A stretch of DNA of 64,000 nucleotides. It comes from Siderastrea radians (Eukaryota; Cnidaria; Anthozoa; Scleractinia; Rhizangiidae). Below the pieces are notes generated by a model, which made no database searches, had not been told where the DNA came from, and saw nothing but the letters and a program-made list of their open reading frames with translations. Location of the stretch: positions 33,372,641-33,436,640 of the forward strand of contig OZ024900.1 in the NCBI GenBank assembly GCA_964017195.1. Reading direction: 5' to 3'. Both the position numbers and the translations under genes were made by a program. This document shows, piece by piece, positions 1 through 64,000 of this stretch (its first letter is position 1; the number at the start of each line of letters is the position of its first letter).

Positions 1-39
1 GAGGCCCAGTCCCTGCCATTTTGTTGTCATTTAAACAAG

Positions 40-232
40 AAACTTTACCCCACATTGTCTCTCTCCACCAAGGTGTAGAAATGGGTACCGGCAACATACT
101 GCTGGGGGGGTAACCCTGCGATGGACTAGGATCACATCCAGGGGGGAGTAGCAATACTCTCAGTCACTTAATGCTACAGAAACTGGGTTAAGCTCCAGCT
201 TGTTTGGGCCTTTGGCTCATGTGCGACTACCT
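40..232 (+). repeat. Interspersed repeat, copy A
   Basis: It shares a long alignable stretch with 25912-26115, including CTCTCTCCACC, GGTGTA(G/T)AAATG, GATGGACTAG and GGGGGGAGTAGC, with scattered substitutions. It contains no ORF. The sequence resembles a common anthozoan interspersed repeat, probably non-autonomous, but I cannot assign a class. Confidence 0.6.
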
Positions 233-2099
233 AGTGCCTACACGCCACGTGGTTATCACTTGTTGAAGTCCACTGAAATATGAGATTTTGAACTGACAAC
301 TGAGGTGGTAACAAATTTAATACAAAGTGCCATGCAACATGTAGGCAACTTGCATGCATGTTGAGATTTGACTAACCCTTCCCCCCCTGGATTAAGAGTG
401 GGGGACCCCAAATGCAGGTGGTCTGTTAGCCCTGTTCCCTTAGAGTTCCTGGGAACAGAACTTCATGTTGCCCCCCCCCCCCCCCAATGAAATAAACCAC
501 CTGGATCGTGGAGTAAAATAAGTGATTCCTCTTTGAATTCAAAAGTCCGTGTATTGATAGATTGTTAAAATTGCCGTAGCAGGTAGTGTCCGAAATTTGC
601 AGGAGGACAAATTGCAAAGTTAAGTGTTTTGAAAAAGTAGAAAGTTTAACCTTAAATTTAGTGTGACCAACCCATAGAAACTTTTATTGATTCTTTTTAT
701 TATTTGGAAACATATTAAACTAAATTTATACACCCTTAAATTGTGTTAACAAGTCACTGACTATCATGTGGCTGAGAGAGGCTTGTACAGTTGAACCCTT
801 TCTTAGCAGCTTATCTATAACATGGTCACCTGGATGTGGACAATTGATTTGCTCCCAAAGAGATCAAAACTCAACCAGTTTGGTTGCGGAGGGAGTGGGG
901 GCTCTGGGTTTGGTTGCCATGGCAAGTAAGGTCCAACCTGTCTTCTGACCATGAATTGTCATTTATTTAAAAAGTTTAAAATTGTTTCTCTTTAAGTTTT
1001 CAATTAAGGCACAATGAAAAGCTTGACAGTGGTTCAACAGCACCATTCCCTGACATCAATGTGGACCTTCCTCATCAGCCACTGTGCTGTGCTAACAATT
1101 TTGCACTTAGGTAAAAATGTTAGTAATCGTTAACTGGTCATTCTAAATCTATGTGAACGTCTTTCATTTATATGTAGAGTTTGACAACAGGGTGCAACAT
1201 GCACTAAATATTTTCTTTGACTGGTAGTTAATAATAATATTTAATAACTAAAGGATTAAACTAAACTTGCAGTGTGAAAAGGTGGGCGGGTGTATGTTGG
1301 CTGACATATCGTCTAAAAAGCAAATACATTAGGTTATGTCAAAAACATAAGAGGTTATGTCCAAGAACACTTAAACCTGGATATATGGGAAGACAAAAAA
1401 CGGTTCATATTAATTATCCTCCCTAAAGCTGCACACATGCCAAAAACATTTACACTGTAGAATTTTGAATTTCAACATTTTTTGCTATCATTTTGTCAAC
1501 AAGTATGTTGATGTTCTTGTTTGTTACAGTGACAAAACACTCTTGTATCTTGAAGTTTACAAAAAATGTCATCAAACTTTTAAGCTAAGAAATAAAAGTT
1601 TTGAAATCTGGGGGATTCACTATGATAATTCCCAATTTTGGTTTTGGGCCTATTATGTCATGTGATGCATTTTGACCAATCACATGCAAGTAAACAAATA
1701 TTAATAATGGAGTGTAATGTTACTTTAAGACTACTATGACTGAATAACTGAACCTGGTAAATAAAACTTTGTTCTAGCTAACCAAGAGTCTTTCTGGAGC
1801 TCATTATAGTTAGTAAACTGTTAGTAATACCTGTAAATATCCACCTGTCAGTGGATATTAATTGCATATGCAAGCTATGAAAAACAATCAGCTTCTGCCA
1901 TTACTGGCCAGGATAAGTCTAATGAATTGTAACATAAAAACATGAAGTCAAAAACTTCTCTTTAAGCGGCAATGAAGCTTTTCTTGCAGCAGCGATTTTG
2001 GGGTCGGCTAAGGGAAACATGTAAGGGCATGTAATCTAGGTAGGTGTCCCCAGTTAGCTACTTCATTGGAGATGCTTGAAGATGAGTCACATAAATAAA

Positions 2100-2156
<57 letters not shown>
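2100..2156 (+). repeat. (ATT)n microsatellite
   Basis: About 18 ATT repeats follow AAATAAAG. L2-type LINEs and their SINE partners end in such short tails, and the L2 element at 26.3 kb ends in the same trinucleotide. This may therefore be the 3' tail of a plus-strand, 5'-truncated insertion beginning somewhere after about 1900. Confidence 0.7.
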
Positions 2157-2424
2157 GTTATTATTATTTAAAATAAACAGACTGTGGGTGTGCAGGAGGA
2201 GTGAGAATAGCCAGCCGATTCATCAGTCAGTAGCCTGCATAGCAGTCGTAAACGGGAAAGGGGTAGGGGGGCGAGAAACTGGGAGAAAATGGGGGACTGG
2301 ATCCCTCATTTTCCCCTCCCCCCTCCCCGTTGACGTCTGCTACGTGGGCTATAATTGAGGAAAAAATCATACCCCAAAATATCTTAAGTTGAGAGCTATT
2401 TAAGCAAAACTTTTGCTTGTATGC

Positions 2425-4073
2425 TCCTTCATCGAACACGATCAAAATGTGATTTTTATAAAAGCTGATAAACTGAGGTGAAAAGTTATATAATGAAGGC
2501 TCAACTTCTGAAAACACGTGAGAAAAAGCCAATAGACTTAAAAAGTGGGTGTTTGTGGACATAATGTGGGAGCATTGTGTTTACGTGATTGTACATCATT
2601 CTCTTAAAGCGGTATACGAAAACAATTCGCGTGTGCTTTGGTTTGACTTCCGGGTTGTGTTATTCTATGCAGTTTGATTGGTTACGAAGCCTGATTTTAC
2701 CTCTTCGTTAAAATTCAAACAAAAAACCTTTGGATCTGTGGGTCGCTAGCTGGTCATGGATGAGTCTTTGATGTGGACTACACTTCTTTCCTATGAAATT
2801 GTGTTCAACTTGCTTCTATGGAATAATTGTTAATTATCTTTTCTCTTCCTTTTCTTGTTTGGGCGGGCTGCAGGCTGAGGACTGGGTTGTAGGCTGCGGA
2901 CTACACGGCGTGACTTCCTCGCGCAATCGGGGCAGAGAATTGGATTCCTCGGTAAGGACTGGACCACTGGCTGTGGGACTTCACGAATAAGGATTCCATA
3001 CGGGCGCACGTCATCTTTGCTCGCTGGGGACAACCAATAATCAGCTCCTACTCCAGTTTGTGAAGCAGGAACGATTTCAAGGCGACCATTACGCCGATCA
3101 GGGTTGACACGATTCTGTAGCACAATCTTGAAAGTTTTTCCTTTGTGAGTGAATTCCTGTGCGTACAGCCTGTCGACCATTTCAAGACTGGGGCTTGTGT
3201 AGATACCTACACCAAACCTGGCTCTTGGACCAGCTTCATATCCGTCTTTTAAAATCATCTTAGCACTACTCATATTCGTACCATGATAAGAAACCGGCCG
3301 TTCACCAGGGGCTTCTGCCGTGCGTATGCCACTAGGGCCAAGCCAGTCGTCGTCTTCGTATCTTCCAGCAACTTTAATCGCGATTCTTTTCCATCCATAC
3401 GGTCGCTTGTACTCGAACCCTCCTCTCGTGTATGTTTTACCATCATCCTTGAGGTCAGTGAAATCGTAATCGTATTCGGGTTGAAGATCAGAAGTGTTAA
3501 ATCCGCACAACGGAAAGCCGCCACCTCTCAAACGAAGGACTGCACTGATAGTTTCTTCGGGTTGTATTCCATAGTCTTTCACAGTTCGATGACTTTCAAG
3601 TTGTTGACCATCATAAATCAGTCTTACCTGACCCAACGTCATACCTTCATGTCTTTCGACTGCAGCCTCTATATGTGAAATAGTGTTCTCTCCGGCTGTC
3701 ACCCGAATAGGTATAATTTTGCCCGTCAAGTTTCGTACTTTCAAATCAAACGTTTCAGCAGGGTCACCTGTCTCCACCGGTCTCATAACGTAGGTTCGGC
3801 TGAAAAGGTCATGCACAGAATACCTCCCTTCAGTCTTCACTGGAACAACCTCCGTACCAAGGATAGCTGAGAATCCTGCGCTTAATAGCTCCAAATTCGA
3901 CATTTTCAGGCTTGTGTTTGAGGTAAAATGTCCTCGTCATTTGCAGCAACATTTACATATTAAGTGTGGCACATCAATCACTTACTTTTTCCTGTTTTTC
4001 TGCGGTTTTTCATATTCTGTGAAAAGAGAAGAATGGCTTACATGCCGTCATTAATCCTCTTGAACGGCCTGTT
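2425..4073. repeat. Segmental duplication, copy A
   Basis: This block, containing the ubiquitin-ART gene and its flanks, is paralogous to 12176-13757 plus 17649-17697. Homology starts around 'gatttttataaaagctgataaa' in both copies and runs through the gene and its 5' flank to 'cattaatcctctt'. Copy A lacks the DIRS-like insertion, so it supplies the empty site (between 4016 and 4017). Confidence 0.85.
2830..3903 (-). CDS. Ubiquitin-like / predicted ADP-ribosyltransferase fusion protein
   Basis: Single-exon gene, ATG at 3903, 357 aa. Residues about 52-128 form a ubiquitin-like fold ending in LRLRGG (123-128), followed directly by GF. Counterparts of ubiquitin L8, I44 and V70 are kept and a K11 equivalent remains. 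K48 is Q, K63 is P, and the other chain-forming lysines look lost. Residues about 165-310 resemble a PARP/ART fold: YHGT (His207), GVGIYTSP (Tyr235), and DYWLSP before a final strand (Asp288), suggesting an H-Y-D/E triad. The tail has CPDC (324-327) and a basic KKRKRK stretch that could be a nuclear signal. Function is inferred: an ART-like enzyme carrying its own ubiquitin, perhaps released by a deubiquitinase or itself ADP-ribosylated. No signal peptide or membrane segment is visible. It lies in the 3' flank of CTHRC1-like copy 1, same strand. The ubiquitin assignment is firm; the ART assignment is moderate. Confidence 0.8.
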   Translation of the reverse strand: MSNLELLSAGFSAILGTEVVPVKTEGRYSVHDLFSRTYVMRPVETGDPAETFDLKVRNLTGKIIPIRVTAGENTISHIEAAVERHEGMTLGQVRLIYDGQQLESHRTVKDYGIQPEETISAVLRLRGGGFPLCGFNTSDLQPEYDYDFTDLKDDGKTYTRGGFEYKRPYGWKRIAIKVAGRYEDDDWLGPSGIRTAEAPGERPVSYHGTNMSSAKMILKDGYEAGPRARFGVGIYTSPSLEMVDRLYAQEFTHKGKTFKIVLQNRVNPDRRNGRLEIVPASQTGVGADYWLSPASKDDVRPYGILIREVPQPVVQSLPRNPILCPDCARKSRRVVRSLQPSPQPAARPNKKRKRKDN

Positions 4074-4522
4074 GAGCCATAATAATAGACAGAACTTACA
4101 AAAAATGCATAGTCTGACCTGATTCTGCCGAAAGATAACCTTTATTACCCATTTGATTTATTTGTTGTTCAAACTATTGCCGGACAGACCTCTAATTTAT
4201 GCCTCAAGTGGTCCGCGACTAAAAAGGAAACTTTTGACAGTTTTGACTGATTTTGCGTCTCCTGCACAACGAGCACACTAACAAGGCTTGGGCGCATGGG
4301 CGCATGGGCGCATGGGCGTGTGGGTTGCCTATGACACACTACGTTGAAAGCGATGTCATGTTACACACCTTGTGCCTGATAGCGCAATCTTGTAATTTCG
4401 AACAACCTCTTTGCTTATTAAAGTTTTCCTTACCGTAATAACGTGTGTTCTTGTCAGTAGAATGTGCGAAAAGTGACAGTTGACAGCAACTTGTCCGACA
4501 CTAACAGGGGCTCGCGTGCTCC
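4074..4522. other. Intergenic, array backbone
   Basis: No gene is seen. The stretch around 4345-4440 ('cttgtgcctgatagcgcaat') is paralogous to 19600, 35130 and 58120, so it belongs to the backbone of the CTHRC1-like array. A short GGGCGCAT triplication occurs near 4290-4318. Confidence 0.6.
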
Positions 4523-4692
4523 CATCCTCGGAGACCTAGGGGCAGATAGTGGGACGAGGGAAAGTCCAAACGGGCAAAAGAAAAAAGTGGGCGAAGAAAA
4601 GTCTCGTTTTGCCCTTGACTTTTCTTCGCCCACTTTTTTGCCCGTTCAAACTTTCCCTTGCCCCACTATCTGCCCCTAGGTCTCCGAGGATG
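4523..4692. mobile_element. Palindromic MITE with 9-bp TSD
   Basis: A 170-bp near-perfect inverted repeat begins CATCCTCGGAGACCTAGGGG and ends with its complement. The arms extend through the AAAGTGGGCGAAGAAAAGTC region to a small loop. It is flanked on both sides by GCGTGCTCC (4514-4522 and 4693-4701), a 9-bp target-site duplication. A 9-bp TSD with long TIRs points to the Mutator group. It has no coding capacity. Confidence 0.85.
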
Positions 4693-4879
4693 GCGTGCTC
4701 CTATAAGTTAAGTTCCCGGAAACACTAAATACGAAACACTTCATGTGCTAGTTTGTATAAAAGTTCCAACAGCAGATAATTTTGGGGTAGGCAAAAAGCT
4801 ATCCAGTGATTAAAAAATACAAGTACAAGTAGACAGACTTGACAACTCACATTTCTATGAGAACTAATAAAGCATTTTC

Positions 4880-4885
4880 TTTATT
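4880..4885 (-). terminator. Putative poly(A) signal, CTHRC1-like copy 1
   Basis: AATAAA on the minus strand, about 147 nt past the stop codon. Copies 2, 4, 5 and 6 have an AATAAA at a similar distance, inside a conserved 'agcatgtttatttaac' block. Confidence 0.4.
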
Positions 4886-5031
4886 GAACTTTGCATTCTT
4901 ACCTACACGAGAACTGCTGCTCAGCTTTAGAAGAAATCAAGATTTGATTCACTTTATACCACCAAATTTGAATACACCATTGATTTTACCTTTCTCTCTA
5001 GTGCTAGTAGAACAATTTCATGAGTCACGTT

Positions 5032-5388
5032 TTAGGACTGGGGCCTAGCTACTTCCTCGATGATTATCCGGGACACTGAGGTCCATCCAGTGTGAGCATT
5101 GCCCAAGGTATGGCCACTGGGACACTGTCCTACCCATAACTCCACTGTCACCGCGCCCTGTGGGATGTTCTCACAGTAGCCCTCAAATGATCGGTGATGA
5201 AGCAGATTTGGAGTCGAAGATGGCCAGTCGCTGTACACAACAGCCTCAATTGTCATTGGTCCGCTGCATTCGTTACCATTGAACTTGAAATACCAGCGGT
5301 TACACTTCGTATCGCCCTGGGCTCTCGTGTTTCCTTGGAAAGAGACTTTGAGTGCTGTATCCGACTGCAGCTTGTTAAACGAGCAGTC
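5032..5388 (-). CDS. CTHRC1-like: CTHRC1-like copy 1, exon 3 (C-terminal domain)
   Basis: Last exon of an intact 282-aa secreted protein (exons 9094-9213, 5860-6231, 5032-5388; all phase 0). It begins after a CAG acceptor with DCSFNKLQSDTAL and ends IIIEEVARPQS-stop. The order of motifs matches the C-terminal domain of vertebrate CTHRC1: alternating Cys-Ser-Phe, a SFQGN-like strand, CNRWYF(K)FNG, NECSGPMTIEA, GYCENI, WVGQC, TGW(x)SVSRIIIEE. Five cysteines here plus one in exon 2 are the six typical of the family. Such domains trimerise short collagens in the extracellular matrix, and CTHRC1 is linked to Wnt signalling and matrix remodelling in vertebrates. The role in this animal is unknown. 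Confidence 0.88.
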   Translation of the reverse strand, partial: DCSFNKLQSDTALKVSFQGNTRAQGDTKCNRWYFKFNGNECSGPMTIEAVVYSDWPSSTPNLLHHRSFEGYCENIPQGAVTVELWVGQCPSGHTLGNAHTGWTSVSRIIIEEVARPQS

Positions 5389-5859
5389 CTGCGTGAACAG
5401 TAATTCATGCAAAACAGAGTCAGGTTGTGAGTCTCAGTGGGACTAAATAGCTTTAATGTTCGTCCTCAGTCAAGTAAAATAAGGATATTACATCGTGCAT
5501 CGAATTGATGAAGTTTTAACCGTGAATCGACAAATCTATTTTTCTTGCGTGGGTTTATCCATCAAAAGGTTGGGAATTAAACCTTCACCAGCAAAATGGT
5601 TTTTTTTTTGTACGGTTAACCTTGAAAGCAAAACATTTATGAACGATCAACTGTGAAAATTTCGGTTTTGGCTGACTCTTTCAAGAAACCTGCATAAAAG
5701 CCGTATTTTTAAACGGCATACTGTGTCTTAAATGAATTCTCTTTTTAAAACTTTGCTCTTAGATACGCAAATTCATTGAAGGCCCCTTTCTGCATATCTA
5801 ACTACGCAAGATAAGCAATCATAGTTTACACTTTTCATTTAGAATTTTTTGTCTGTTAC
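5389..5859 (-). other. Intron 2 of CTHRC1-like copy 1
   Basis: Intron of about 470 bp, with donor AAG|GTAACAG at 5859 and acceptor CAG|GAC at 5389. It is AT-rich and aligns with the same intron in the other copies. No additional feature is seen. Confidence 0.75.
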
Positions 5860-6231
5860 CTTAATCTTCCCACTATCTCTTGAGTCGCTTTGTTTCCACA
5901 CACATTGTTTCCAGTTGGTTTGTGGCACTGCGCTCGCCGGCCTTGCTTTTACACTTTCTCCTTTCTCTCCCTTGTCTCCTTTCTTTCCTTGAGCTCCCAC
6001 AATCCCCGGCTCTCCTTTAATTCCCATCATTCCTGGTGGCCCGCTCTTCCCGCGTGGTCCTTCGGGACCTCTCTCTCCTTTTGTACCCGGCATTCCTTGT
6101 GCTCCCTTGTCGCCAGTCTGTCCTTTAGCTCCATCCCTTCCCTGTGGACCTTGCGATCCGGGAACACCGGGCATTCCCGGCATGCCATTTGATCCTGGAA
6201 TGCCTGGAAAACCATGATCAATGATGGATTT
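5860..6231 (-). CDS. CTHRC1-like: CTHRC1-like copy 1, exon 2 (collagen region)
   Basis: 372 nt, 124 codons, phase 0 at both ends. It starts KSIIDHGFPGIPG after a TAG acceptor and encodes 29 uninterrupted Gly-X-Y triplets, more than double the roughly 12 of vertebrate CTHRC1. After the collagen stretch come NWKQCVWK, the start of the CTHRC1 C-terminal domain, and a GTAACAG donor. KGE, KGD and ERG charged triplets dominate the C-terminal half, as in stable short collagens. The frame is open throughout, unlike copies 2, 3 and 6. Confidence 0.88.
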
Positions 6232-6993
6232 CTAGGGCGAAAATAAGATTTTAACTAGTTATTGAAACGCTGATGCAATGATAGGCCAAAACGTAATTGT
6301 TTAATGAAATTCAGTTGTTTTAATGTTTATCTAATTAAGAAATCTGTCAAACATTCATTCTGTCACTCAACATTCAGTAATCCTCTGATTGTGGTGGGGG
6401 AAGGGATTTAAGTCTTTGGGAAGCAGAACATTAACAGGAGAGGGCGGAAAGCAGGTTTCCAATATGGTGGGTAACGGGATAAGCTTCCGTCTTGGCGTTC
6501 TTCCAGTTTAATATTTCGCAATACTAAGGGACCGCAAAGAGGTGGGTCAAACGCCAAATGGGTGCAACCCCCAAAATTCGCAATATAGCGCAATTTGAAG
6601 AGCGCCAATTACGAAGAAAGCCGCCAAGGACTCATTGAGCGGTTAGTAAAAGATGCAGAAGTGGGAAGTTTAGACCTCAAGCACCCCCAATCCATCTAAA
6701 GAAGAAATGTTTATACCACACGAGAACCGAATTATCCCTCCCTACTGTTCTTTATTGTCCTATAAATAAATCTTGTGAACGACCTAAACAAAATTCTGTC
6801 GTCAACACGACTGAGATCGCTGTGTCAGCTGAGATAATCTTCTAAACCGTGTCTGTCGATCGCGGGAAGGCAGACTGGTTCTAGATTGTAAAATCTGTTG
6901 AAAGGATTTCAACGTAATAGCAAGCACTGCCGCACTGAGGAAAGTTCGAGAGGCAACCATCGATTCAGTATATGTCATATCATTACATAACCT

Positions 6994-7058
6994 GCGTGCA
7001 GACGTCTCCTATTTCGTTTGCTTCACGCAAGCAAAGGAAATAGGAGACGTCTGCACGC
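6994..7058. mobile_element. 65-bp palindromic element
   Basis: Two 30-nt arms beginning GCGTGCAGACGTCTCCTATT and ending with the exact complement, around a 5-nt loop. One arm resembles the 'cctgcgag..gtctcctatttcg' blocks at 10545, 18100 and 25505, so this may be a head-to-head dimer of the end of that interspersed repeat. Confidence 0.7.
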
Positions 7059-7704
7059 AAGAATTTTAAGATCATGGCAGGACTTTTAAGATCATGGGCG
7101 ATGTAGCCTTCTTCTAATTAACAACAATAGTTGCGAGATCATCAGCTCAAACAAAACAAAAAACAAAATCTCAAGGCCTGCTGCTACATGTGGTGGAATG
7201 AGTGGAAATAGAGGCTTACGAGAACTGCACCCCAAAGATAAGATTAAAAAGCACATCAGCTGGACGCTCTTCTTTGTTTTCTCGTATTGTTGCTAGTCTG
7301 TTCGCGTTCTTTAGTTTAATCTATTTAAAGCGAAGTTTTTTAGTGTTAGTACTTGACTGACTGTTTTTGTACATGTGAATAGTTTAATACGTGAAACTTC
7401 AAATTATAGCGTACGAATAGTTTTTTTCTTTTTCTTGGATCATTTCCTTGTAAACAAAAAATCTCTCCAAAGCCAAACTTTTCTGATCTGTTGCTCGATT
7501 TCTGGCGATTGTTATAATTAACTGCAATGTCCCGTTTTCATTCCTAGTTTGATAAATTTTTTGAATCTGGCGTTAGGATTACCTGAAAAATTTGACCGCT
7601 CTCCGAAAACAGATTTGCTTAGGTTGACGCCCCTAGATACAATCACCTAACGGTAAGATATTATACTTTTGTACTCACTAGATCTTGAGAAGTACGTGCC
7701 GGTT

Positions 7705-8130
7705 TTCTTAAACTTGATGCCGACATATAGATGTGGCTACAAGTAAACCCAAACAGCAAAGTAGCGAGATACTGTGCCATAACTTCAAGGACTGTAATAC
7801 CACAGTACCTTCACACTTTACGATTTTATCCACAGACTCAAAAGTAAGAACCACCTTGTACAGCATTATAAACAGCACCACAGGAAAGTACTGCTCAATA
7901 GCTTTTATTTGAGTGGTCACACATAAGGATTTCATCCACACACTCAAAAGTTAGAACCACCTAGTACAGCATAATAAACAGCACCACAGGAAGGAACTGC
8001 TCAGTAGCTTTTATTTGAATGGTCACACTTTAGGATTACATCCATAGACTCAAAAGATAGATCCAAGTTGTACAGATATTTTGTACACCACAGACAATGG
8101 GTCACACTTTAGGATTTGTCTATGGTAATG
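7705..8130. repeat. 106-bp tandem repeat, locus A
   Basis: About four units. Anchor 'ctcaaaag' recurs at 7837, 7943 and 8049, giving a 106-bp period. Units carry 'ccaccttgtacagcat', 'aaacagcaccacagg' and 'gtactgctcaatagc'. The same repeat forms a second array at 11.77-12.17 kb. Confidence 0.85.
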
Positions 8131-8599
8131 ATGCAAGATATATCTGACGATCTGACAGAAATTGATGCTTTTGCTGTTAATAAACAATTCTCCTGAGCAA
8201 CCTAAAAACCATCAATCGGTCAACTACGACTAAGATGGATCCGTCAGTTGCGATAACCTTCTTAATAACCTTTTCTATCGCAGCAATTTAGACTGGTTAA
8301 CATAATACCGAGCATGACAATGATGAAAGGTCGAGAAACAGCCATTAGATTCATTATCAGTGTCTTTGCGTGCCCCCCCAGGGGGAGGGGGGAGGTGAAA
8401 GTGACGGCGATGCTCGTTGTCTCGCATAGGGGTGTAATTTCAGATTTTGGTCTCACTTGGGGTGTAAATACAGAAAGCCAATATTTTTACTCATACGGGA
8501 GTCGCTTAGGGTAGACTATGAAAGAAAACTGAAGATTTAAGACAATGCTTCTAAAATCTAATAATAGAATACAGCATTCGATGTAAACATCTTAAGTGC

Positions 8600-8800
8600 A
8601 ATTTAAATCACCATAGCTCTTATTTGGTTGTCTGTTTTAGCATGGTCTCCTTTAGGGTAAAACAAGGCCTGAGCCACGCCCAGATTGGTCTCCTTCAGGG
8701 CTTTAATTTTAATTTTCCGACAAGCATCCCCGTCCCTTTCATATTGGAGGCCCCCCCCCCCCCGCCGGTGCGTGGCACACTTTATTCCGCAGCGCTTTCA
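8600..8800 (-). repeat. Interspersed repeat shared with 50.56-50.75 kb
   Basis: The reverse complement matches the region around 50560-50745, including a C-rich/G-rich tract, 'ggagaccaatct', 'ggagaccatgctaaaaca' and 'accaaataagagct'. At 50.6 kb the homologous stretch lies inside a TIR transposon. This is either a fragment of that element or an older repeat captured by it. Confidence 0.6.
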
Positions 8801-9093
8801 AGAGAACGTGTTGACTCCTGAAGCAACTATTGTGAGGCTTAGCTTGATTAACTGGGATACAGTATACCCACGGTCATCTTGAATCTCCCTTTATACATCT
8901 CAACTGAGACTCGTTACCTTTGGATTTTAACTAGGTTATTTATCATTCATAGGCAGTACCGCTCTGTAGTATCTTGACTTTAAACTGAGCTCGATCTTTT
9001 TAGTTACGAATGTTAACTGCAATGTCCCAATAACATTTTCCGCAGCTTTGCCCCAATATCATGTTTGGTTTAAATTTATAGCTTTGTACTGAC

Positions 9094-9213
9094 CTCACAT
9101 AAATCCTTCCATACGTCGGCGTTTGTTTTCTGTTGAACTTGTGGTTTTGTTGTTGTAGTCAAGGAACCCACTGACAAAGAAAGGACAAACAAGGCAGCAA
9201 AATACTGCGCCAT
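9094..9213 (-). CDS. CTHRC1-like: CTHRC1-like copy 1, exon 1 (signal peptide)
   Basis: ATG at 9213, 40 codons, ending KDLCE before a GAG|GTCAGT donor. The first 18 or so residues (MAQYFAALFVLSLSVGSL) form a clear signal peptide, followed by a Thr-rich linker (TTTTKPQVQQ). The CTHRC1-like proteins therefore enter the secretory pathway. The cysteine in DLCE just ahead of the collagen region could make an inter-chain bond. The start is supported by conservation of ATG, hydrophobic core and donor in copies 1 to 5. Confidence 0.85.
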
Positions 9214-9267
9214 GACAAACAATCGGCATCTACTGAGATGATATGAGATTGTTTTTTTAAAGTGAAT

Positions 9268-9309
9268 CCTTTTATGATTGGAATTTGATTGACGTTCTGT
9301 CAGTCAAAA
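9268..9309 (-). promoter_or_regulatory. Candidate core promoter block, copy 1 type
   Basis: On the minus strand a TATA-like CATAAAAGG lies about 55-63 nt upstream of the ATG. Just beyond it is ACTGACAG(A/T)ACGTCAATC, with TGAC on one strand and GTCA 5 nt away on the other. The block is conserved at 17800-17835 and 25215-25255, which share this 5' flank. Promoter function is inferred from position and conservation only. Confidence 0.35.
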
Positions 9310-9330
9310 AAGTGATCGATTTTCATTTTT

Positions 9331-9982
9331 ATAACATAGAGGGCAAAATTACTGATTGCTAATTGGTTGAGACAGGGGGGCATTTTTTTCTTAATTTTCT
9401 TTCGGACGAGGGCAAAATTACTAATTCCTGATTGGCCAAGCGCCAAAAATACTCGCATTTGATTGGCTAAGCGCGAGAGCGCGCCATTTGCATTTTGTAA
9501 GCGTCTTGAAACGAAAGGCAGATTTTGAATTGGATTTTGAGTTGTTCAACACAAGAATATAGTTTCAGAGTTTAAATTTAACCGAGTTGGTTGGCAAAAA
9601 TGGTATGGAAATCGGGTGATAGTTCGAAGAGAAATTCCAGAGGGAGAACCTGAACGTTTTACGGGAAACAGCAAATGGTTATTTGTTCTAAAACTACAAA
9701 AAACCTTGGTTAATTCAGCGAGCGAGAGGTTGCTTTGCAACTCAGGTAAGCTTAAGCTTTATACTTAGTTTGAGTTTTGAGTGTGAGTTTGTCAATGAAC
9801 TAGAATTGTAATTATCTCAAAAGATGAACATATGCATAAAAGACCGTTTTTTTTTGTTCTGGACGCTGAGTAGCAGTTTAATAAACTGCTTGTGTGGAGA
9901 ATTGTTTATTCTGAGTGCCGGCGGCAGATTGTGTTTCGATGTGCAATGAAAAGTTTTCAGAAAATTTTGCCCTCTGTGTTAT
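9331..9982. mobile_element. Non-autonomous TIR element (AGAGGGCAAAATT ends)
   Basis: It begins ATAACATAGAGGGCAAAATT and ends with the near-perfect complement at 9963-9982. The paralogous site at about 17863 lacks it. The left end is partly duplicated internally: GAGGGCAAAATTACT recurs at about 9409, 70 bp in. There is no transposase ORF. It adjoins a second palindromic element (9989-10151). Confidence 0.75.
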
Positions 9983-9988
9983 AAACAA

Positions 9989-10072
9989 GTAATCGCATTG
10001 AGCCCTCGTAGAATTAAGGATAAATTTTCACTTGTATTTTCAAAGTTTTCACAAATTGCCCTCGTCGCTACG

Positions 10073-10115
<43 letters not shown>

Positions 10116-10151
10116 ATTTATCCTTAATTCTACTCGGCCTCATGCGATTAC
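9989..10151. mobile_element. Long-hairpin MITE (GTAATCGCAT ends)
   Basis: A 163-bp palindrome from GTAATCGCAT to ATGCGATTAC. The arms include AATTAAGGATAAATTTTCAC and AAAGTTTTCACAAATTGCCC, with a small 'gtcgctacgc' loop. It is absent from the paralogous site at about 17865. The transcript would fold into one long stem. Confidence 0.8.
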
Positions 10152-11760
10152 ATATACTAATCTTCTACGGAGGGAACGTTTTTTGACGGGGGTTGGGCTG
10201 GAGGATTTGAGTCAGGAACGTTATCGAAAGAAAGAAAATAACAATAATAATAATAATAATAATAATATTTTAGCAGGGAGCCCACTTCACCAATAGGTGC
10301 TCTTCAGTGGGGCCCTGCACATACTTAGAGAAATTTCTCTAAAACGTCTTTCGTTTAATTTCTTTCGTTTAATTTTTCTTAATTGGAGGAGGCCCATCCC
10401 CCTTTCGCCATAGGACTAGCATAAATTCCCTGCTGTTTTTATATAGTGAACGACGTTGTGCTGGTACATCCTCATACTTATGATGCAATCGCTGTGATGG
10501 TGAATTTCTAGATAGCGTGAAGTGTCACCATAAAATCATAGCCTGCGAGCAAGCATCTCCGATTTCCTTCCAGCGCATGTGTCCATCCAGACAATGGTTC
10601 CAGGATTAACTCCAGGAAAAACACCAGGACTTTGTACGTTCCCACCGCGCCAGATGTTATAATTGGCTGTCGGTCTTATCACGTGAGAAACCACCATAGC
10701 ATGAACAAATAAGTGCGTAGGTACAATTTTTTGAAATAATGTTCTGCCTTAACATAATGTTTGGTTTTATTTACAAGAGCGCAACACTGATAAAGCTTGC
10801 AGTCCTTTGTTATTCCTCTTTTTTTTTAGAGGGGAGGGGTATAGTCCCAATAAACAGGTTCGGTTCACACTGCCATCATCATCGTCGTCGTCGTCGTCTT
10901 TATCGTCGTCATTATCATCGTCATAACGATCACCATCAGAGAAGATCCTGAATTCAAGTGGAACTAATTTCTATACTTATATTTTCTCAACCTTTAACAT
11001 CATGGCTAGTGTTCTCCATGGAGACTAATTGGTGTGCCCTAGTATTTTTTACCACCCTCCATTAGGAATTAAGGCAAGCTGTCAACGGAGAAGGAAAGGA
11101 TTGAGAAAACCACAGTGTCGAAAAGTACACGAATAAATCCGATTATTGGCCTTGATCCCAACTTAACAGGGTGACACTGGAATCACCATACGAGCTTGCG
11201 TTAAAGAATAAATGAAAACCCGCGCGAATAATTGCGTAGTGTCAGGAATACAGATAATGGATACAAAATTACGAAAATGAAGTGTATTTCGGTAGAAGCT
11301 ATACCATCATGAAAGATTGTGTATTCTTTATATACTCAAACTGTTAGCGGGTACTGGATTTAAGAGCTTGGACTGACTCAGCCCTCTTTTCTAAAAATTA
11401 ATTTCCATTTCACATTACTTTTTTGTTAAAATCGCCCAATAACAGTCTCCCTTTTCTTGTTAGTGTCACGGAAGAAAACTTTTTTCCTCCTTTAAATACA
11501 CACCGATAATGGAAAACTTGACAGTTACTGTACTTAAAAGGAAGAAATGTTTCCTCTTTGACCCCGGCTGAAAACAAACTACCGCACTGTTTTCACTTTT
11601 AAGCAGTATTTTTAGAATTTGTTTGGGCTGTGTTGGACGTTTTATTTTGTTAAGACCCTTCGAGTTGGTTCTTTACCTTCCCAGCATAAAAATTTACTTC
11701 ATTTACTTGGCTGAATATGTGTTAGCACTTCAATATGCTACTTCAGGTTGTCTGCAACTG
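10152..11760. other. Upstream flank of CTHRC1-like copy 1, no gene
   Basis: Array backbone, alignable in part with 17870-18860 and 25290-26230. It holds an (AAT)n tract with a short unique tail inserted at about 10236-10340 (absent from the copy at 17945), a CATCATCGTCGTCG microsatellite (10874-10925), and AT-rich sequence from 11100 that resembles 30440-30900. No supported ORF. Confidence 0.6.
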
Positions 11761-11767
11761 CCGTATT

Positions 11768-12172
11768 TGAATAGTGACACTTAATGATTTCATCCACAGA
11801 CTCAAAAGTTAGAACCACCTTGTACAGCATAATAAACAGCAGCACAGGAAAGTACTGCTCAATAGGAAAGTACTGCTCAATAGCTTTCATTTGAATAGAA
11901 GTACTGCTCAATAGCTTTCATTTCATTCCTCCACAAACTCAAATGGTAGAACCACCTTGTACTGCATAATAAACAGCACCACAGGAAAGCACTGCTCAGG
12001 AGCTTTCATTTGAATGGTCACACTTTAAGATTTCATCCACAGACTTAAAAGTTAGAGCCACCTTGTACAACATAATAAACAGCACCACAGGAAAGCACTG
12101 CTCAGTAGCTTTCATTTAAATGGTCACACTTCATCCACAGACTCAAAAGTTAGAACCACCTTACAAATCTTG
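11768..12172. repeat. 106-bp tandem repeat, locus B
   Basis: About four irregular units of the repeat family seen at 7705-8130, with the same 'ctcaaaagttagaaccacc' and 'cagcaccacaggaaag' anchors and one internally shortened unit near 11870-11920. It ends where the second segmental duplication begins. Confidence 0.8.
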
Positions 12173-12175
12173 CAT

Positions 12176-13757
12176 GCTTCTCCATTGAACAAGATGAAAA
12201 TGTGATTTTTATAAAAGCTGATAAAATGAGGTGGAAAATTAAGCATTGAGGGCTAAATTCTGAAAACACTCGAGAAAACTTCAATAGACTTAAACTGGGT
12301 GCTTGTGGAGATAATGTGGGAGCATTGTGTTTTGGTGATTCTACATCATTCTCTTAAAGCGATATACGAAAACAATTCGCGTGCGCTTTGGTTTTACTTC
12401 CGGGTTGCGTTATTCTATGCTCTTTGATTGTTTACGAAGCCCGAACTTAAGACATTTTTTATTACCTCTTCGTTTATTTTAAACAAGAAAAAAGAACTTT
12501 TTAATTTGATCTGTAGGTCGCTAGCTGGTCATGGATGAGTCTTTGAACTTATTTGCAACTTGTTTCTATGGAATAACTCTTAATTATCTTTCCTCTTCCT
12601 CTTCTTTTTTGGATGGGCTGAAGGCTGAGGATTGGATTGTAGGCTGCGGACTACACGGCAATTCGCACAACGAATTCGCTTCCTCCTTATGGACCGGACC
12701 ACTGGCTGTGGGACTTCACGGATAAGGATTCCCTACGGGTGCACGTCATCTTTGCTTGCTGGGGGCAACCAATAATCAGCTCCTACTCCAGTTTGTGAAG
12801 CAGGAACGATTTCAAGGCGACCATTACGCCGATCAGGATTGACGCGATTCTGCAGAACAATCTTGAAAGTTTTTCCTTTGTGAGTGAATTCCTGTGCGTA
12901 CAGCCTGTCGACCATTTCAAGACCGGGGCTTGTATAAATGCCTTTACCAAATCTCGCTCTTGGACCAGCTTAAAATCCGTCTAAAATTATCTTAGCACTG
13001 CTCATATTCGTACCATGATAAGAAACTGGCCATTTTACCAGGGGCTTCTGCCGTACGTATGCCATTGGGGCCAAGCCAGTTGTCCTCTTCGTATCTTCCA
13101 GCAACTCTTATCGCAATTCTTCTCCATCCATACGGTCGCTTATACTCGAACCCTCCTCTCCTGTATGTTTTACCATCATCCTTGACATAAGTGAAATCGT
13201 AATCGTACTCGGGGTGAAGATCAGAAGTGTTAAATCCGCACAACGGAAAGCCGCCACCTCTCAAACGAAGGACTGCACGGATAGTTTCTTCGGGTTGTAT
13301 TCCATAGTCTTTCACAGTTCGATGACTTTCAAGTTGTTGACCATCATAAATCAGTCTTATCTGACCAAACTGCATACCTTCATGTCTTTCGACTGCAGCC
13401 TCTATATGTGAAGTAGTGTTCTCTCCGGCTGTCACCCGAATAGCTATAATTTTGCCCGTCAAAAGTAGTACTTTCACATCAAACGTTTCACCAGGGTCAC
13501 CTGTCTCCACTGGTCTCATAACGTAGGTTCGGCTGAAAAGGTCATGCACAGAATACCTCCCTCCAGTCTTCACTGGAACAACCTCCGTACCAGGGATAGC
13601 TGAGAATCCTGCGTTTAATAGCTCCAAATTCGACATTTTCAGGCTTGTGTTTGAGGTAAAATGTCCTCGTCATTTGCAGCAACAACTTAACATTTACATG
13701 TTAAGTGTGACACATAAATCACTTACTTTTTCCTGTTGTTCTGCGGTTTTTCATGTT
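12176..13757. repeat. Segmental duplication, copy B (left part)
   Basis: Paralogue of 2425-4016, interrupted at 13757 by the DIRS-like element and resuming at 17649-17697. It carries the broken ubiquitin-ART copy. Confidence 0.85.
12580..13636 (-). pseudogene. Ubiquitin-like / ART fusion, broken paralogue
   Basis: Second copy of the gene at 2830-3903, with ATG kept at 13636. The ubiquitin-like domain and its LRLRGG end are intact. Reading then fails: a 1-nt insertion near 13033-13036 destroys the YHGT motif frame, a stop replaces a Glu codon at 12970-12972, and another stop replaces the Tyr codon at 12733-12735. There is also an in-frame 3-nt loss near 12981. If expressed, it would give a ubiquitin-like domain with a short tail and no ART-like domain. 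The lesions are spread along the gene, so a single sequencing error is not the explanation. Its upstream region is interrupted by a retrotransposon 121 bp from the ATG. Confidence 0.85.
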
Positions 13758-13836
13758 ATACTCTAATCACTGTGAAACGAGTATAAAACATTTTGTAATT
13801 AATCTTCAATAAACACACCACACAGTTCTAGGGGCG

Positions 13837-13862
13837 AGCATCTCGTTTATTGATGCTCGCGT
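13837..13862. repeat. Hairpin in the DIRS-like 3' end
   Basis: GCGAGCATC ... GATGCTCGC, a 9-bp stem with a short AT-rich loop, downstream of the recombinase ORF. DIRS-group elements use terminal and internal complementary regions during circularisation, so a structural role is possible but unproven. Confidence 0.5.
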
Positions 13863-13900
13863 TCGAAAAATAAAGAAAGAGAAAAGCTAATAATTAATGC

Positions 13901-14944
13901 TTAACAACCTAAACTACGAGAAACGGATAACAGAGAATCAAGTTTGTCTTTGACATAGCCGTCCTTAGCGCTGTCAGATTTCCATCTGCCGTGACGCTTA
14001 AATAAGCGATCGCTGATACCGGCATTAGCAGCAGCAGATGCACCTCCAGCCCTAAGACTATGCAAGCCAAACATACTCTTAGGATAACCTAACTCAGCAA
14101 AAGCATGCAAAACAATCTCTCTAGTCCTAGTGTAGCTCATACCCTCAGAACGTAACTTATAAGAACAATTGGATTTTTGATAATACAGGGCACGGAAAAA
14201 GGGTAACGTAGAAGACAGTTGCAGACCAGCGGAGCAAACATATCTTTCCAGCAAATCAAAAGGACAGGATATAGAACCCGTCTTGGCTAATAAGACTCTG
14301 GAACCATCCCTGTACTGATCTGTCTTACTCTTGACTATAGTAATCTCGACAAAGGTGTTATCGCAAAATTTAACATCACAGCAACGCAAAGCAGCTAATT
14401 CATTAAAGCGGAGAAATGCAGCATAAGCGGTAACACAAATAGCAGCTAAACGCAAATCTGAAAGGCTGGCGGAAGGGCCTGCAAATTTGATACACAATTC
14501 GTTAATCATAACAGGAGTAACAGGCTCTTTTTTAGAAACGGGTTTTGCCAACTTCCTCTTCCCAGCTTCCAGAATATTTTTAACTAAACTTGAATTACAA
14601 GGGGTGGGAAACCCGTACAAATTGTGCGCCCAACTAATGCCGTAACAGGCAGACTCTAAAGCAGAAATTGAACAATTACTTTGGAGCAAAAATTCCAAAT
14701 ATAAAGCAACTGAAATGTCATCTGATGGTAAAGGAGTAATCTCACGATGACAGGAAGCCCATTCTCTGAACTTCTGAAAAGCCCTTGAATACCGCTCTGT
14801 GGTAGAAGAAGCTTTGGCCTCAACCGCACGGGCAGGCAGGCATGATGCTAGTCTCCGAAGTTCGGGGTCAAGAGGACGACCAACTTTGTCTGCAAATGCA
14901 TTTCCACCATGTAAACAAAAAACAAAGGAAGAAAATAAACACAT
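13901..14944 (-). CDS. Tyrosine recombinase of the DIRS/Ngaro-like element
   Basis: 347 aa, ATG at 14944, uninterrupted. An N-terminal SAM-like region (about 40-125) is followed by the catalytic domain, with the full set of YR residues in place: Arg179 (AFLRFNEL), a Lys near 207 (SKTDQYRDG), His295 and Arg298 (HSLRAGGAS), His318 (RHGRWKSD) and the nucleophile Tyr330 (GYVKD). The enzyme would integrate a circular DNA copy of the retroelement. It remains apparently functional although the RT of the same element is not, so it could still act in trans. Assignment to a YR retroelement rather than a Crypton rests on the adjacent RT-RNase H and gag ORFs. Confidence 0.9.
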   Translation of the reverse strand: MCLFSSFVFCLHGGNAFADKVGRPLDPELRRLASCLPARAVEAKASSTTERYSRAFQKFREWASCHREITPLPSDDISVALYLEFLLQSNCSISALESACYGISWAHNLYGFPTPCNSSLVKNILEAGKRKLAKPVSKKEPVTPVMINELCIKFAGPSASLSDLRLAAICVTAYAAFLRFNELAALRCCDVKFCDNTFVEITIVKSKTDQYRDGSRVLLAKTGSISCPFDLLERYVCSAGLQLSSTLPFFRALYYQKSNCSYKLRSEGMSYTRTREIVLHAFAELGYPKSMFGLHSLRAGGASAAANAGISDRLFKRHGRWKSDSAKDGYVKDKLDSLLSVSRSLGC

Positions 14945-15062
14945 AAATACTCCAAAATGTGTGAAATGGCCGTGTGAAACGGCGGTGTGAATAGCTGCAC
15001 ACCAACAAAAGGCCAGTGCCTATATAGCATCATAGAAGGCCAGTGCCTTCTAGCCAAACCGA

Positions 15063-15983
15063 TCACAGAGCTCCATCGAGCAAGAGAAAAAGCACCGGTG
15101 TGCTAAAATTCTCCGATCCAAAAATAGCATTCTTATTGGACCCATGTAAGAACACATCTTTGCCGTTCTCAACGAAGAGGTAATCGATAACAAATAAATT
15201 AAAGGACCCTTGAGAATCTACCAGAAGAGGCCAAAAAGGTGCGGATGGCCAATAAGGAATGACTAATATACCTTTGCATTTGCAAAGGCAAACATGGCGA
15301 ATGACTCTGGTCACCAGTGTGACAGGAGGGACTAACCAGCAAAACTCGCCAGCCCAGCTGAAAGCAAATGAATCCACGCCTAGGCAATACGGATTGTAAA
15401 ATCGAGAATAGAACCTAGGAACTTTGCAATTTTTGGAACTAGCGAAACAATCAACTGAGCACTGTCCCCAGTAGGACGTAAGTGCGTAAAAATAGCAATC
15501 CTTAACTTTCCAGTCGTCGCAATCAACGATTTTGCTAAGATAATCCGCTTTATCGTTGAGGGAACGAGGAATCCATTCGACGTCTAAGTCGATATTATAA
15601 TCCCTGGTGACATAGAAAATATCCACAGATAATTTATGCAATTCTTCTTTCATGCTGCCCGAATCAACAATAATAGGGACTGCTTGATTATCAGTGAACC
15701 ATTTAACAGAACTATTAGACAAACGTAGTGCGAAACTTTGGAGGGCAAAATAAACACAATGAAGTTCCCTCCAAGTGGAGCTTTGACTCATTTCCAGTGG
15801 GTCCCAGTTCTTGTGTGCAACTGGAAAATCATCCATAGATAAATAGGCGGCACAGCCCAGAGAGCTAGCGTCTGAATACGCAATCCGAGTAACTGGGCGA
15901 ACATCCTCTGAAAGGGGCCTAGAATTAAGACGAAGTAAATTTTCCCGCCAGAAAATTAATTCCTTGCGAGATGGCAAATCCAA
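15063..15983 (-). CDS. RNase H domain, C-terminal part of DIRS-like pol
   Basis: Open frame of 306 codons without its own ATG; it is the downstream half of pol after an internal deletion. It starts in the connection region (RKELIFWRENLLRL), then RNase H with the four acidic positions visible: Asp38 (YSDAS), Glu73 (TWREL), Asp98 (FTDNQ) and Asp147 (DKADYLS). It degrades the RNA strand of RNA-DNA hybrids. The segment before it is missing: RT motif C (YxDD) and the thumb should lie between LPFG of the upstream frame and this point. The two frames differ, so a fused product cannot be read. Confidence 0.8.
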   Translation of the reverse strand: MDLPSRKELIFWRENLLRLNSRPLSEDVRPVTRIAYSDASSLGCAAYLSMDDFPVAHKNWDPLEMSQSSTWRELHCVYFALQSFALRLSNSSVKWFTDNQAVPIIVDSGSMKEELHKLSVDIFYVTRDYNIDLDVEWIPRSLNDKADYLSKIVDCDDWKVKDCYFYALTSYWGQCSVDCFASSKNCKVPRFYSRFYNPYCLGVDSFAFSWAGEFCWLVPPVTLVTRVIRHVCLCKCKGILVIPYWPSAPFWPLLVDSQGSFNLFVIDYLFVENGKDVFLHGSNKNAIFGSENFSTPVLFLLLDGAL

Positions 15984-17094
15984 AAGGCAAAACAGTGAAC
16001 TTAAAATATCTGGTTACCCCACTGAATGACCAAGAAAACCCCAAAAAATCTTGGTCGGGAGGAAAGATATCAATATGGTGATATCCCGATTTAATGTCAA
16101 ATGAATAGAACCAATTTTGGGAGTGGTCAATAAATGAATTGAGCATGGTTTTAGCGTCTTCAAACTTAATTGTGAATTTTTTAACAAAAGAATTAGAATA
16201 CCTGAGGTCTAATATTAGCCTCTTCTTGCCGTTAGACTGAATGGAAACAGACAAAGGGTTAATTACTGAAGGTGGAGACGAGCATTCCACAACAGAACCA
16301 ACAGCTAAAAGATCAGTAATTGCTTTGTGAACAAAATCCGCATGCTGCAAGGAAGACTTATTATTACCGAAGGTGGCAGGAGCAGGTGTAAAATAAAAAG
16401 GAATTTTGTAGCCTTCCAAAATGGTTTGGCGAATAAACCAAGAAGCGCCTATATACTCCCAGAAACTAATATTACGCCTTAATCTACCTTTAACGGCAAT
16501 GTTCTGCACGTCCTCTTGATAATCCGGACAAATTTCCGGAGAATCATGAAAATTAGGATCGCTAGTCGATTGGTAGAAAAAGTCAACTGGGTCACAATCG
16601 CCCAGAGAATTCACTGGAGATACAGGTAAAGGATACTCATCTTGTCCCAATCGTTTTAAGGCAGCATCGTATTTGTCCCTGGACCCATCATCCGTTTGTT
16701 GGTTTGGTGCTCGGTGGGTTTCGAGTGAGGTTGTTGCGACTGGGACAAACTGAGGAATTTGCCCAATGTCCGCGTTGGCCGCAGCTGAAACATTTGTCAG
16801 CGGGAACTGGTTGTCTTGCACGAAAGGACTGATGGCGAAAGGGCTGTTGAAGATTGAAAGAATGCTGAGCAGGAGCAGCCGAGAAAGAAGTTTGGGTTTC
16901 CGTTGCTGACTCACGCTGCGGAGCTCTGGGACGGGCAGGTTGAAATTTTCTTTTCTTTTCACGAATCTTCGACAGCGCCCTCTTCTCGGCTGAACGGAGC
17001 TTTTTCTCGTCTTCTGAATCGTCGGCGAGTTCGTCGGACTCATACTCTTCAACAGCAGTCCAACCTGCGGGGCTCTTGTCGGCGAAACGCACAA
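15925..17094 (-). pseudogene. Reverse transcriptase, truncated before YxDD
   Basis: Open frame of 389 codons. The first 130 or so overlap gag in another frame and are probably not translated this way. RT motifs are readable from about residue 205: KKRLILDLRYSN, motif A with catalytic Asp333 (FYSFDIKSGYHHID), and FTVLPFG at 366-372. In the related family LPFG is followed by about 100 residues including YLDD. Here the sequence jumps directly to the region just before RNase H and then stops. An internal deletion of several hundred bp, out of frame, explains this. The RT cannot be catalytic. Confidence 0.8.
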
Positions 17095-17521
17095 GTTTGT
17101 TGCGCTTATCGATGAGCTTCTTTGCTTCTTCGAGATCGGAAGTTGCAGAAGAGACTTTCCCTGCGCGAAGGTTCTTAGAGGCCGTCTCGATTTGGTCGAG
17201 GACGTTGAGATTAAACTCGAACTGTACTCTGTTACCTTTATAATTAAAGGTATTCGAAGCTTTCGTCTCAGTTTTCAGCTTCTTTAGCTGGCTCTGTGTA
17301 AGGATGTCTTTCTCTTCAAGTTCGCGCTTGAAAGAAGTGAACTTCTGATCAAGCTTAGAGTCTAACAGTTGTGAAAATAACCGAAGGGTTTCGGCATTAG
17401 ACAAGGAATCCTCATGTTCAAGAGGCGTAGTACTTTGGGAATCACGAGGAATATCGTGTTGTTCGGAATCGGACATCACTAAAAGCAAGTATAAAGAGAT
17501 GCCTTCGAATGGTTTCTGCAT
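16688..17521 (-). CDS. Gag-like protein of the DIRS/Ngaro-like element
   Basis: 277 codons from the ATG at 17521. The ATG at 17476 (MSDSEQHD) is the more usual-looking start. A charged N-terminal region with coiled-coil character (about 45-90) leads to an acidic then basic linker (about 160-200) and a zinc knuckle near the C-terminus, CFSCGQRGHWANSSVC (244-259), a CCHC variant. It overlaps the pol frame by about 400 nt. It should package the element RNA. No interruption is seen. Confidence 0.8.
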   Translation of the reverse strand: MQKPFEGISLYLLLVMSDSEQHDIPRDSQSTTPLEHEDSLSNAETLRLFSQLLDSKLDQKFTSFKRELEEKDILTQSQLKKLKTETKASNTFNYKGNRVQFEFNLNVLDQIETASKNLRAGKVSSATSDLEEAKKLIDKRNKLVRFADKSPAGWTAVEEYESDELADDSEDEKKLRSAEKRALSKIREKKRKFQPARPRAPQRESATETQTSFSAAPAQHSFNLQQPFRHQSFRARQPVPADKCFSCGQRGHWANSSVCPSRNNLTRNPPSTKPTNG

Positions 17522-17697
17522 AACTTACAATCTCTTAAATAACCAAACGAATCCCACAGGATTAATAAACAACTAAATCATTAACACAATCTTATGAATA
17601 CATTCCTACATACTTCAGTTACATACCAAAACATTACAAAATACATTTCTATGAAAAGAGAACAATGGCTTACATGCCCCAGTCATTAATCCTCTTG

Positions 17698-17746
17698 GAC
17701 CCACTGACAAAAAAAGGACAAACAAGGCAGCAAAATGCTGTGCCAT
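17698..17746 (-). pseudogene. CTHRC1-like exon 1 stub (lost seventh copy)
   Basis: First 49 nt of a CTHRC1-like exon 1: ATG at 17746, then AQHFAALFVLFLSVG, closely matching copy 1. It breaks off after the signal-peptide core and joins directly to the 5' flank of the ubiquitin-ART pseudogene. In the intact unit these two points lie about 5.1 kb apart (4.07 and 9.17 kb). A deletion has therefore removed the rest of a gene copy. A short GAAC/GGAC match at the junction suggests microhomology-mediated joining. Confidence 0.8.
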
Positions 17747-20082
17747 GACAAACAATCGGCATCTACTGAGATGATATGAGCTTGTTTTTCAAAAGTGAAT
17801 CCTTTTATGATTGGAATTTGACTGACGTACTGTCAGTCAAAAAAAGGGATCGATTTTCATTTTAACCTTCTACGGAGGGGATGTTTTTTGACGGAGGTTG
17901 GGCTGGAGGATTTGAGTCAGGACAGTCATCGAAAGAGAGAAAATTAAAACGTTTTTAAAACTTCTTTCTTTTAATTTTTCTTAATTGGAGGAGGCACATA
18001 CCCCCCTTTCGCCATAGCACTAACAGAAATTTCCTGCTGCTTTAGTGAACGATGTTGTGCAGCAGAAAATCAAGAGGGATTTAAATGACAGCTTCCATAG
18101 CCTGCGAGGAAGAGTCTCCTATTTCGTTCCTGTGCATGCGTCCCTTCAGATAAGGGATCCAGGACTTTTGTACACCCCACACCTCGTCAGATGTTATGAT
18201 TGGCTGTCGATTTTATCCCGACAGAAACTACCATTGAATGAAGAAATAAGATCATAGGTACAAAAGGTCGTTTTGTCAACAGAAATAACATTATGCCTTG
18301 ACATAATGTGTGGTTTTATTTTCAAGAAGGTTATACTGATAAAGCTTGCGGTCCTTTGTAAAGTCAAGATCAAAGGCTTCCATTATTCTGCCGTGCATGG
18401 ACAACGTTTTTTTTAGCGGGGGGTCGGGGTCGGGGGTGGTTGGTGTAGTCCCAATAAAAAGGTTCGAAAGTTCAATTCCTTTTTCAGTGAAGTGTCATCG
18501 TCGTCATCATCATCATTATGATTACCACCACCATCAATATCATCATCATCATTGTCCGACTATCATCATCATCACCATCATCATCATCATCGTCGTCGTC
18601 GTCGTCGTCGTCGTAGTCGTCGTAGTCTTTATCGTCATCATTATCATCATCATCAATACGACCACCATAGAAGATTATGAACTAATTTCTACTAATATTT
18701 CCCCCACCTTTTACGTCCTGGTTAGTGTTCTCCACGGAGATTAGAGTACCCCGCTAGTACTTTTTACAGCCCTCGATTACGAGTTACGGGAAGCTATCAA
18801 TTGGGGTAGAGAATGATTGAGAAAACCATAGTGCCGAAAAGAAGATTATTGGCGTTAATCCCAATAAATAGAGTGATATTCGACTCACTGAATACGGAAC
18901 AGATTTAAAAGACCTAACAATTAAGTACTAGATTAAAAAGAGGATTTAAAACGATGGGCTGCAGCTCAAGGCAACAAAAAACCGAGGTCATGGTGCTCAA
19001 CAGGGAGCAGTTTTCGTTTTAAAACGATGGTCGGCACCATCCTCTCTTGTCGGCACAGCTGTCCGTCAGGAACGACTTCATATAAATACTTTAAATGTTA
19101 GGACCATCCTCCAGCAAAGATGTTAAGGCCAGGGGAACAGCAGTTTATCCGCCTTTTAAAAGTCTTGAGCCGAGCACGCCGTTTCGAAATGAAACGTACT
19201 TGCTTTTACTCTCAGCAATTGGGATTTACGTCTGTATGTCTTCTACGCCATTTATTTAGAGCGTTACAACAAATAGAAATAGGAAAACGGTTCTGCAAAG
19301 TGTAAGAAACACTCGTTTTGTCACTCACTCGACTTGAAAACACAGCTATCGAAAACTTTTTTTTTCATTATAGCTCCCTTCTTGTACAGCCAGTTAGTGA
19401 CCTACACGAAGACCGTTGTTAGTTTTTGGAAAAGGACCCGAAACTGAAAATGCATGGTGCACCAGCTAAGTGTAAAGCAAAACAACTCGCTTGCTGGTAA
19501 GTGCTCTTGTAGCCTTCACTAGCTGTTTACTTAGGTTCCATTTTCTTCCTGCTTTTGCTCAGTGTCGAGAGTTCTCGAAGAGAATTTGTCGCTTAAAGGC
19601 GATGTTATGTTACAAATCTTGTGCCTGATTGCGCAGGCCTCGAATGTCATGCTTAAATCTTGTCGCTTATGTTTTTTAAACCCTGAGTTTCAGAAAGGTG
19701 CTTAACATTTTGCTGATTTTCAGACCGTCCGAGGTCGCTCACCCAGCGAGTGAGAGGTGGGACTGACCCTTCTGTAAAGCACTTTCGAGTGAAGTAGGCA
19801 TCCTCAATAAAGATTTTTATCGTTAGGGAGTTTGGGCGAGCGACCTTGGACCGTCTGAGAATCGATCAGGCTAGTATTTTCTTTCACGCAAACAAACGTA
19901 ATAAGCCGCATCAGCTGGTAAGACGGCTAAACGTGTTACACTCCCTTAACTTAATTTAAGTGTCACAGACAAAGTTTGAAAATATTTTCCACTAATGGTT
20001 TCATAATATAATGAGAATGTTCAAGTCATCACACATCAGTAACCAACCTCATGATACAAAACGGTTAAAAGTTATTTTCATA
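17747..20082. other. Array flank between the stub and the Penelope remnant
   Basis: No gene is seen. The first part aligns with 9214-9330 and 10155-10800 without the two inserted elements. A CAT/CGT microsatellite lies at about 18496-18660. From about 19380 the backbone of a CTHRC1-like unit begins (compare 34.9 and 57.9 kb), including the 'gcgcaggcctcgaatgtc' block at 19635. Confidence 0.6.
18496..18660 (+). repeat. CAT/CGT trinucleotide microsatellite
   Basis: Mixed (CAT)n, (CGT)n and ACC repeats, longest here. Shorter versions occupy the same place in the paralogous flanks at 10874-10925 and 25640-25745. Confidence 0.85.
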
Positions 20083-20632
20083 AAAACAAGGGGGTTAGTT
20101 TCTAAAGAAACCGTGGTACGTGAAACACAAAATTTTGGATTTATCACCTGAGTTGATGAGGTAAATAGAGATTGCAAGCTGACGAGCGTTAGCCCTTCGT
20201 CAAAACGAATCAAGGAATTGTAGGTTGCAATTGGTTTATATGGAGAGTGGTGAAGCTACGCTATTGGTAGGAACATGGCAACGTGAAAAACAAGAATAAA
20301 TTAGTTAAACGAAAAGTGTTCGTTGATACCGTGGAGATTAAGTGCGCCGACTTGAAAAATGAATTTTTGTTCTAGATTTTTACGGCTTTTCGTGTTACCC
20401 TGGTGTAGGGAAAGGCCACAGATTGTCATGTGTTGGCTAGAATGATTAGGGAGGTTGAAGTGTCGGGCGACTGGTTTGGATGCGCCCTTGTCATTTCTTT
20501 CAACGTCTCGTAGGTGTTCGCAGAAACGGTCGCCTAGTCTCCTCCCTGTTTTCACTAATGTATATCGTTTTGCATAAAATGCATGTTATGCAGTAGATAA
20601 CAACATGAGTGCATGTTATTCAGTAGATAACA
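20083..20632 (-). mobile_element. Penelope-like element, 5'-truncated 3' end
   Basis: The insertion is bounded by a near-identical TTATTTTCATA on both sides (about 20074 and 20632), in a place where the paralogous units at 48.75 and 58.50 kb have an uninterrupted sequence. The inserted DNA has the end of a Penelope-type ORF (20301-20575) and a 3' tail with a GACGAGCGTTAGCCCTTCGTC palindrome-like motif often seen in such elements. Confidence 0.65.
20301..20575 (-). pseudogene. GIY-YIG endonuclease C-terminal fragment (Penelope-type)
   Basis: About 85 codons: TGRRLGDRFCEHLRDV, then ASKPVARHFNLPNHS and the terminal GINEHFSFN. This is the typical distal part of the GIY-YIG endonuclease that ends the single ORF of Penelope-like elements. 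The Arg and Glu/His of the GRRLGDRFCEH helix are kept. The GIY and YIG strands and the RT are absent through 5' truncation. It is a dead fragment. Confidence 0.65.
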
Positions 20633-20747
20633 TTTATTTTCATAGAGTAGACCCCCGCCACCCCGACCTTTTCACTATTTTGAGCACAAACCCGTTTTCC
20701 TTGGACAGAGTAGTGTGGAACGCCTACTTTCTATAAAACTCTTTTCT

Positions 20748-20872
20748 GTTCGTAATAATTCCGCCACTCCCTCCCTCAGCTGTTCGTAATAATTCCCCCA
20801 CTCCCTCCCCTGTTCGTAGTAATTCCCCCACTCCCTCCCCTGTTCGTAATAATTCCCCCACTCCCTCCCCTT
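20748..20872. repeat. 30-bp minisatellite, unit 2 (about 4 copies)
   Basis: Units of about 30 bp: TGTTCGTAATAATTCCCCCA followed by CTCCCTCCCC. Same family as the arrays at 35.56, 48.87 and 58.63 kb. Confidence 0.9.
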
Positions 20873-21459
20873 TTAGTACCTGCCACGTAAGCTATTCGTA
20901 ATAACTGAAATATTCGTAATCTGAATAGCGAGGTGTTCGGAAAGCGACAATTGACTGCAGCTTGTACAAAATTAACGGGAGATCTTTGTTCACATTACGC
21001 TCAAATTTTGTGACTATTACACTAGCGCTCATGCTCAATGGTCAAAAAAACTCAAACTTGAGTTTTTACTTCTACGGTTTAAAACGTCATTTAAATTGCA
21101 TAAATTCCAAAATAAAGATTTCCAGTACCCGCAAATCGCAAAAACTAAGGCAACATGCGCTTCGGGAAACACATGTGTGGGTCAAAAAAATTAGAAATAA
21201 AGTAAATCCAAGGGATGGGGGCGTGTACGAGGTCAGTGACGACCCCAGGTTTTTAAAAAGCCGAAAAAGTAAGTGATTAAAATTGTGGGCCAAGGTTCTA
21301 AATGTCGATAGGTCTTCGGTGGGTCAAACTCTACATGGTAAATAAAGTTGTCTATTAAAACGTTAGAAAACGATCCAATTTCAATTAAGTCAGTTTTAAG
21401 TTAATGCGAGAAATAGACTGATGCGTTGTGGCAAGATACGTAACGGAACTAACAGCAAG
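20873..21459. other. Array backbone upstream of the copy 2 3' end
   Basis: Unit backbone only, alignable with 35.83-36.36, 51.3-52.2 and 58.74-59.34 kb ('gaggtgttcggaaagcgac', 'cggtgggtcaaac'). No gene. Confidence 0.6.
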
Positions 21460-21465
21460 TTTATT
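21460..21465 (-). terminator. Putative poly(A) signal, CTHRC1-like copy 2
   Basis: AATAAA on the minus strand in the block conserved between copies 2, 4, 5 and 6, 160 nt past the stop. Confidence 0.45.
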
Positions 21466-21624
21466 TAATGAAATTTTCTTTCTTCCATGGACGTAAACTA
21501 CTCTTAATCTTTCACAATGCTTTAAACTATTACTAACAGCGTTTTGCCTTAAAGCGCTGTATCTAGGCATTTCGCAAAACGATCACTTTCTCTAGTGCAC
21601 GTAAACAGTTTCCAAAGTCATGTT

Positions 21625-21984
21625 TTAGGACTGAGGCCTAGCTACTTCTTCGATGATTATCCGGGACACTCCCATCCACCCAGTGTTCGCATGACCCAAG
21701 GTATTCCCACTCGGACACTGTCCTACCCATAACTCCACTCTAAGCGCGCCCTGTGGGATGTTCTCAAAGCAGCCCTCAAATAATCGGTGATGAAGCAGAT
21801 TGGGACTCCCGGATGACCAGCTGTTGTACACAATAGCCTCAACTGTCATTGGACCGCTGCATTCGTTACCATTGAACTTGAAAAACCAGCGGTTACACCG
21901 TGTGCCAGAGCCATAGACTCTCAACATTCCTTGGAAAGAGACTTTGAGTGCCGTATCAGACTGCAGCTTGTTAAAAGAGCAGTC
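21625..21984 (-). pseudogene. CTHRC1-like: CTHRC1-like copy 2, exon 3
   Basis: 360 nt, open from the CAG acceptor to a TAA stop, 119 codons. All five domain cysteines are kept in this exon. It differs from the others in SFQG-MLRVYGSGTRCNRWFF, where one residue is gained and KCN becomes RCN. By itself the exon looks coding, but exons 1 and 2 of this copy each carry a 1-nt indel, so it is called a pseudogene unless those indels are assembly errors. Confidence 0.7.
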
Positions 21985-22537
21985 CTGTACGAATAAGATA
22001 AAACAAAACGAAGTTAAGTTGAGATAGTATCAATGGGATTAACCGTCAAATGATCAGTTTAATGTTATTCTTAAAGTAATACATAAGGACATATTTTTCC
22101 CGCCAACTGTCAAAGAAGGGTAAAACAACGTTAACAGACCTCAAATTGGTGAAATTTTGATAGTTAACTGACCAATAAGGTTAATCATTTCCTGTCAACT
22201 GTGTAATTGGTTGGTATGAACGAGTTTTACCGTCAAAAGTCTGGATATTGGAAAGTGTCTCCGCCAAAGTGCTTTCTCTTTTATCGCCAAATATCTGACA
22301 TCTCTCATCAAGAATTTATGTTATCACTCAAGTCATAAAGAGTTATACTCAAGTCATAAAGCGTGATGAAAGATCAACAGATAGTCTTGGGTGAGGATAC
22401 AGTGGGTTAACGGTTTCGTTTTCTCTCAACGCTTTTAGATACACAAAGGAAACTAGAACTGTATTTCTGTCTATCGAAATAGGCACTTTTCGCAATCTTA
22501 GTACAAAGCTGTCATTTAGAGTTTGTTTTGCCATTAC
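21985..22537 (-). other. Intron 2 of CTHRC1-like copy 2
   Basis: 553-bp intron aligned with the same intron in other copies. The duplicated phrase 'actcaagtcataaag' near 22326-22360 is a short local repeat. Nothing else is seen. Confidence 0.65.
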
Positions 22538-22910
22538 TTTTATCTTGCCGTTGTCAGTTCCGTCGCTTTGTTTCCACACACATTGTTTCCAGTTGGTTTG
22601 TGGCACTGCACTAGACGGACTTGCTTTTACGCTTTCTCCTTTCTCTCCCTTGTCTCCTTTCTTTCCTTGAGCTCCCACAATTCCCGGCTCTCCTTTAATT
22701 CCCATCATTCCTGGTGGTCCGCTCTTCCCGCGAGGCCCCTCGGGACCTCTTTCCCCTTTTGTTCCCGACATTCCTTGTGCTCCCTTGTCACCAGTCTGTC
22801 CTTTAGCTCCTTCCCTTCCCTGTGGACCTTGCGAGCCCGGAACACCGGGCATACCCCGGCATGCCATTTGATCCTGGAATGCCTGGAAAACCATGACCAA
22901 TTATGGACTT
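22538..22910 (-). pseudogene. CTHRC1-like: CTHRC1-like copy 2, exon 2 (1-nt insertion)
   Basis: 373 nt instead of 372. The extra base lies in a G run near 22853-22857 (GCCGGGGTATGCC against GCCGGGAATGCC elsewhere), after the fourth Gly-X-Y triplet. Downstream the collagen frame is otherwise perfect through NWKQCVWK and the GTAATGG donor. One frameshift thus separates the exon start from 25 good triplets. Confidence 0.8.
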
Positions 22911-25037
22911 CTAGAAGGGAAATAAGATATTAATAGACAATGACATACTTAACCAGTGTGAAGATGAAACGTTGACCAATAAAATGGATTTCTACGATTA
23001 TCTAAGAACTCAGTTATCAAACATCCATTCTTCATGTAACAAACAGACGAGATGAAACTTAATCTGTTTCTATTTTTATAGTGGCTGTTTGTCACGTTTT
23101 TGCTTTCTATGTTTGTCTACCAATCATACTAAATCTTTTCATTTTTGTCCGCAATTTCAATCTTGTAACCGTTTAATTTCATTTTTACTCAGCTTTTTGC
23201 AGTCCCTGATCAAGGTGAGTTTTGTCTCACCAAAATATTGGGCAATAAAATTACCCTTTTTAGCTGTCCGATCAGCCTTGCAATTGGTTTTTTGTTTTAT
23301 TCAACATTGCTGATCCTGATCTACACCAAGATCCGGCTTCACCTCGCTGTTATTTGTCCAAGTGGTCTTTTCATCATTCAGGTCCGGGCTTAAAGATATC
23401 CACTTAAATAAAATGGAAAGATACCCCCATCAAAATCAACGCGTCGGGCACATAACCTGACGCTCCCCTTGCTAAGACTTTCACCGGCCGTCTTAAGTGT
23501 ATTCCACTTCTGCTATGGTTTCAAACACACTGTAACGTAACGTAAAGTAATGTAATGTATTCGTGGTAATCCCCTTTTTCTATATGCCTTCAACACTGAT
23601 TTTCATTTCCATTACACTTATGTGCCGTCAGAACATGTTTGGAAAATAAAACAATTCGGTTTTTTTTTTTGAAGTTTTCTTCATGGTTGCTGATGTCTCG
23701 ACCATTTGGATAATGCAGGATTTTTGACTTGTGGGTAGGGTGGTAATGAGAAAAAAGTTCACAGTTCTACGAAATATTTGTATACAAAAGAAACACCTGA
23801 AGAAGATGGGAAGCACCAGGGAAGGGAGGTGAGCCCGAAATAAAAGGTTGAGTAAAGGGGGTCTCAGGAAGTTAAGACCCCCTGCCCCCCCTCCCCTCTC
23901 ATCAGTTTGAATGACGTGGCTCAGTCACCGGATATAACTTTCAAGACCTTGCTCGTCTGCTTCAATTGGTTTAGAAATGAAAACATGGAAATGACATTTC
24001 TGGGAAGATATACCGATGAGAGAGTACATTGTGTTATTAGATGATGTTTTGAGAACAAATATGCTGGTTTTACGAGTTGTTTTCCTTCACAGCGCCACCA
24101 GACGTTTGTTTAGCGCCCCTCCCACCTCCCAACAGTGTCGACCCTGTGGTTTTTCGCTCCTTTCCCTTTTCGTCTCCGGGATCGCTTCATCCCATAACTT
24201 GTTAAAATACACAGTTCAGGGAGATTAAGCAGTAATACCAAGCATTTTAAGAAAGTTCGAGTAGAACCTACATATAATTTATAATCAATAATCGTTCTTT
24301 AGAAACAAAATACACAGTAATTACAAGTTGTTTTTGTGGCTTCCATTTTGTCTAGAAAATTTTCCAGAAAAAACTTTGTGTAAACTAACACCGTCTGATC
24401 TGTCCTGATTCTTTAGCTGAAAGCGACACAACATTTTAGTGGACGGAATCTATTTCTAGATCTCTGATTTGTCGAGTTTCCTTAAAATTTTGCTTGCCTT
24501 TAATTTTCTTTTTCGTGTCTCAACGCCATTTTTAACATTCAAAAGTTGAAGAAATCCATTTAGTTTACCCCACTTATTCAGCTGAATTTCTGGTAAAAAT
24601 CGGCCTCGGTTTTGGGAATTGTGGTACATGTATCTCAGAAAAGATGCTTGCAGGAAATGAAATGAGCTTGCAGGAAGCTCGAGATACAGTAATTGACTGA
24701 GAACTAACATAAAACAGGACGATATGACAGTATGGCTCGTACATAACGAGGGTCATTCCGATGCAGAGATTCCGAGATTCAAGAGAAATATTTCTAACTA
24801 GAGAAGCTCTAGCTTTTATCACAGATATCGAACGACTCGACCGCCCTCTTCAGATGATAAATATGTCCGCTGACTATACAGGAATACCAACCTACACACT
24901 TTGCATCAGTTAATGTTTGCGACATACATCAATTCATCACCAGCCCTTATATGTAAATTCAATTGCTCTTCGATGGGTAACCAACAAAAAATGTTTTCAG
25001 CTGTGTTTATACAAAACTCACATAGTACCGTACTGAC
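22911..25037 (-). other. Intron 1 of CTHRC1-like copy 2
   Basis: About 2.1 kb. No gene or bounded element is recognised. There is a short 'aacgtaacgtaaagtaatgtaatg' repeat near 23530 and a C-rich stretch near 23880. Confidence 0.5.
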
Positions 25038-25150
25038 CTCACATAAGTCTTTTGAAGCGTCCGTTTTCTTTTGCACTTGTGGTTTTGTTGTAGTAGCCAA
25101 GGAACCCGCTGAAGGCAGAGAACTAACAGGACAGCGGAATACTGCGCCAT
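25038..25150 (-). pseudogene. CTHRC1-like: CTHRC1-like copy 2, exon 1 (1-nt deletion)
   Basis: 113 nt instead of 114. ATG at 25150 opens MAQYSAVLLVLCL; the next codons have lost one T (CTTCAGCGGG where CTTTCAGCGGG is expected). The remaining GSLATTTKPQVQ and KDLCE are therefore in another frame. Donor GAG|GTCAGT is kept. With the exon 2 insertion this copy has two independent frame breaks. Confidence 0.8.
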
Positions 25151-26276
25151 GGTAAAGAATGCGCCACAATGTGCGTCTACTGCGTCTATGTGTTGTTTTT
25201 CAAAAGTGAATTTTTTTATGATCGCAATTTGATTGACGTACTGTCAGTCTAAAAATTGATCGATTTCCCATTTTCACGTTTAGGGAGGAGACGTTTTCTT
25301 AATGGCGGGGAGGGGGGAGGGAGAGGTAGTCATCCTCTTTGCACGTATTAAAGGCAGTAAATGTCATGCTGCGTGAATGAACGCTATTCATTGGCGTTGC
25401 ACTGGTACAACAAACTCCAGCGATGCAGTCGCTATGTTGGTAAAATTCTAGAAATGTGAAATGTCATCGGGAAATAGAGAGGCTTTTAAGTGACCGTTTC
25501 AATTGCTTACGAGCAGGCGTCTCCCATGCCTCCCTGCAGACTTGGACTCACTAAAGGACTTTGTACGCTCCCTTCCGCGCCAAATGCTAATATTGGCCTA
25601 ACCGATCATCGATTTCCATCGAATAGAAACCCCGGGTAATTAGCACTACCATCAATCTCATCATCGTCATTATCATTATCACTATCACCATCATCAACAT
25701 CGTCGTCGTCGTCTTTATCGTCATCATTATCGTCATCATATTATGATCACCATAGAAGATCGTCATTACAATCGGAACTAATATAATTTCTAGCAAAATT
25801 GTTCTCCACCATTCACCTTCTTCTATAGTGTAGTGCCCTAGCATTTTTACAGCCCTTGATTACGAGTTAAGACAAGCTACATTGGGGGAGGTAGACAAGA
25901 ATCTTAACTCAACGTTGTCTCTCTCCACCCTGGTGTATAAATGCGTACCAGCTGACTGGGAATCCTAACAGAAAAGCTGGGGGGCAACCCTGAGATGGAC
26001 TAGTATCCCATCAAGGAGGGGGGGAGTAGCGATGCTCCTAGTGGCTTCATGCTACGGTAACCAGAGTGAAACATCGGCTTGTTGTGCGGCTTATGGCTGA
26101 TGGTGCAATCCAGTGGATCGGACACAAGACAACCTTTTTTTTCAGTGGTGAAGGAAAATGATTGAGAAACCCGTAATGCCGAAAAGTACACGATTAATTC
26201 CGATTACTAGTAGCATTGAACCCGACTTAACAAGGTGAAATTGGGCTCATCTCGGATACGCGGTACGAAACAGATT
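25151..26276. other. 5' flank of CTHRC1-like copy 2
   Basis: Contains the conserved promoter-like block (25215-25255), the CAT/CGT microsatellite (25640-25745) and the second copy of the interspersed repeat (25912-26115). No gene. Confidence 0.6.
25912..26115 (+). repeat. Interspersed repeat, copy B
   Basis: Alignable over its length with 40-232. It lies between the microsatellite and the L2 insertion. Confidence 0.6.
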
Positions 26277-26448
26277 TAATAATAATAATAATAATAATAA
26301 TGTTTAATACTTCTATAGCGCTTTTTACATTTACATATGATCAAAAGCGCTTTACAAATCCTATCTAATAATAAATTACATGATTTAAACAAATTGTCTA
26401 AAAACTAAATGACTAACTAAACTATTTACATTATATTGCATAGGACAG

Positions 26449-29400
26449 TTAAAGAAAATTGGAATAAGCAATTCTGAATAAATGCGTTTTTAGCATGGCC
26501 TTGAAAGTAATTATATTAGTCTGGTCTCTTATCCCTTTTGGCAGTGCATTCCAGGTTTTGGGGGCAGATGCCCTGAACGATCTATCACCTAATGTGACTT
26601 TGTACCGACAAGTCGGATCATCAAGGATCAGTCCATTGGACGCTGACCGTAGAGAAAATCTATTGTTTCCCTTGATAGATAGTAGGTTACTTAAATACTG
26701 CGGTGTTTTAAAATGAATTGCCTTGAAAGTTAACAACCCTATTTTATACTGAATCCTATATTTAACTGGGAGCCAATGCAGTTTGAACAAAACCGGCGAT
26801 ATGTGATCGAATTTAGGCGTGAGAGTAATTAAGCGCGCTGCAGTATTCTGGAGACGTTGTAGCTTGGACAGATGTACAGCAGGCACGTTATACAGTAAAC
26901 CGTTACAGTAGTCAATTCGTGCCATAATTACTGCTTGCACAAGAATCTTAGCGCTATCCTGCGTAAGGTACTTGCGAATTTGTCTGATATTGTGCAGATG
27001 GTAGTATACAGACTGGCAGATCTTGTTGATATGAGTTGACATACTTAAGTTACGGTCAAACCAGGCTCCTAAATTACGTACAGCGGCAGTCTCCACTGAT
27101 AAATCTACATGTCCGACTTTGATATGGTCAAACTTGATCTTACTTAGTTGTGGCTTAGTGCCGATAAGGCTTATCTCTGTTTTATCTGAGTTCAACTTAA
27201 GCTTATCTAGTTTCATCCAGTTGCTGATGTTTGCGATGCACCTCTCCATTGCGCTGACTGCCTCCGCTTGGTCTGCCTCTGAATCTGCTTGGAATGATAG
27301 ATATAACTGCGTATCATCTGCATAGGCGTGTGCATCAGGTAGATGAGACTTGATGACTTCAAACAATTTGCTTGCATACACAGTGAACAGGAGGGGTCCT
27401 AAGCATGACCCCTGAGGCACGCCGTGGTGTAAGTCAAACGTCTTGGATATGCAGCCCTCATAGCAAATGCGCTGTGATCTTTGAGACAGGTACGATGAAA
27501 ACCAGCTTAACGCAGTTCCAGTTATCCCAAAGCTAGTCTCCAGTCTCCTTACTAACACCTGATGGTCCACCGTGTCGAAAGCGGCGCTAAGATCAAGAAG
27601 TACTAACAGCGTAACCCTCTTACGGTCCATGTTCAGCAAAATGTCATTCTGTACTTTAAGAAGTGCAGTCTCTGTGCTATGCCCAGCCCTATAAGCAGAT
27701 TGTAGTAAGGGGTATAGCTCATATTGCGACATGTGACTGTGGGTCTGATCGTAAACAGCACGCTCGGTTAGCTTTGAAATATACTGTAAGTTACTGACAG
27801 GGCGAAGGTTTGGGAATGATGTATCCTTTCCGGTTTTGAGGCGCGGATCCACAAGAGCATCCTTCCATTTTGATGGAAAATGTCCTAATGCAAGAGAAGA
27901 ATTCAGAATGTGTGTTATTACAGGTAAAAGTTCCTCTAAGCAGGCTACTACCATTGATGTCGGCATAGGATCAAGGCTACAAGTCTTTTTAGTAGACTTC
28001 TGTACCAGTGAGCGAACCTCGTCATACGAGAGTTGGCGGAAATCTTGAAGTTTTTTCTCGTCACCAACCACAGGATCCTCGGGTACCGTAGCTTTCTCCT
28101 CTTGAGTGATTGCAGAGGAATCTAACGTTGTTCTGATGTTGGGAATTTTGCGGCAGAAGAATTCACCTATATCATTAGCCAGAGATTGATGATCATCGTA
28201 ATCAGGAAACAACAAACACTGACTTGGGGCGAGGAGCTTTTTCATACTCCTAAACAGCTTTCCCTGATCTTCACTGTTGCTATCTATAAAATCCGAATAA
28301 AAAGCCTTCCGAGCTTTATTAATAATATGTGTCGCATGGTTCTTTTTCTTTTTAAAGATAGCAAAGTCAGATTTGAGTCCTGATCTCCGCCACACCCGCT
28401 CTGCTTTGCGGCGTTCTCTTTTGGCCTTAGCAATCTTTTCATCATACCAAGGAACTTGGGGCCTTGTTTTGATAACCTTTTCTTTGACTGGTGCGTGATG
28501 GTCAATCAGCCTCGACAGCGTAACCTGATAATCATCAACCAAATGATCGAGATCAGTAGCTTGGCGACAATGGGAATGATCTACACTGCACAGTCCAGAC
28601 GAAGCTAAGTCGTCACGAAGCTGGTCCGTGTCAACTAATCGTAGTTTCCTGTACGCAACCCTCTTGACTCTTGCGATCGGTCTTCGTATATTTAGATGAC
28701 ATATCACAGACGCATGGTCAGAGAAGAACCGGTCAATAGCAGGCGAGTTCTGAATTAGATGGCTTGTCTTGCGTGTGATAACAAGATCCAATGTGTGATT
28801 ATGAGTATGAGTGGGCTTATCCATGTGTTGCTGGAGACCGAGTGAATCGATCAAGTCCAGGAATTTTGTAGCATCTGGGTTATCAGGGACGTCGACGTGG
28901 ATATTGAAATCACCTACGATGGCCAAGTGCTCCTTAGAAAGAATAACTGATTCCATGTAACTGGAAAAGTCCCGAAAAAATGCGCTCATGGGTACCCTGT
29001 GGTTCTCTGAGTAGGGTTGTCGATACATGATGACCATTCTAAGATCGTGGCCAGCACCAGAAGAGACTACCCATTCAGAGTATTCTAGCGACTCAGTGTG
29101 TCCAGTTTGAGAGAAAGAGACTTTCAAAGAATCATTGAATAAGATTGCCGTCCCACCGCCGCGAGCGTGTTCACGAGGTTTGTCCAAAAATCTATATCCA
29201 TTTGGGCATAGCTGGGCTCTGAGAGAATCATCATTCGAAGTCAACCATGTCTCAGTGATAGCAACTAGATCAAATTTGTTTTCAGAGACATACTCCACAA
29301 AGTCCGCTGTCTTGTTTCTTATGGACTGGGTGTTCATTAATGCAAAGGAAATACAGCGAGGCCCCGGTGCAAGAATAGACATTTCCTTTCCCGTATTGAT

Positions 29401-30123
29401 GTTGATTAGATTAGACGACGTCCTACTGCCCCTGGTAGAACGATCAAGATCACCACAAATCCTACGGCCCATGATTGAATAATCACAATCGTAGCGTGAC
29501 GTGATCCGTACAGGTAGGTGTCGGCCATTGTTTTGATTCAACTTGGAGTTTGAGATATGCAAATTCGCATGACTTGAACATGAAGGCGAACAGTCAATAA
29601 AATTAGCAATATTTCGTTCTCTAATGCACGACTCTCTCCTCCTATCCTGTGAAATCCTTGTTGCTATGCTGTGTTGTTCCTCATACGTTGAAAGACATAG
29701 AATATCCGCTAACCAGGGCGGGTTAGCGAAGATGCCATTGCGTTTCAAGATAGCGATAGATTTCGAATCGATATCCAACTGCGATTTAAAGCAGACCACA
29801 GAGTTTCTAACTTCCAGCAGCTGAGCTCTAGAATAGGTCTGACGAATAATAGGGCCAGGATTAGGAGAAACATCGCAGCACAAAGCGAAGTAGGCAGCTA
29901 ATGGTACTCTTGAGTCGAACGGTAGAGTTAGAACTGAAATTCCGTGGCTTGATTGTAATAGCGCTGGAGTCTTGAGTAGAGCAGCACGACCAGAAGTCTT
30001 CGTTAATCTTGGCATACATTGTAAACTCAATTTTATAAACTGAGCATTTTCCTTTAAGAGAGCCCCATGTAATAAAACGAGGACAAAAAGGCGGAGGATA
30101 CAGCGAGTACGTCCAGCCGCCAT
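26449..30123 (-). CDS. L2-type LINE ORF: endonuclease and reverse transcriptase, with 2A-like motif
   Basis: 1224 codons from the ATG at 30123, no internal stop or frameshift. Near the N-terminus DVSPNPGP (residues 84-91) fits the 2A ribosome-skipping consensus core NPGP, with Asp at the expected place but Ser for the usual Glu. An APE-type endonuclease follows (about 258-480): MNTQSIRNK, ITETWL, GDFNIH near 404 and SDHASVI near 468. The RT (about 740-1000) has LLDLSAAFDTVDH, GVPQGSCLGP and AYADD (934-937). The C-terminal region ends in a conserved FRIAYSNFL-like tail. The protein would nick target DNA and copy its own RNA. Intactness suggests recent insertion. L2 is favoured over CR1/Rex by the trinucleotide tail. 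Confidence 0.88.
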   Translation of the reverse strand: MAAGRTRCILRLFVLVLLHGALLKENAQFIKLSLQCMPRLTKTSGRAALLKTPALLQSSHGISVLTLPFDSRVPLAAYFALCCDVSPNPGPIIRQTYSRAQLLEVRNSVVCFKSQLDIDSKSIAILKRNGIFANPPWLADILCLSTYEEQHSIATRISQDRRRESCIRERNIANFIDCSPSCSSHANLHISNSKLNQNNGRHLPVRITSRYDCDYSIMGRRICGDLDRSTRGSRTSSNLININTGKEMSILAPGPRCISFALMNTQSIRNKTADFVEYVSENKFDLVAITETWLTSNDDSLRAQLCPNGYRFLDKPREHARGGGTAILFNDSLKVSFSQTGHTESLEYSEWVVSSGAGHDLRMVIMYRQPYSENHRVPMSAFFRDFSSYMESVILSKEHLAIVGDFNIHVDVPDNPDATKFLDLIDSLGLQQHMDKPTHTHNHTLDLVITRKTSHLIQNSPAIDRFFSDHASVICHLNIRRPIARVKRVAYRKLRLVDTDQLRDDLASSGLCSVDHSHCRQATDLDHLVDDYQVTLSRLIDHHAPVKEKVIKTRPQVPWYDEKIAKAKRERRKAERVWRRSGLKSDFAIFKKKKNHATHIINKARKAFYSDFIDSNSEDQGKLFRSMKKLLAPSQCLLFPDYDDHQSLANDIGEFFCRKIPNIRTTLDSSAITQEEKATVPEDPVVGDEKKLQDFRQLSYDEVRSLVQKSTKKTCSLDPMPTSMVVACLEELLPVITHILNSSLALGHFPSKWKDALVDPRLKTGKDTSFPNLRPVSNLQYISKLTERAVYDQTHSHMSQYELYPLLQSAYRAGHSTETALLKVQNDILLNMDRKRVTLLVLLDLSAAFDTVDHQVLVRRLETSFGITGTALSWFSSYLSQRSQRICYEGCISKTFDLHHGVPQGSCLGPLLFTVYASKLFEVIKSHLPDAHAYADDTQLYLSFQADSEADQAEAVSAMERCIANISNWMKLDKLKLNSDKTEISLIGTKPQLSKIKFDHIKVGHVDLSVETAAVRNLGAWFDRNLSMSTHINKICQSVYYHLHNIRQIRKYLTQDSAKILVQAVIMARIDYCNGLLYNVPAVHLSKLQRLQNTAARLITLTPKFDHISPVLFKLHWLPVKYRIQYKIGLLTFKAIHFKTPQYLSNLLSIKGNNRFSLRSASNGLILDDPTCRYKVTLGDRSFRASAPKTWNALPKGIRDQTNIITFKAMLKTHLFRIAYSNFL
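29851..29874 (-). other. 2A-like DVSPNPGP codons
   Basis: Eight codons reading DVSPNPGP. In known 2A peptides the ribosome skips the bond between the last Gly and Pro, releasing an upstream peptide; here that would free about the first 90 residues. 2A-like sequences are documented in several APE-type non-LTR retrotransposons. Activity here is inferred; the Glu of the D-V/I-E-x-NPGP consensus is replaced by Ser. Confidence 0.6.
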
Positions 30124-30156
30124 TAATCCGTCAGTATTGTCATTTAAGGCACCCAA

Positions 30157-31149
30157 GAAGTACTAACCTGAAGAGAGGATTTACTAAAGATTGAGCTACA
30201 GCTCAAAGCAAATAAAACCGGAGCCAGTATGCTCTAAAAGGAGCGGTTTTCATTTCAAACGATGGAGGGCGCAGCTGGTATCAACGTCTTGTCAGAAGCG
30301 ACTTCAAATACCTTGGTTCTCGGAGCGCTTCCTCCAGCAATGATGTCAAAGCCAGCGAAACATTAGCTTGTCGCATATGAGTTCATATTTAATTCACTGG
30401 ACAGAGCCTCGTTAGCTAAGAATTTTAATACACCTCAATTTTTGCAATAGTTAACACAACTCACGATACGAGTTTGCGTTAAAGAATACAGGATAATCCA
30501 AGTAATTGCATCATGTCAAGAATACAAACAACGGACACAAATTAATAAAATGAAGCTGTATTTTGATACAAGCTTCACCATCATCAGACTAGAGATTGTT
30601 CTTTTTTTTGTTGTACTCAAACTGTCAGCGGGTACTGGGTTTTGGAGCTTGCGTTACTATTCATTTAATTCCAATTCACATTGCTTTTTTATTAAAACGA
30701 AAGAAAGGAACCGAACGAAGCCTGGCTTTTTTGCCAAATACACACCGACAATGACTTGACGTACGTATTTACACAAGTTTCGTGAGAATCAAAGGATCAA
30801 AGGAGATGTAAGGAGAACTAATGTGAGGAGAAAGAAATGTTTCAAATTGACACCAGTTAAAGCAAACTACCTGCCAACTGTTTTTCATCTCCGGATATGC
30901 ACGTGTTTAAAGAAACGTTTTTGTGGCTCACGATTTACTGCTCAGATACCACGCAGCTCTTAACAACCTCTAATTTCATTGGACCTATTTCTTGGATACA
31001 CGGTGTATTCTTCAATCTCCTTGTGATCTAGTACGTTATCCTTCGAAGCTGCAAGAGACAGACAAGTATTTCAAGTTTTCTGATCTTCTACTAATCTTTG
31101 ACTCATGTATACTCCATGTAGCCCTAACGGCTTTCATGAGAGTCACGAT
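30157..31149. other. Flank between the L2 element and CTHRC1-like copy 3
   Basis: No gene. 30165-30260 aligns with 18945-19035, 30440-30900 with about 11190-11600, and 30920-31120 with 57365-57525. The last match is normally far upstream of a CTHRC1-like gene, yet here it abuts exon 3 of copy 3 at about 31120. Confidence 0.6.
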
Positions 31150-31501
31150 TTAGGACTGAGGCCTAGATACTTCCTCGATGATTATTCGCGAAACTGACTC
31201 CCATCCAGTGTAAGCATCACCCAAGGTTTGGCCACTCGGACACTGTCCTACCCATAATTGCACTCTATCCGCGCCCTGTAGGATGTTCTCACAGTATCCC
31301 TCAAATGATCGGTGAAAGTGCAGATTGGTATTCCCAGATGACCAGTCGTTGTACACAAAAGCCTCAATTGTCATTGGTCCACTGCATTCGTTACCACTTG
31401 AAGTACCAGCGGTTACACTTTACGTCGCCAATGACTCTCATATTTCCCTGGAAAGAAACTTTGAGTGCTGTATCGGACTGCAGCTTGTTAAAAGAACAAT
31501 C
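31150..31501 (-). pseudogene. CTHRC1-like: CTHRC1-like copy 3, exon 3 (5-nt deletion)
   Basis: 352 nt instead of 357. Five nt are missing at about 31397 (plus strand 'cgttaccacttgaag' where other copies have 'cgttaccattgaacttgaag'), in the codons for FKFNG. This shifts the frame before NECSG. The 3' half is otherwise well kept to the TAA. The conserved 3' UTR and poly(A) signal of other copies are missing. Confidence 0.82.
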
Positions 31502-31882
31502 CTGCAAGAATGAAATCAAAGGAAAACAGAGTCAGATTGTAAGTCTTAATAGTGTTAACTGTCAGCTGGCTTTAATTTTAGTCGTGAAGCAAATTATATG
31601 GAGAAAGCTTTTTTACCGACAACCGTTAACGAAGGCTTTGTGAAGCAACAAAAGCAATTTTTTAAAAAGTTTATTCGTTAACTGACCAATAAGGCTAACC
31701 GACAAAAAAGTTAGTTAATACTGTCAACTTAAGTTGGATACGATGTACGTTTTCAGTATTGAAATGCCCTTTTATAAAGTGTTGTCTTTTTCTTGGCGTA
31801 TTTAGATGCACAAAGGAAGCTCGAACTTTCTTTTCGCAATTTTAGTATAAAGCTGTCATTCAAACTTTGGTTTTTCCATTAC
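31502..31882 (-). other. Intron 2 of CTHRC1-like copy 3
   Basis: 381-bp intron with CAG acceptor and GTAATGG donor. No other feature. Confidence 0.65.
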
Positions 31883-32253
31883 TTTTATCTTCCCGTTGTC
31901 AGTTCCGTCCTCTTTTTCCCACACACATTGTTTCCAGTTGGTTTGTGTCACTGCACTAGCCGGACTTGCTTTTACGCTTTCTCCTTTCTCTCCCTTGTCT
32001 CCTTTCTTACCTTGAGCTTCCACAATTCTCACTCTCCTTTAATTCCCATCATTCCTGGTGCCCCGCTCTTCCCGCGTGGCCCCTCGGGACCTCTCTCCCC
32101 TTTTGGTCCCGGCATTCCTTGTGCTCCTCTGTCACCAGTCTGTCCTTTAGCTCCATCCCTTCCGTGCGGACCTTGCCATCCCGGAACACCAGGCATTCCC
32201 GGCGTTCCATTTGATCCTGGAATGCCCGGAAAACCATGACCATTGATGGATTT
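31883..32253 (-). pseudogene. CTHRC1-like: CTHRC1-like copy 3, exon 2 (1-nt deletion)
   Basis: 371 nt instead of 372. One base is lost near 32023-32032 (plus 'acaattctcactctcc' for 'acaattcccggctctcc'), in the late Gly-X-Y repeats. The frame therefore breaks between the triple helix and NWKQCVW. It has also lost one helix Gly (plus 'ttccatccc' region differences) relative to copies 1 and 4. Confidence 0.75.
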
Positions 32254-33462
32254 CTAGAAAATACGTAAGATTTGATTAGACAACAAAATACAGGACCTAA
32301 AGCAAAGCAAATAACAGGTAATTTTCTCACATGTACATGTATACCAGCAATCTGTCAAACATCCATACTTGGGACTGGTTATATATTAAGAGAATTCTTT
32401 TTGCACATAGGGGGCTAAATCAAGGATACTGAGTGAATAAAGGAAGATAATCAGAAAGAAGATGGCGTAGAGAGATTTTGAATATTTATGCAGGGTTATG
32501 ATGACTATTAATAATTAAAAGTAATTTTGACTCGGTCAGCCGAGCAATTTCTCATATAAACGATCGGTTAAAGTTGCTTGCTGGGGAGGGTGACCCCTCC
32601 ACCAGGAGAAACTTTTATCCACATAAACAGGCCATCAGTTATTTAATGGAGGGACAAAGTGAGAAAGGAAACTGTACGGGAGGCGGCAAGGAGGGCGTAA
32701 AATGACCTGCTTGCGTTATTCACTCTCTAGAGATTGGATGAAGTAACAGCTGTCAGTAAGCTCTTTACAGCCGAATGGCTTGAGAACATTATAGCTCTAA
32801 AAGATAAAGCTTCGTTGAGCCTAAACTAAACAACGCAGCTGCTGCATTTGAAAAACAGTAAAATTAAAAGAACCTAATGAGCTTAATTTTAATTAATCCT
32901 TCTGATAATCTTAAAAGAAGCTTATGAGTATATATATTAAGCTTCTTATAAGGCTTATGAGAGCTGCTGTACATTCCTGAAGACGGATCAGGGGCTGTTT
33001 AAAGCTGCTTGGCACAACTATATAATACTCCTCAGGTAATACTCTGTGTAAAATTAATCCCGAAAATCTGGAATGTTCTTGCTGTCCTCTTGATAAGGGT
33101 CAGAAAAATTTCAAAAAGCACGTTAGTTTCAGTCGAAACGTGGTGTTATGTACACACTGCTCTTAAGTTAGAAAATGCGCAAAACGTTTTGAGGATAGCG
33201 AATAATAGAGTTAACTTCTAGCTGGGGCTACTATCCTAATACAAACTACGAAAGAAAAAATTCCCTAAAATCAAACTTGTGCTAGTTAAAGGATCTTCTT
33301 TACATTTAAAGTAAATTTCTCGAATCTTCTGGTTCGAATTTTTGCCAATGTCTTCATACTCCCGGCAAAAATTTGCCGGCTATCCGAAAACAGGTCTTCT
33401 TCAAGGTTGTCACCCATGTTATGTGCAATCAGCTGAGTAAAATGTTGTGCAATTGTACTGAC
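32254..33462 (-). other. Intron 1 of CTHRC1-like copy 3
   Basis: 1.2 kb, colinear with intron 1 of copies 4 and 5 (43296-44510 and 54961-56147). The end near exon 1 (33300-33455) is a block conserved in all copies. It can be partly read through from exon 1, but different copies carry indels there, so it is not coding. Confidence 0.65.
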
Positions 33463-33576
33463 CTTGCATAAATCTTTAGAAGCCTCGGTTTTCTGTTGAA
33501 CTTGTGGTTTCGTTGTTGTTGTTCCCGAACCCACTGCCAAACAAATAACTAACAAGACAGCAAAGTACCGTGCCAT
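33463..33576 (-). pseudogene. CTHRC1-like: CTHRC1-like copy 3, exon 1 (itself intact)
   Basis: 114 nt, ATG at 33576, MARYFAVLLVICLAVGSG signal peptide, TTTTKPQVQQ linker and KDLCK before AAG|GTCAGT. The exon is intact, but exons 2 and 3 of this copy are frameshifted. A secreted short peptide could still be made. Confidence 0.75.
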
Positions 33577-35555
33577 GGTAAAGAATACGCCAATATTAAT
33601 ACTACTTCTGCAGTGATGATGTCAAATACATGCTTGTTTTTCAAGAGCGAGTCTTTATTTCCGCATGGAACTTGATTGATGTGTCACTCAGAAGCTGAAT
33701 ACTTGTGATTTGCCATCATGAATGGCGCTTAGCACATTACAGTCCCCCGCAAAGGGCTGATTAAAAAGACCTCGGGCTCCGAGCCAAGTAAGGCGGGGCA
33801 TCAAAGTCCCAAAATACACAGGCATGGTAGAGAATACGCCGGCACTCTGCCCTCTACTGTAATTACTTTCCCGATTTTTTAAGGGTAAGTCTTAATTTTA
33901 AGATTAAATTTGATTGATGTGTCAGTCGGACACTGCATATTGTTGAACTCTCATCTATTGTCACACATCAAATGAGAATCCCCTGCCAAGGGGTTGAGCA
34001 CCCCATATTTCGAGGATTAAGGACTCCATAATGAAATATGATTGATGTGTCAGTCGGACACTGCATATTGTTGATTTCAGTGCCGTCCATTGTGACATAT
34101 CACATTAGAGTCTCCAGCCAAGGGTTAAAGACGCCATAAACCGGGGTTTTACCAAGAAATATGCATTACTGGAAAGTCAATCAATAGCTTGGTCTAAGTG
34201 TCAGAGCGGTTACCTGTCACAGAAAAGGCTAACTGAAATTGGTAAAAGAGAAATTAAAAAATAAAAGGAATCCATTTAAAGAATAAGAATTGAGAGAAGT
34301 AAATGATGTTACGGAAGTTGAAGCCCAAGGCTTCTCATTTATTCTGTTGTTTCCACCAGAATGAAATACATATATCAATCAGTGATTTCTTATCTCAGTC
34401 TCACATACAAGCAAAATCTTAATTCAGTCGCCAAAACTTTTTCACGAAAAAAAAGTAGAGAAAGCAAACTTGAAAATATTAGCATGGAAAGAGCTCTGGA
34501 GAGTAGGGGGATGGGGGTGGGGGAATTTCTGTCCTTGACCACTCTCCTACCCAGACAGTTAACCAGTCAGGGTTTAATTTTGTCTCTTTGATTCTCGACG
34601 GGTGTACTCCTTACGGTGGGTTACATGGGGTGGTCTCTCCAAAAAGGGTGCCACTGTTTTATGCTGGCTGTATATAAAAGAATTGGAAAATTGTAATATA
34701 TGTACCTGCTTATTTTCCAAGAAACTTTCTTTTTCTTCTACGCCATTTATTTAGAGCGTTAGAACAAAATATCAAGAAATTTGCTGGAAAGAGGAAAATG
34801 GAACTGAAAAGTGTAGGAAATGCGCCTTGTGTCACTCACCTGTAGACTGGAAAACACAGCTATCAAAAGCATTGTTTTTTCATTATGGCCTTCATTTTTC
34901 TCTTCGTGTACATGTCAGTGACTACACGATGATCGCTGTTTGTTTATGGAAAAGAACCCGAAACTGAAAATGCACGGTGCAGTAGCTAAGTGTAAAGCAA
35001 AACAACTTGCTTGATGGTAAGTGGTTTTGTAGTCTTCGCTGTATGCTGGGGTTCCAATTTTATCGTGGATTCGGCTCAGAGTGTCGAGAGTTCTCGAAAA
35101 GAATTTGTCGCTTGAAGGCGGTGATGTATTACAAATCTTGTGCCTGACTGCGCAGGCCTCGAATGTCGTGTCTAAATCCTGCCGTTTATCCTTTTTTGGC
35201 ACTGAGTTTCAGAAAAACTGCTTCACATTTTGCTGTTGCTATTTTTCATGTTGCGTGTTATTTCGTCGTCGTTCCCATTATGGAAAAATCGAATGCAAGA
35301 GGTCTTTTAAACGGAAATTCCGTTCACACGAACAAACGTGATAAGCCACACCAGCTGGTAAGACAGCTAAACGAGCTACATCCGCTCAACTTAACTTAAG
35401 TGACAAACTGAGATATACAGAAAACAAAGAAAACAAAGTCATTTTCATAAAGTGCACCCCTGGCATCCCGACCTTCTCGTTATTTTGAGCAGAAACCTGT
35501 TTTCCTTGGACACAGTGGTTTCGAACGACCGCTTTCTGTATTAAACTTTATTCTG
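33577..35555. other. Upstream flank of copy 3 and backbone of the next unit
   Basis: No gene. About 33700-34150 holds diverged short repeats ('gattgatgtgtcagtcgga', 'gtgacatatcacatta', 'agtccccagc'), also found upstream of copies 4, 5 and 6. 34300-34700 and 34900-35400 align with 46.05-46.4 and 57.8-58.4 kb. Confidence 0.6.
33930..34150. repeat. Diverged upstream repeats, unit 3
   Basis: At least two copies of 'attgatgtgtcagtcggacactgcatattgttga' and of the 'agtc(t/c)ccag(c)caa(a)gggt' phrase. Related blocks lie at 45660-45930, 56590-56800 and 63140-63340, always 1-1.5 kb upstream of exon 1. Confidence 0.65.
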
Positions 35556-35820
35556 TTCGTAACAATTTCCCCACTCACTCCCTTGTTCGTCATCCCCCAC
35601 TCTTTCCCCTGTTCGTAATAATTCCCCACCCCCTCCCTTGTTCGCAATACTTTCCCCACTCCCTTCCCTGTTCGTAATAATTCGGCCACTCCCTCCCCTG
35701 TTCGTAATAATTCCCCACCCCTCTCTTGTTAGTAATAAATTCCTCACTCCTCCCCTGTTCGTAATAATTCCCCACCCCCTCCCCCGTTCGTAATAATTCC
35801 CCCACTCCTTCCTTGTAGTA
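35556..35820. repeat. 30-bp minisatellite, unit 4 (about 9 copies)
   Basis: Diverged units of the TGTTCGTAATAATTCCCC / CACTCCCTCCC family. Confidence 0.9.
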
Positions 35821-36371
35821 CCTGCCACGCAAGCTATTTGTAATAACTGAAATATCCGTACAAGCGAGGTGTTCGGAAAGCGACAGTTGACTGCAGCTTG
35901 TGCAAAACTAAAGGGAGATCTTTGTTCACATAACGCTTGAATTTTGTGACTTTTATGCTCTTGCTTGCTCAATGCTCAAATTAAAAACTCTCAACCTTGA
36001 GTTTTAACTTCGACAGTTTAAAACTGTCATTTAAATTAGTATGCATAAATTGCAAAATAAAGATTTCGTATTAGTAAATCGCGAAAACTCAGTTAACAGG
36101 TGTTTCGGGAAACACTACTGGTGCGGATCAAAAAAAATTATAAAAGCAAATCCAAGGTGGGGGGGGGGAGGGAAGGCAGGGGCGGAGGAGAGGCCAGGGA
36201 CGACTCCAAGTTTTAAAAAGTCGAAATTAATTTTCATTAATATTGTAGGCCCTAGAGGTTCTAAGTGTAGTTAAGTCTTCGGTGGGTCAAACCCTCCATG
36301 GTAAATAACGTTGTCTATTAAAACATTAGCAAACCATCTCTTTGGCAAATTTAGACCATAATTAAGTCAGG
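35821..36371. other. Array backbone before the Tx1/L1 insertion
   Basis: Unit backbone only. A G-rich run lies at 36159-36180. No gene. It ends at the 5' target-site duplication AAGTCAGG (36364-36371). Confidence 0.6.
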
Positions 36372-36452
36372 GACGAGATCATGGCGGCGTAAAGACGTGT
36401 GCTACAACCCGCCCGTAAATTTAGTCTTTTCTAGCTTCTTGTTTCAGAGCCT

Positions 36453-37402
36453 ATGGCCGAGGTTATTTCGAATTTTATTTCCAAAAGAAGAAACCGGTCA
36501 TCAGGGTCGGAAGGAGAGGAAGCAAATGAACCGAAAAAGCTAAGGAATACGGTCCACGAGAACGAATCTCAAATCGCCGAAAGTGAAGAAGACCAGAACG
36601 TAATTGTTATAGCGCCTGAGATGACCAACGACGTTGCCAGCAAATTAGAGGTAATACTCGTCAAATTAAATAACATTGAAGTGTCGGTAAAGAACGTAGA
36701 GACTAACCTCGCTAGCCTTGAAAAGAGAATGACGAAGCTGGAAGAAGCTGAGGGTTCGACAAAATGTGACATCGAAGCCGTTAACAAAAGAATTGACACG
36801 TTGGACGAGAAGCTAACTAATTCTCCAACTGTACCAGCAATTAAAGATCAAATGGACAAATTCAGCAGCCAATTACTTCAACTCAGGAAAAAACAGGAAG
36901 AATTAGCTGCACTTCAAGAACAGCTAAAAACGAAAGATTTATACTTGGAGGCATACTCGCGTCGCGAGACTATCAAGTTCGTAAACATTCCCGAAGAAGA
37001 TGAAAGAGAAGACACCGAAGAAATAATTCGCGGCTTCCTCGAACGGGAGCTCGGTTTCGTGGAAGCTGGAACAGTTGAAATACAGAGAGTTCACCGTGTC
37101 GGAAAGAATACCAGTGAAAGCATAAGGCCGAGAGCAATCCTTGCTAAATTCCTTAGAGCCAAGGATTGTGACAAGATTCTCTCATTGGGTTTTCGCCTTC
37201 GTGACACCCGGATTTTCAGATGTACAGAGATTTACCACGGGAGATCGTCACGAGGAGAAAAGCACAGATGGCCATTTTAAAGAAAGCAAGGCAGCATAAG
37301 GTTCACGCAGTGTTTAGTAAGGCCGAGCCAGATAAGTTGTACATAGGTGGAAAGTTCTGGCCGGTAGGCAAACCTTTTGACATCGAAGAGCTGGAATCCT
37401 AA
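36453..37402 (+). pseudogene. LINE ORF1 protein (L1-type, RNA-binding), one frameshift
   Basis: ATG at 36453. Residues about 50-175 form a long coiled coil (SKLEVILVKLNNIEVSVKNV and similar heptads), followed by an RNA-recognition-like region (ETIKFVNIPEEDE, VHRVGKNT, AILAKFLRAKD), as in L1 ORF1p trimers that coat element RNA. After RDTRIFR one base is missing near 37218; the frame continues as MYRDLPREIVTRRKAQM to the C-terminal domain, ending at 37402 (LYIGGKFWPVG). Without that gap the protein would be about 316 aa. It has no zinc knuckle. Confidence 0.85.
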
Positions 37403-37776
37403 ACTAGGACGATGTGGAGAACTTTAAGACATTTTCTATATTTTCAACCGGAACATTTGCACTAAAATATAAGGTAAACATCATTTATAAGAAGCTATGA
37501 ATGCTTATTTAATTTACGCACTTAATTATAAGGGCCGGGGGTCGCACTAATCCATACAGATTGCGCCTTTACTAACTATTGCTTGGATCCGGTCGACACA
37601 GCTTTAACAGTATTTTACTGGCTGTGATTCATACTTTTTCTTATTTTAAGTAGAATGTTTTTTTCTGTTGTATTTGTCTTTATGTGGGCCATTAAGTCAG
37701 TCAATAATTTTATTATGCTTTTTGAACACAACAACTTTCGAGGAAACGCAAATTTAAATAATTATAAGCTGGAATA

Positions 37777-40700
37777 ATGACAACAAATATACAATTCAAA
37801 GCTATCTCGCTGAACGTTCGTGGAATTCGCACTTTCGAGAAAAGGAAAACAATTTACAATTGGTTAACTCAAAAGAATGCAGATATTTGCTTTCTCCAGG
37901 AGACTTATAGCACAAAAGAAATAGAGTGGCGAGGCGACACTTATTTCGCGCACGGCACTGCATAGTCGTGGGGTCGCCATACTTGTACGAAACACGCTCG
38001 ATTTCACACTAAAATCAGTCCAATCAGATGAGGAAGGAAGATTCCTTTGTCTTGAAGCCATTATCCAAGACCAATTGTTTCTTTTAGTCAATATATACGC
38101 ACCCAACACTTCAACTGAACAAACATCGTTTTTCCGCAAACTTTCTGATCTCATTAACAGTGACGAACGCTACGAGCAATGTAAAATCATAATCGGAGGT
38201 GATTTTAATGTCACTTTAGATCCATCTAAAGACTGCTCTGGTGGCAATCCAGTCTTAAAAGACTCGGTTAAAGCGCTGGAAGAAATTTTAATAGAAAATG
38301 ATTTAATTGACATTTGGAGAGTCCAAAACCCCGAGTGCAGAAGGTTCACTTGGAGACAAAAAACACCACTTTTTCAACGACGGCTTGATTATTGGTTCAT
38401 TCCGGAGTCACTTCAAGATGATGTCGCTAAAATAGAAATCGTACCTGCGGTGAGAACTGATCATTCGGCAGTTGTTATCGAAATTAACTCTTTAGACACT
38501 CAGAATCATGGCCCTTCTTTTTGGAAAATAAACAATAGCCTTTTTGAAGACTCGACATACGTTGAACTGATAAGAGAAAATATTCCCGTCTGGTTGAGCG
38601 AGATTAATTTTTGCACAGATTACCGAATAGTATGGGACTGGATCAAATACAATATTCGTAGGGAAAGCATCTCTTACAGTAAACAAAAAGCGCGTGAAAA
38701 GAGAGAAAGACTGAAAAACATTGAAGAGACATTAAAAATGTGCGAGAAAAAAATTGCTGAAGAACCATCTTATGAAAATATACAAAAGTTAGAAACAGCC
38801 AAAAGCGAATATGAAAGAGAATATGACTATATTGTGAAAGGGTTAATCATTCGTTCCCGTGCAACATGGTTCGAAAAAGGTGAGCGAAACACTAAATATT
38901 TCTTAAATCTAGAAAATAATAAAAAGACAAAAACCTGTCTAAGAAAGCTATTACTGACAGACGAACAAGAAAGCACAAATCCAAGTATAATCCTTAATGA
39001 AATCTATTCCTTCTATTCTAATTTATATGATGAAAAGACAGATGTGGAGATCGATCAGACATCTTGCCCCTTTTTGAATAATGATGATCAAATTCCTAAG
39101 TTATCTGTTCCAATGCGCGACAGCTGTGAAGGAGAGCTGACCCAAGCAGAATGTTATAAGGCTTTATCTGCATTTAAAAATAATAAAACACCAGGAAACG
39201 ATGGGCTATCGGCAGAATTCTATAAAGTATTTTGGTCTGAAATTGGTGAAGTCCTGGTTAATTCTCTCAACTACTCTTATCGTTGCGGGGAACTATCAAC
39301 AACTCAAAAACAAGCTGCAATCACGCTAATAGAGAAGAAAGGAAAGGACAGAAGAAGGATAAAAAATTGGCGACCTATATCATTGGTAAATGTCGATGTT
39401 AAGATAGGCTCTAAAGCCATTGCTATGAGGCTAGAGAAAGTGCTTCCGAGCATAATTCATTACGACCAAAGTGCTTTCGTCAAAGGACGAAACATATTTG
39501 ATGCTGTCCGCACCATTAACGACATCTTTGACTTCACCCAAATGAAAAACTATGATGCTATTCTGACTGCAATTGATTTTGAAAAAGCTTTCGATTCATT
39601 GAATTTGAATTTCTTATTTCATTCTTTAGAAGCGTTTGGTTTTGGTGAATCTCTTATTGCATGGATTAAGACTTTTTATAAGAATATATCAAGTTGTGTT
39701 TTTAACAATGGTTTCGCCACACCTTTTTTCCAACTTAAACGAGGTGTACGCCAAGGTGACCCTCTGTCACCATATCTTTTCATAATAGCCCTCGAATTAT
39801 TAGCAATTAACATTCGAAACAACGAACAAATAAGAGGCATTAAGGTTGACGGTAATGAGATTAAGTTAGTGATCTTTGCCGATGACATGACAACATTCGT
39901 GCGCGACACAGTTTCATTCTCTCATCTAATCAACACCTTGGAACAATTTACAAGTTATTCGGGATTAAAAATGAATCATGAAAAGACGGAAGTAATGCCC
40001 CTGGGAAATATGACGTTAGAACCAACGGATGTAGGCGTGAATGAGATAAGCAGTATTGTCAAAATTCTGGGGGTATATTTTACATATAATCATAAGCGTT
40101 TTTATGAAAAAAATTTTGAATCTATCGAGAAATCTTTAAAAGAATTGCTACAAAGCTGGTCTTGGAGAGGTCTTACGTTGATTGGAAGGATTCAAGTGAT
40201 CAAATCCTTTGCCATACCGAAAATCCTTTATCGTGTTGCTTTGATCTCGTGTAAAAAATCTGATTTTGTCAAAAAAATCAATGAATTACTTTATTCTTTT
40301 ATTTGGAAGGGTAAAGACAAAGTAAAGCGTGCAGCCTTGATAAACTCCATTGAGGAAGGAGGTTTGACAATGCCAGATATTGCATCTATGATTTCAACGC
40401 AGAGAATATTGTGTATCAAGAAATATTTGGATAATTACCCAGCAAGTTGGAAACTTTTTCTTAATTTTTATTTGAAGAACGTTGGGGGCAAGTTTTTGTT
40501 TCACTGTAACTTTGATTATAGGAAATTACCAGTTGCTGTTCCAGAGTTTTATAAAAAATGTATCCAAACCTGGTCCTCATTAAATGAAAACAACCCCAGT
40601 ACAACAAAGGATGTTGCGAATCAGATCCTCTGGAATAATAGGTTTATTTGCATTGGCAAAAATTCAGTATATAACCGAAGGACAAGTAGTGTAGGTCTAA

Positions 40701-41500
40701 ACAAGATTGGCGACCTTTACGACGGTGCAGGGCTGCTAGTTTTCAACATGGAGCCTCTGAGATCTATTCTATCCCCCAGCGACATGTATTTATTGATTAG
40801 TATGCTGGACGCCATGCCTTTGGTATGGCGTAACCTGTTAAATGGAAGTAAATCATCTATAGCGCTTCTCACCTCTCCCTTTGAGCCTAATTCTTTTAAT
40901 ATACTTTACGAAAGTGATATAATCCCACTTGAAAACGTTCAGTCGAAATCGCTTTATAATAAATTCGTCTCAAAAGTTTGCACTAAGCCTACTGCTAGGA
41001 AGAAATATGAGGAAAGCTTTAACACCGAAGAGTCTCAATTAGAATGGAAAAAAATTTATCTAACACCTATTAGAGCAACACTAAGCACAAAACTGCGGGA
41101 ATTTCAGTATAAGATACTTAATAGAATTTTATATACAAATGACATGCTTTTTAAGTTTAAGAAAATCGAATCTCCTCTATGTTATTTCTGCGAAAATGAT
41201 ATAGAAACCATAGAACACTTTCTTTTCCTCTGCCCGAGAGTTCAAGTTTTTTGGAGTGAAGTATGCTCTACTTTCGGAGAAAAGCTGAACTGGAGCAGAT
41301 CTCTTCACATAAAAGATATTTTTTTCGGAAACCAAGACCTAAAAATTCACAATAACTTGACAAATTACATTATCCTGGAAAGCAAATATTTTCTGTATCG
41401 TTGTAAACTAAACAAAACCCCATTATCTATTCTGCATTTAACAGAAAAAATTAAGAATACATATTATATAGAACGTTCTATTGCGAGAGAAAATAATTAA
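37777..41500 (+). pseudogene. LINE ORF2 protein: endonuclease, RT and zinc motif, one frameshift
   Basis: ATG at 37777 opens an APE-type endonuclease (SLNVRGIR, FLQETYS). The frame shifts at about 37952-37960 and resumes with HSRGVAILVRN, then GGDFNVTLD and a TDHSAV-type end. The RT follows, with AIDFEKAFDS, GVRQGDPLSPYLF and IFADD (39875-39886). The C-terminus has CYFCENDIETIEHFLFLC, a C-X2-C-X7-H-X4-C zinc motif typical of the clade. The remaining 1141 codons from 38075 are uninterrupted. One indel is the only visible defect, so this is a young copy. ORF1 type, poly(A) tail and zinc motif favour Tx1/L1 rather than CR1/L2. Confidence 0.88.
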
Positions 41501-41905
41501 ATTGGTTTTCATTATGAAAAGTGGGAACCTCTACTCCCACTTACCTCTCCTTGATTAGTTGTTGTCACCTTTTTTTAAATTATACTGCAAATTACATATC
41601 AGACTGCTGTAATATACCTAAGTTGTTGGCCTTTGTAAACCCTGTTATTTTGTAACCTGTCACTTTGTAAATTAAATTAGCCATGTTAAATTGTATGTTC
41701 TGTAAACTCGAAAATTGTAACCTTTTGTTTCCGTAATTAACTGTATTTTCCTTTTATTGTGCTGTACATTTCTTTTTTTTCCTGTATTTTTTATGTAGTA
41801 AAACGATAAACAAACAAAATACCAAAAAAAAAAAAAAAGTCAGGTTTAGGTTAATGTGACAAACGTATGCTTTGCGGAAGGATACTTGACAGAACTAACA
41901 GCATG

Positions 41906-41911
41906 TTTATT
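41906..41911 (-). terminator. Putative poly(A) signal, CTHRC1-like copy 4
   Basis: AATAAA on the minus strand in the conserved 3' block, 187 nt beyond the stop of copy 4. The Tx1/L1 insertion lies only about 70 bp further downstream. Confidence 0.5.
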
Positions 41912-42097
41912 TAACAAATGTTCTTTCTTAGACAGACGTAAATTACTGTCACTTTTAGAGGGGAATCAAGCGTGGAATCATTTGAATTCACAATGCTTAA
42001 AATTATTACAGCGTTTTACCTTAAAGAGTCCTATCTAGACATTTCGCAATGCTGTGACTTCCCTTGTACAAGTAGAACAGTTTTTGAGAGTCATGAT

Positions 42098-42451
42098 TTA
42101 GGACTGGGCCCTAGATACTTCCTCGATGATTATCCGGGAAACTGACTGCCATCCAGTATAAGCATTACCCAAGGTTTGGCCACTACACTGTCCTACCCAT
42201 AATTCCACTCTAACCGCGCCCTGTGGGATGTTCTCACAGTAGCCCTCAAATGATCGGTGATGAAACAGGTCAGGATTCCCAGATGACCAGTTGTTGTACA
42301 CAAAAGCCTCAATTGTCATTGGTCCACTGCATTCGTTACCATTGAACTTGAAGTACCAGCGGTTACACTTTGCATCGCCATGGACTCTCATGTTTCCCTG
42401 GAAAGAGACTTTGAGTGCTGTATCGGACTGCAGCTTGTTAAACGAACAATC
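42098..42451 (-). CDS. CTHRC1-like: CTHRC1-like copy 4, exon 3 (C-terminal domain)
   Basis: 354 nt: DCSFNKLQSDTALKVSFQGN to [17 protein letters not shown], 117 residues. One codon is missing in the loop after WVGQC (CSGQT for CPSGHT), an in-frame change. All cysteines are present. With exons 42924-43295 and 44511-44627 it gives an intact 280-aa secreted CTHRC1-like collagen. Confidence 0.88.
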   Translation of the reverse strand, partial: DCSFNKLQSDTALKVSFQGNMRVHGDAKCNRWYFKFNGNECSGPMTIEAFVYNNWSSGNPDLFHHRSFEGYCENIPQGAVRVELWVGQCSGQTLGNAYTGWQSVSRIIIEEVSRAQS

Positions 42452-42923
42452 CTGCAAGAATGAAATCAAAGGAAAACAGAGTCAGATTGTAAGTCTCAAT
42501 GGTGTTAACCGTCAGATGGCTTTATCAAGCAATATAAGAGAACAGGTTTTTTTACCGACAACCGTCAACGACGGGTGAAGCAACAAACGTCAAATCGATA
42601 AAATTTTAATGGTTAACTGACTGACCAATAAGGTTATTTTTTACTGTCAACTGAAATTGGTTAGTCTGAACGAGTTTTACCTTCAAAAACTGAGTAGAAA
42701 TTTACGTGTCATCTCCCAAAATGATTTAACTTAACATTAAAGGTTTGCCTTGGCTGTTTCAAGAAACACATACAAATGCCAACACTCTTTCTTTAAATAA
42801 TTCTTTCCTCTACAAAGTTTTTTTTAATTTTCTCAGCGCATTGAGATACACAATGTAACCTAGAACTTTCTTTTCGCAACCTTGGTATACTGAGCAATTA
42901 TTTAGACTTTGTTTTTCCATTAC
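42452..42923 (-). other. Intron 2 of CTHRC1-like copy 4
   Basis: 472 bp, alignable with intron 2 of copy 6 over most of its length. Nothing else. Confidence 0.65.
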
Positions 42924-43295
42924 TTTTATCTTCCCGTTGTCAGTTCCGTCGTTGTTTTTCCACACACATTGTTTCCAGTTGGTTTGTGTCACTGCACTAG
43001 ACGGACTTGCTTTTACGCTTTCTCCTTTCTCTCCCTTGTCTCCTTTCTTTCCTCGAGCTCCCACAATTCCCGGCTCTCCTTTTATTCCCATCATTCCTGG
43101 TGGCCCGCTCTTCCCACGAGGCCCTTCAGGACCTCTCTCCCCTTTTGATCCCGGCATTCCTCGTGCTCCCTTGTCTCCAGCCTGTCCTTTAGCTCCATCC
43201 CTTCCCTGCGGGCCTTGCGTCCCCGGAACGCCAGGCATTCCCGGCATGCCATTTGATCCTGGAATGCCTGGAAAACCATGACCAATTATGGATTT
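42924..43295 (-). CDS. CTHRC1-like: CTHRC1-like copy 4, exon 2 (collagen region)
   Basis: 372 nt, phase 0, K-S-I-I-G-H then 29 unbroken Gly-X-Y triplets and NWKQCVWKNNDG. Distinct substitutions include GARGMPGSK and GARGKK, making the helix more basic than in copies 1 and 5. Acceptor TAG|AAA and donor AAA|GTAATGG. Confidence 0.88.
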
Positions 43296-44510
43296 CTAGA
43301 AAATACATAGGATTTGTTTAGACAACAAAACACAGGACTAAAACAAAAACAAAAACAATCTTCTTATGTTTACCAGCAATCTGTCAAACATCAATGCGTG
43401 AGACTGATGATATAAAGAATTGTTTTGGCACATAGAGGGGTCGATCAAAGACAGAAAATTCCAAAAGACCATAGTGAATAAATAAAGGAAGATAATCCGA
43501 AGGAAGTGACGTAGAGAGGTTTTAAATATTTATGCGGGGTTATGATAACTATTAAAGCGGGGAAATTTTGAATGGTCAGCCTAACAATTTTTCTCTCATA
43601 AACGATCGGTTAAACTAAGTTGTCTTGATTGGTACGGTGACCCCTCTACCAGTAGAAACTTTTATCCACATAAACAGGCCATCAGTTATTTAATGAATGG
43701 ACAAAGTTAGAAAGGAAACTGTAAGGGAGGCGGCAAAGAGGGCGAGAAATGACCTGCTTGCATTATTCACTCTCTAGAGATTGGGTGAAGTAGCAGCTGC
43801 CAGTAAGCTCTTTAGAGCCGAATGGCTTAAGAACATTACAGCTCTAAAAGGTAAAGGTTCGTTTGAGCCTAAACTAAATAACGCAGCTGCTGCATTTGAA
43901 AGATAGTGAAATGAAAAGAACCTTATGAGCTTAATTTTAATTAATCCTTCTGATAATCGTAAAAGAAGCTTACGAGTATATATATAAGCTTCTTATAAAA
44001 GTCTAGCTTATGAGAGCTGCTGTACATTCCTGAAGACGGATCAGGGGCTATTAAAGCTGCTTGAACACAACTATGTAATACTCCTGGTAATACTCTGTGT
44101 AAAATTAATCCCGAAAATCTGGAATATTCTTGCTGTCGTCTTGATAAGGTTCAGAAAAATGTTTACCCCCTTTAAAGCTAGTTTCAGTCGAAAGAGTAGT
44201 ATTATGTACATCGGTGCTCTTAAGTTAGAAAATATTCAAAAGTATTTGACATGTTTGAGGATAGCGAGTAACTTCTAGCTAGGATATAGCGAGTTAACTT
44301 CCAGCCAAGGTTACTATCCTAATACAAACTGCGAAAGCAAAACCTCCCTAAAATCAAACTTGTGCTAGTTGGGCGAGTCTCCTGGTTCGAATTTGTGCCA
44401 ATATCTTCATATTCCCGCAAAAATTTGCTTTCTATTCGAAAACAGGTCTTTTTCAAGGTTGTCACCCATGTTACAACCAGCTGAGTAAAATGTTGTGCGT
44501 TTGTACTGAC
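43296..44510 (-). other. Intron 1 of CTHRC1-like copy 4
   Basis: 1.2 kb, colinear with copies 3 and 5. An 'aagcttac..tatatataagcttctta' palindrome lies near 43967-43997. No gene. Confidence 0.65.
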
Positions 44511-44627
44511 CTCGCATAAATCCTCCGAAGCGTCGGTTTTCTGTTTAAGTGGTGGCTTTGTTGTTGTTGCCAGTGCATCCACTGACAAACAGAGGACCAA
44601 CAAGACAGCGAAAAGTAACTTTGACAT
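44511..44627 (-). CDS. CTHRC1-like: CTHRC1-like copy 4, exon 1 (signal peptide)
   Basis: 117 nt from the ATG at 44627: MSKLLFAVLLVLCLSVDALA signal peptide, TTTKPPLKQ linker, DLCE before GAG|GTCAGT. An in-frame ATG at 44648 would add seven residues (MVRAFFG); the position matching other copies is preferred. The N-terminus differs from the MAQY/MARY of the others. Confidence 0.85.
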
Positions 44628-44692
44628 GCCAAAGAATGCGCGAACCATCTGCGTCTGCTGTAAGGATATGTGCTTGTTTTTCAGAAACGAGT

Positions 44693-44725
44693 CTTTTTAT
44701 AAACGGCTGAATTTGATTGATGTGT
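44693..44725 (-). promoter_or_regulatory. Candidate TATA box and upstream motif, copy 4
   Basis: TATAAAAAG on the minus strand (44693-44701), about 70 nt upstream of the ATG, preceded by GACACATCAATCAAATT. The other copies have weaker versions (CATAAAAGG, GAAATAAAG) at the same place next to TGACGT/TGATGT motifs. Inferred from position and conservation. Confidence 0.45.
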
Positions 44726-44926
44726 CTTTCAGAGGAAGAATGCCGAAGAATGTTGGTGATTTGCCATCATGATTGTCACTAAGCACATGTCAGTCCCCAG
44801 AAAGCGGGTGAATTCAAAAGACCTTAGAGCTCCGTGCCAAGTAAATCAGGGCATTAAGGCCCCCCCTACTGAGGCATGGTAAAGAATCCGCCAGCACTGT
44901 GTGTCTACCGTAATCCCGCGGTAATC

Positions 44927-45358
44927 CCGGGGGGGCTCCCATATATAACCTATATAGGTATGTGCCGCTTTGAAGGGTATCGTTTTCAATCAGTTTGGTC
45001 TGGGATAGGGTATAGAAATCAGGGCGTTTCGGTCTACGAAATGGTATCTGATTACCGGGAAACTAATAGGTGGTGTGAAAAAATTAGTCCAAAATGGGTT
45101 TGAAAAACTCGAAAATGTAAAATCTAAATGAAATCGTGACAACTTTCTTGATCGAGAAATGGTTTTTTATTGAGCGCACTGCGTGGTTATAGTTCTGATA
45201 GATAGCTGGAAAATAGCTAATCTGGGATAGGGTAGGGATTTTGGGCATCTAGTCTAGAATAGGGTATCAAAAACTACCTGAAAGTGGTCTGGTATAGGTT
45301 AAGGGTTTCAGCTGCATACCCCCACCAAAATTTTTCCGAGTACCCCCTCCCCCGGGAC
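44927..45358. mobile_element. Interspersed repeat with C/G-run termini
   Basis: Starts CCCGGGGGGGCTCCCATATA and ends GAGTACCCCCTCCCCCGGG, an imperfect inverted repeat. It is bounded on both sides by (c/t)gtaat. It interrupts a sequence continuous at 62785-62800 in the next unit but one. 'Gggatagggta' recurs internally (about 45002, 45225, 45267). It has the look of a non-autonomous repeat widespread in cnidarians. Confidence 0.6.
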
Positions 45359-47034
45359 TGTAATGATATGTGCCGTTTTCCCAAGGTGACGAAAACGTTC
45401 AGTATTTTTTACTTTTTAAAACAATTTTAATACAATTTTTACCGAAATTTTTTAACATTTTATTCGGCGACTATGTCTGTTAATTAAATTGATGTGTCAT
45501 GCAGAAGCTAAATATTGGTGATTTGCTGTCATGATTGTCACCTTGCACACTAGAGTCCCCAGCGACCTCAGGGCATCAAAGTCCCAAAATACACAGGCAT
45601 GGTAAAGAATACGCCAGCACGCTGCCCTCTACTGTAACAATAATTCCCGCTTTTTCAGGGGTGATATTCTTTATTTTAAGCCTAAATTTCATTGATGTGT
45701 CAGTCGGACACTGCATATTGTTAAATTGCCGTCCATTGTGATATATCATGTTATAGTCCCCAGCAAAGGGGTTGAGGACTTCATCATCCAGGATTAAGGA
45801 TTCCATAATAAAACTGATATGATTGATATGCCGTCCATTTTGACATATCACATTAGAGATCCCAGCAAGGGGGTTAAGGACTCCATAATCTGGGTTTTCC
45901 CAAGAAATATGCATTACTGGAAAATCAGTCCAGAGCTTGGTCTAAGTGTCAGAGTGTTACCTATCACATGAAACGCGAAAATTGAATTGGTAAAAGAGAA
46001 ATTTAAAAAAAAATAAAAGGAATATATTTAACGAATAAGAATTGAGAGAAGCAAATGGGTCTTCTCATTTATTCTGTTGTTTTCACCAGAATAAAATACA
46101 TATATCAGCTGATTTCTCATCTCAGTCCCACACCCAAGCAAAATCATAATTCAGTCGCTAAAACCTTTTCACGAAAAAAATAGAGAAGGCAAACGCGAAA
46201 ATATTAACGTGGAGGGAGCTCTGGAGAGTGAGGGGATGGGGATGGGGGAATTTCTGTTCTTGACCACTCTCCTACCTACTCTGACTTAGCCATTCTCCCC
46301 GGGTGTACTCCTTACGGTGGGTTTACAGAGTCGTCTGTCCAAAAAGGGTGCCACTGTTTATCATGTTTTATGCTGGCTGTATAAAAAAGAATTGGAAACT
46401 TTTAGGCTTATCTTTAAAGTATAAGCAAGAAATGCAATTGTTGTTGTTCAAGTATGTGGACGGGGCACCATTACCATCACCATTTAGTATATGGAAGCGT
46501 CAGGGTTTCAACCTCTTGAAGTCGGAGAAACTACTTTGAAAACCGTGCTTTTTTGCGGGGGGGGGGGTGGGGGAAGCCTTTTTACCCTTTGAGGAAGTTC
46601 TCTCTTTTTACCTAATAAAACAGGTAAAACTTTAAAAGATGGTTTGGGGAAAAAAGACTTAGATATCTATTTAAAATTGCTATGGCTTCTAGATAAAAAA
46701 AAAAGTACGTCTGATAAATTCAGACCCAAAAACTAATTCTGTGGTGTCCATCTGTTAATTATTAATTTTATATTTTAATTTTAACTTTCGTTTAATTCTT
46801 ATAAATTTTCAATTTTCTTAAAATTCATCAATCCCCTCCCCCACCCCTTTTTCTCTTTACGTTCACTTTAAAAATCGCGAACAGATTTATAGGAGTTGCA
46901 CTACAAACCTACTGACGCATTTTTTTTTGATTGAATGAAATATCAAGGAGGTAATAAAGAAAATGGGCTATAAAACGTTGGGAAAACGTGGCCTCTGACC
47001 AGACTGCCCACTTAACTTCTCCTTTTTAACCACC

Positions 47035-48060
47035 GAATAAAATTGATCTTGAACCGTAGCCATAACTGACTGTAAGGGGTGTTTGAAAATAACCACCGAA
47101 GACAGTTCCTTCTTAACCACTACATGAAATCACAGCTCAATTACAGCTTTTAATTGCCTGTAAGGATGTTTGGAAGATAACCACCAAAAACTGCTGTTTT
47201 TTAACCACGGTATGAAATTAATACTGAACCGTGGCCTTTTAACTGGCTGTAAGGGTTGTTTGAAAATAAACACCGAAAACGGCTGCTTTTTTAACCACCG
47301 CATGAAATTATAATGTTGAATTGTTGAGGCCTTTTAACTGACGGTAAAACACCTTTTTAACTACGGCATGAAAGCATAGCTGAACCACGACTTATTAATT
47401 GGCAAAAAGAGGTCTTAATAAAAAAAAAAAACACCGAAAGCTGTCCCTTTTTAACCACGCACGAAATTAACGTTGAACTGTGGCGTTTTAATTGACCGTA
47501 AGGGGTGTCTGGAAATAACCACCAAAAATGCTTCGTTTTTAAACACCGCATGAAATTTATAACCACCAAAATTTGCTCCTTTTTGACCACCGCATGAAGT
47601 TAAAGCTGGACCGTAGCATTTTAACTGGCTGTAAATGATGTTTGAAAATAACCACCAAAAACTGCTCCATTTTAACCGTTTATGAAAACAGATGAGCTGT
47701 GGCATTTTAATTAGCTGTAAGGGAGGTTTCAAGATAACCACCCAAAACTGCTACTTTAATTTTTAACCACAGCATGAAATTAACTGACCAAAAGAAGTGT
47801 TTAAAAACAACCACCAAAGTCTGCTCCTTTTAACCACGGCATGACATTAATGTTGAATCGTAGTTTTTGGACTAACTGTATAGGATCTTTGAAAACAACC
47901 ACCAAAAACTACTCCCTTTGAAACGCCTCATGAAGATAACGTTGAACCGTGGCTGTAAGGGGTGTTTGAAAATAACCAACAAAAGCTGCCCCTTTTTAAA
48001 CACCGCATGAAACATTATGTTGAACTGTGGCGTTTTAACGGCCCGGCTGACTGTAAGCCT
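47035..48060. repeat. Tandem repeat of about 85 bp, about 12 diverged units
   Basis: Each unit has 'ctgtaaggggtgtttgaaaataaccacc(a/g)aaaactgctcc', 'tttttaaccaccgcatgaaatta' and 'ttgaaccgtggc(c/a)ttttaa' in this order. Unit length varies from about 50 to 92 bp. Reading frames are not conserved between units. It is not present in the equivalent place of the other CTHRC1-like units. Confidence 0.85.
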
Positions 48061-48871
48061 TGTGATGATCGAAAATAATTTTTAAAAACCGGTCCTTTTT
48101 TGCAAATTCATGTCTTATACGCAATTTATTTACAGCGTTACACCAAAATCTCAAGAAATATGCTGGGAACTGAGAACTGTAAGAAATTCGCTTCCTATCA
48201 CTCACCAACAGATTGATAAACACAGGTATAAAAAACACAGGTATAAAAAACACACTGTGTTCATGATGGCCTTTATTGTAAAAAGCAAGAAAGGAAAAAT
48301 TCACGGTGCAGTAGCTAAGTGTAAGGCAAAAACAATTCGCTTGATGGTAACTGCTCTTCTAGTCTTTGCCGTATGCCAGGGTTCCAATTTTATTGTGAAT
48401 TTGCCCAGTGTGTGGAGTTCTCGAAAATTTGTCGCTTGAAATCGATGTAGGCGTGTCTAAATCCTGCGTTTGCAATATTTAGCCCTGAATTTATATAGGA
48501 AAAAATGCTTCAAATTTTGCCGCTATTTTTCATGTTGCGTGTATCGAAATCGAGTACAGCCTGTCCATTAAACTAAATCTCCGTTCACACGAACTGAACA
48601 TATTGAGCTACACAGCTTAACTTAACTTAAGTGACACACTGATATAAAAGTCTCATTTTGGACAAGTTTGAAAAGATTTTGCACTTATGGTTTCATAAGT
48701 GTAATGTTCAAGCCATCAAACATCAGCAAACAGCTTCATGACACAAAACAAAGTCAGTCTTATCAGTAAAGTAGACGACTTCTATCCCGACCTTCTCACT
48801 CTTTTGAACACAACCCCGTTTCCCTTGGACAAAGTAGTTGCGAACGCTTGCTCTGTATTTAAGTTTTTCCT
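48061..48871. other. Array backbone
   Basis: Unit backbone aligned with 34.9-35.5 and 57.9-58.6 kb. A short direct repeat 'cacaggtataaaaaacac' is at 48221-48255. No gene. Confidence 0.6.
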
Positions 48872-50170
48872 GTTCGTAATAATTCTCCCACTCCTTCCCC
48901 TGTTCGTAATAATTCTCTCACTCCCTCTCCTGTTCGTAATAATTCTCCCACTCCCTCCCCTGCCCGAAATAATTCTCCCACTCCCTCCCTTGCTCGTAAT
49001 AATTCCCCCACTCCCTCCCCTGTTTGTAATAGTTCCCCCACTCCATCCCCGGCTCATAATAATTCTCCCACTCCCTCCCCTGTTCATAATAATTCTCCCA
49101 CTCCCTCCCCTGTTCATAAAAATTCTCCCACTCCCTCCCCTGTTCATAATAATTCCACCACTCCCTCCCTTACCTCTCTCGCAATAATTCCCCCACTCCC
49201 TCCCCTGTTCATAATAATTCCCCCACTCTCTCCTCTGTTCATAATAATTCCCCCACTCCCTCCCTCTCCTGTTCGTAATAATTCTCCCACTCCCTCCCCT
49301 GCCCGAAATAATTCTCCCACTCCCTCCCTTGCTCGTAATAATTCCCCCACTCCCTCCCCTGTTTGTAATAGTTCCCCCACTCCATCCCCGGCTCATAATA
49401 ATTCTCCCACTCCCTCCCCTGTTCATAATAATTCTCCCACTCCCTCCCCTGTTCATAATAATTCTCCCACTCCCTCCCCTGTTCATAATAATTCCACCAC
49501 TCCCTCCCTTACCTCTCTCGCAATAATTCCCCCACTCCCTCCCCTGTTCATAATAATTCCCCCACTCTCTCCTCTGTTCATAATAATTCCCCCACTCCCT
49601 CCCTTTCCTTGCTCGTAATAATTCCCCCACTCCCTCCCCTGTTCATAATAATTCTCCCACTCCCTCCTCTGTTCATAATAATTCCCCCACTCCCTCCCTT
49701 ACCTTGCTCGTAATAATTCCCCCACTCCCTTCCCTGTTCATAATAATTCCCCCACTCCCTCCCTTTCCTTGCTCGTAATAATTCCCCCACTCCCTCCCTT
49801 ACCTTGCTCGTAATAATTTCCCCACTCCCTCCCTTACCTTGCTCGTTATAATTCCCCCACTCCCTCCCCTGTTCGTAATAATTCTCCCACTCCCTCCCCT
49901 GTTCATAATGATTCTCCCACTCCCTCCCTTGCTAGTAATAATTCTCCCACTCCCTCCCCTGTTCGTAATAATTCTCCCACTCCCTCCCCTGTTCGTAATA
50001 ATTCTTCCACTCTCTCCCTTGCTCGTAATAATTCTTCCACTCCCTCCCTCGCTCGTAATAATTCCCCCACTCCCCCCTGTTCGTAATAATTCTCCCACTC
50101 CCTTCCCTGTTCATAGTAGTTCCCCCACTCCCTTCCCTGTTCCTAATAATTCTCCCCCCCCCCCTCCTTC
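48872..50170. repeat. 30-bp minisatellite, unit 5, expanded (about 43 copies)
   Basis: About 1.3 kb of the TGTTCGTAATAATTCCCCCA / CTCCCTCCCC repeat. A higher-order period of about 339 bp is visible: the variant 'tgcccgaaataattc' occurs at 48961 and 49300 with the same following variants. Because 30 is a multiple of 3 and the minus strand lacks stops in the unit, long open frames of GGSGRIITNR type arise that are not genes. Only 3 to 9 copies are present in the sister units. Confidence 0.95.
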
Positions 50171-50214
50171 CCCTTTTACCGCCTGCTGCGCAGTCTATTC
50201 GTAATAACTGAAAT

Positions 50215-51312
50215 CAGGGTCTGGAAGGGTATTCTCAGGATCCGGGATTCGGCCAAAATACGGTGCAGGATTCGGGAAAACGCAAAATATCTTGACGGGA
50301 TTCGGGATTTGACTGCTACCAGGGAAGCGGGATTCGCCAAAATTTGGGCACGGGATGCGGGATTTTTTGCCTGTCTGTCGAGAATTCGGGAAATCGTCAC
50401 GACCCAAATAAACGTTCTAGCGGCAAAATTTCCGCGTGAAGCAAACCAAACTATAGAGTGTGCCTGGTCGAGCAGACAGCCGGTATTATGTTTCAACCGG
50501 ATGCCAGGAAAGTGCACGTGGTGTAACAGTGGCATACCAGTTATCGACTCGATGCTCAAGTCCCGGGGGGGTGGGGGAGGAATCCCATATGAAAGTGACG
50601 GGGATGCTCGTCGGAAAATTAGAATTAAACCCCCCCCCTTAAAGGAGACCAATCTAGGCGTGGCTCAGGCGTTATTTGACCCCTTAAGGAGACCATGCTA
50701 AAACAGACAACCAAATAAGAGCTACAGTGATTTTAATTGTGCTAAATATTGACGCGTTTGGTTTTTTCATAAAGATATTTCAAGCTCTTCACATTTGTTG
50801 TAATCTCGAGGAGGTTTTTTCAACAGTTTTTCGGCTAGATATGGCAAATAGTGATGCCAGCTCTGCTCCCTTGAATAAGACAGTCAGAATTTTGGTGTCG
50901 TTCTTTCTTACGGCCACAGACGAGGCTTCTAGCGCCAGAAGTACCGCGGCGATCCACAAAGAAAAATTCAATGTCTTGCTAAGCGACAACACAAAGAGCT
51001 CTACCGATTCCAGAAGCACTTAAAAACCCTCACTGGGTTAGAAGAAATCGCAAGGAGGAAAGGCCTCGGAGAAAAGTCAAAAAGCACGAGGTCACGATCG
51101 CTAGAGGCAAAAGGCAGGCAGTGGCGTTGGAAGAGCCACTCTATATCTCACATTTATTAGCTTTTGCAGAAATAAGTCTTTTTTAATTTTTAAAATGTAT
51201 TTTTTGGGAACGAAAAAACAGTATTCGGGATAGCGATGAAAAACGTGCGGGATGCGGGATTCTTGTGAAAAAGGAGCGGGAATGCGGGATCAGGACCCCC
51301 TTCCAGACCCTG
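50215..51312. mobile_element. Non-autonomous TIR transposon with CAGGGTCTGGAAGGG ends
   Basis: 1098 bp with a perfect 15-bp inverted repeat CAGGGTCTGGAAGGG at both ends and TGAAAT on both sides (50209-50214 and 51313-51318). Sister units read 'actgaaatattcgtaat' at this place without it. Both ends hold many 'cgggattcggga' or 'gcgggat' subterminal motifs. CAGGG ends suggest the hAT group, but the 6-bp match is shorter than the usual 8-bp TSD. No transposase is seen. It contains, at 50560-50745, a repeat also present at 8.6-8.8 kb. Confidence 0.85.
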
Positions 51313-51318
51313 TGAAAT

Positions 51319-52207
51319 ATCCGTAATCGGCGAGGTGTTCGGAAAGCGACAGTTGACTGCAGATTGTGCAAAATTAACGCGCGATCTTTGTTCACTTTAC
51401 AATCGAATTTTGTGACTATTATGCTCATGCTCAATGCTAAAAAAATCTCAGTATTGTGGTCAAGTATGAGCAATGCCTCAATGTAGTTCTCCATCGCTCT
51501 GGCTTTAATTTTAATTGTTTTCGCATGAAATGATTTTTTTCGGTGATAAGAAAATCTCGTTTCTATGCAGCCGCAGAGTGTTGTGTTTTCAAACTTTTCC
51601 CTCACGATAAAGCCCAGATTTATCTCGGTCTTATGTCCATGGCACAGGCCCCCAATCACAGGCTTTTTCGTCACTACAATCGGACAAAATGCCGGATTCT
51701 CTTTTCTCGTTATTTTGCTAAAACTATGCAGGCATAGTGTCGACAATACTACTTTTAGTCGCTCTTTCTTCCTTGCAAAAATTAAGATTCGTACCAGTAA
51801 ATCGCAAGAATGAAAGGAAACACGTGCTTCGAAAAACTCTGGTGCGGTTAAAAAAGGCAACAACAAGGTCGGTGTAGGGGAGGGGGGGAGATGGGAAGAA
51901 ACCCAGCGACGGCCACGATTTCTTAACGGGCCTGAACATTCCGGAGATTTTCAGAAACGACCCCAGGCCCAGTCACAAAGCCGAAATATTAATTTGCATT
52001 AATATTTTGCATCAAAATTGTAGGCCCTAGATGTTCTAAGAGTTTATAGGTCTTTGGTGGATCAAGCACTGTCCGATGGACAAAAGTTGTCTATTAAAAC
52101 ATTTAGAACCCACCTTTTTGCAAAATTAGACCATAGTAAAGCCAGTTTTAAGTTAATGCAAGAAATGGCAGAGTCGTGGCAGGATACTTGACAGACGTAA
52201 CAGCATC
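51319..52207. other. Array backbone downstream of copy 5
   Basis: Unit backbone, with an extra stretch of unknown origin at about 51447-51770 that is absent from the sister unit at 58870. No gene. Confidence 0.55.
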
Positions 52208-52213
52208 TTTATT
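52208..52213 (-). terminator. Putative poly(A) signal, CTHRC1-like copy 5
   Basis: AATAAA on the minus strand, 192 nt past the stop, in the block shared with copies 2, 4 and 6. Confidence 0.45.
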
Positions 52214-52404
52214 TAATGAAATTTTCTTACATTGATGTAAACTATAGCTACTGTTAATGTTAGAGGGGAATCAAACGTGGAATCATTTCAAAATGCTGAA
52301 AAAAATATTACAGCATTTTACCTTAAAGCGCTATATCTAAAGTAGACATTTCGCAATGCTGTGACTTCCCTTGTGCAAGTAAAACAGTTTTTGAGAGTCA
52401 CGAT

Positions 52405-52761
52405 TTAGGACTGGGCCCTAGATACCTCCTCGATGATTATCCGGGACACTGACTCCCATCCAGTGTAAGCATCACCCAAGCTATGGCCACTCGGACACTG
52501 TCCTACCCATAATTCCACTCTAACAGCGCCCTGTGGGATGTTCTCACAGTAGCCCTCAAATGATCGGTGATGAAGCAGATTGGGATTTTTAGATGACCAG
52601 TTGTTGTACACAACAGCCTCAATTGTCATTGGTCCACTGCATTCGTTACCATTGAACTTGAAGTACCAGCGGTTACACTTTCCATCGCCAATGACTCTCA
52701 TATTTCCCTGGAAAGAGACTTTGAGTGCTGTATCGGACTGCAGCTTGTTAAACGAACAATC
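52405..52761 (-). CDS. CTHRC1-like: CTHRC1-like copy 5, exon 3 (C-terminal domain)
   Basis: 357 nt, 118 codons plus TAA, DCSFNKLQSD to EEVSRAQS. All family cysteines and the TGWESVSRIIIEE end are kept. Closest in sequence to copies 3 and 4. With 54589-54960 and 56148-56261 it encodes a 280-aa secreted protein. Confidence 0.88.
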   Translation of the reverse strand, partial: DCSFNKLQSDTALKVSFQGNMRVIGDGKCNRWYFKFNGNECSGPMTIEAVVYNNWSSKNPNLLHHRSFEGYCENIPQGAVRVELWVGQCPSGHSLGDAYTGWESVSRIIIEEVSRAQS

Positions 52762-53015
52762 CTGCAGGAATGAAATAAAAGGAAAAAAGAGTCAGATTAT
52801 CTCACTCTGTCAGTAGTCTTGTTATGAGTCTTAATGGCGTTAACCGTCAACTGGCTTTAATTTTAGTCGTGAAGCAATAACTGAGAAGATATTTCTTTTA
52901 CCGACAACGGTCAACGAAGGCCTTTTGAAGCAACAAAAGTCAATTTCTTTTTTGATTGTAATAGTTAACTGACCAATGACGTTACCCGACAAAGAAGTTA
53001 AGTTGTTACTGTCCA

Positions 53016-53079
53016 ACCTCGTTCCCAGGACTTTTTCCCTTATATCTAAAAAATGGGGAAAACGTCCTGGGAACGAGGT
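53016..53079. mobile_element. 64-bp palindromic MITE
   Basis: ACCTCGTTCCCAGGAC ... GTCCTGGGAACGAGGT with an inner 'tttttccc/ggggaaaa' stem. The flanks GTTACTGTCCA and GTTACTGCCA form an imperfect target duplication, and sister introns have this phrase once. Confidence 0.8.
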
Positions 53080-53209
53080 GGTTACTGCCAACTTTAATTG
53101 GGTAGTCTGAATTGAACGAGTCTCTTTCTTTTTTTTTCACGTTCAACAAAGTAGAAATTTACCTGTCACCGGCAAAATGTTTTTTTTTCACGTTAAAGCA
53201 ATATCCCCC

Positions 53210-54139
53210 ATTATTATTCAACTGCATTCAGTAGAGTACAAATAACACCCAAAACGAGTACAAATATCCCACGGTATTTGTACTCGAGAAGACCGGTTTG
53301 ACAGGTTTGTTACAAATGCCACGTCAGACATTAGGCTTACAAGGTGAACGATGAAAAAATGGCCGAAACGCTCGTTTTTCCCAAAGAAAACAATGAATGC
53401 TTACCAAATTTTGAGGTTTTTAACGAAAACGAGATCCTAGAGACAAGCACTGACCTAGACGGCAGTGAAATTTCTTTATTTATTGAAGAAAATCGAAACG
53501 TATTAAAATACAACAGTAAAGACGAAAACTGACCTCAAGTCCGTTAAAGAAACAAGGGCCATTGAAGAAATTCCCACCGAGGAACTTAACAATCTTTTAT
53601 GTCATTTGTTTGTCAAAGTCAGGAAACGGAACCCATCTTTTCTCAGGAGCCGCTGTCTTCAACAAATGCACAATTGTTGTCGGTCAGAAATCTCCACCGC
53701 TATCTCTTCCAAAATGACGCGTGGTTAGTGATTCGGACGAAGATGACTGAGCTTGAAGTGCTGTTTAACTTTGTTTGACTTGACTTTCGAGTTCTGTTTG
53801 TTCTGTCGAGTTCTTTCTTTTCGTAGTTTTACTCGGTGACCAAGAACATTGTTGTTCATCTAACTCAGTAAGCCCGAAAATAATTCAGTTTTGCCTTGTT
53901 CCATCTTTGTTTTCCTTGCAAGTTTGAAATAAAACCACGACGCTTCGCTCGATTGACAGTCGATTGACAGGTTTGACAAGTTTTCGTTTTTGACCAATCA
54001 ACAACAACCTCACGTTAAGCGCGCGAAACCTGACCCGCTGGCGCGCTCACTCGCTGCTCAGAAGTCACGCTAGTTTGTCACGCAACTCAGACAGTTTATA
54101 AACCACTTTTCCATTTTGAAGCTAAGTTGAATAATAAAT
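53210..54139 (+). mobile_element. TIR element carrying a KIAA1958/Crypton-like fragment
   Basis: Ends ATTATTATTCAACTG (53210) and GTTGAATAATAAAT (54126-54139) form an inverted repeat. The interval is absent from sister introns. It holds two open segments of one degraded gene (see 53359-53710) and an AT-poor tail with 'gattgacagtcgattgacag'. It may be a non-autonomous element that captured host-like coding sequence. Confidence 0.5.
53359..53710 (+). pseudogene. KIAA1958/Crypton-type recombinase N-terminal fragment
   Basis: ATG at 53359 gives about 58 codons (MAETLVFPKENNE...), then a stop. In another frame from 53526 comes KTDLKSVKETRA, IEEIPTEELNNLLCHLFVKV and RKR. The phrase IEEIP-EEL-LL-F-VRK is characteristic of the N-terminal region of KIAA1958/QRICH1-like DUF3504 proteins derived from Crypton tyrosine recombinases. 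The catalytic domain is absent. A frame break and early stops make it a relic. Confidence 0.45.
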
Positions 54140-54141
54140 CC

Positions 54142-54280
54142 CTTATTAGACGGTTTAGTGTGTAGTATCGTGGGACATTTTTACTCGTCTCTTGTATTTT
54201 GACTCGCCCTACGGGCTTGCCAAAATACGGTGCGACTCGTAAAAATATCCCACGATACTACACACTAAACCGTCTAATAA
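54142..54280. mobile_element. Palindromic MITE (CTTATTAGACGG ends)
   Basis: 139 bp, arms CTTATTAGACGGTTTAGTGT to the complementary end with nearly perfect pairing through 'gtatcgtgggacatttttac'. The centre is 'gactcgccctacgggcttgcc'. It lies right beside the preceding TIR element. Confidence 0.8.
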
Positions 54281-54588
54281 GATATATTTATGGGTCTATG
54301 TTATTACTCATGTCATAAAGGTACAGGAAAAATAAAGTGTGAAAATCTTGAGTGAGAATGCAGCGGGATGAGTTACCCTCAAAGGCTTCTCTTGGCTGTT
54401 TTAAGAAACACGCATAAAAGCCATGCAATGTACGTTTTCAGTATTGAAATGCCAACATTTCTTTAAATTATTCTCTCCTCTATAAAGTGTTGTTTTTTTG
54501 TCAGCGCTTTTAGTTACGCAATGCAAGCTAGAACTTTCTTTTTGCAATCGTAGTATAAAGCTGTCATTTAAACTTTGTTTTCCATTAC

Positions 54589-54960
54589 TTTTATCTTCCC
54601 GTTGTTAGTTCCGTCCTCTTTTTTCCACACACATTGTTTCCAGTTGGTTTGTGGTACTGCACTAGCCGGACTTGCTTTTACGCTTTCTCCTTTCTCTCCC
54701 TTGTCTCCTTTATTTCCTTGGGCACCCACAATTCCCGGCTTTCCTTTAATTCCCATCATTCCTGGTGGCCCGCTTTTCCCACGAGGCCCCTCGGGACCTC
54801 TCTCCCCTTTTGGACCCGGCATTCCTTGTGCTCCTTTGTCACCAGTCTGTCCTTTAGATCCATCCCTTCCCTGTGGATCTTGCAGGCCTGGAACACCGGG
54901 CATTCCCGGCATGCCATTTGATCCTGGAATGCCTGGAAAACCTTGACCAATGATAGATTT
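54589..54960 (-). CDS. CTHRC1-like: CTHRC1-like copy 5, exon 2 (collagen region, one Gly lost)
   Basis: 372 nt, phase 0, KSIIGQGFPGIPG to NWKQCVWKKEDG and GTAATGG. The frame is intact, but the eighth triplet reads D-P-Q instead of G-P-Q (PGLQDPQGRD), a Gly-to-Asp change near 54884 that would locally kink the triple helix. The other 28 triplets are regular. Confidence 0.85.
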
Positions 54961-56147
54961 CTGGAAAAGAGGTTGGATTTGATTACACAACCAAACACAG
55001 GACCAAACCCAAAACAAATAACAAGTAACCCTCTCGCATGTACATGTATACCAGCAATCTGTCAAAAATCCATGCGTGGGACTGATTATATAGAGAACTG
55101 GTTTTGCACATGGAGGGTTCAAATAAAGATGCTGAATGAATAAAGGATATAATCCGAAAGAAGATAGCGTAGAGAGGTTTTAAATATTTATGCCGGGTTA
55201 TGATAACTATAAATAAAGTAATTTTGACTCGGTCAGCCGAGCAATTTCTTTCATATAAACGATCGGTTAAAGTTGTCTTGGTATGGAAGGTGACCGCTCC
55301 ACCGGGAGAAACTGTTATCCACATAAACAGGCCATAAGTTATTTAATGGATGGACGAAGTGAGAAAGGAAACTGTAGGGGAGGCGGCAAAGAGAGCGAGA
55401 AATGACCTGCTTACATTATTCGCTCTCTAGAGACTCGGTGAAGTAGCAGCTGTCAGTAAGCTCTTTAGAGCCAAATGGCTTAAGAGCATTATATAGCTCC
55501 AAAAGATAAAACTTCGTTTTGAGCCTAAACTGAACAACGTAGCTGCTACATTTGAAAGACAGTGAAATTAAAATAACCTTATGAGCTTCATTTTAATTAA
55601 TTCTTTGATAATCTTAAAAGAAGCTTATGATCATAAGCGCCTTATAAAAGAAGCTTACGAGAGCTCCCAATACATTCCTGAAGAGATTAGGGCCTGTTTA
55701 AAGCTGCTTGAACAAAACTATGTAACACTCCTGGTAATACTCTGTGTAAAATTAATCCCAAAAACCTGGAATGTTCTTGCTTCTTCTTGATAAGGCTCAG
55801 AACAATTTTAACCCCGTTTAAAACTAGTTTTAGTCAAAAGAGTGGCGTTATGTAGTCTACACACTGCTCTTAATTTAGAAAATGTTCAAAAATATAGAGG
55901 ATAGCGAGTAATATTTAGTGTTGTCTTCCAGCTAGGGTTACTATCCTAATACAAGCTACGAAAGCAAAACCTCCCTAAAATCAAACTTGTGCTAGTTGGC
56001 GTAAATTTTTGGAATCTCCTGGTTCGAATTTGTGCCAATATCTTCATATTCCCGCACAAATTTGCCCTCTATCCGAAAACAGGTCTTCTTCAAGGTTGTC
56101 ACCCATGTTACAATCAGCTGAGTAAAATGCTGTGCAATTGCACTGAC
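54961..56147 (-). other. Intron 1 of CTHRC1-like copy 5
   Basis: 1.19 kb, colinear with copies 3 and 4. No inserted element is seen. Confidence 0.65.
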
Positions 56148-56261
56148 CTCGCATAAATCTTTTGGAGCGTCCATTTTCTGTTGGACTTGTGGTTTTGTTG
56201 TCGTTGCCAGTGAACCCACTGACAAACAGATAACCAGCACGACAGCAAAGTACCGTGCCAT
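56148..56261 (-). CDS. CTHRC1-like: CTHRC1-like copy 5, exon 1 (signal peptide)
   Basis: 114 nt, ATG at 56261: MARYFAVVLVICLSVGSLA signal peptide, TTTKPQVQQ linker and KDLCE before GAG|GTCAGT. Nearly identical to copy 3 exon 1 at the start. Confidence 0.85.
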
Positions 56262-58629
56262 GGTAGAGAATGCGCCAATACACTCTACTTCTGCAGCGAT
56301 GATGTCAAATACGTGCTTGTTTTTCAAGAGCTAGTCTTTATTTCCGTGTGGAACTTAAGTGACGTATCATTCAGAAGCTGAATACTGGTGATTTGCCATC
56401 ATGATTGGCACTTAGCACATTAGAGTCCCCAGCAAAGGGCTGATTTAAAATAACTCAGGGCTCCGTGCCAAGTCAAGGTGCCAAAATACATAGGCATGGT
56501 AAAGAATACGCCAGCACTCTGCCCTCCACTTTAATGACATTTCCTGAGTTTTCAAGGGTGAGTTTTTATTTTAAGACTGATTTTGATTGATGTGTCAGTC
56601 GGACACTGCATGTTGTTGATTTCAGTGCCGTCCATTGTGACATATCACATTAAAGTCCCTAGTAAAGGGGTTGAGGTCTCCATAATCCAGGATTAAGGAT
56701 TCCATAATAAAATATGATTGATGTGCCGTCCATTTTGACATATCACGTTAGAGACCCCAGCATAGGGGTTAAGGACTCCATAAGCCGGGATCTCTCCAAG
56801 AAAAATGCATTACTGGAGAACAATCAATAACTAGGTTTAGGTGTCAGAGTGTTACCTATCACGTGAAATGCTAAATTAAAAAAAATGATGATAGAAAAAT
56901 GAGAAAATAAAAGGAATACATGTAACAAATAAGAATTGAGAGAAGCAAATAATGTTATAGAAGTTGAAGCCCAGGCCTTCTCATTTATTCTGCTGTTTTC
57001 ACCGGAATGAAATGCATATATCAATCAGTGATTTCTCATCTCAGTCTCACACCCAAGCAAAATCATAATTCAGTCGGCAAAACTTTTTCACGAAAAAATT
57101 AGAGAAAGCAAACGCGAAAATATTAACGTGGAGGGAGCTCTGGAGAGTTGGGGGATGAGGGTGGGGCGGAATTTCTGTCCTTGACCACTCTCCTATTCAG
57201 ACAGGTAACCAGTCAGGGTTTAATTTTTCCCTTTGATTCTCGCCGGGTGTACTCCTTACGGTGGGTTACACGGGGTGGTCTATGCAAAAGCGGTGTCATT
57301 GTTTTATGCTGGCTGTAAAAAAAGAATTGGAAAATTGTAAGATATGCACCTGTTTAATTTCCAAGAAACTTTCTTGTGGCTCACGATTTACTGCTTGGAT
57401 ACACGGTGTATTTTTCAATCTCCTTGTTATCTGCATTTTCCTTCGAAGCTGCAAGATACGGACTAGTATTTCAAGTTTTCTGATCTTCTACTAATCGTTG
57501 ACTCATGTATATTCCATGTAGTCGTTTCATTGTTGAGAATAAACGACTTCAACAATTCGCCACACTGTGCTCCTGTAAGGCCTTTGTTCTTATGGAACTC
57601 TCATGTGCGGCTGCCATTTTTAGCAGCTTGGCCGCCATTGGTTGGGATCGACAAAGAAACATTTTACAACCTGGCACCGCGACGTTTGAAAACGAAATTG
57701 CTTTTACCCAAAGCTATGAGGATTTATGCCTTCATGTCTTCTACGCCATTTATTTAGAGTGTTACAACAATATCAAGAAATTCGCTGGAAAGAGGAAAAA
57801 AAAATAAAACAAAGGACGTATGTCACTCACCTATAGACTGGAAAACACAGCTGTCAAAAACATTGTTTTTCATTATGACCTTCATCGTTCCCTTCATGTA
57901 CTTGTTAGTGACTACACGATGATCGCTGTTAGTTTATGGAAAAACCCAAAACTGAAAATTCACGGTGCAGTAGCTATAAGTGTGAAGCAAAACAACTCGA
58001 TTGATGGTAAGTGGTTTTGTAGTCTCTGCTGTATGCTGGGGTTCCAATTTTATCGTGGATTCGGCTCAGAGTGCCTAGAGTTCTCCAAAAGAATTTGTCG
58101 CTTGAAGGCGGTAATGTATTACAAATCCTGTGCCTGACTGCGCAGGCCTCGAATGTCGTGTCTAAATCCTGCCGTTTATCCTTTTTTGGCCCGGCGTTTC
58201 AGAAAAAATGCTTCACATTTTGCTGTTGCTGTTTTTCATGTTGCGTGTAATTTCGTCGTCGTTCCCATTATGGAAAAATCGAATGCAAGAGGTCTCTTAA
58301 ACTGAAAGTCCGTTCACACGAACAAACGTGATAAGCCACCCCAGCTTGTCAGGCAGCTAAATAGCTACACCCGCTTACTTAACTTAATTGACAAACTGAG
58401 ATTTAAAAGTATACATTTTAGACGAATTTCAACAGATTTTCTACTTATGGTTTCATATAGAGAATGTTCAAGTCACGACACATCAATAACCAACCTCATT
58501 ACACAAAACAAAGTTATTTTTATAAAGTAGGCCCCTGCCATCCCAACCTTCCCGCTATTTTGAGCACAAACCCGTTTTCCTTGGACACAGTTGTTTTGAA
58601 CGCCCGCTTTCTGTATTAAACCCTTTTCT
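56262..58629. other. Upstream flank of copy 5 and backbone of unit 6
   Basis: No gene. It holds diverged upstream repeats (56590-56800), a region aligned with 30.92-31.12 kb (57365-57525) and the backbone from about 57.8 kb. Short open frames at 57505-58137 are not conserved in sister units. Confidence 0.6.
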
Positions 58630-58724
58630 GTTCGTAATAATTCTCCCCCTCCCTCCCCTGTTCGTAATAATTCCCCCACTCGGCCCTCCCCTGTTCGTAA
58701 TAATTCTCCCACTCCCCCCCCTTT
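58630..58724. repeat. 30-bp minisatellite, unit 6 (about 3 copies)
   Basis: Three units of the TGTTCGTAATAATTC / CACTCCCTCCCC family, the shortest array of the four. Confidence 0.9.
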
Positions 58725-59339
58725 TACAGCCTGCTGCGCAGGCTACTCGTAATAACTGAAATATTCGTAATAGCGAGGTGTTCGGAAAGCGACCGTTGAC
58801 TGCAGCTTGTGCAAAATTAACGGGAGATCTTTGTTCACATTACGCTCGAATTTTGTGGCTTTTATGTTCTTGCTCAATGCTCAAATATTCTCAAACTTCA
58901 GTTTTAACTTCGACGGTTTAAAACTGTCATTTAAATTACATAAATTTCAAAATAAAGATTTCGTACCAGCAAATCGCAAAAACTAAGGTAACAGGTGTTT
59001 CGGGAAACACTACTGGTGTGGTTAAAAAAATTGTAAAAGCAAATCCAAGGTGGAGGGGGGGGGGAGGAGGCAAGGGAGGGGCGGAGGAGAGGCCAGGGAC
59101 GACCCCAGGTTTCAAAAAGCCGACATTAATTTGCATTAAAATTGTAGGCCCTAGAAGTTCTAAGTGTAGTTAAGTCTTCGGTGGGTCAAACCCTATATGG
59201 TAAATAAAGTTGTCTATTAAAACATTAGCAAACTATCTCTTTGGCATATTTAGAACATAATTAAATAATAAGTCAGTTTAAAGTTTAATGCGACAAATGG
59301 ATGCTTTGTGCCAGGATACTTGACAGAACTAACAGCATG
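58725..59339. other. Array backbone downstream of copy 6
   Basis: Unit backbone with a G-rich stretch at 59056-59070. It includes the uninterrupted target 'aataagtcagtttaaag' corresponding to the Tx1/L1 insertion site. Confidence 0.6.
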
Positions 59340-59345
59340 TTTATT
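59340..59345 (-). terminator. Putative poly(A) signal, CTHRC1-like copy 6
   Basis: AATAAA on the minus strand in the conserved 3' block, 183 nt past the original stop. Confidence 0.4.
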
Positions 59346-59527
59346 TAACAAAATTTTCTTTCTTAGATAGAAGTAAACTACTGTTAGTTTTAGAGGGGAA
59401 TCAAACGTGGAATCATTTCACAATGCTTAAAATTATTACAGCGTTTTACCTTAAAGTGCTCTATCTGGACATTTTGCAATACTGTGACTTCCATTGTGCA
59501 AGCAGAACAGTTTTTGAGAGTCACGAT

Positions 59528-59881
<354 letters not shown>

Positions 59882-60328
59882 CTGCAAGAATGAAATCAAA
59901 GGAAAACAGAGTCAGATTATAAGTCTTAATGGTGTTAACCGTCAGATGGCTTTAATTTCAGTCGTCAAACAATATATGAGAAAAGGTTTTTTTACCGACA
60001 ACCGTCAACGACGGGTGAAGCAACAAACGTCAAATCGATAAAATTTTAATAGTTAACTGACTGACCAATAAGGTTAATTTTTACTGTCAGCTGAAATTGG
60101 TTAGTCTGAACGAGTATTACCTTCAAAAAAGTAGAAATTCACGTGTCATCCCCCAAAATGATTTAACTTAACAAGAAACACGTATAAATGCTAACACTCT
60201 TTCTTTAAATAATTCTCTCCTCTACAAAGTTTTTTTCTCTCAGCGCATTGAGATACACAATGTAACCTAGAACTTTCTTTTCGCAATCTTAGTATAAAGC
60301 AATTATTTAGACTTTGTATTTCCATTAC
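59882..60328 (-). other. Intron 2 of CTHRC1-like copy 6
   Basis: 447 bp, very similar to intron 2 of copy 4. No added element. Confidence 0.65.
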
Positions 60329-60692
60329 TTTTATCTTGCCGTTGTTAGTTGCGTCCTCTTTTTTCCACACACATTGTTTCCAGTTGGTTTGTGGTACTGC
60401 ACTTGCCGGACTTGCTTTTACGCTTTCTCCTTTCTCTCCCTCGTCTCCTTTCTTTCTTTGAGCTCCCACAATTCCCGGCTCTCCTTTAATTCCCATCATT
60501 CCTGGTGGCCCGCTCTTCCCGCGTGGTCCTTCGGGACCTCTCTCCCCCCTTGTACCCGGCATTCCTTGTGCTCCTTTGTCACCAGTTTGTCCTTTAGATC
60601 CATCCCTTCCCTGTGGACCTTGCACCCCTGGAACACCAGGCATTCCCGGCATTCCATGGAATGCCTGGAAAACCATGACCAATAATGGATTT
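60329..60692 (-). pseudogene. CTHRC1-like: CTHRC1-like copy 6, exon 2 (8-nt deletion)
   Basis: 364 nt instead of 372. Eight nt are missing near 60651-60657 in the codons for GSNGMP, breaking the frame after GFPGIP. Further along, a Gly is replaced by Arg (GAQRKK). The donor GTAATGG is kept. Confidence 0.82.
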
Positions 60693-61444
60693 CTAGAAAG
60701 TAAAAAGGATTTGATTAGACAACAAAACACAAGACCCAGTGTAAACTAAATCAAATAACAGTTAATTCGTTTTATGTTTACCAGTAATCTGTCAAACATT
60801 TGGATTGATTATATAGAGATTGTCTTTCCGGGCAGAATGGGCAAAGTCTCCTATGTAAAACAACTAAAAATTGGCACTTTCAATTACCATTGACACTTTC
60901 AAGGAGTCGTTAGAAGTGCCATTTCTAAGCAATCTTACACGTGGCACTTTTCGGAGTCCTTAAAATTGACACTTGTAAACAAAAATAAGAAAACTGGCGC
61001 TTATAAGTTCCAGTCTTAAGAGTCGCTAAAGGTGGTACTTTTGAGTATCATCACAAGAGGAACAGTGGCGACTTTAAGAGTCTTAGAGTGACCAATTAAA
61101 GAAGGAATTTTAGCAATGTACTTTTATTAGCGTTGGTTACAAAGTTTAGCGCGATTTTTATGAGCTGGATTACATAGGGTGGTTTAATTCGATCTCTCTA
61201 GTTCATTTCACATAAGGTACTTTGCCCAGCTGCTGATAATTGAAAAAAAAAAAACACGGTGCCTTAATTAAAGAAGGGAATCCGAATAGGCATAGAAGGT
61301 GTAGTGACGTTTTGAATATTTACCCAGGATTATGATTACTTTAACTGGGTAATTTTTTCTCGGTCAGCAGAAAGATTTTTTTTAATCTCATATAAACGAT
61401 AGGTCAAAGTCGTCTCGGTTGGGAGGGTGAGACTCTTACCTAGG

Positions 61445-61480
<36 letters not shown>

Positions 61481-62663
61481 GGTTATTGTCAATCCCCCCC
61501 CCCCTCCGCCAACAACGGCAGCATAGCTTGTTTTTGGCCATAAAAGAAGTTTATTTCTAGACCTGAAGAAATTAGGAAAGGCTACACCAAGAGAAGAAAT
61601 AAACCTCTCTGCCACCTCACCCTCTAAATATCTCTAAACTTGGTTGGGTGGGGGGAAAGAAAACGACGACAGCGAAAACAGCGTACGTGTGTGCTACAGG
61701 AACGCATAAGGAAAACTAAACTAATAACCTGGTAACCTTTGATCATGGGTGTGTCGTGTGGCGGCTGACATTTAATCCCTTTGCGCATGAGTGCCCAAAG
61801 AGGGACAATCATAATAGCTGAGAAAATCAGTTCCCGAGATCGTTGATATCTACTCAAGGTGGGCAAAGAGGGAAAGGCCTTGAATTTACAGGAGGCAACA
61901 AAGAGAGGGTGTGAAATGGACTGCCCTATTCGCTGCTGAAATGAAACTAAACATAGCCTAGAAAACCTTCCTATTTAATAATTTGCTTAAATTTATCGTT
62001 TGGTAGCCTCTGATCTCTTCAGGAATGTAAAACAGCTCTCTGAAGCTCTCTCGTACGAGCTGTTATACATTCCTGGCCATTCCTGAAGAGATTAGGGGAT
62101 ACTAAATGACAAAGTGAAACAAATTAATAGGGAAGATCTTTTACGGTTTTGTTTACTTTCATGACAGTGGGGCGTTTGAAAGACATGTTTGTGATTAGCT
62201 AAATATTTGAGTAGCAAAAACTTTGAGGAAATGAACTCTTTTCCCGTTCTGTTTATGGAGCGAATAGTAGCTACTCGAAAATCCTTGCCTTCCATTTTCT
62301 TGAAAACGCCACAAAAAGTATAAATAAAGTTATCGAGGAAAACAACATTTATAGACGGTAATTGTTCGGTGCCCTTGTGAGATGGAGAAATTTTTAAAAT
62401 GCCTTTTATAAAATAGATTTGGTCTGCGTAAGAAACAGCACCTCAAGCCACACAGGGAGAGTCCTTAAAATGTCAGATAACTCATTTCTGATTTTCATGG
62501 ATGACATGCAAACTCAATGTCGTCTATCTGGTTGCGGTAAATTTCTCTACTCTCCTGGTTCACATTTGTGGCAATATCGTCAGATTCCCGGAAAAATTTG
62601 GCCTCTCCACCGAAAACTCCCACGTTACAACCAGCTGAGTAAAATGTTGTGCAATTGTACTGA
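60693..62663 (-). other. Intron 1 region of CTHRC1-like copy 6
   Basis: About 2 kb. 60840-61100 has quasi-repeated '(t/a)ggcacttt' phrases every 30-50 bp, absent from other copies. An (AATC)n run lies at 61446-61480 and a C run at 61492-61504. From 62535 the conserved intron block next to exon 1 begins. No gene is supported. Confidence 0.5.
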
Positions 62664-62704
62664 CCTCACATAAATCTTTCGAAGCGTCGGTTTTCTGTTG
62701 AAGT
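62664..62704 (-). pseudogene. CTHRC1-like: CTHRC1-like copy 6, exon 1 remnant
   Basis: Only the 3' part of exon 1 is left: QQKTDASKDLCE and the GAG|GTCAGT donor. The ATG, signal peptide and Thr-rich linker are lost at about 62700, where the sequence changes to 'tcaagttaacctggag'. The copy has no start for secretion. Confidence 0.8.
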
Positions 62705-64000
62705 CAAGTTAACCTGGAGTTAATCAGGGAATTTTTAAAAGACTTTGACTACAGAGGTGTAGTAAAGAATCCGTTAGTACTGCGTGTCTTCTGTAATGAT
62801 ACGTACCGTTTTCCAAAGGTGATCGAAGACGTTCAGTATTTTTCACTTTTTAAAACAATTTTATACAATTTTGACCTAAAATTTTTGAACATTTCATTCG
62901 GGGACTATGTCTATTAATGTGATTGATGTTTCATTCGGAAGCTGAATATTGGTGATTTGCCATCATGAGTGTCACCTAGCACATTGCAGTCCCCAGCGAC
63001 CTCAGGGCTCCGTGCCAGGTAAAGTAGGGCATCAAAATCCCAAAATAGACAGGCATGATAAAGATTGCGCTAGCACTCTGCCGTCTACTGTAACGATATT
63101 TTTCGATTTTTCAAGGGTGATTCTTTATTTTAAACCTGAATTTGATTGATCTGTCAGTTCGGACCGGCTGCATACAGTTGTTGAATTGCCGTCCTTTGTC
63201 AGATATCATGTTATAGTCCCCAGAGGAGTTGAGGACTCCATAATCCAGGATTATGGAGTGTGATATGTCCATTTTGACATATCACATTAGAGTCCCCAGC
63301 CAAGGGGTTAAGGACTCCACGATCCGAGGGTTTCCCAAGAAATATGATATATTGTCCTTCGTGTAAACAGCGTACCTGTAACATCTACCACTGGAGCTAA
63401 AACTGCTTCTGTCTAACGCTAATTATAAAACACTCTTGGGTTACTTAACGTCCTAGTTCAGGGGCCGTTCCAGGAATTTTCCATAGGAAGACTGGCAACT
63501 TGTACCAGCTGCAGGAGCCATAATCGACTAAAACTGGGGACTGACACTGTATAAAGGAAGCAGTTCTACTGTCAGCGTACTTTCACAAAAAAACTGGGCC
63601 ACTTTAGACGTCATAACGTCCACACCTTGACGAGAGAACTACCGTTACAACCTTGTGTCGCAGGGATAAGCGTTTTGAGAGCACGCATGAGGGGACTTGT
63701 TTCCGGCACTAAACTGTGATCTCTGCGACAAGATGTTTTTGGTCCTTGTGAGGAGTCCCAGGGGTTAGTCCCTTCATGTGTGTTGACATTAATGCCTGGA
63801 TGCTTCATTTGACCGAATATTTCAGTAGTTTTGGTCGAAATATCGGCCAACAATTCCCTTTTTGTCACGGGTCCGACTGGTCTTTTTACAGACCAATTTT
63901 TGGAGGTCACAAGTACAGGTCGCTGTTTTGCTGATATACAAACGAACTGGACAGTGTCCCCTGGCATATTAGTTCCCCAGTATGTACATGTATTAGTCTG
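62705..64000. other. Right flank
   Basis: 62760-63340 is the upstream flank of a CTHRC1-like unit, including the diverged upstream repeats (63140-63340). After about 63350 the array homology is lost. A minus-strand open frame of 118 codons (63611-63967) matches no family I know and may lie in an interspersed repeat. Confidence 0.5.

Follow-up and report, generated by a model that had tools for sequence, protein, structure and literature searches.

The 64,000-nucleotide stretch of Siderastrea radians DNA that was analysed (the window; C14:33372641-33436640, in an assembly of 805 Mb and 439 contigs) carries a gene in which a ubiquitin-like domain (Ubl) is followed by a domain that, judged from its sequence, is a probable ADP-ribosyltransferase (ART). 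The same order of domains recurs in corals, anemones, a sponge, sea stars, rotifers, Glomeromycotina, Dictyostelium and a green alga. We tentatively read the protein as an NAD-using ART that would be docked through its divergent Ubl, a reading in which the fold of the ART half, its catalysis, the docking and the biological role are all put forward as predictions.

The gene, its copies and its surroundings

The open reading frame (2830..3903, on the minus strand like all parts of the gene given below) encodes 357 amino acids from ATG to stop in a coding stretch without intron, and a whole-genome search recovered the same place. The original prediction of a Ubl and an ART within one intronless gene was borne out, as the frame of 357 codons is intact, the ubiquitin domain is significant and the domain behind it is ART-like. 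Five parts can be discerned within the protein. Conservation and the AlphaFold model define an N-terminal module (residues 1-52, 3748..3903), which is modelled as a helix (3-15), a strand (19-22) and a second helix (30-37), and which is conserved in a cnidarian-rich set of relatives and more weakly so in a diverse set. It is followed by the Ubl, which ends in LRLRGG (residues 53-128, 3520..3747) and was delimited by Pfam, a structure match to ubiquitin and residue comparison. A region with the pattern RGG..Y.RPYGW (residues 141-200, 3304..3483), recognized by its conservation, lies directly before the ART-like catalytic core (residues 201-309, 2977..3303), for which Pfam, profile matches and the AlphaFold model provide the evidence. 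The protein ends with a basic tail, RPNKKRKRKDN (residues 347-357, 2833..2865), that looks nuclear-localisation-like by eye and may function as such; a similar tail occurs in the broken copy described below and in one intact paralogue out of three.

Besides the window gene, the genome contains at least three copies that look intact, with identities of 73, 68 and 67%, the gene-copy counts being lower bounds; a stop that was reported for the 68% copy lies where its coding stretch ends. Another copy within the window (12583..13636, minus strand) is broken by a frame change near residue 202 and by two further stops, and shares 87% DNA identity with the window gene across 1.6 kb. A pseudogene reading of the window frame itself was rejected, since that frame is intact and the broken copy is the one at 12583-13636. 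At residue 202 (window 3298-3300) the window protein has an Arg, and P0002, which is 97% identical to it, has a Trp. Because all 149 aligned homologues (149/149) have Trp at this position, the window copy may be weakened by the change.

The gene lies amid a tandem array of a two-piece gene that is repeated six times (4995-6254, 21589-22933, 31132-32257, 42060-43299, 52367-54962 and 59496-60712), the other copies being 82-89% identical in DNA to the first. Of three pieces tested, Pfam recognized a CTHRC1 C-terminal domain in one (5032-5412) and collagen repeats in two (22349-22900 and 54568-55122). The reading frames behind the broken Ubl-ART copy (13901-17521) resemble by eye a tyrosine-recombinase (DIRS-like) retroelement; of the three frames tested, one matched reverse transcriptase weakly, another matched Dam methyltransferase weakly and the third had no match, neither of the two matches reaching its cut-off. 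Long reading frames at 26449-30156 and 38075-41500 contain endonuclease-type and reverse transcriptase domains, as is typical of non-LTR retrotransposons, and a strongly repetitive frame at 48782-49630 lies in a stretch with a marked negative GC skew. Elsewhere in the same genome, PARP catalytic domains are clustered (G000:C3:48378802-48525242); by eye they resemble those of PARP10-15.

Evidence for an ART-like domain

The Pfam PARP model (PF00644) matched residues 200-239 of the window protein weakly (E 0.24, 11.3 bits versus a cut-off of 26.7); the protein thus falls below the threshold for a PARP proper and was filed in the ART superfamily. Among 59 family members, 33 matched this model at E<=1, with a best value of 3.5e-6, and seven out of ten chosen relatives reached its cut-off, one of them exactly and nine of the ten having been chosen for a pre-listed PARP match. 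In some of these ten relatives the PARP-matching stretch was also matched by the DUF3990, ART-PolyVal, Tpt1 and exotoxin A catalytic models, and ART-PolyVal was above its cut-off in one of the ten. Apart from ubiquitin-type, PARP and ART-PolyVal models, the Pfam scan of the ten returned nothing above cut-off.

When a profile built from twelve diverse ART regions was searched against the PDB at E<=10, 48 rows were obtained, of which 41 were PARPs (PARP1, 3, 10, 13, 15 and 16, many of the rows being PARP1 constructs), four were Tpt1, one was named only Exotoxin and two were unrelated; all these matches are weak (best E 0.0046) and their score is uncalibrated against a shuffled profile. A narrower coral profile yielded three rows at E<=1, one Tpt1 and two unrelated proteins that scored better or similarly. 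In an hhalign profile comparison with eight PARPs from this genome, the whole region reached 73% and the core 83%, and each of the two controls, the Ubl and reversed rows, reached 0.2%. The match is confined to the His and Tyr motifs; taken by itself, the C-terminal half yielded 0.8%, and a forced global alignment gave 11% with the C-terminal motif misplaced. In PHROGs at E<=0.1, the ART region of the window protein matched no family, P0203 matched one weakly and P0208 matched four. With PARP or Tpt1 in 45 of the 48 PDB rows, and with the Pfam and hhalign results given above, the predicted ART assignment held up at the level of sequence, and the C-terminal part of the window protein is probably an ADP-ribosyltransferase.

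The Tpt1 matches could indicate a Tpt1-like ART that targets RNA or a nucleotide instead of a protein. These matches are weak: the Tpt1/KptA model (PF01885) hit two of the ten relatives with 16.8 and 14.6 bits versus a cut-off of 26, it was absent from the Pfam matches of the window protein at E<=1, and Tpt1 accounts for 4/48 and 1/3 of the rows in the two PDB searches. Considering that the PARP rows outscore and outnumber those of Tpt1 (41/48), and that the presence of a Ubl would point to protein partners, we hold an RNA or nucleotide target to be very unlikely.

Predicted catalytic residues and modelled fold

The motifs and the residue numbering of the original prediction are correct: His207 lies in YHGT, Tyr235 in GIY and Asp288 in ADYW. 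In a diverse alignment of 150 rows, which includes the window protein, the position of His207 (codon 3283..3285) is a His in 149 rows, that of Tyr235 (3199..3201) a Tyr in 149 rows and that of Asp288 (3040..3042) an Asp or Glu in 132 rows; the three positions do not vary freely. At the third position there are 72 Glu and 60 Asp, the remaining 18 rows having Lys, Gln, Pro, Ala, Leu, Val, Ser or a gap, with Pro in all three named sea-star proteins of the alignment. Taken as full sets, His-Tyr-Glu occurs in 72 rows, His-Tyr-Asp in 58 and another combination in 20. A set of 98 relatives showed His in 95, Tyr in 98, Asp in 94 and Glu in four. Position 247 is aromatic in 149/149 homologues and lies 11 or 12 residues past Tyr235 in 143/148 rows, a spacing that we take to resemble that of Tyr896 and Tyr907 in PARP1. 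Altogether, the family shares with the PARP/ARTD catalytic domain (PF00644) the HG[ST] and G.GIY motifs, the second aromatic residue and, in the model, an ART-like order of strands, but differs from it by the RPYGW region before the core and by a third motif that reads [DE]YW.

The AlphaFold model that was used, built from the 150-row alignment, has a mean pLDDT of 85.4 and a pTM of 0.78 over its full length (an earlier model from 59 rows had a pLDDT of 73.3). Its ART half starts with the strand of His207, and continues with a helix, a poor loop (221-227, pLDDT <50), the strand of Tyr235, another helix, the strands 249-253 and 256-266, and then further strands, an order that is compatible with an ART core. 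In PARP1 the third catalytic residue is a Glu with which the penultimate strand begins; in the model of the coral protein, a strand begins at residue 289, just past Asp288, and is followed by the last strand. Within the proposed His207-Tyr235-Asp288 triad, His and Tyr are supported by their conservation and by profile matches; Asp288 was placed by the model and not by profile alignments, which stop short of this residue or fail there. On the model, Asp288 is the presumed third catalytic residue, and would be the equivalent of the PARP glutamate. Full-length fold searches (Foldseek with the first model, VIA-align and a viral library; 50 rows listed each) returned ubiquitin-type proteins or spurious full-length overlaps. 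PARP folds were absent among these listed rows, which is uninformative on the ART half, because the ubiquitin part filled the lists.

A family with this set of residues could still consist of inactive scaffolds, or of sensors of ADP-ribose or NAD, joined to a Ubl. Such a role would be PARP13-like, PARP13 being inactive, and the best single PDB row of the diverse profile was the zinc finger CCCH-type antiviral protein 1, which we take to be PARP13; moreover, the set of His, Tyr and an acidic residue is incomplete in 20 of the 150 members, and the window protein deviates at position 202. Against this, the His, the Tyr and the second aromatic residue are nearly invariant among distant eukaryotes, and we regard a generally inactive domain as unlikely. 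For the active ART that we tentatively favour, NAD would be held between His207 and the aromatic pair Tyr235 and Tyr247, with Asp288 as the third residue (Glu in 72 of the 150 aligned members).

Distribution of the family and constancy of the fusion

Using region 135-357 as a query, 497 proteins were found at E<=0.001; a nine-row profile gave 409 proteins and a distant member as query 771, both at E<=1. The best 120 matches of each search were inspected, and most rows were nameless. Given the 497 homologues and the purifying selection described below, a chance reading frame was rejected. Among the best 120 of the 497, the relatives listed with a name were the stony corals Porites, Acropora, Montipora, Orbicella and Oculina, and one sea anemone. 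Over all matches listed, the named animals included corals, an anemone, the sponge Halichondria, the sea stars Asterias and Patiria, Rotaria rotifers and Daphnia; the Glomeromycotina were represented by Rhizophagus, Glomus, Acaulospora, Gigaspora, Funneliformis and Paraglomus, and the others by Dictyostelium, the green alga Bryopsis and one unplaced eukaryote. A viral or bacterial origin was also considered: two scans with strict peptide patterns, from which distant relatives could escape, confirmed no relatives in viral contigs, and the same holds for two such scans of bacterial and archaeal genomes.

The ART profile was detected in 314/314 distinct listed proteins and the Ubl profile in 271/314, counts that lean towards detection as both profiles were built from 150 of the same rows. 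The Ubl precedes the ART in all 271 listed proteins that have both, and the gap between the two has a median of about four residues in proteins with one of each. Among the relatives listed with a length of at least 280 amino acids the Ubl was present in 241 out of 244, the only exceptions being P0001, P0029 and P0194; the search with homologue profiles that the original prediction had proposed thus revealed a near-constant fusion. A one-off fusion or an assembly artefact was rejected on the same count. For the shorter listed proteins (<280 amino acids) the Ubl was found in 30/70, a number in which fragments and true losses are indistinguishable; a Daphnia protein of 278 amino acids has no Ubl that is visible by eye. 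Many family members measure 300-350 amino acids, and other architectures may be missed because the limits that the search set on length favour proteins similar in size to the window protein. In the Pfam scan of 59 members, no family dedicated to the Ubl-ART architecture occurred among the 25 of 31 families listed.

Properties and evolution of the ubiquitin-like domain

The Pfam ubiquitin model (PF00240) matched residues 54-126 with an E of 1.2e-15 and 57.4 bits versus a cut-off of 25.4, and both this score and its beta-grasp fold place the domain among the ubiquitin-like domains. It is 43% identical to the ubiquitin of the same genome. In an alignment with that ubiquitin, the hydrophobic patch, which had been described as kept, indeed retains L8, I44 and V70, but H68 is replaced by Ser. 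The predicted loss of most chain-forming lysines was confirmed, with only K11 kept out of seven, K48 being Gln and K63 Pro. R42 and LRLRGG are present in the Ubl of the window protein, and LRLRGG is followed by a Gly. A constant C-terminal RLRGG, as would mark a conjugatable or processed ubiquitin, is not a property of the family: the window protein has the motif, and within the 150-row alignment the tail has GG in 108 rows and exactly RLRGG in 36. An equivalent of R42 is found in 78/150 aligned rows, and in the coral's own paralogues the tail is RLSGG, RLVGG or RLRGG.

Comparison of the four intact paralogues in six pairs gave a dN/dS of 0.14-0.27 for the ART and of 0.22-1.06 for the Ubl, the value for the Ubl exceeding that for the ART in 6/6 pairs. 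The ART part is under purifying selection between the paralogues. The top value for the Ubl derives from one pair with around 52 synonymous sites and is no test of positive selection, and the dS of one Ubl pair is saturated (2.48). The Ubl had a median pairwise identity of 0.37 in the 59-row set and of 0.32 in the 150-row set. The corresponding medians were 0.72 and 0.51 for the ART, and 0.68 and 0.53 for the RPYGW region.

A ubiquitin-fusion precursor would show the Gly-flanked LRLRGG of the window protein, the GG of 108/150 and the RLRGG of 36/150 rows, and it would also suit the Ubl that is nearest to ubiquitin (P0300 of Rhizophagus clarus, 80% identical). A deubiquitinase would then cut after the GG, setting the Ubl free and leaving an active ART, in the manner of ubiquitin-ribosomal protein fusions. 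The tail is changed in most members, however, including the RLSGG and RLVGG paralogues of the same genome, and the Ubl changes fast, unlike conjugated ubiquitin. With fusions of the UBA52 and RPS27A type the family shares a ubiquitin fold that directly adjoins another domain, but the coral Ubl is divergent (43%), around 50 residues lie ahead of it and the tail of the family is variable. The release by a deubiquitinase, or the use as a modifier, that had been suggested originally is thus unsupported as a general rule (RLRGG in 36/150, and a Ubl that evolves faster than the ART), and we judge a precursor of this kind to be improbable. Conjugation would be expected to keep a ubiquitin almost unchanged, and this Ubl changes fast; a docking role therefore seems likelier than conjugation.

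The Ubl might also be a substrate or template. SidE effectors ADP-ribosylate ubiquitin, and Dtx3L/Parp9 reportedly does so as well; by analogy, the ART might modify ubiquitin or its own Ubl, for instance at the arginine that matches R42, which the window protein shares with 78/150 rows, or at the C-terminal glycine. Dtx3L/Parp9 and SidE likewise tie ADP-ribosylation to ubiquitin, but act on a separate ubiquitin and are not known to contain a fused Ubl-ART of the coral kind. Given that R42 and the tail vary across the family, we consider modification of ubiquitin or of the Ubl itself decidedly improbable.

Possible role and relation to known systems

The docking that we tentatively favour would make the family one of widespread, patchily listed eukaryotic ARTs with a divergent Ubl tethered to the catalytic domain. 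The Ubl would be a docking module for a partner from the ubiquitin system, and neither a cleaved nor a conjugated modifier, and the enzyme would attach ADP-ribose to a protein in the vicinity of components of the ubiquitin system. The copying of the gene, the broken copy and the fast change of the Ubl are suggestive of a role in stress or immunity, which is a guess. A bolder version of this would be an old, undescribed class of eukaryotic enzymes, in which Ubl and ART are joined across animals, fungi, amoebozoans and algae and write ADP-ribose onto the ubiquitin system (ubiquitin, E2/E3 enzymes or ubiquitinated targets), as a single-chain counterpart of Dtx3L/Parp9 and a fast-changing immune or stress effector; we think this rather unlikely.

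The cross-talk of ubiquitin with ADP-ribose is under active study, and to our knowledge the links known so far involve separate enzymes or bacterial effectors. Combinations of PARPs with domains of the ubiquitin system have been reported: the accessible parts of Perina 2014 (PMC4245714) report that two PARP4-like proteins of Acanthamoeba contain ubiquitin-related domains and that other PARPs contain E2-like, UBA and U-box domains, and those of Citarelli 2010 describe ubiquitin-system domains in PARPs, the term 'ubiquitin-like' occurring there only in the reference list. According to the same parts of PMC4245714, the Acanthamoeba proteins are similar in having a PARP and a ubiquitin-related domain in one protein, but they are clade 5 vault PARPs of one amoeba, versus a small three-part family here. 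The accessible parts of Perina 2014 (PMC4245714) and Citarelli 2010 contain no description of the Ubl-ART family, and none was found in the literature searched, although a description in print is possible, with many subscription papers lying outside the search. As far as the literature searched shows, we rate an ART with a near-constant Ubl partner as uncharacterised.

The family may thus physically link two major protein-tagging systems in a little-studied group of enzymes. A small protein that combines both systems and recurs in eukaryotes would serve as a simple tool for the study of ubiquitin-ADP-ribose cross-talk, and with several copies in the coral genome it would provide a candidate gene family for work on coral stress and immunity.
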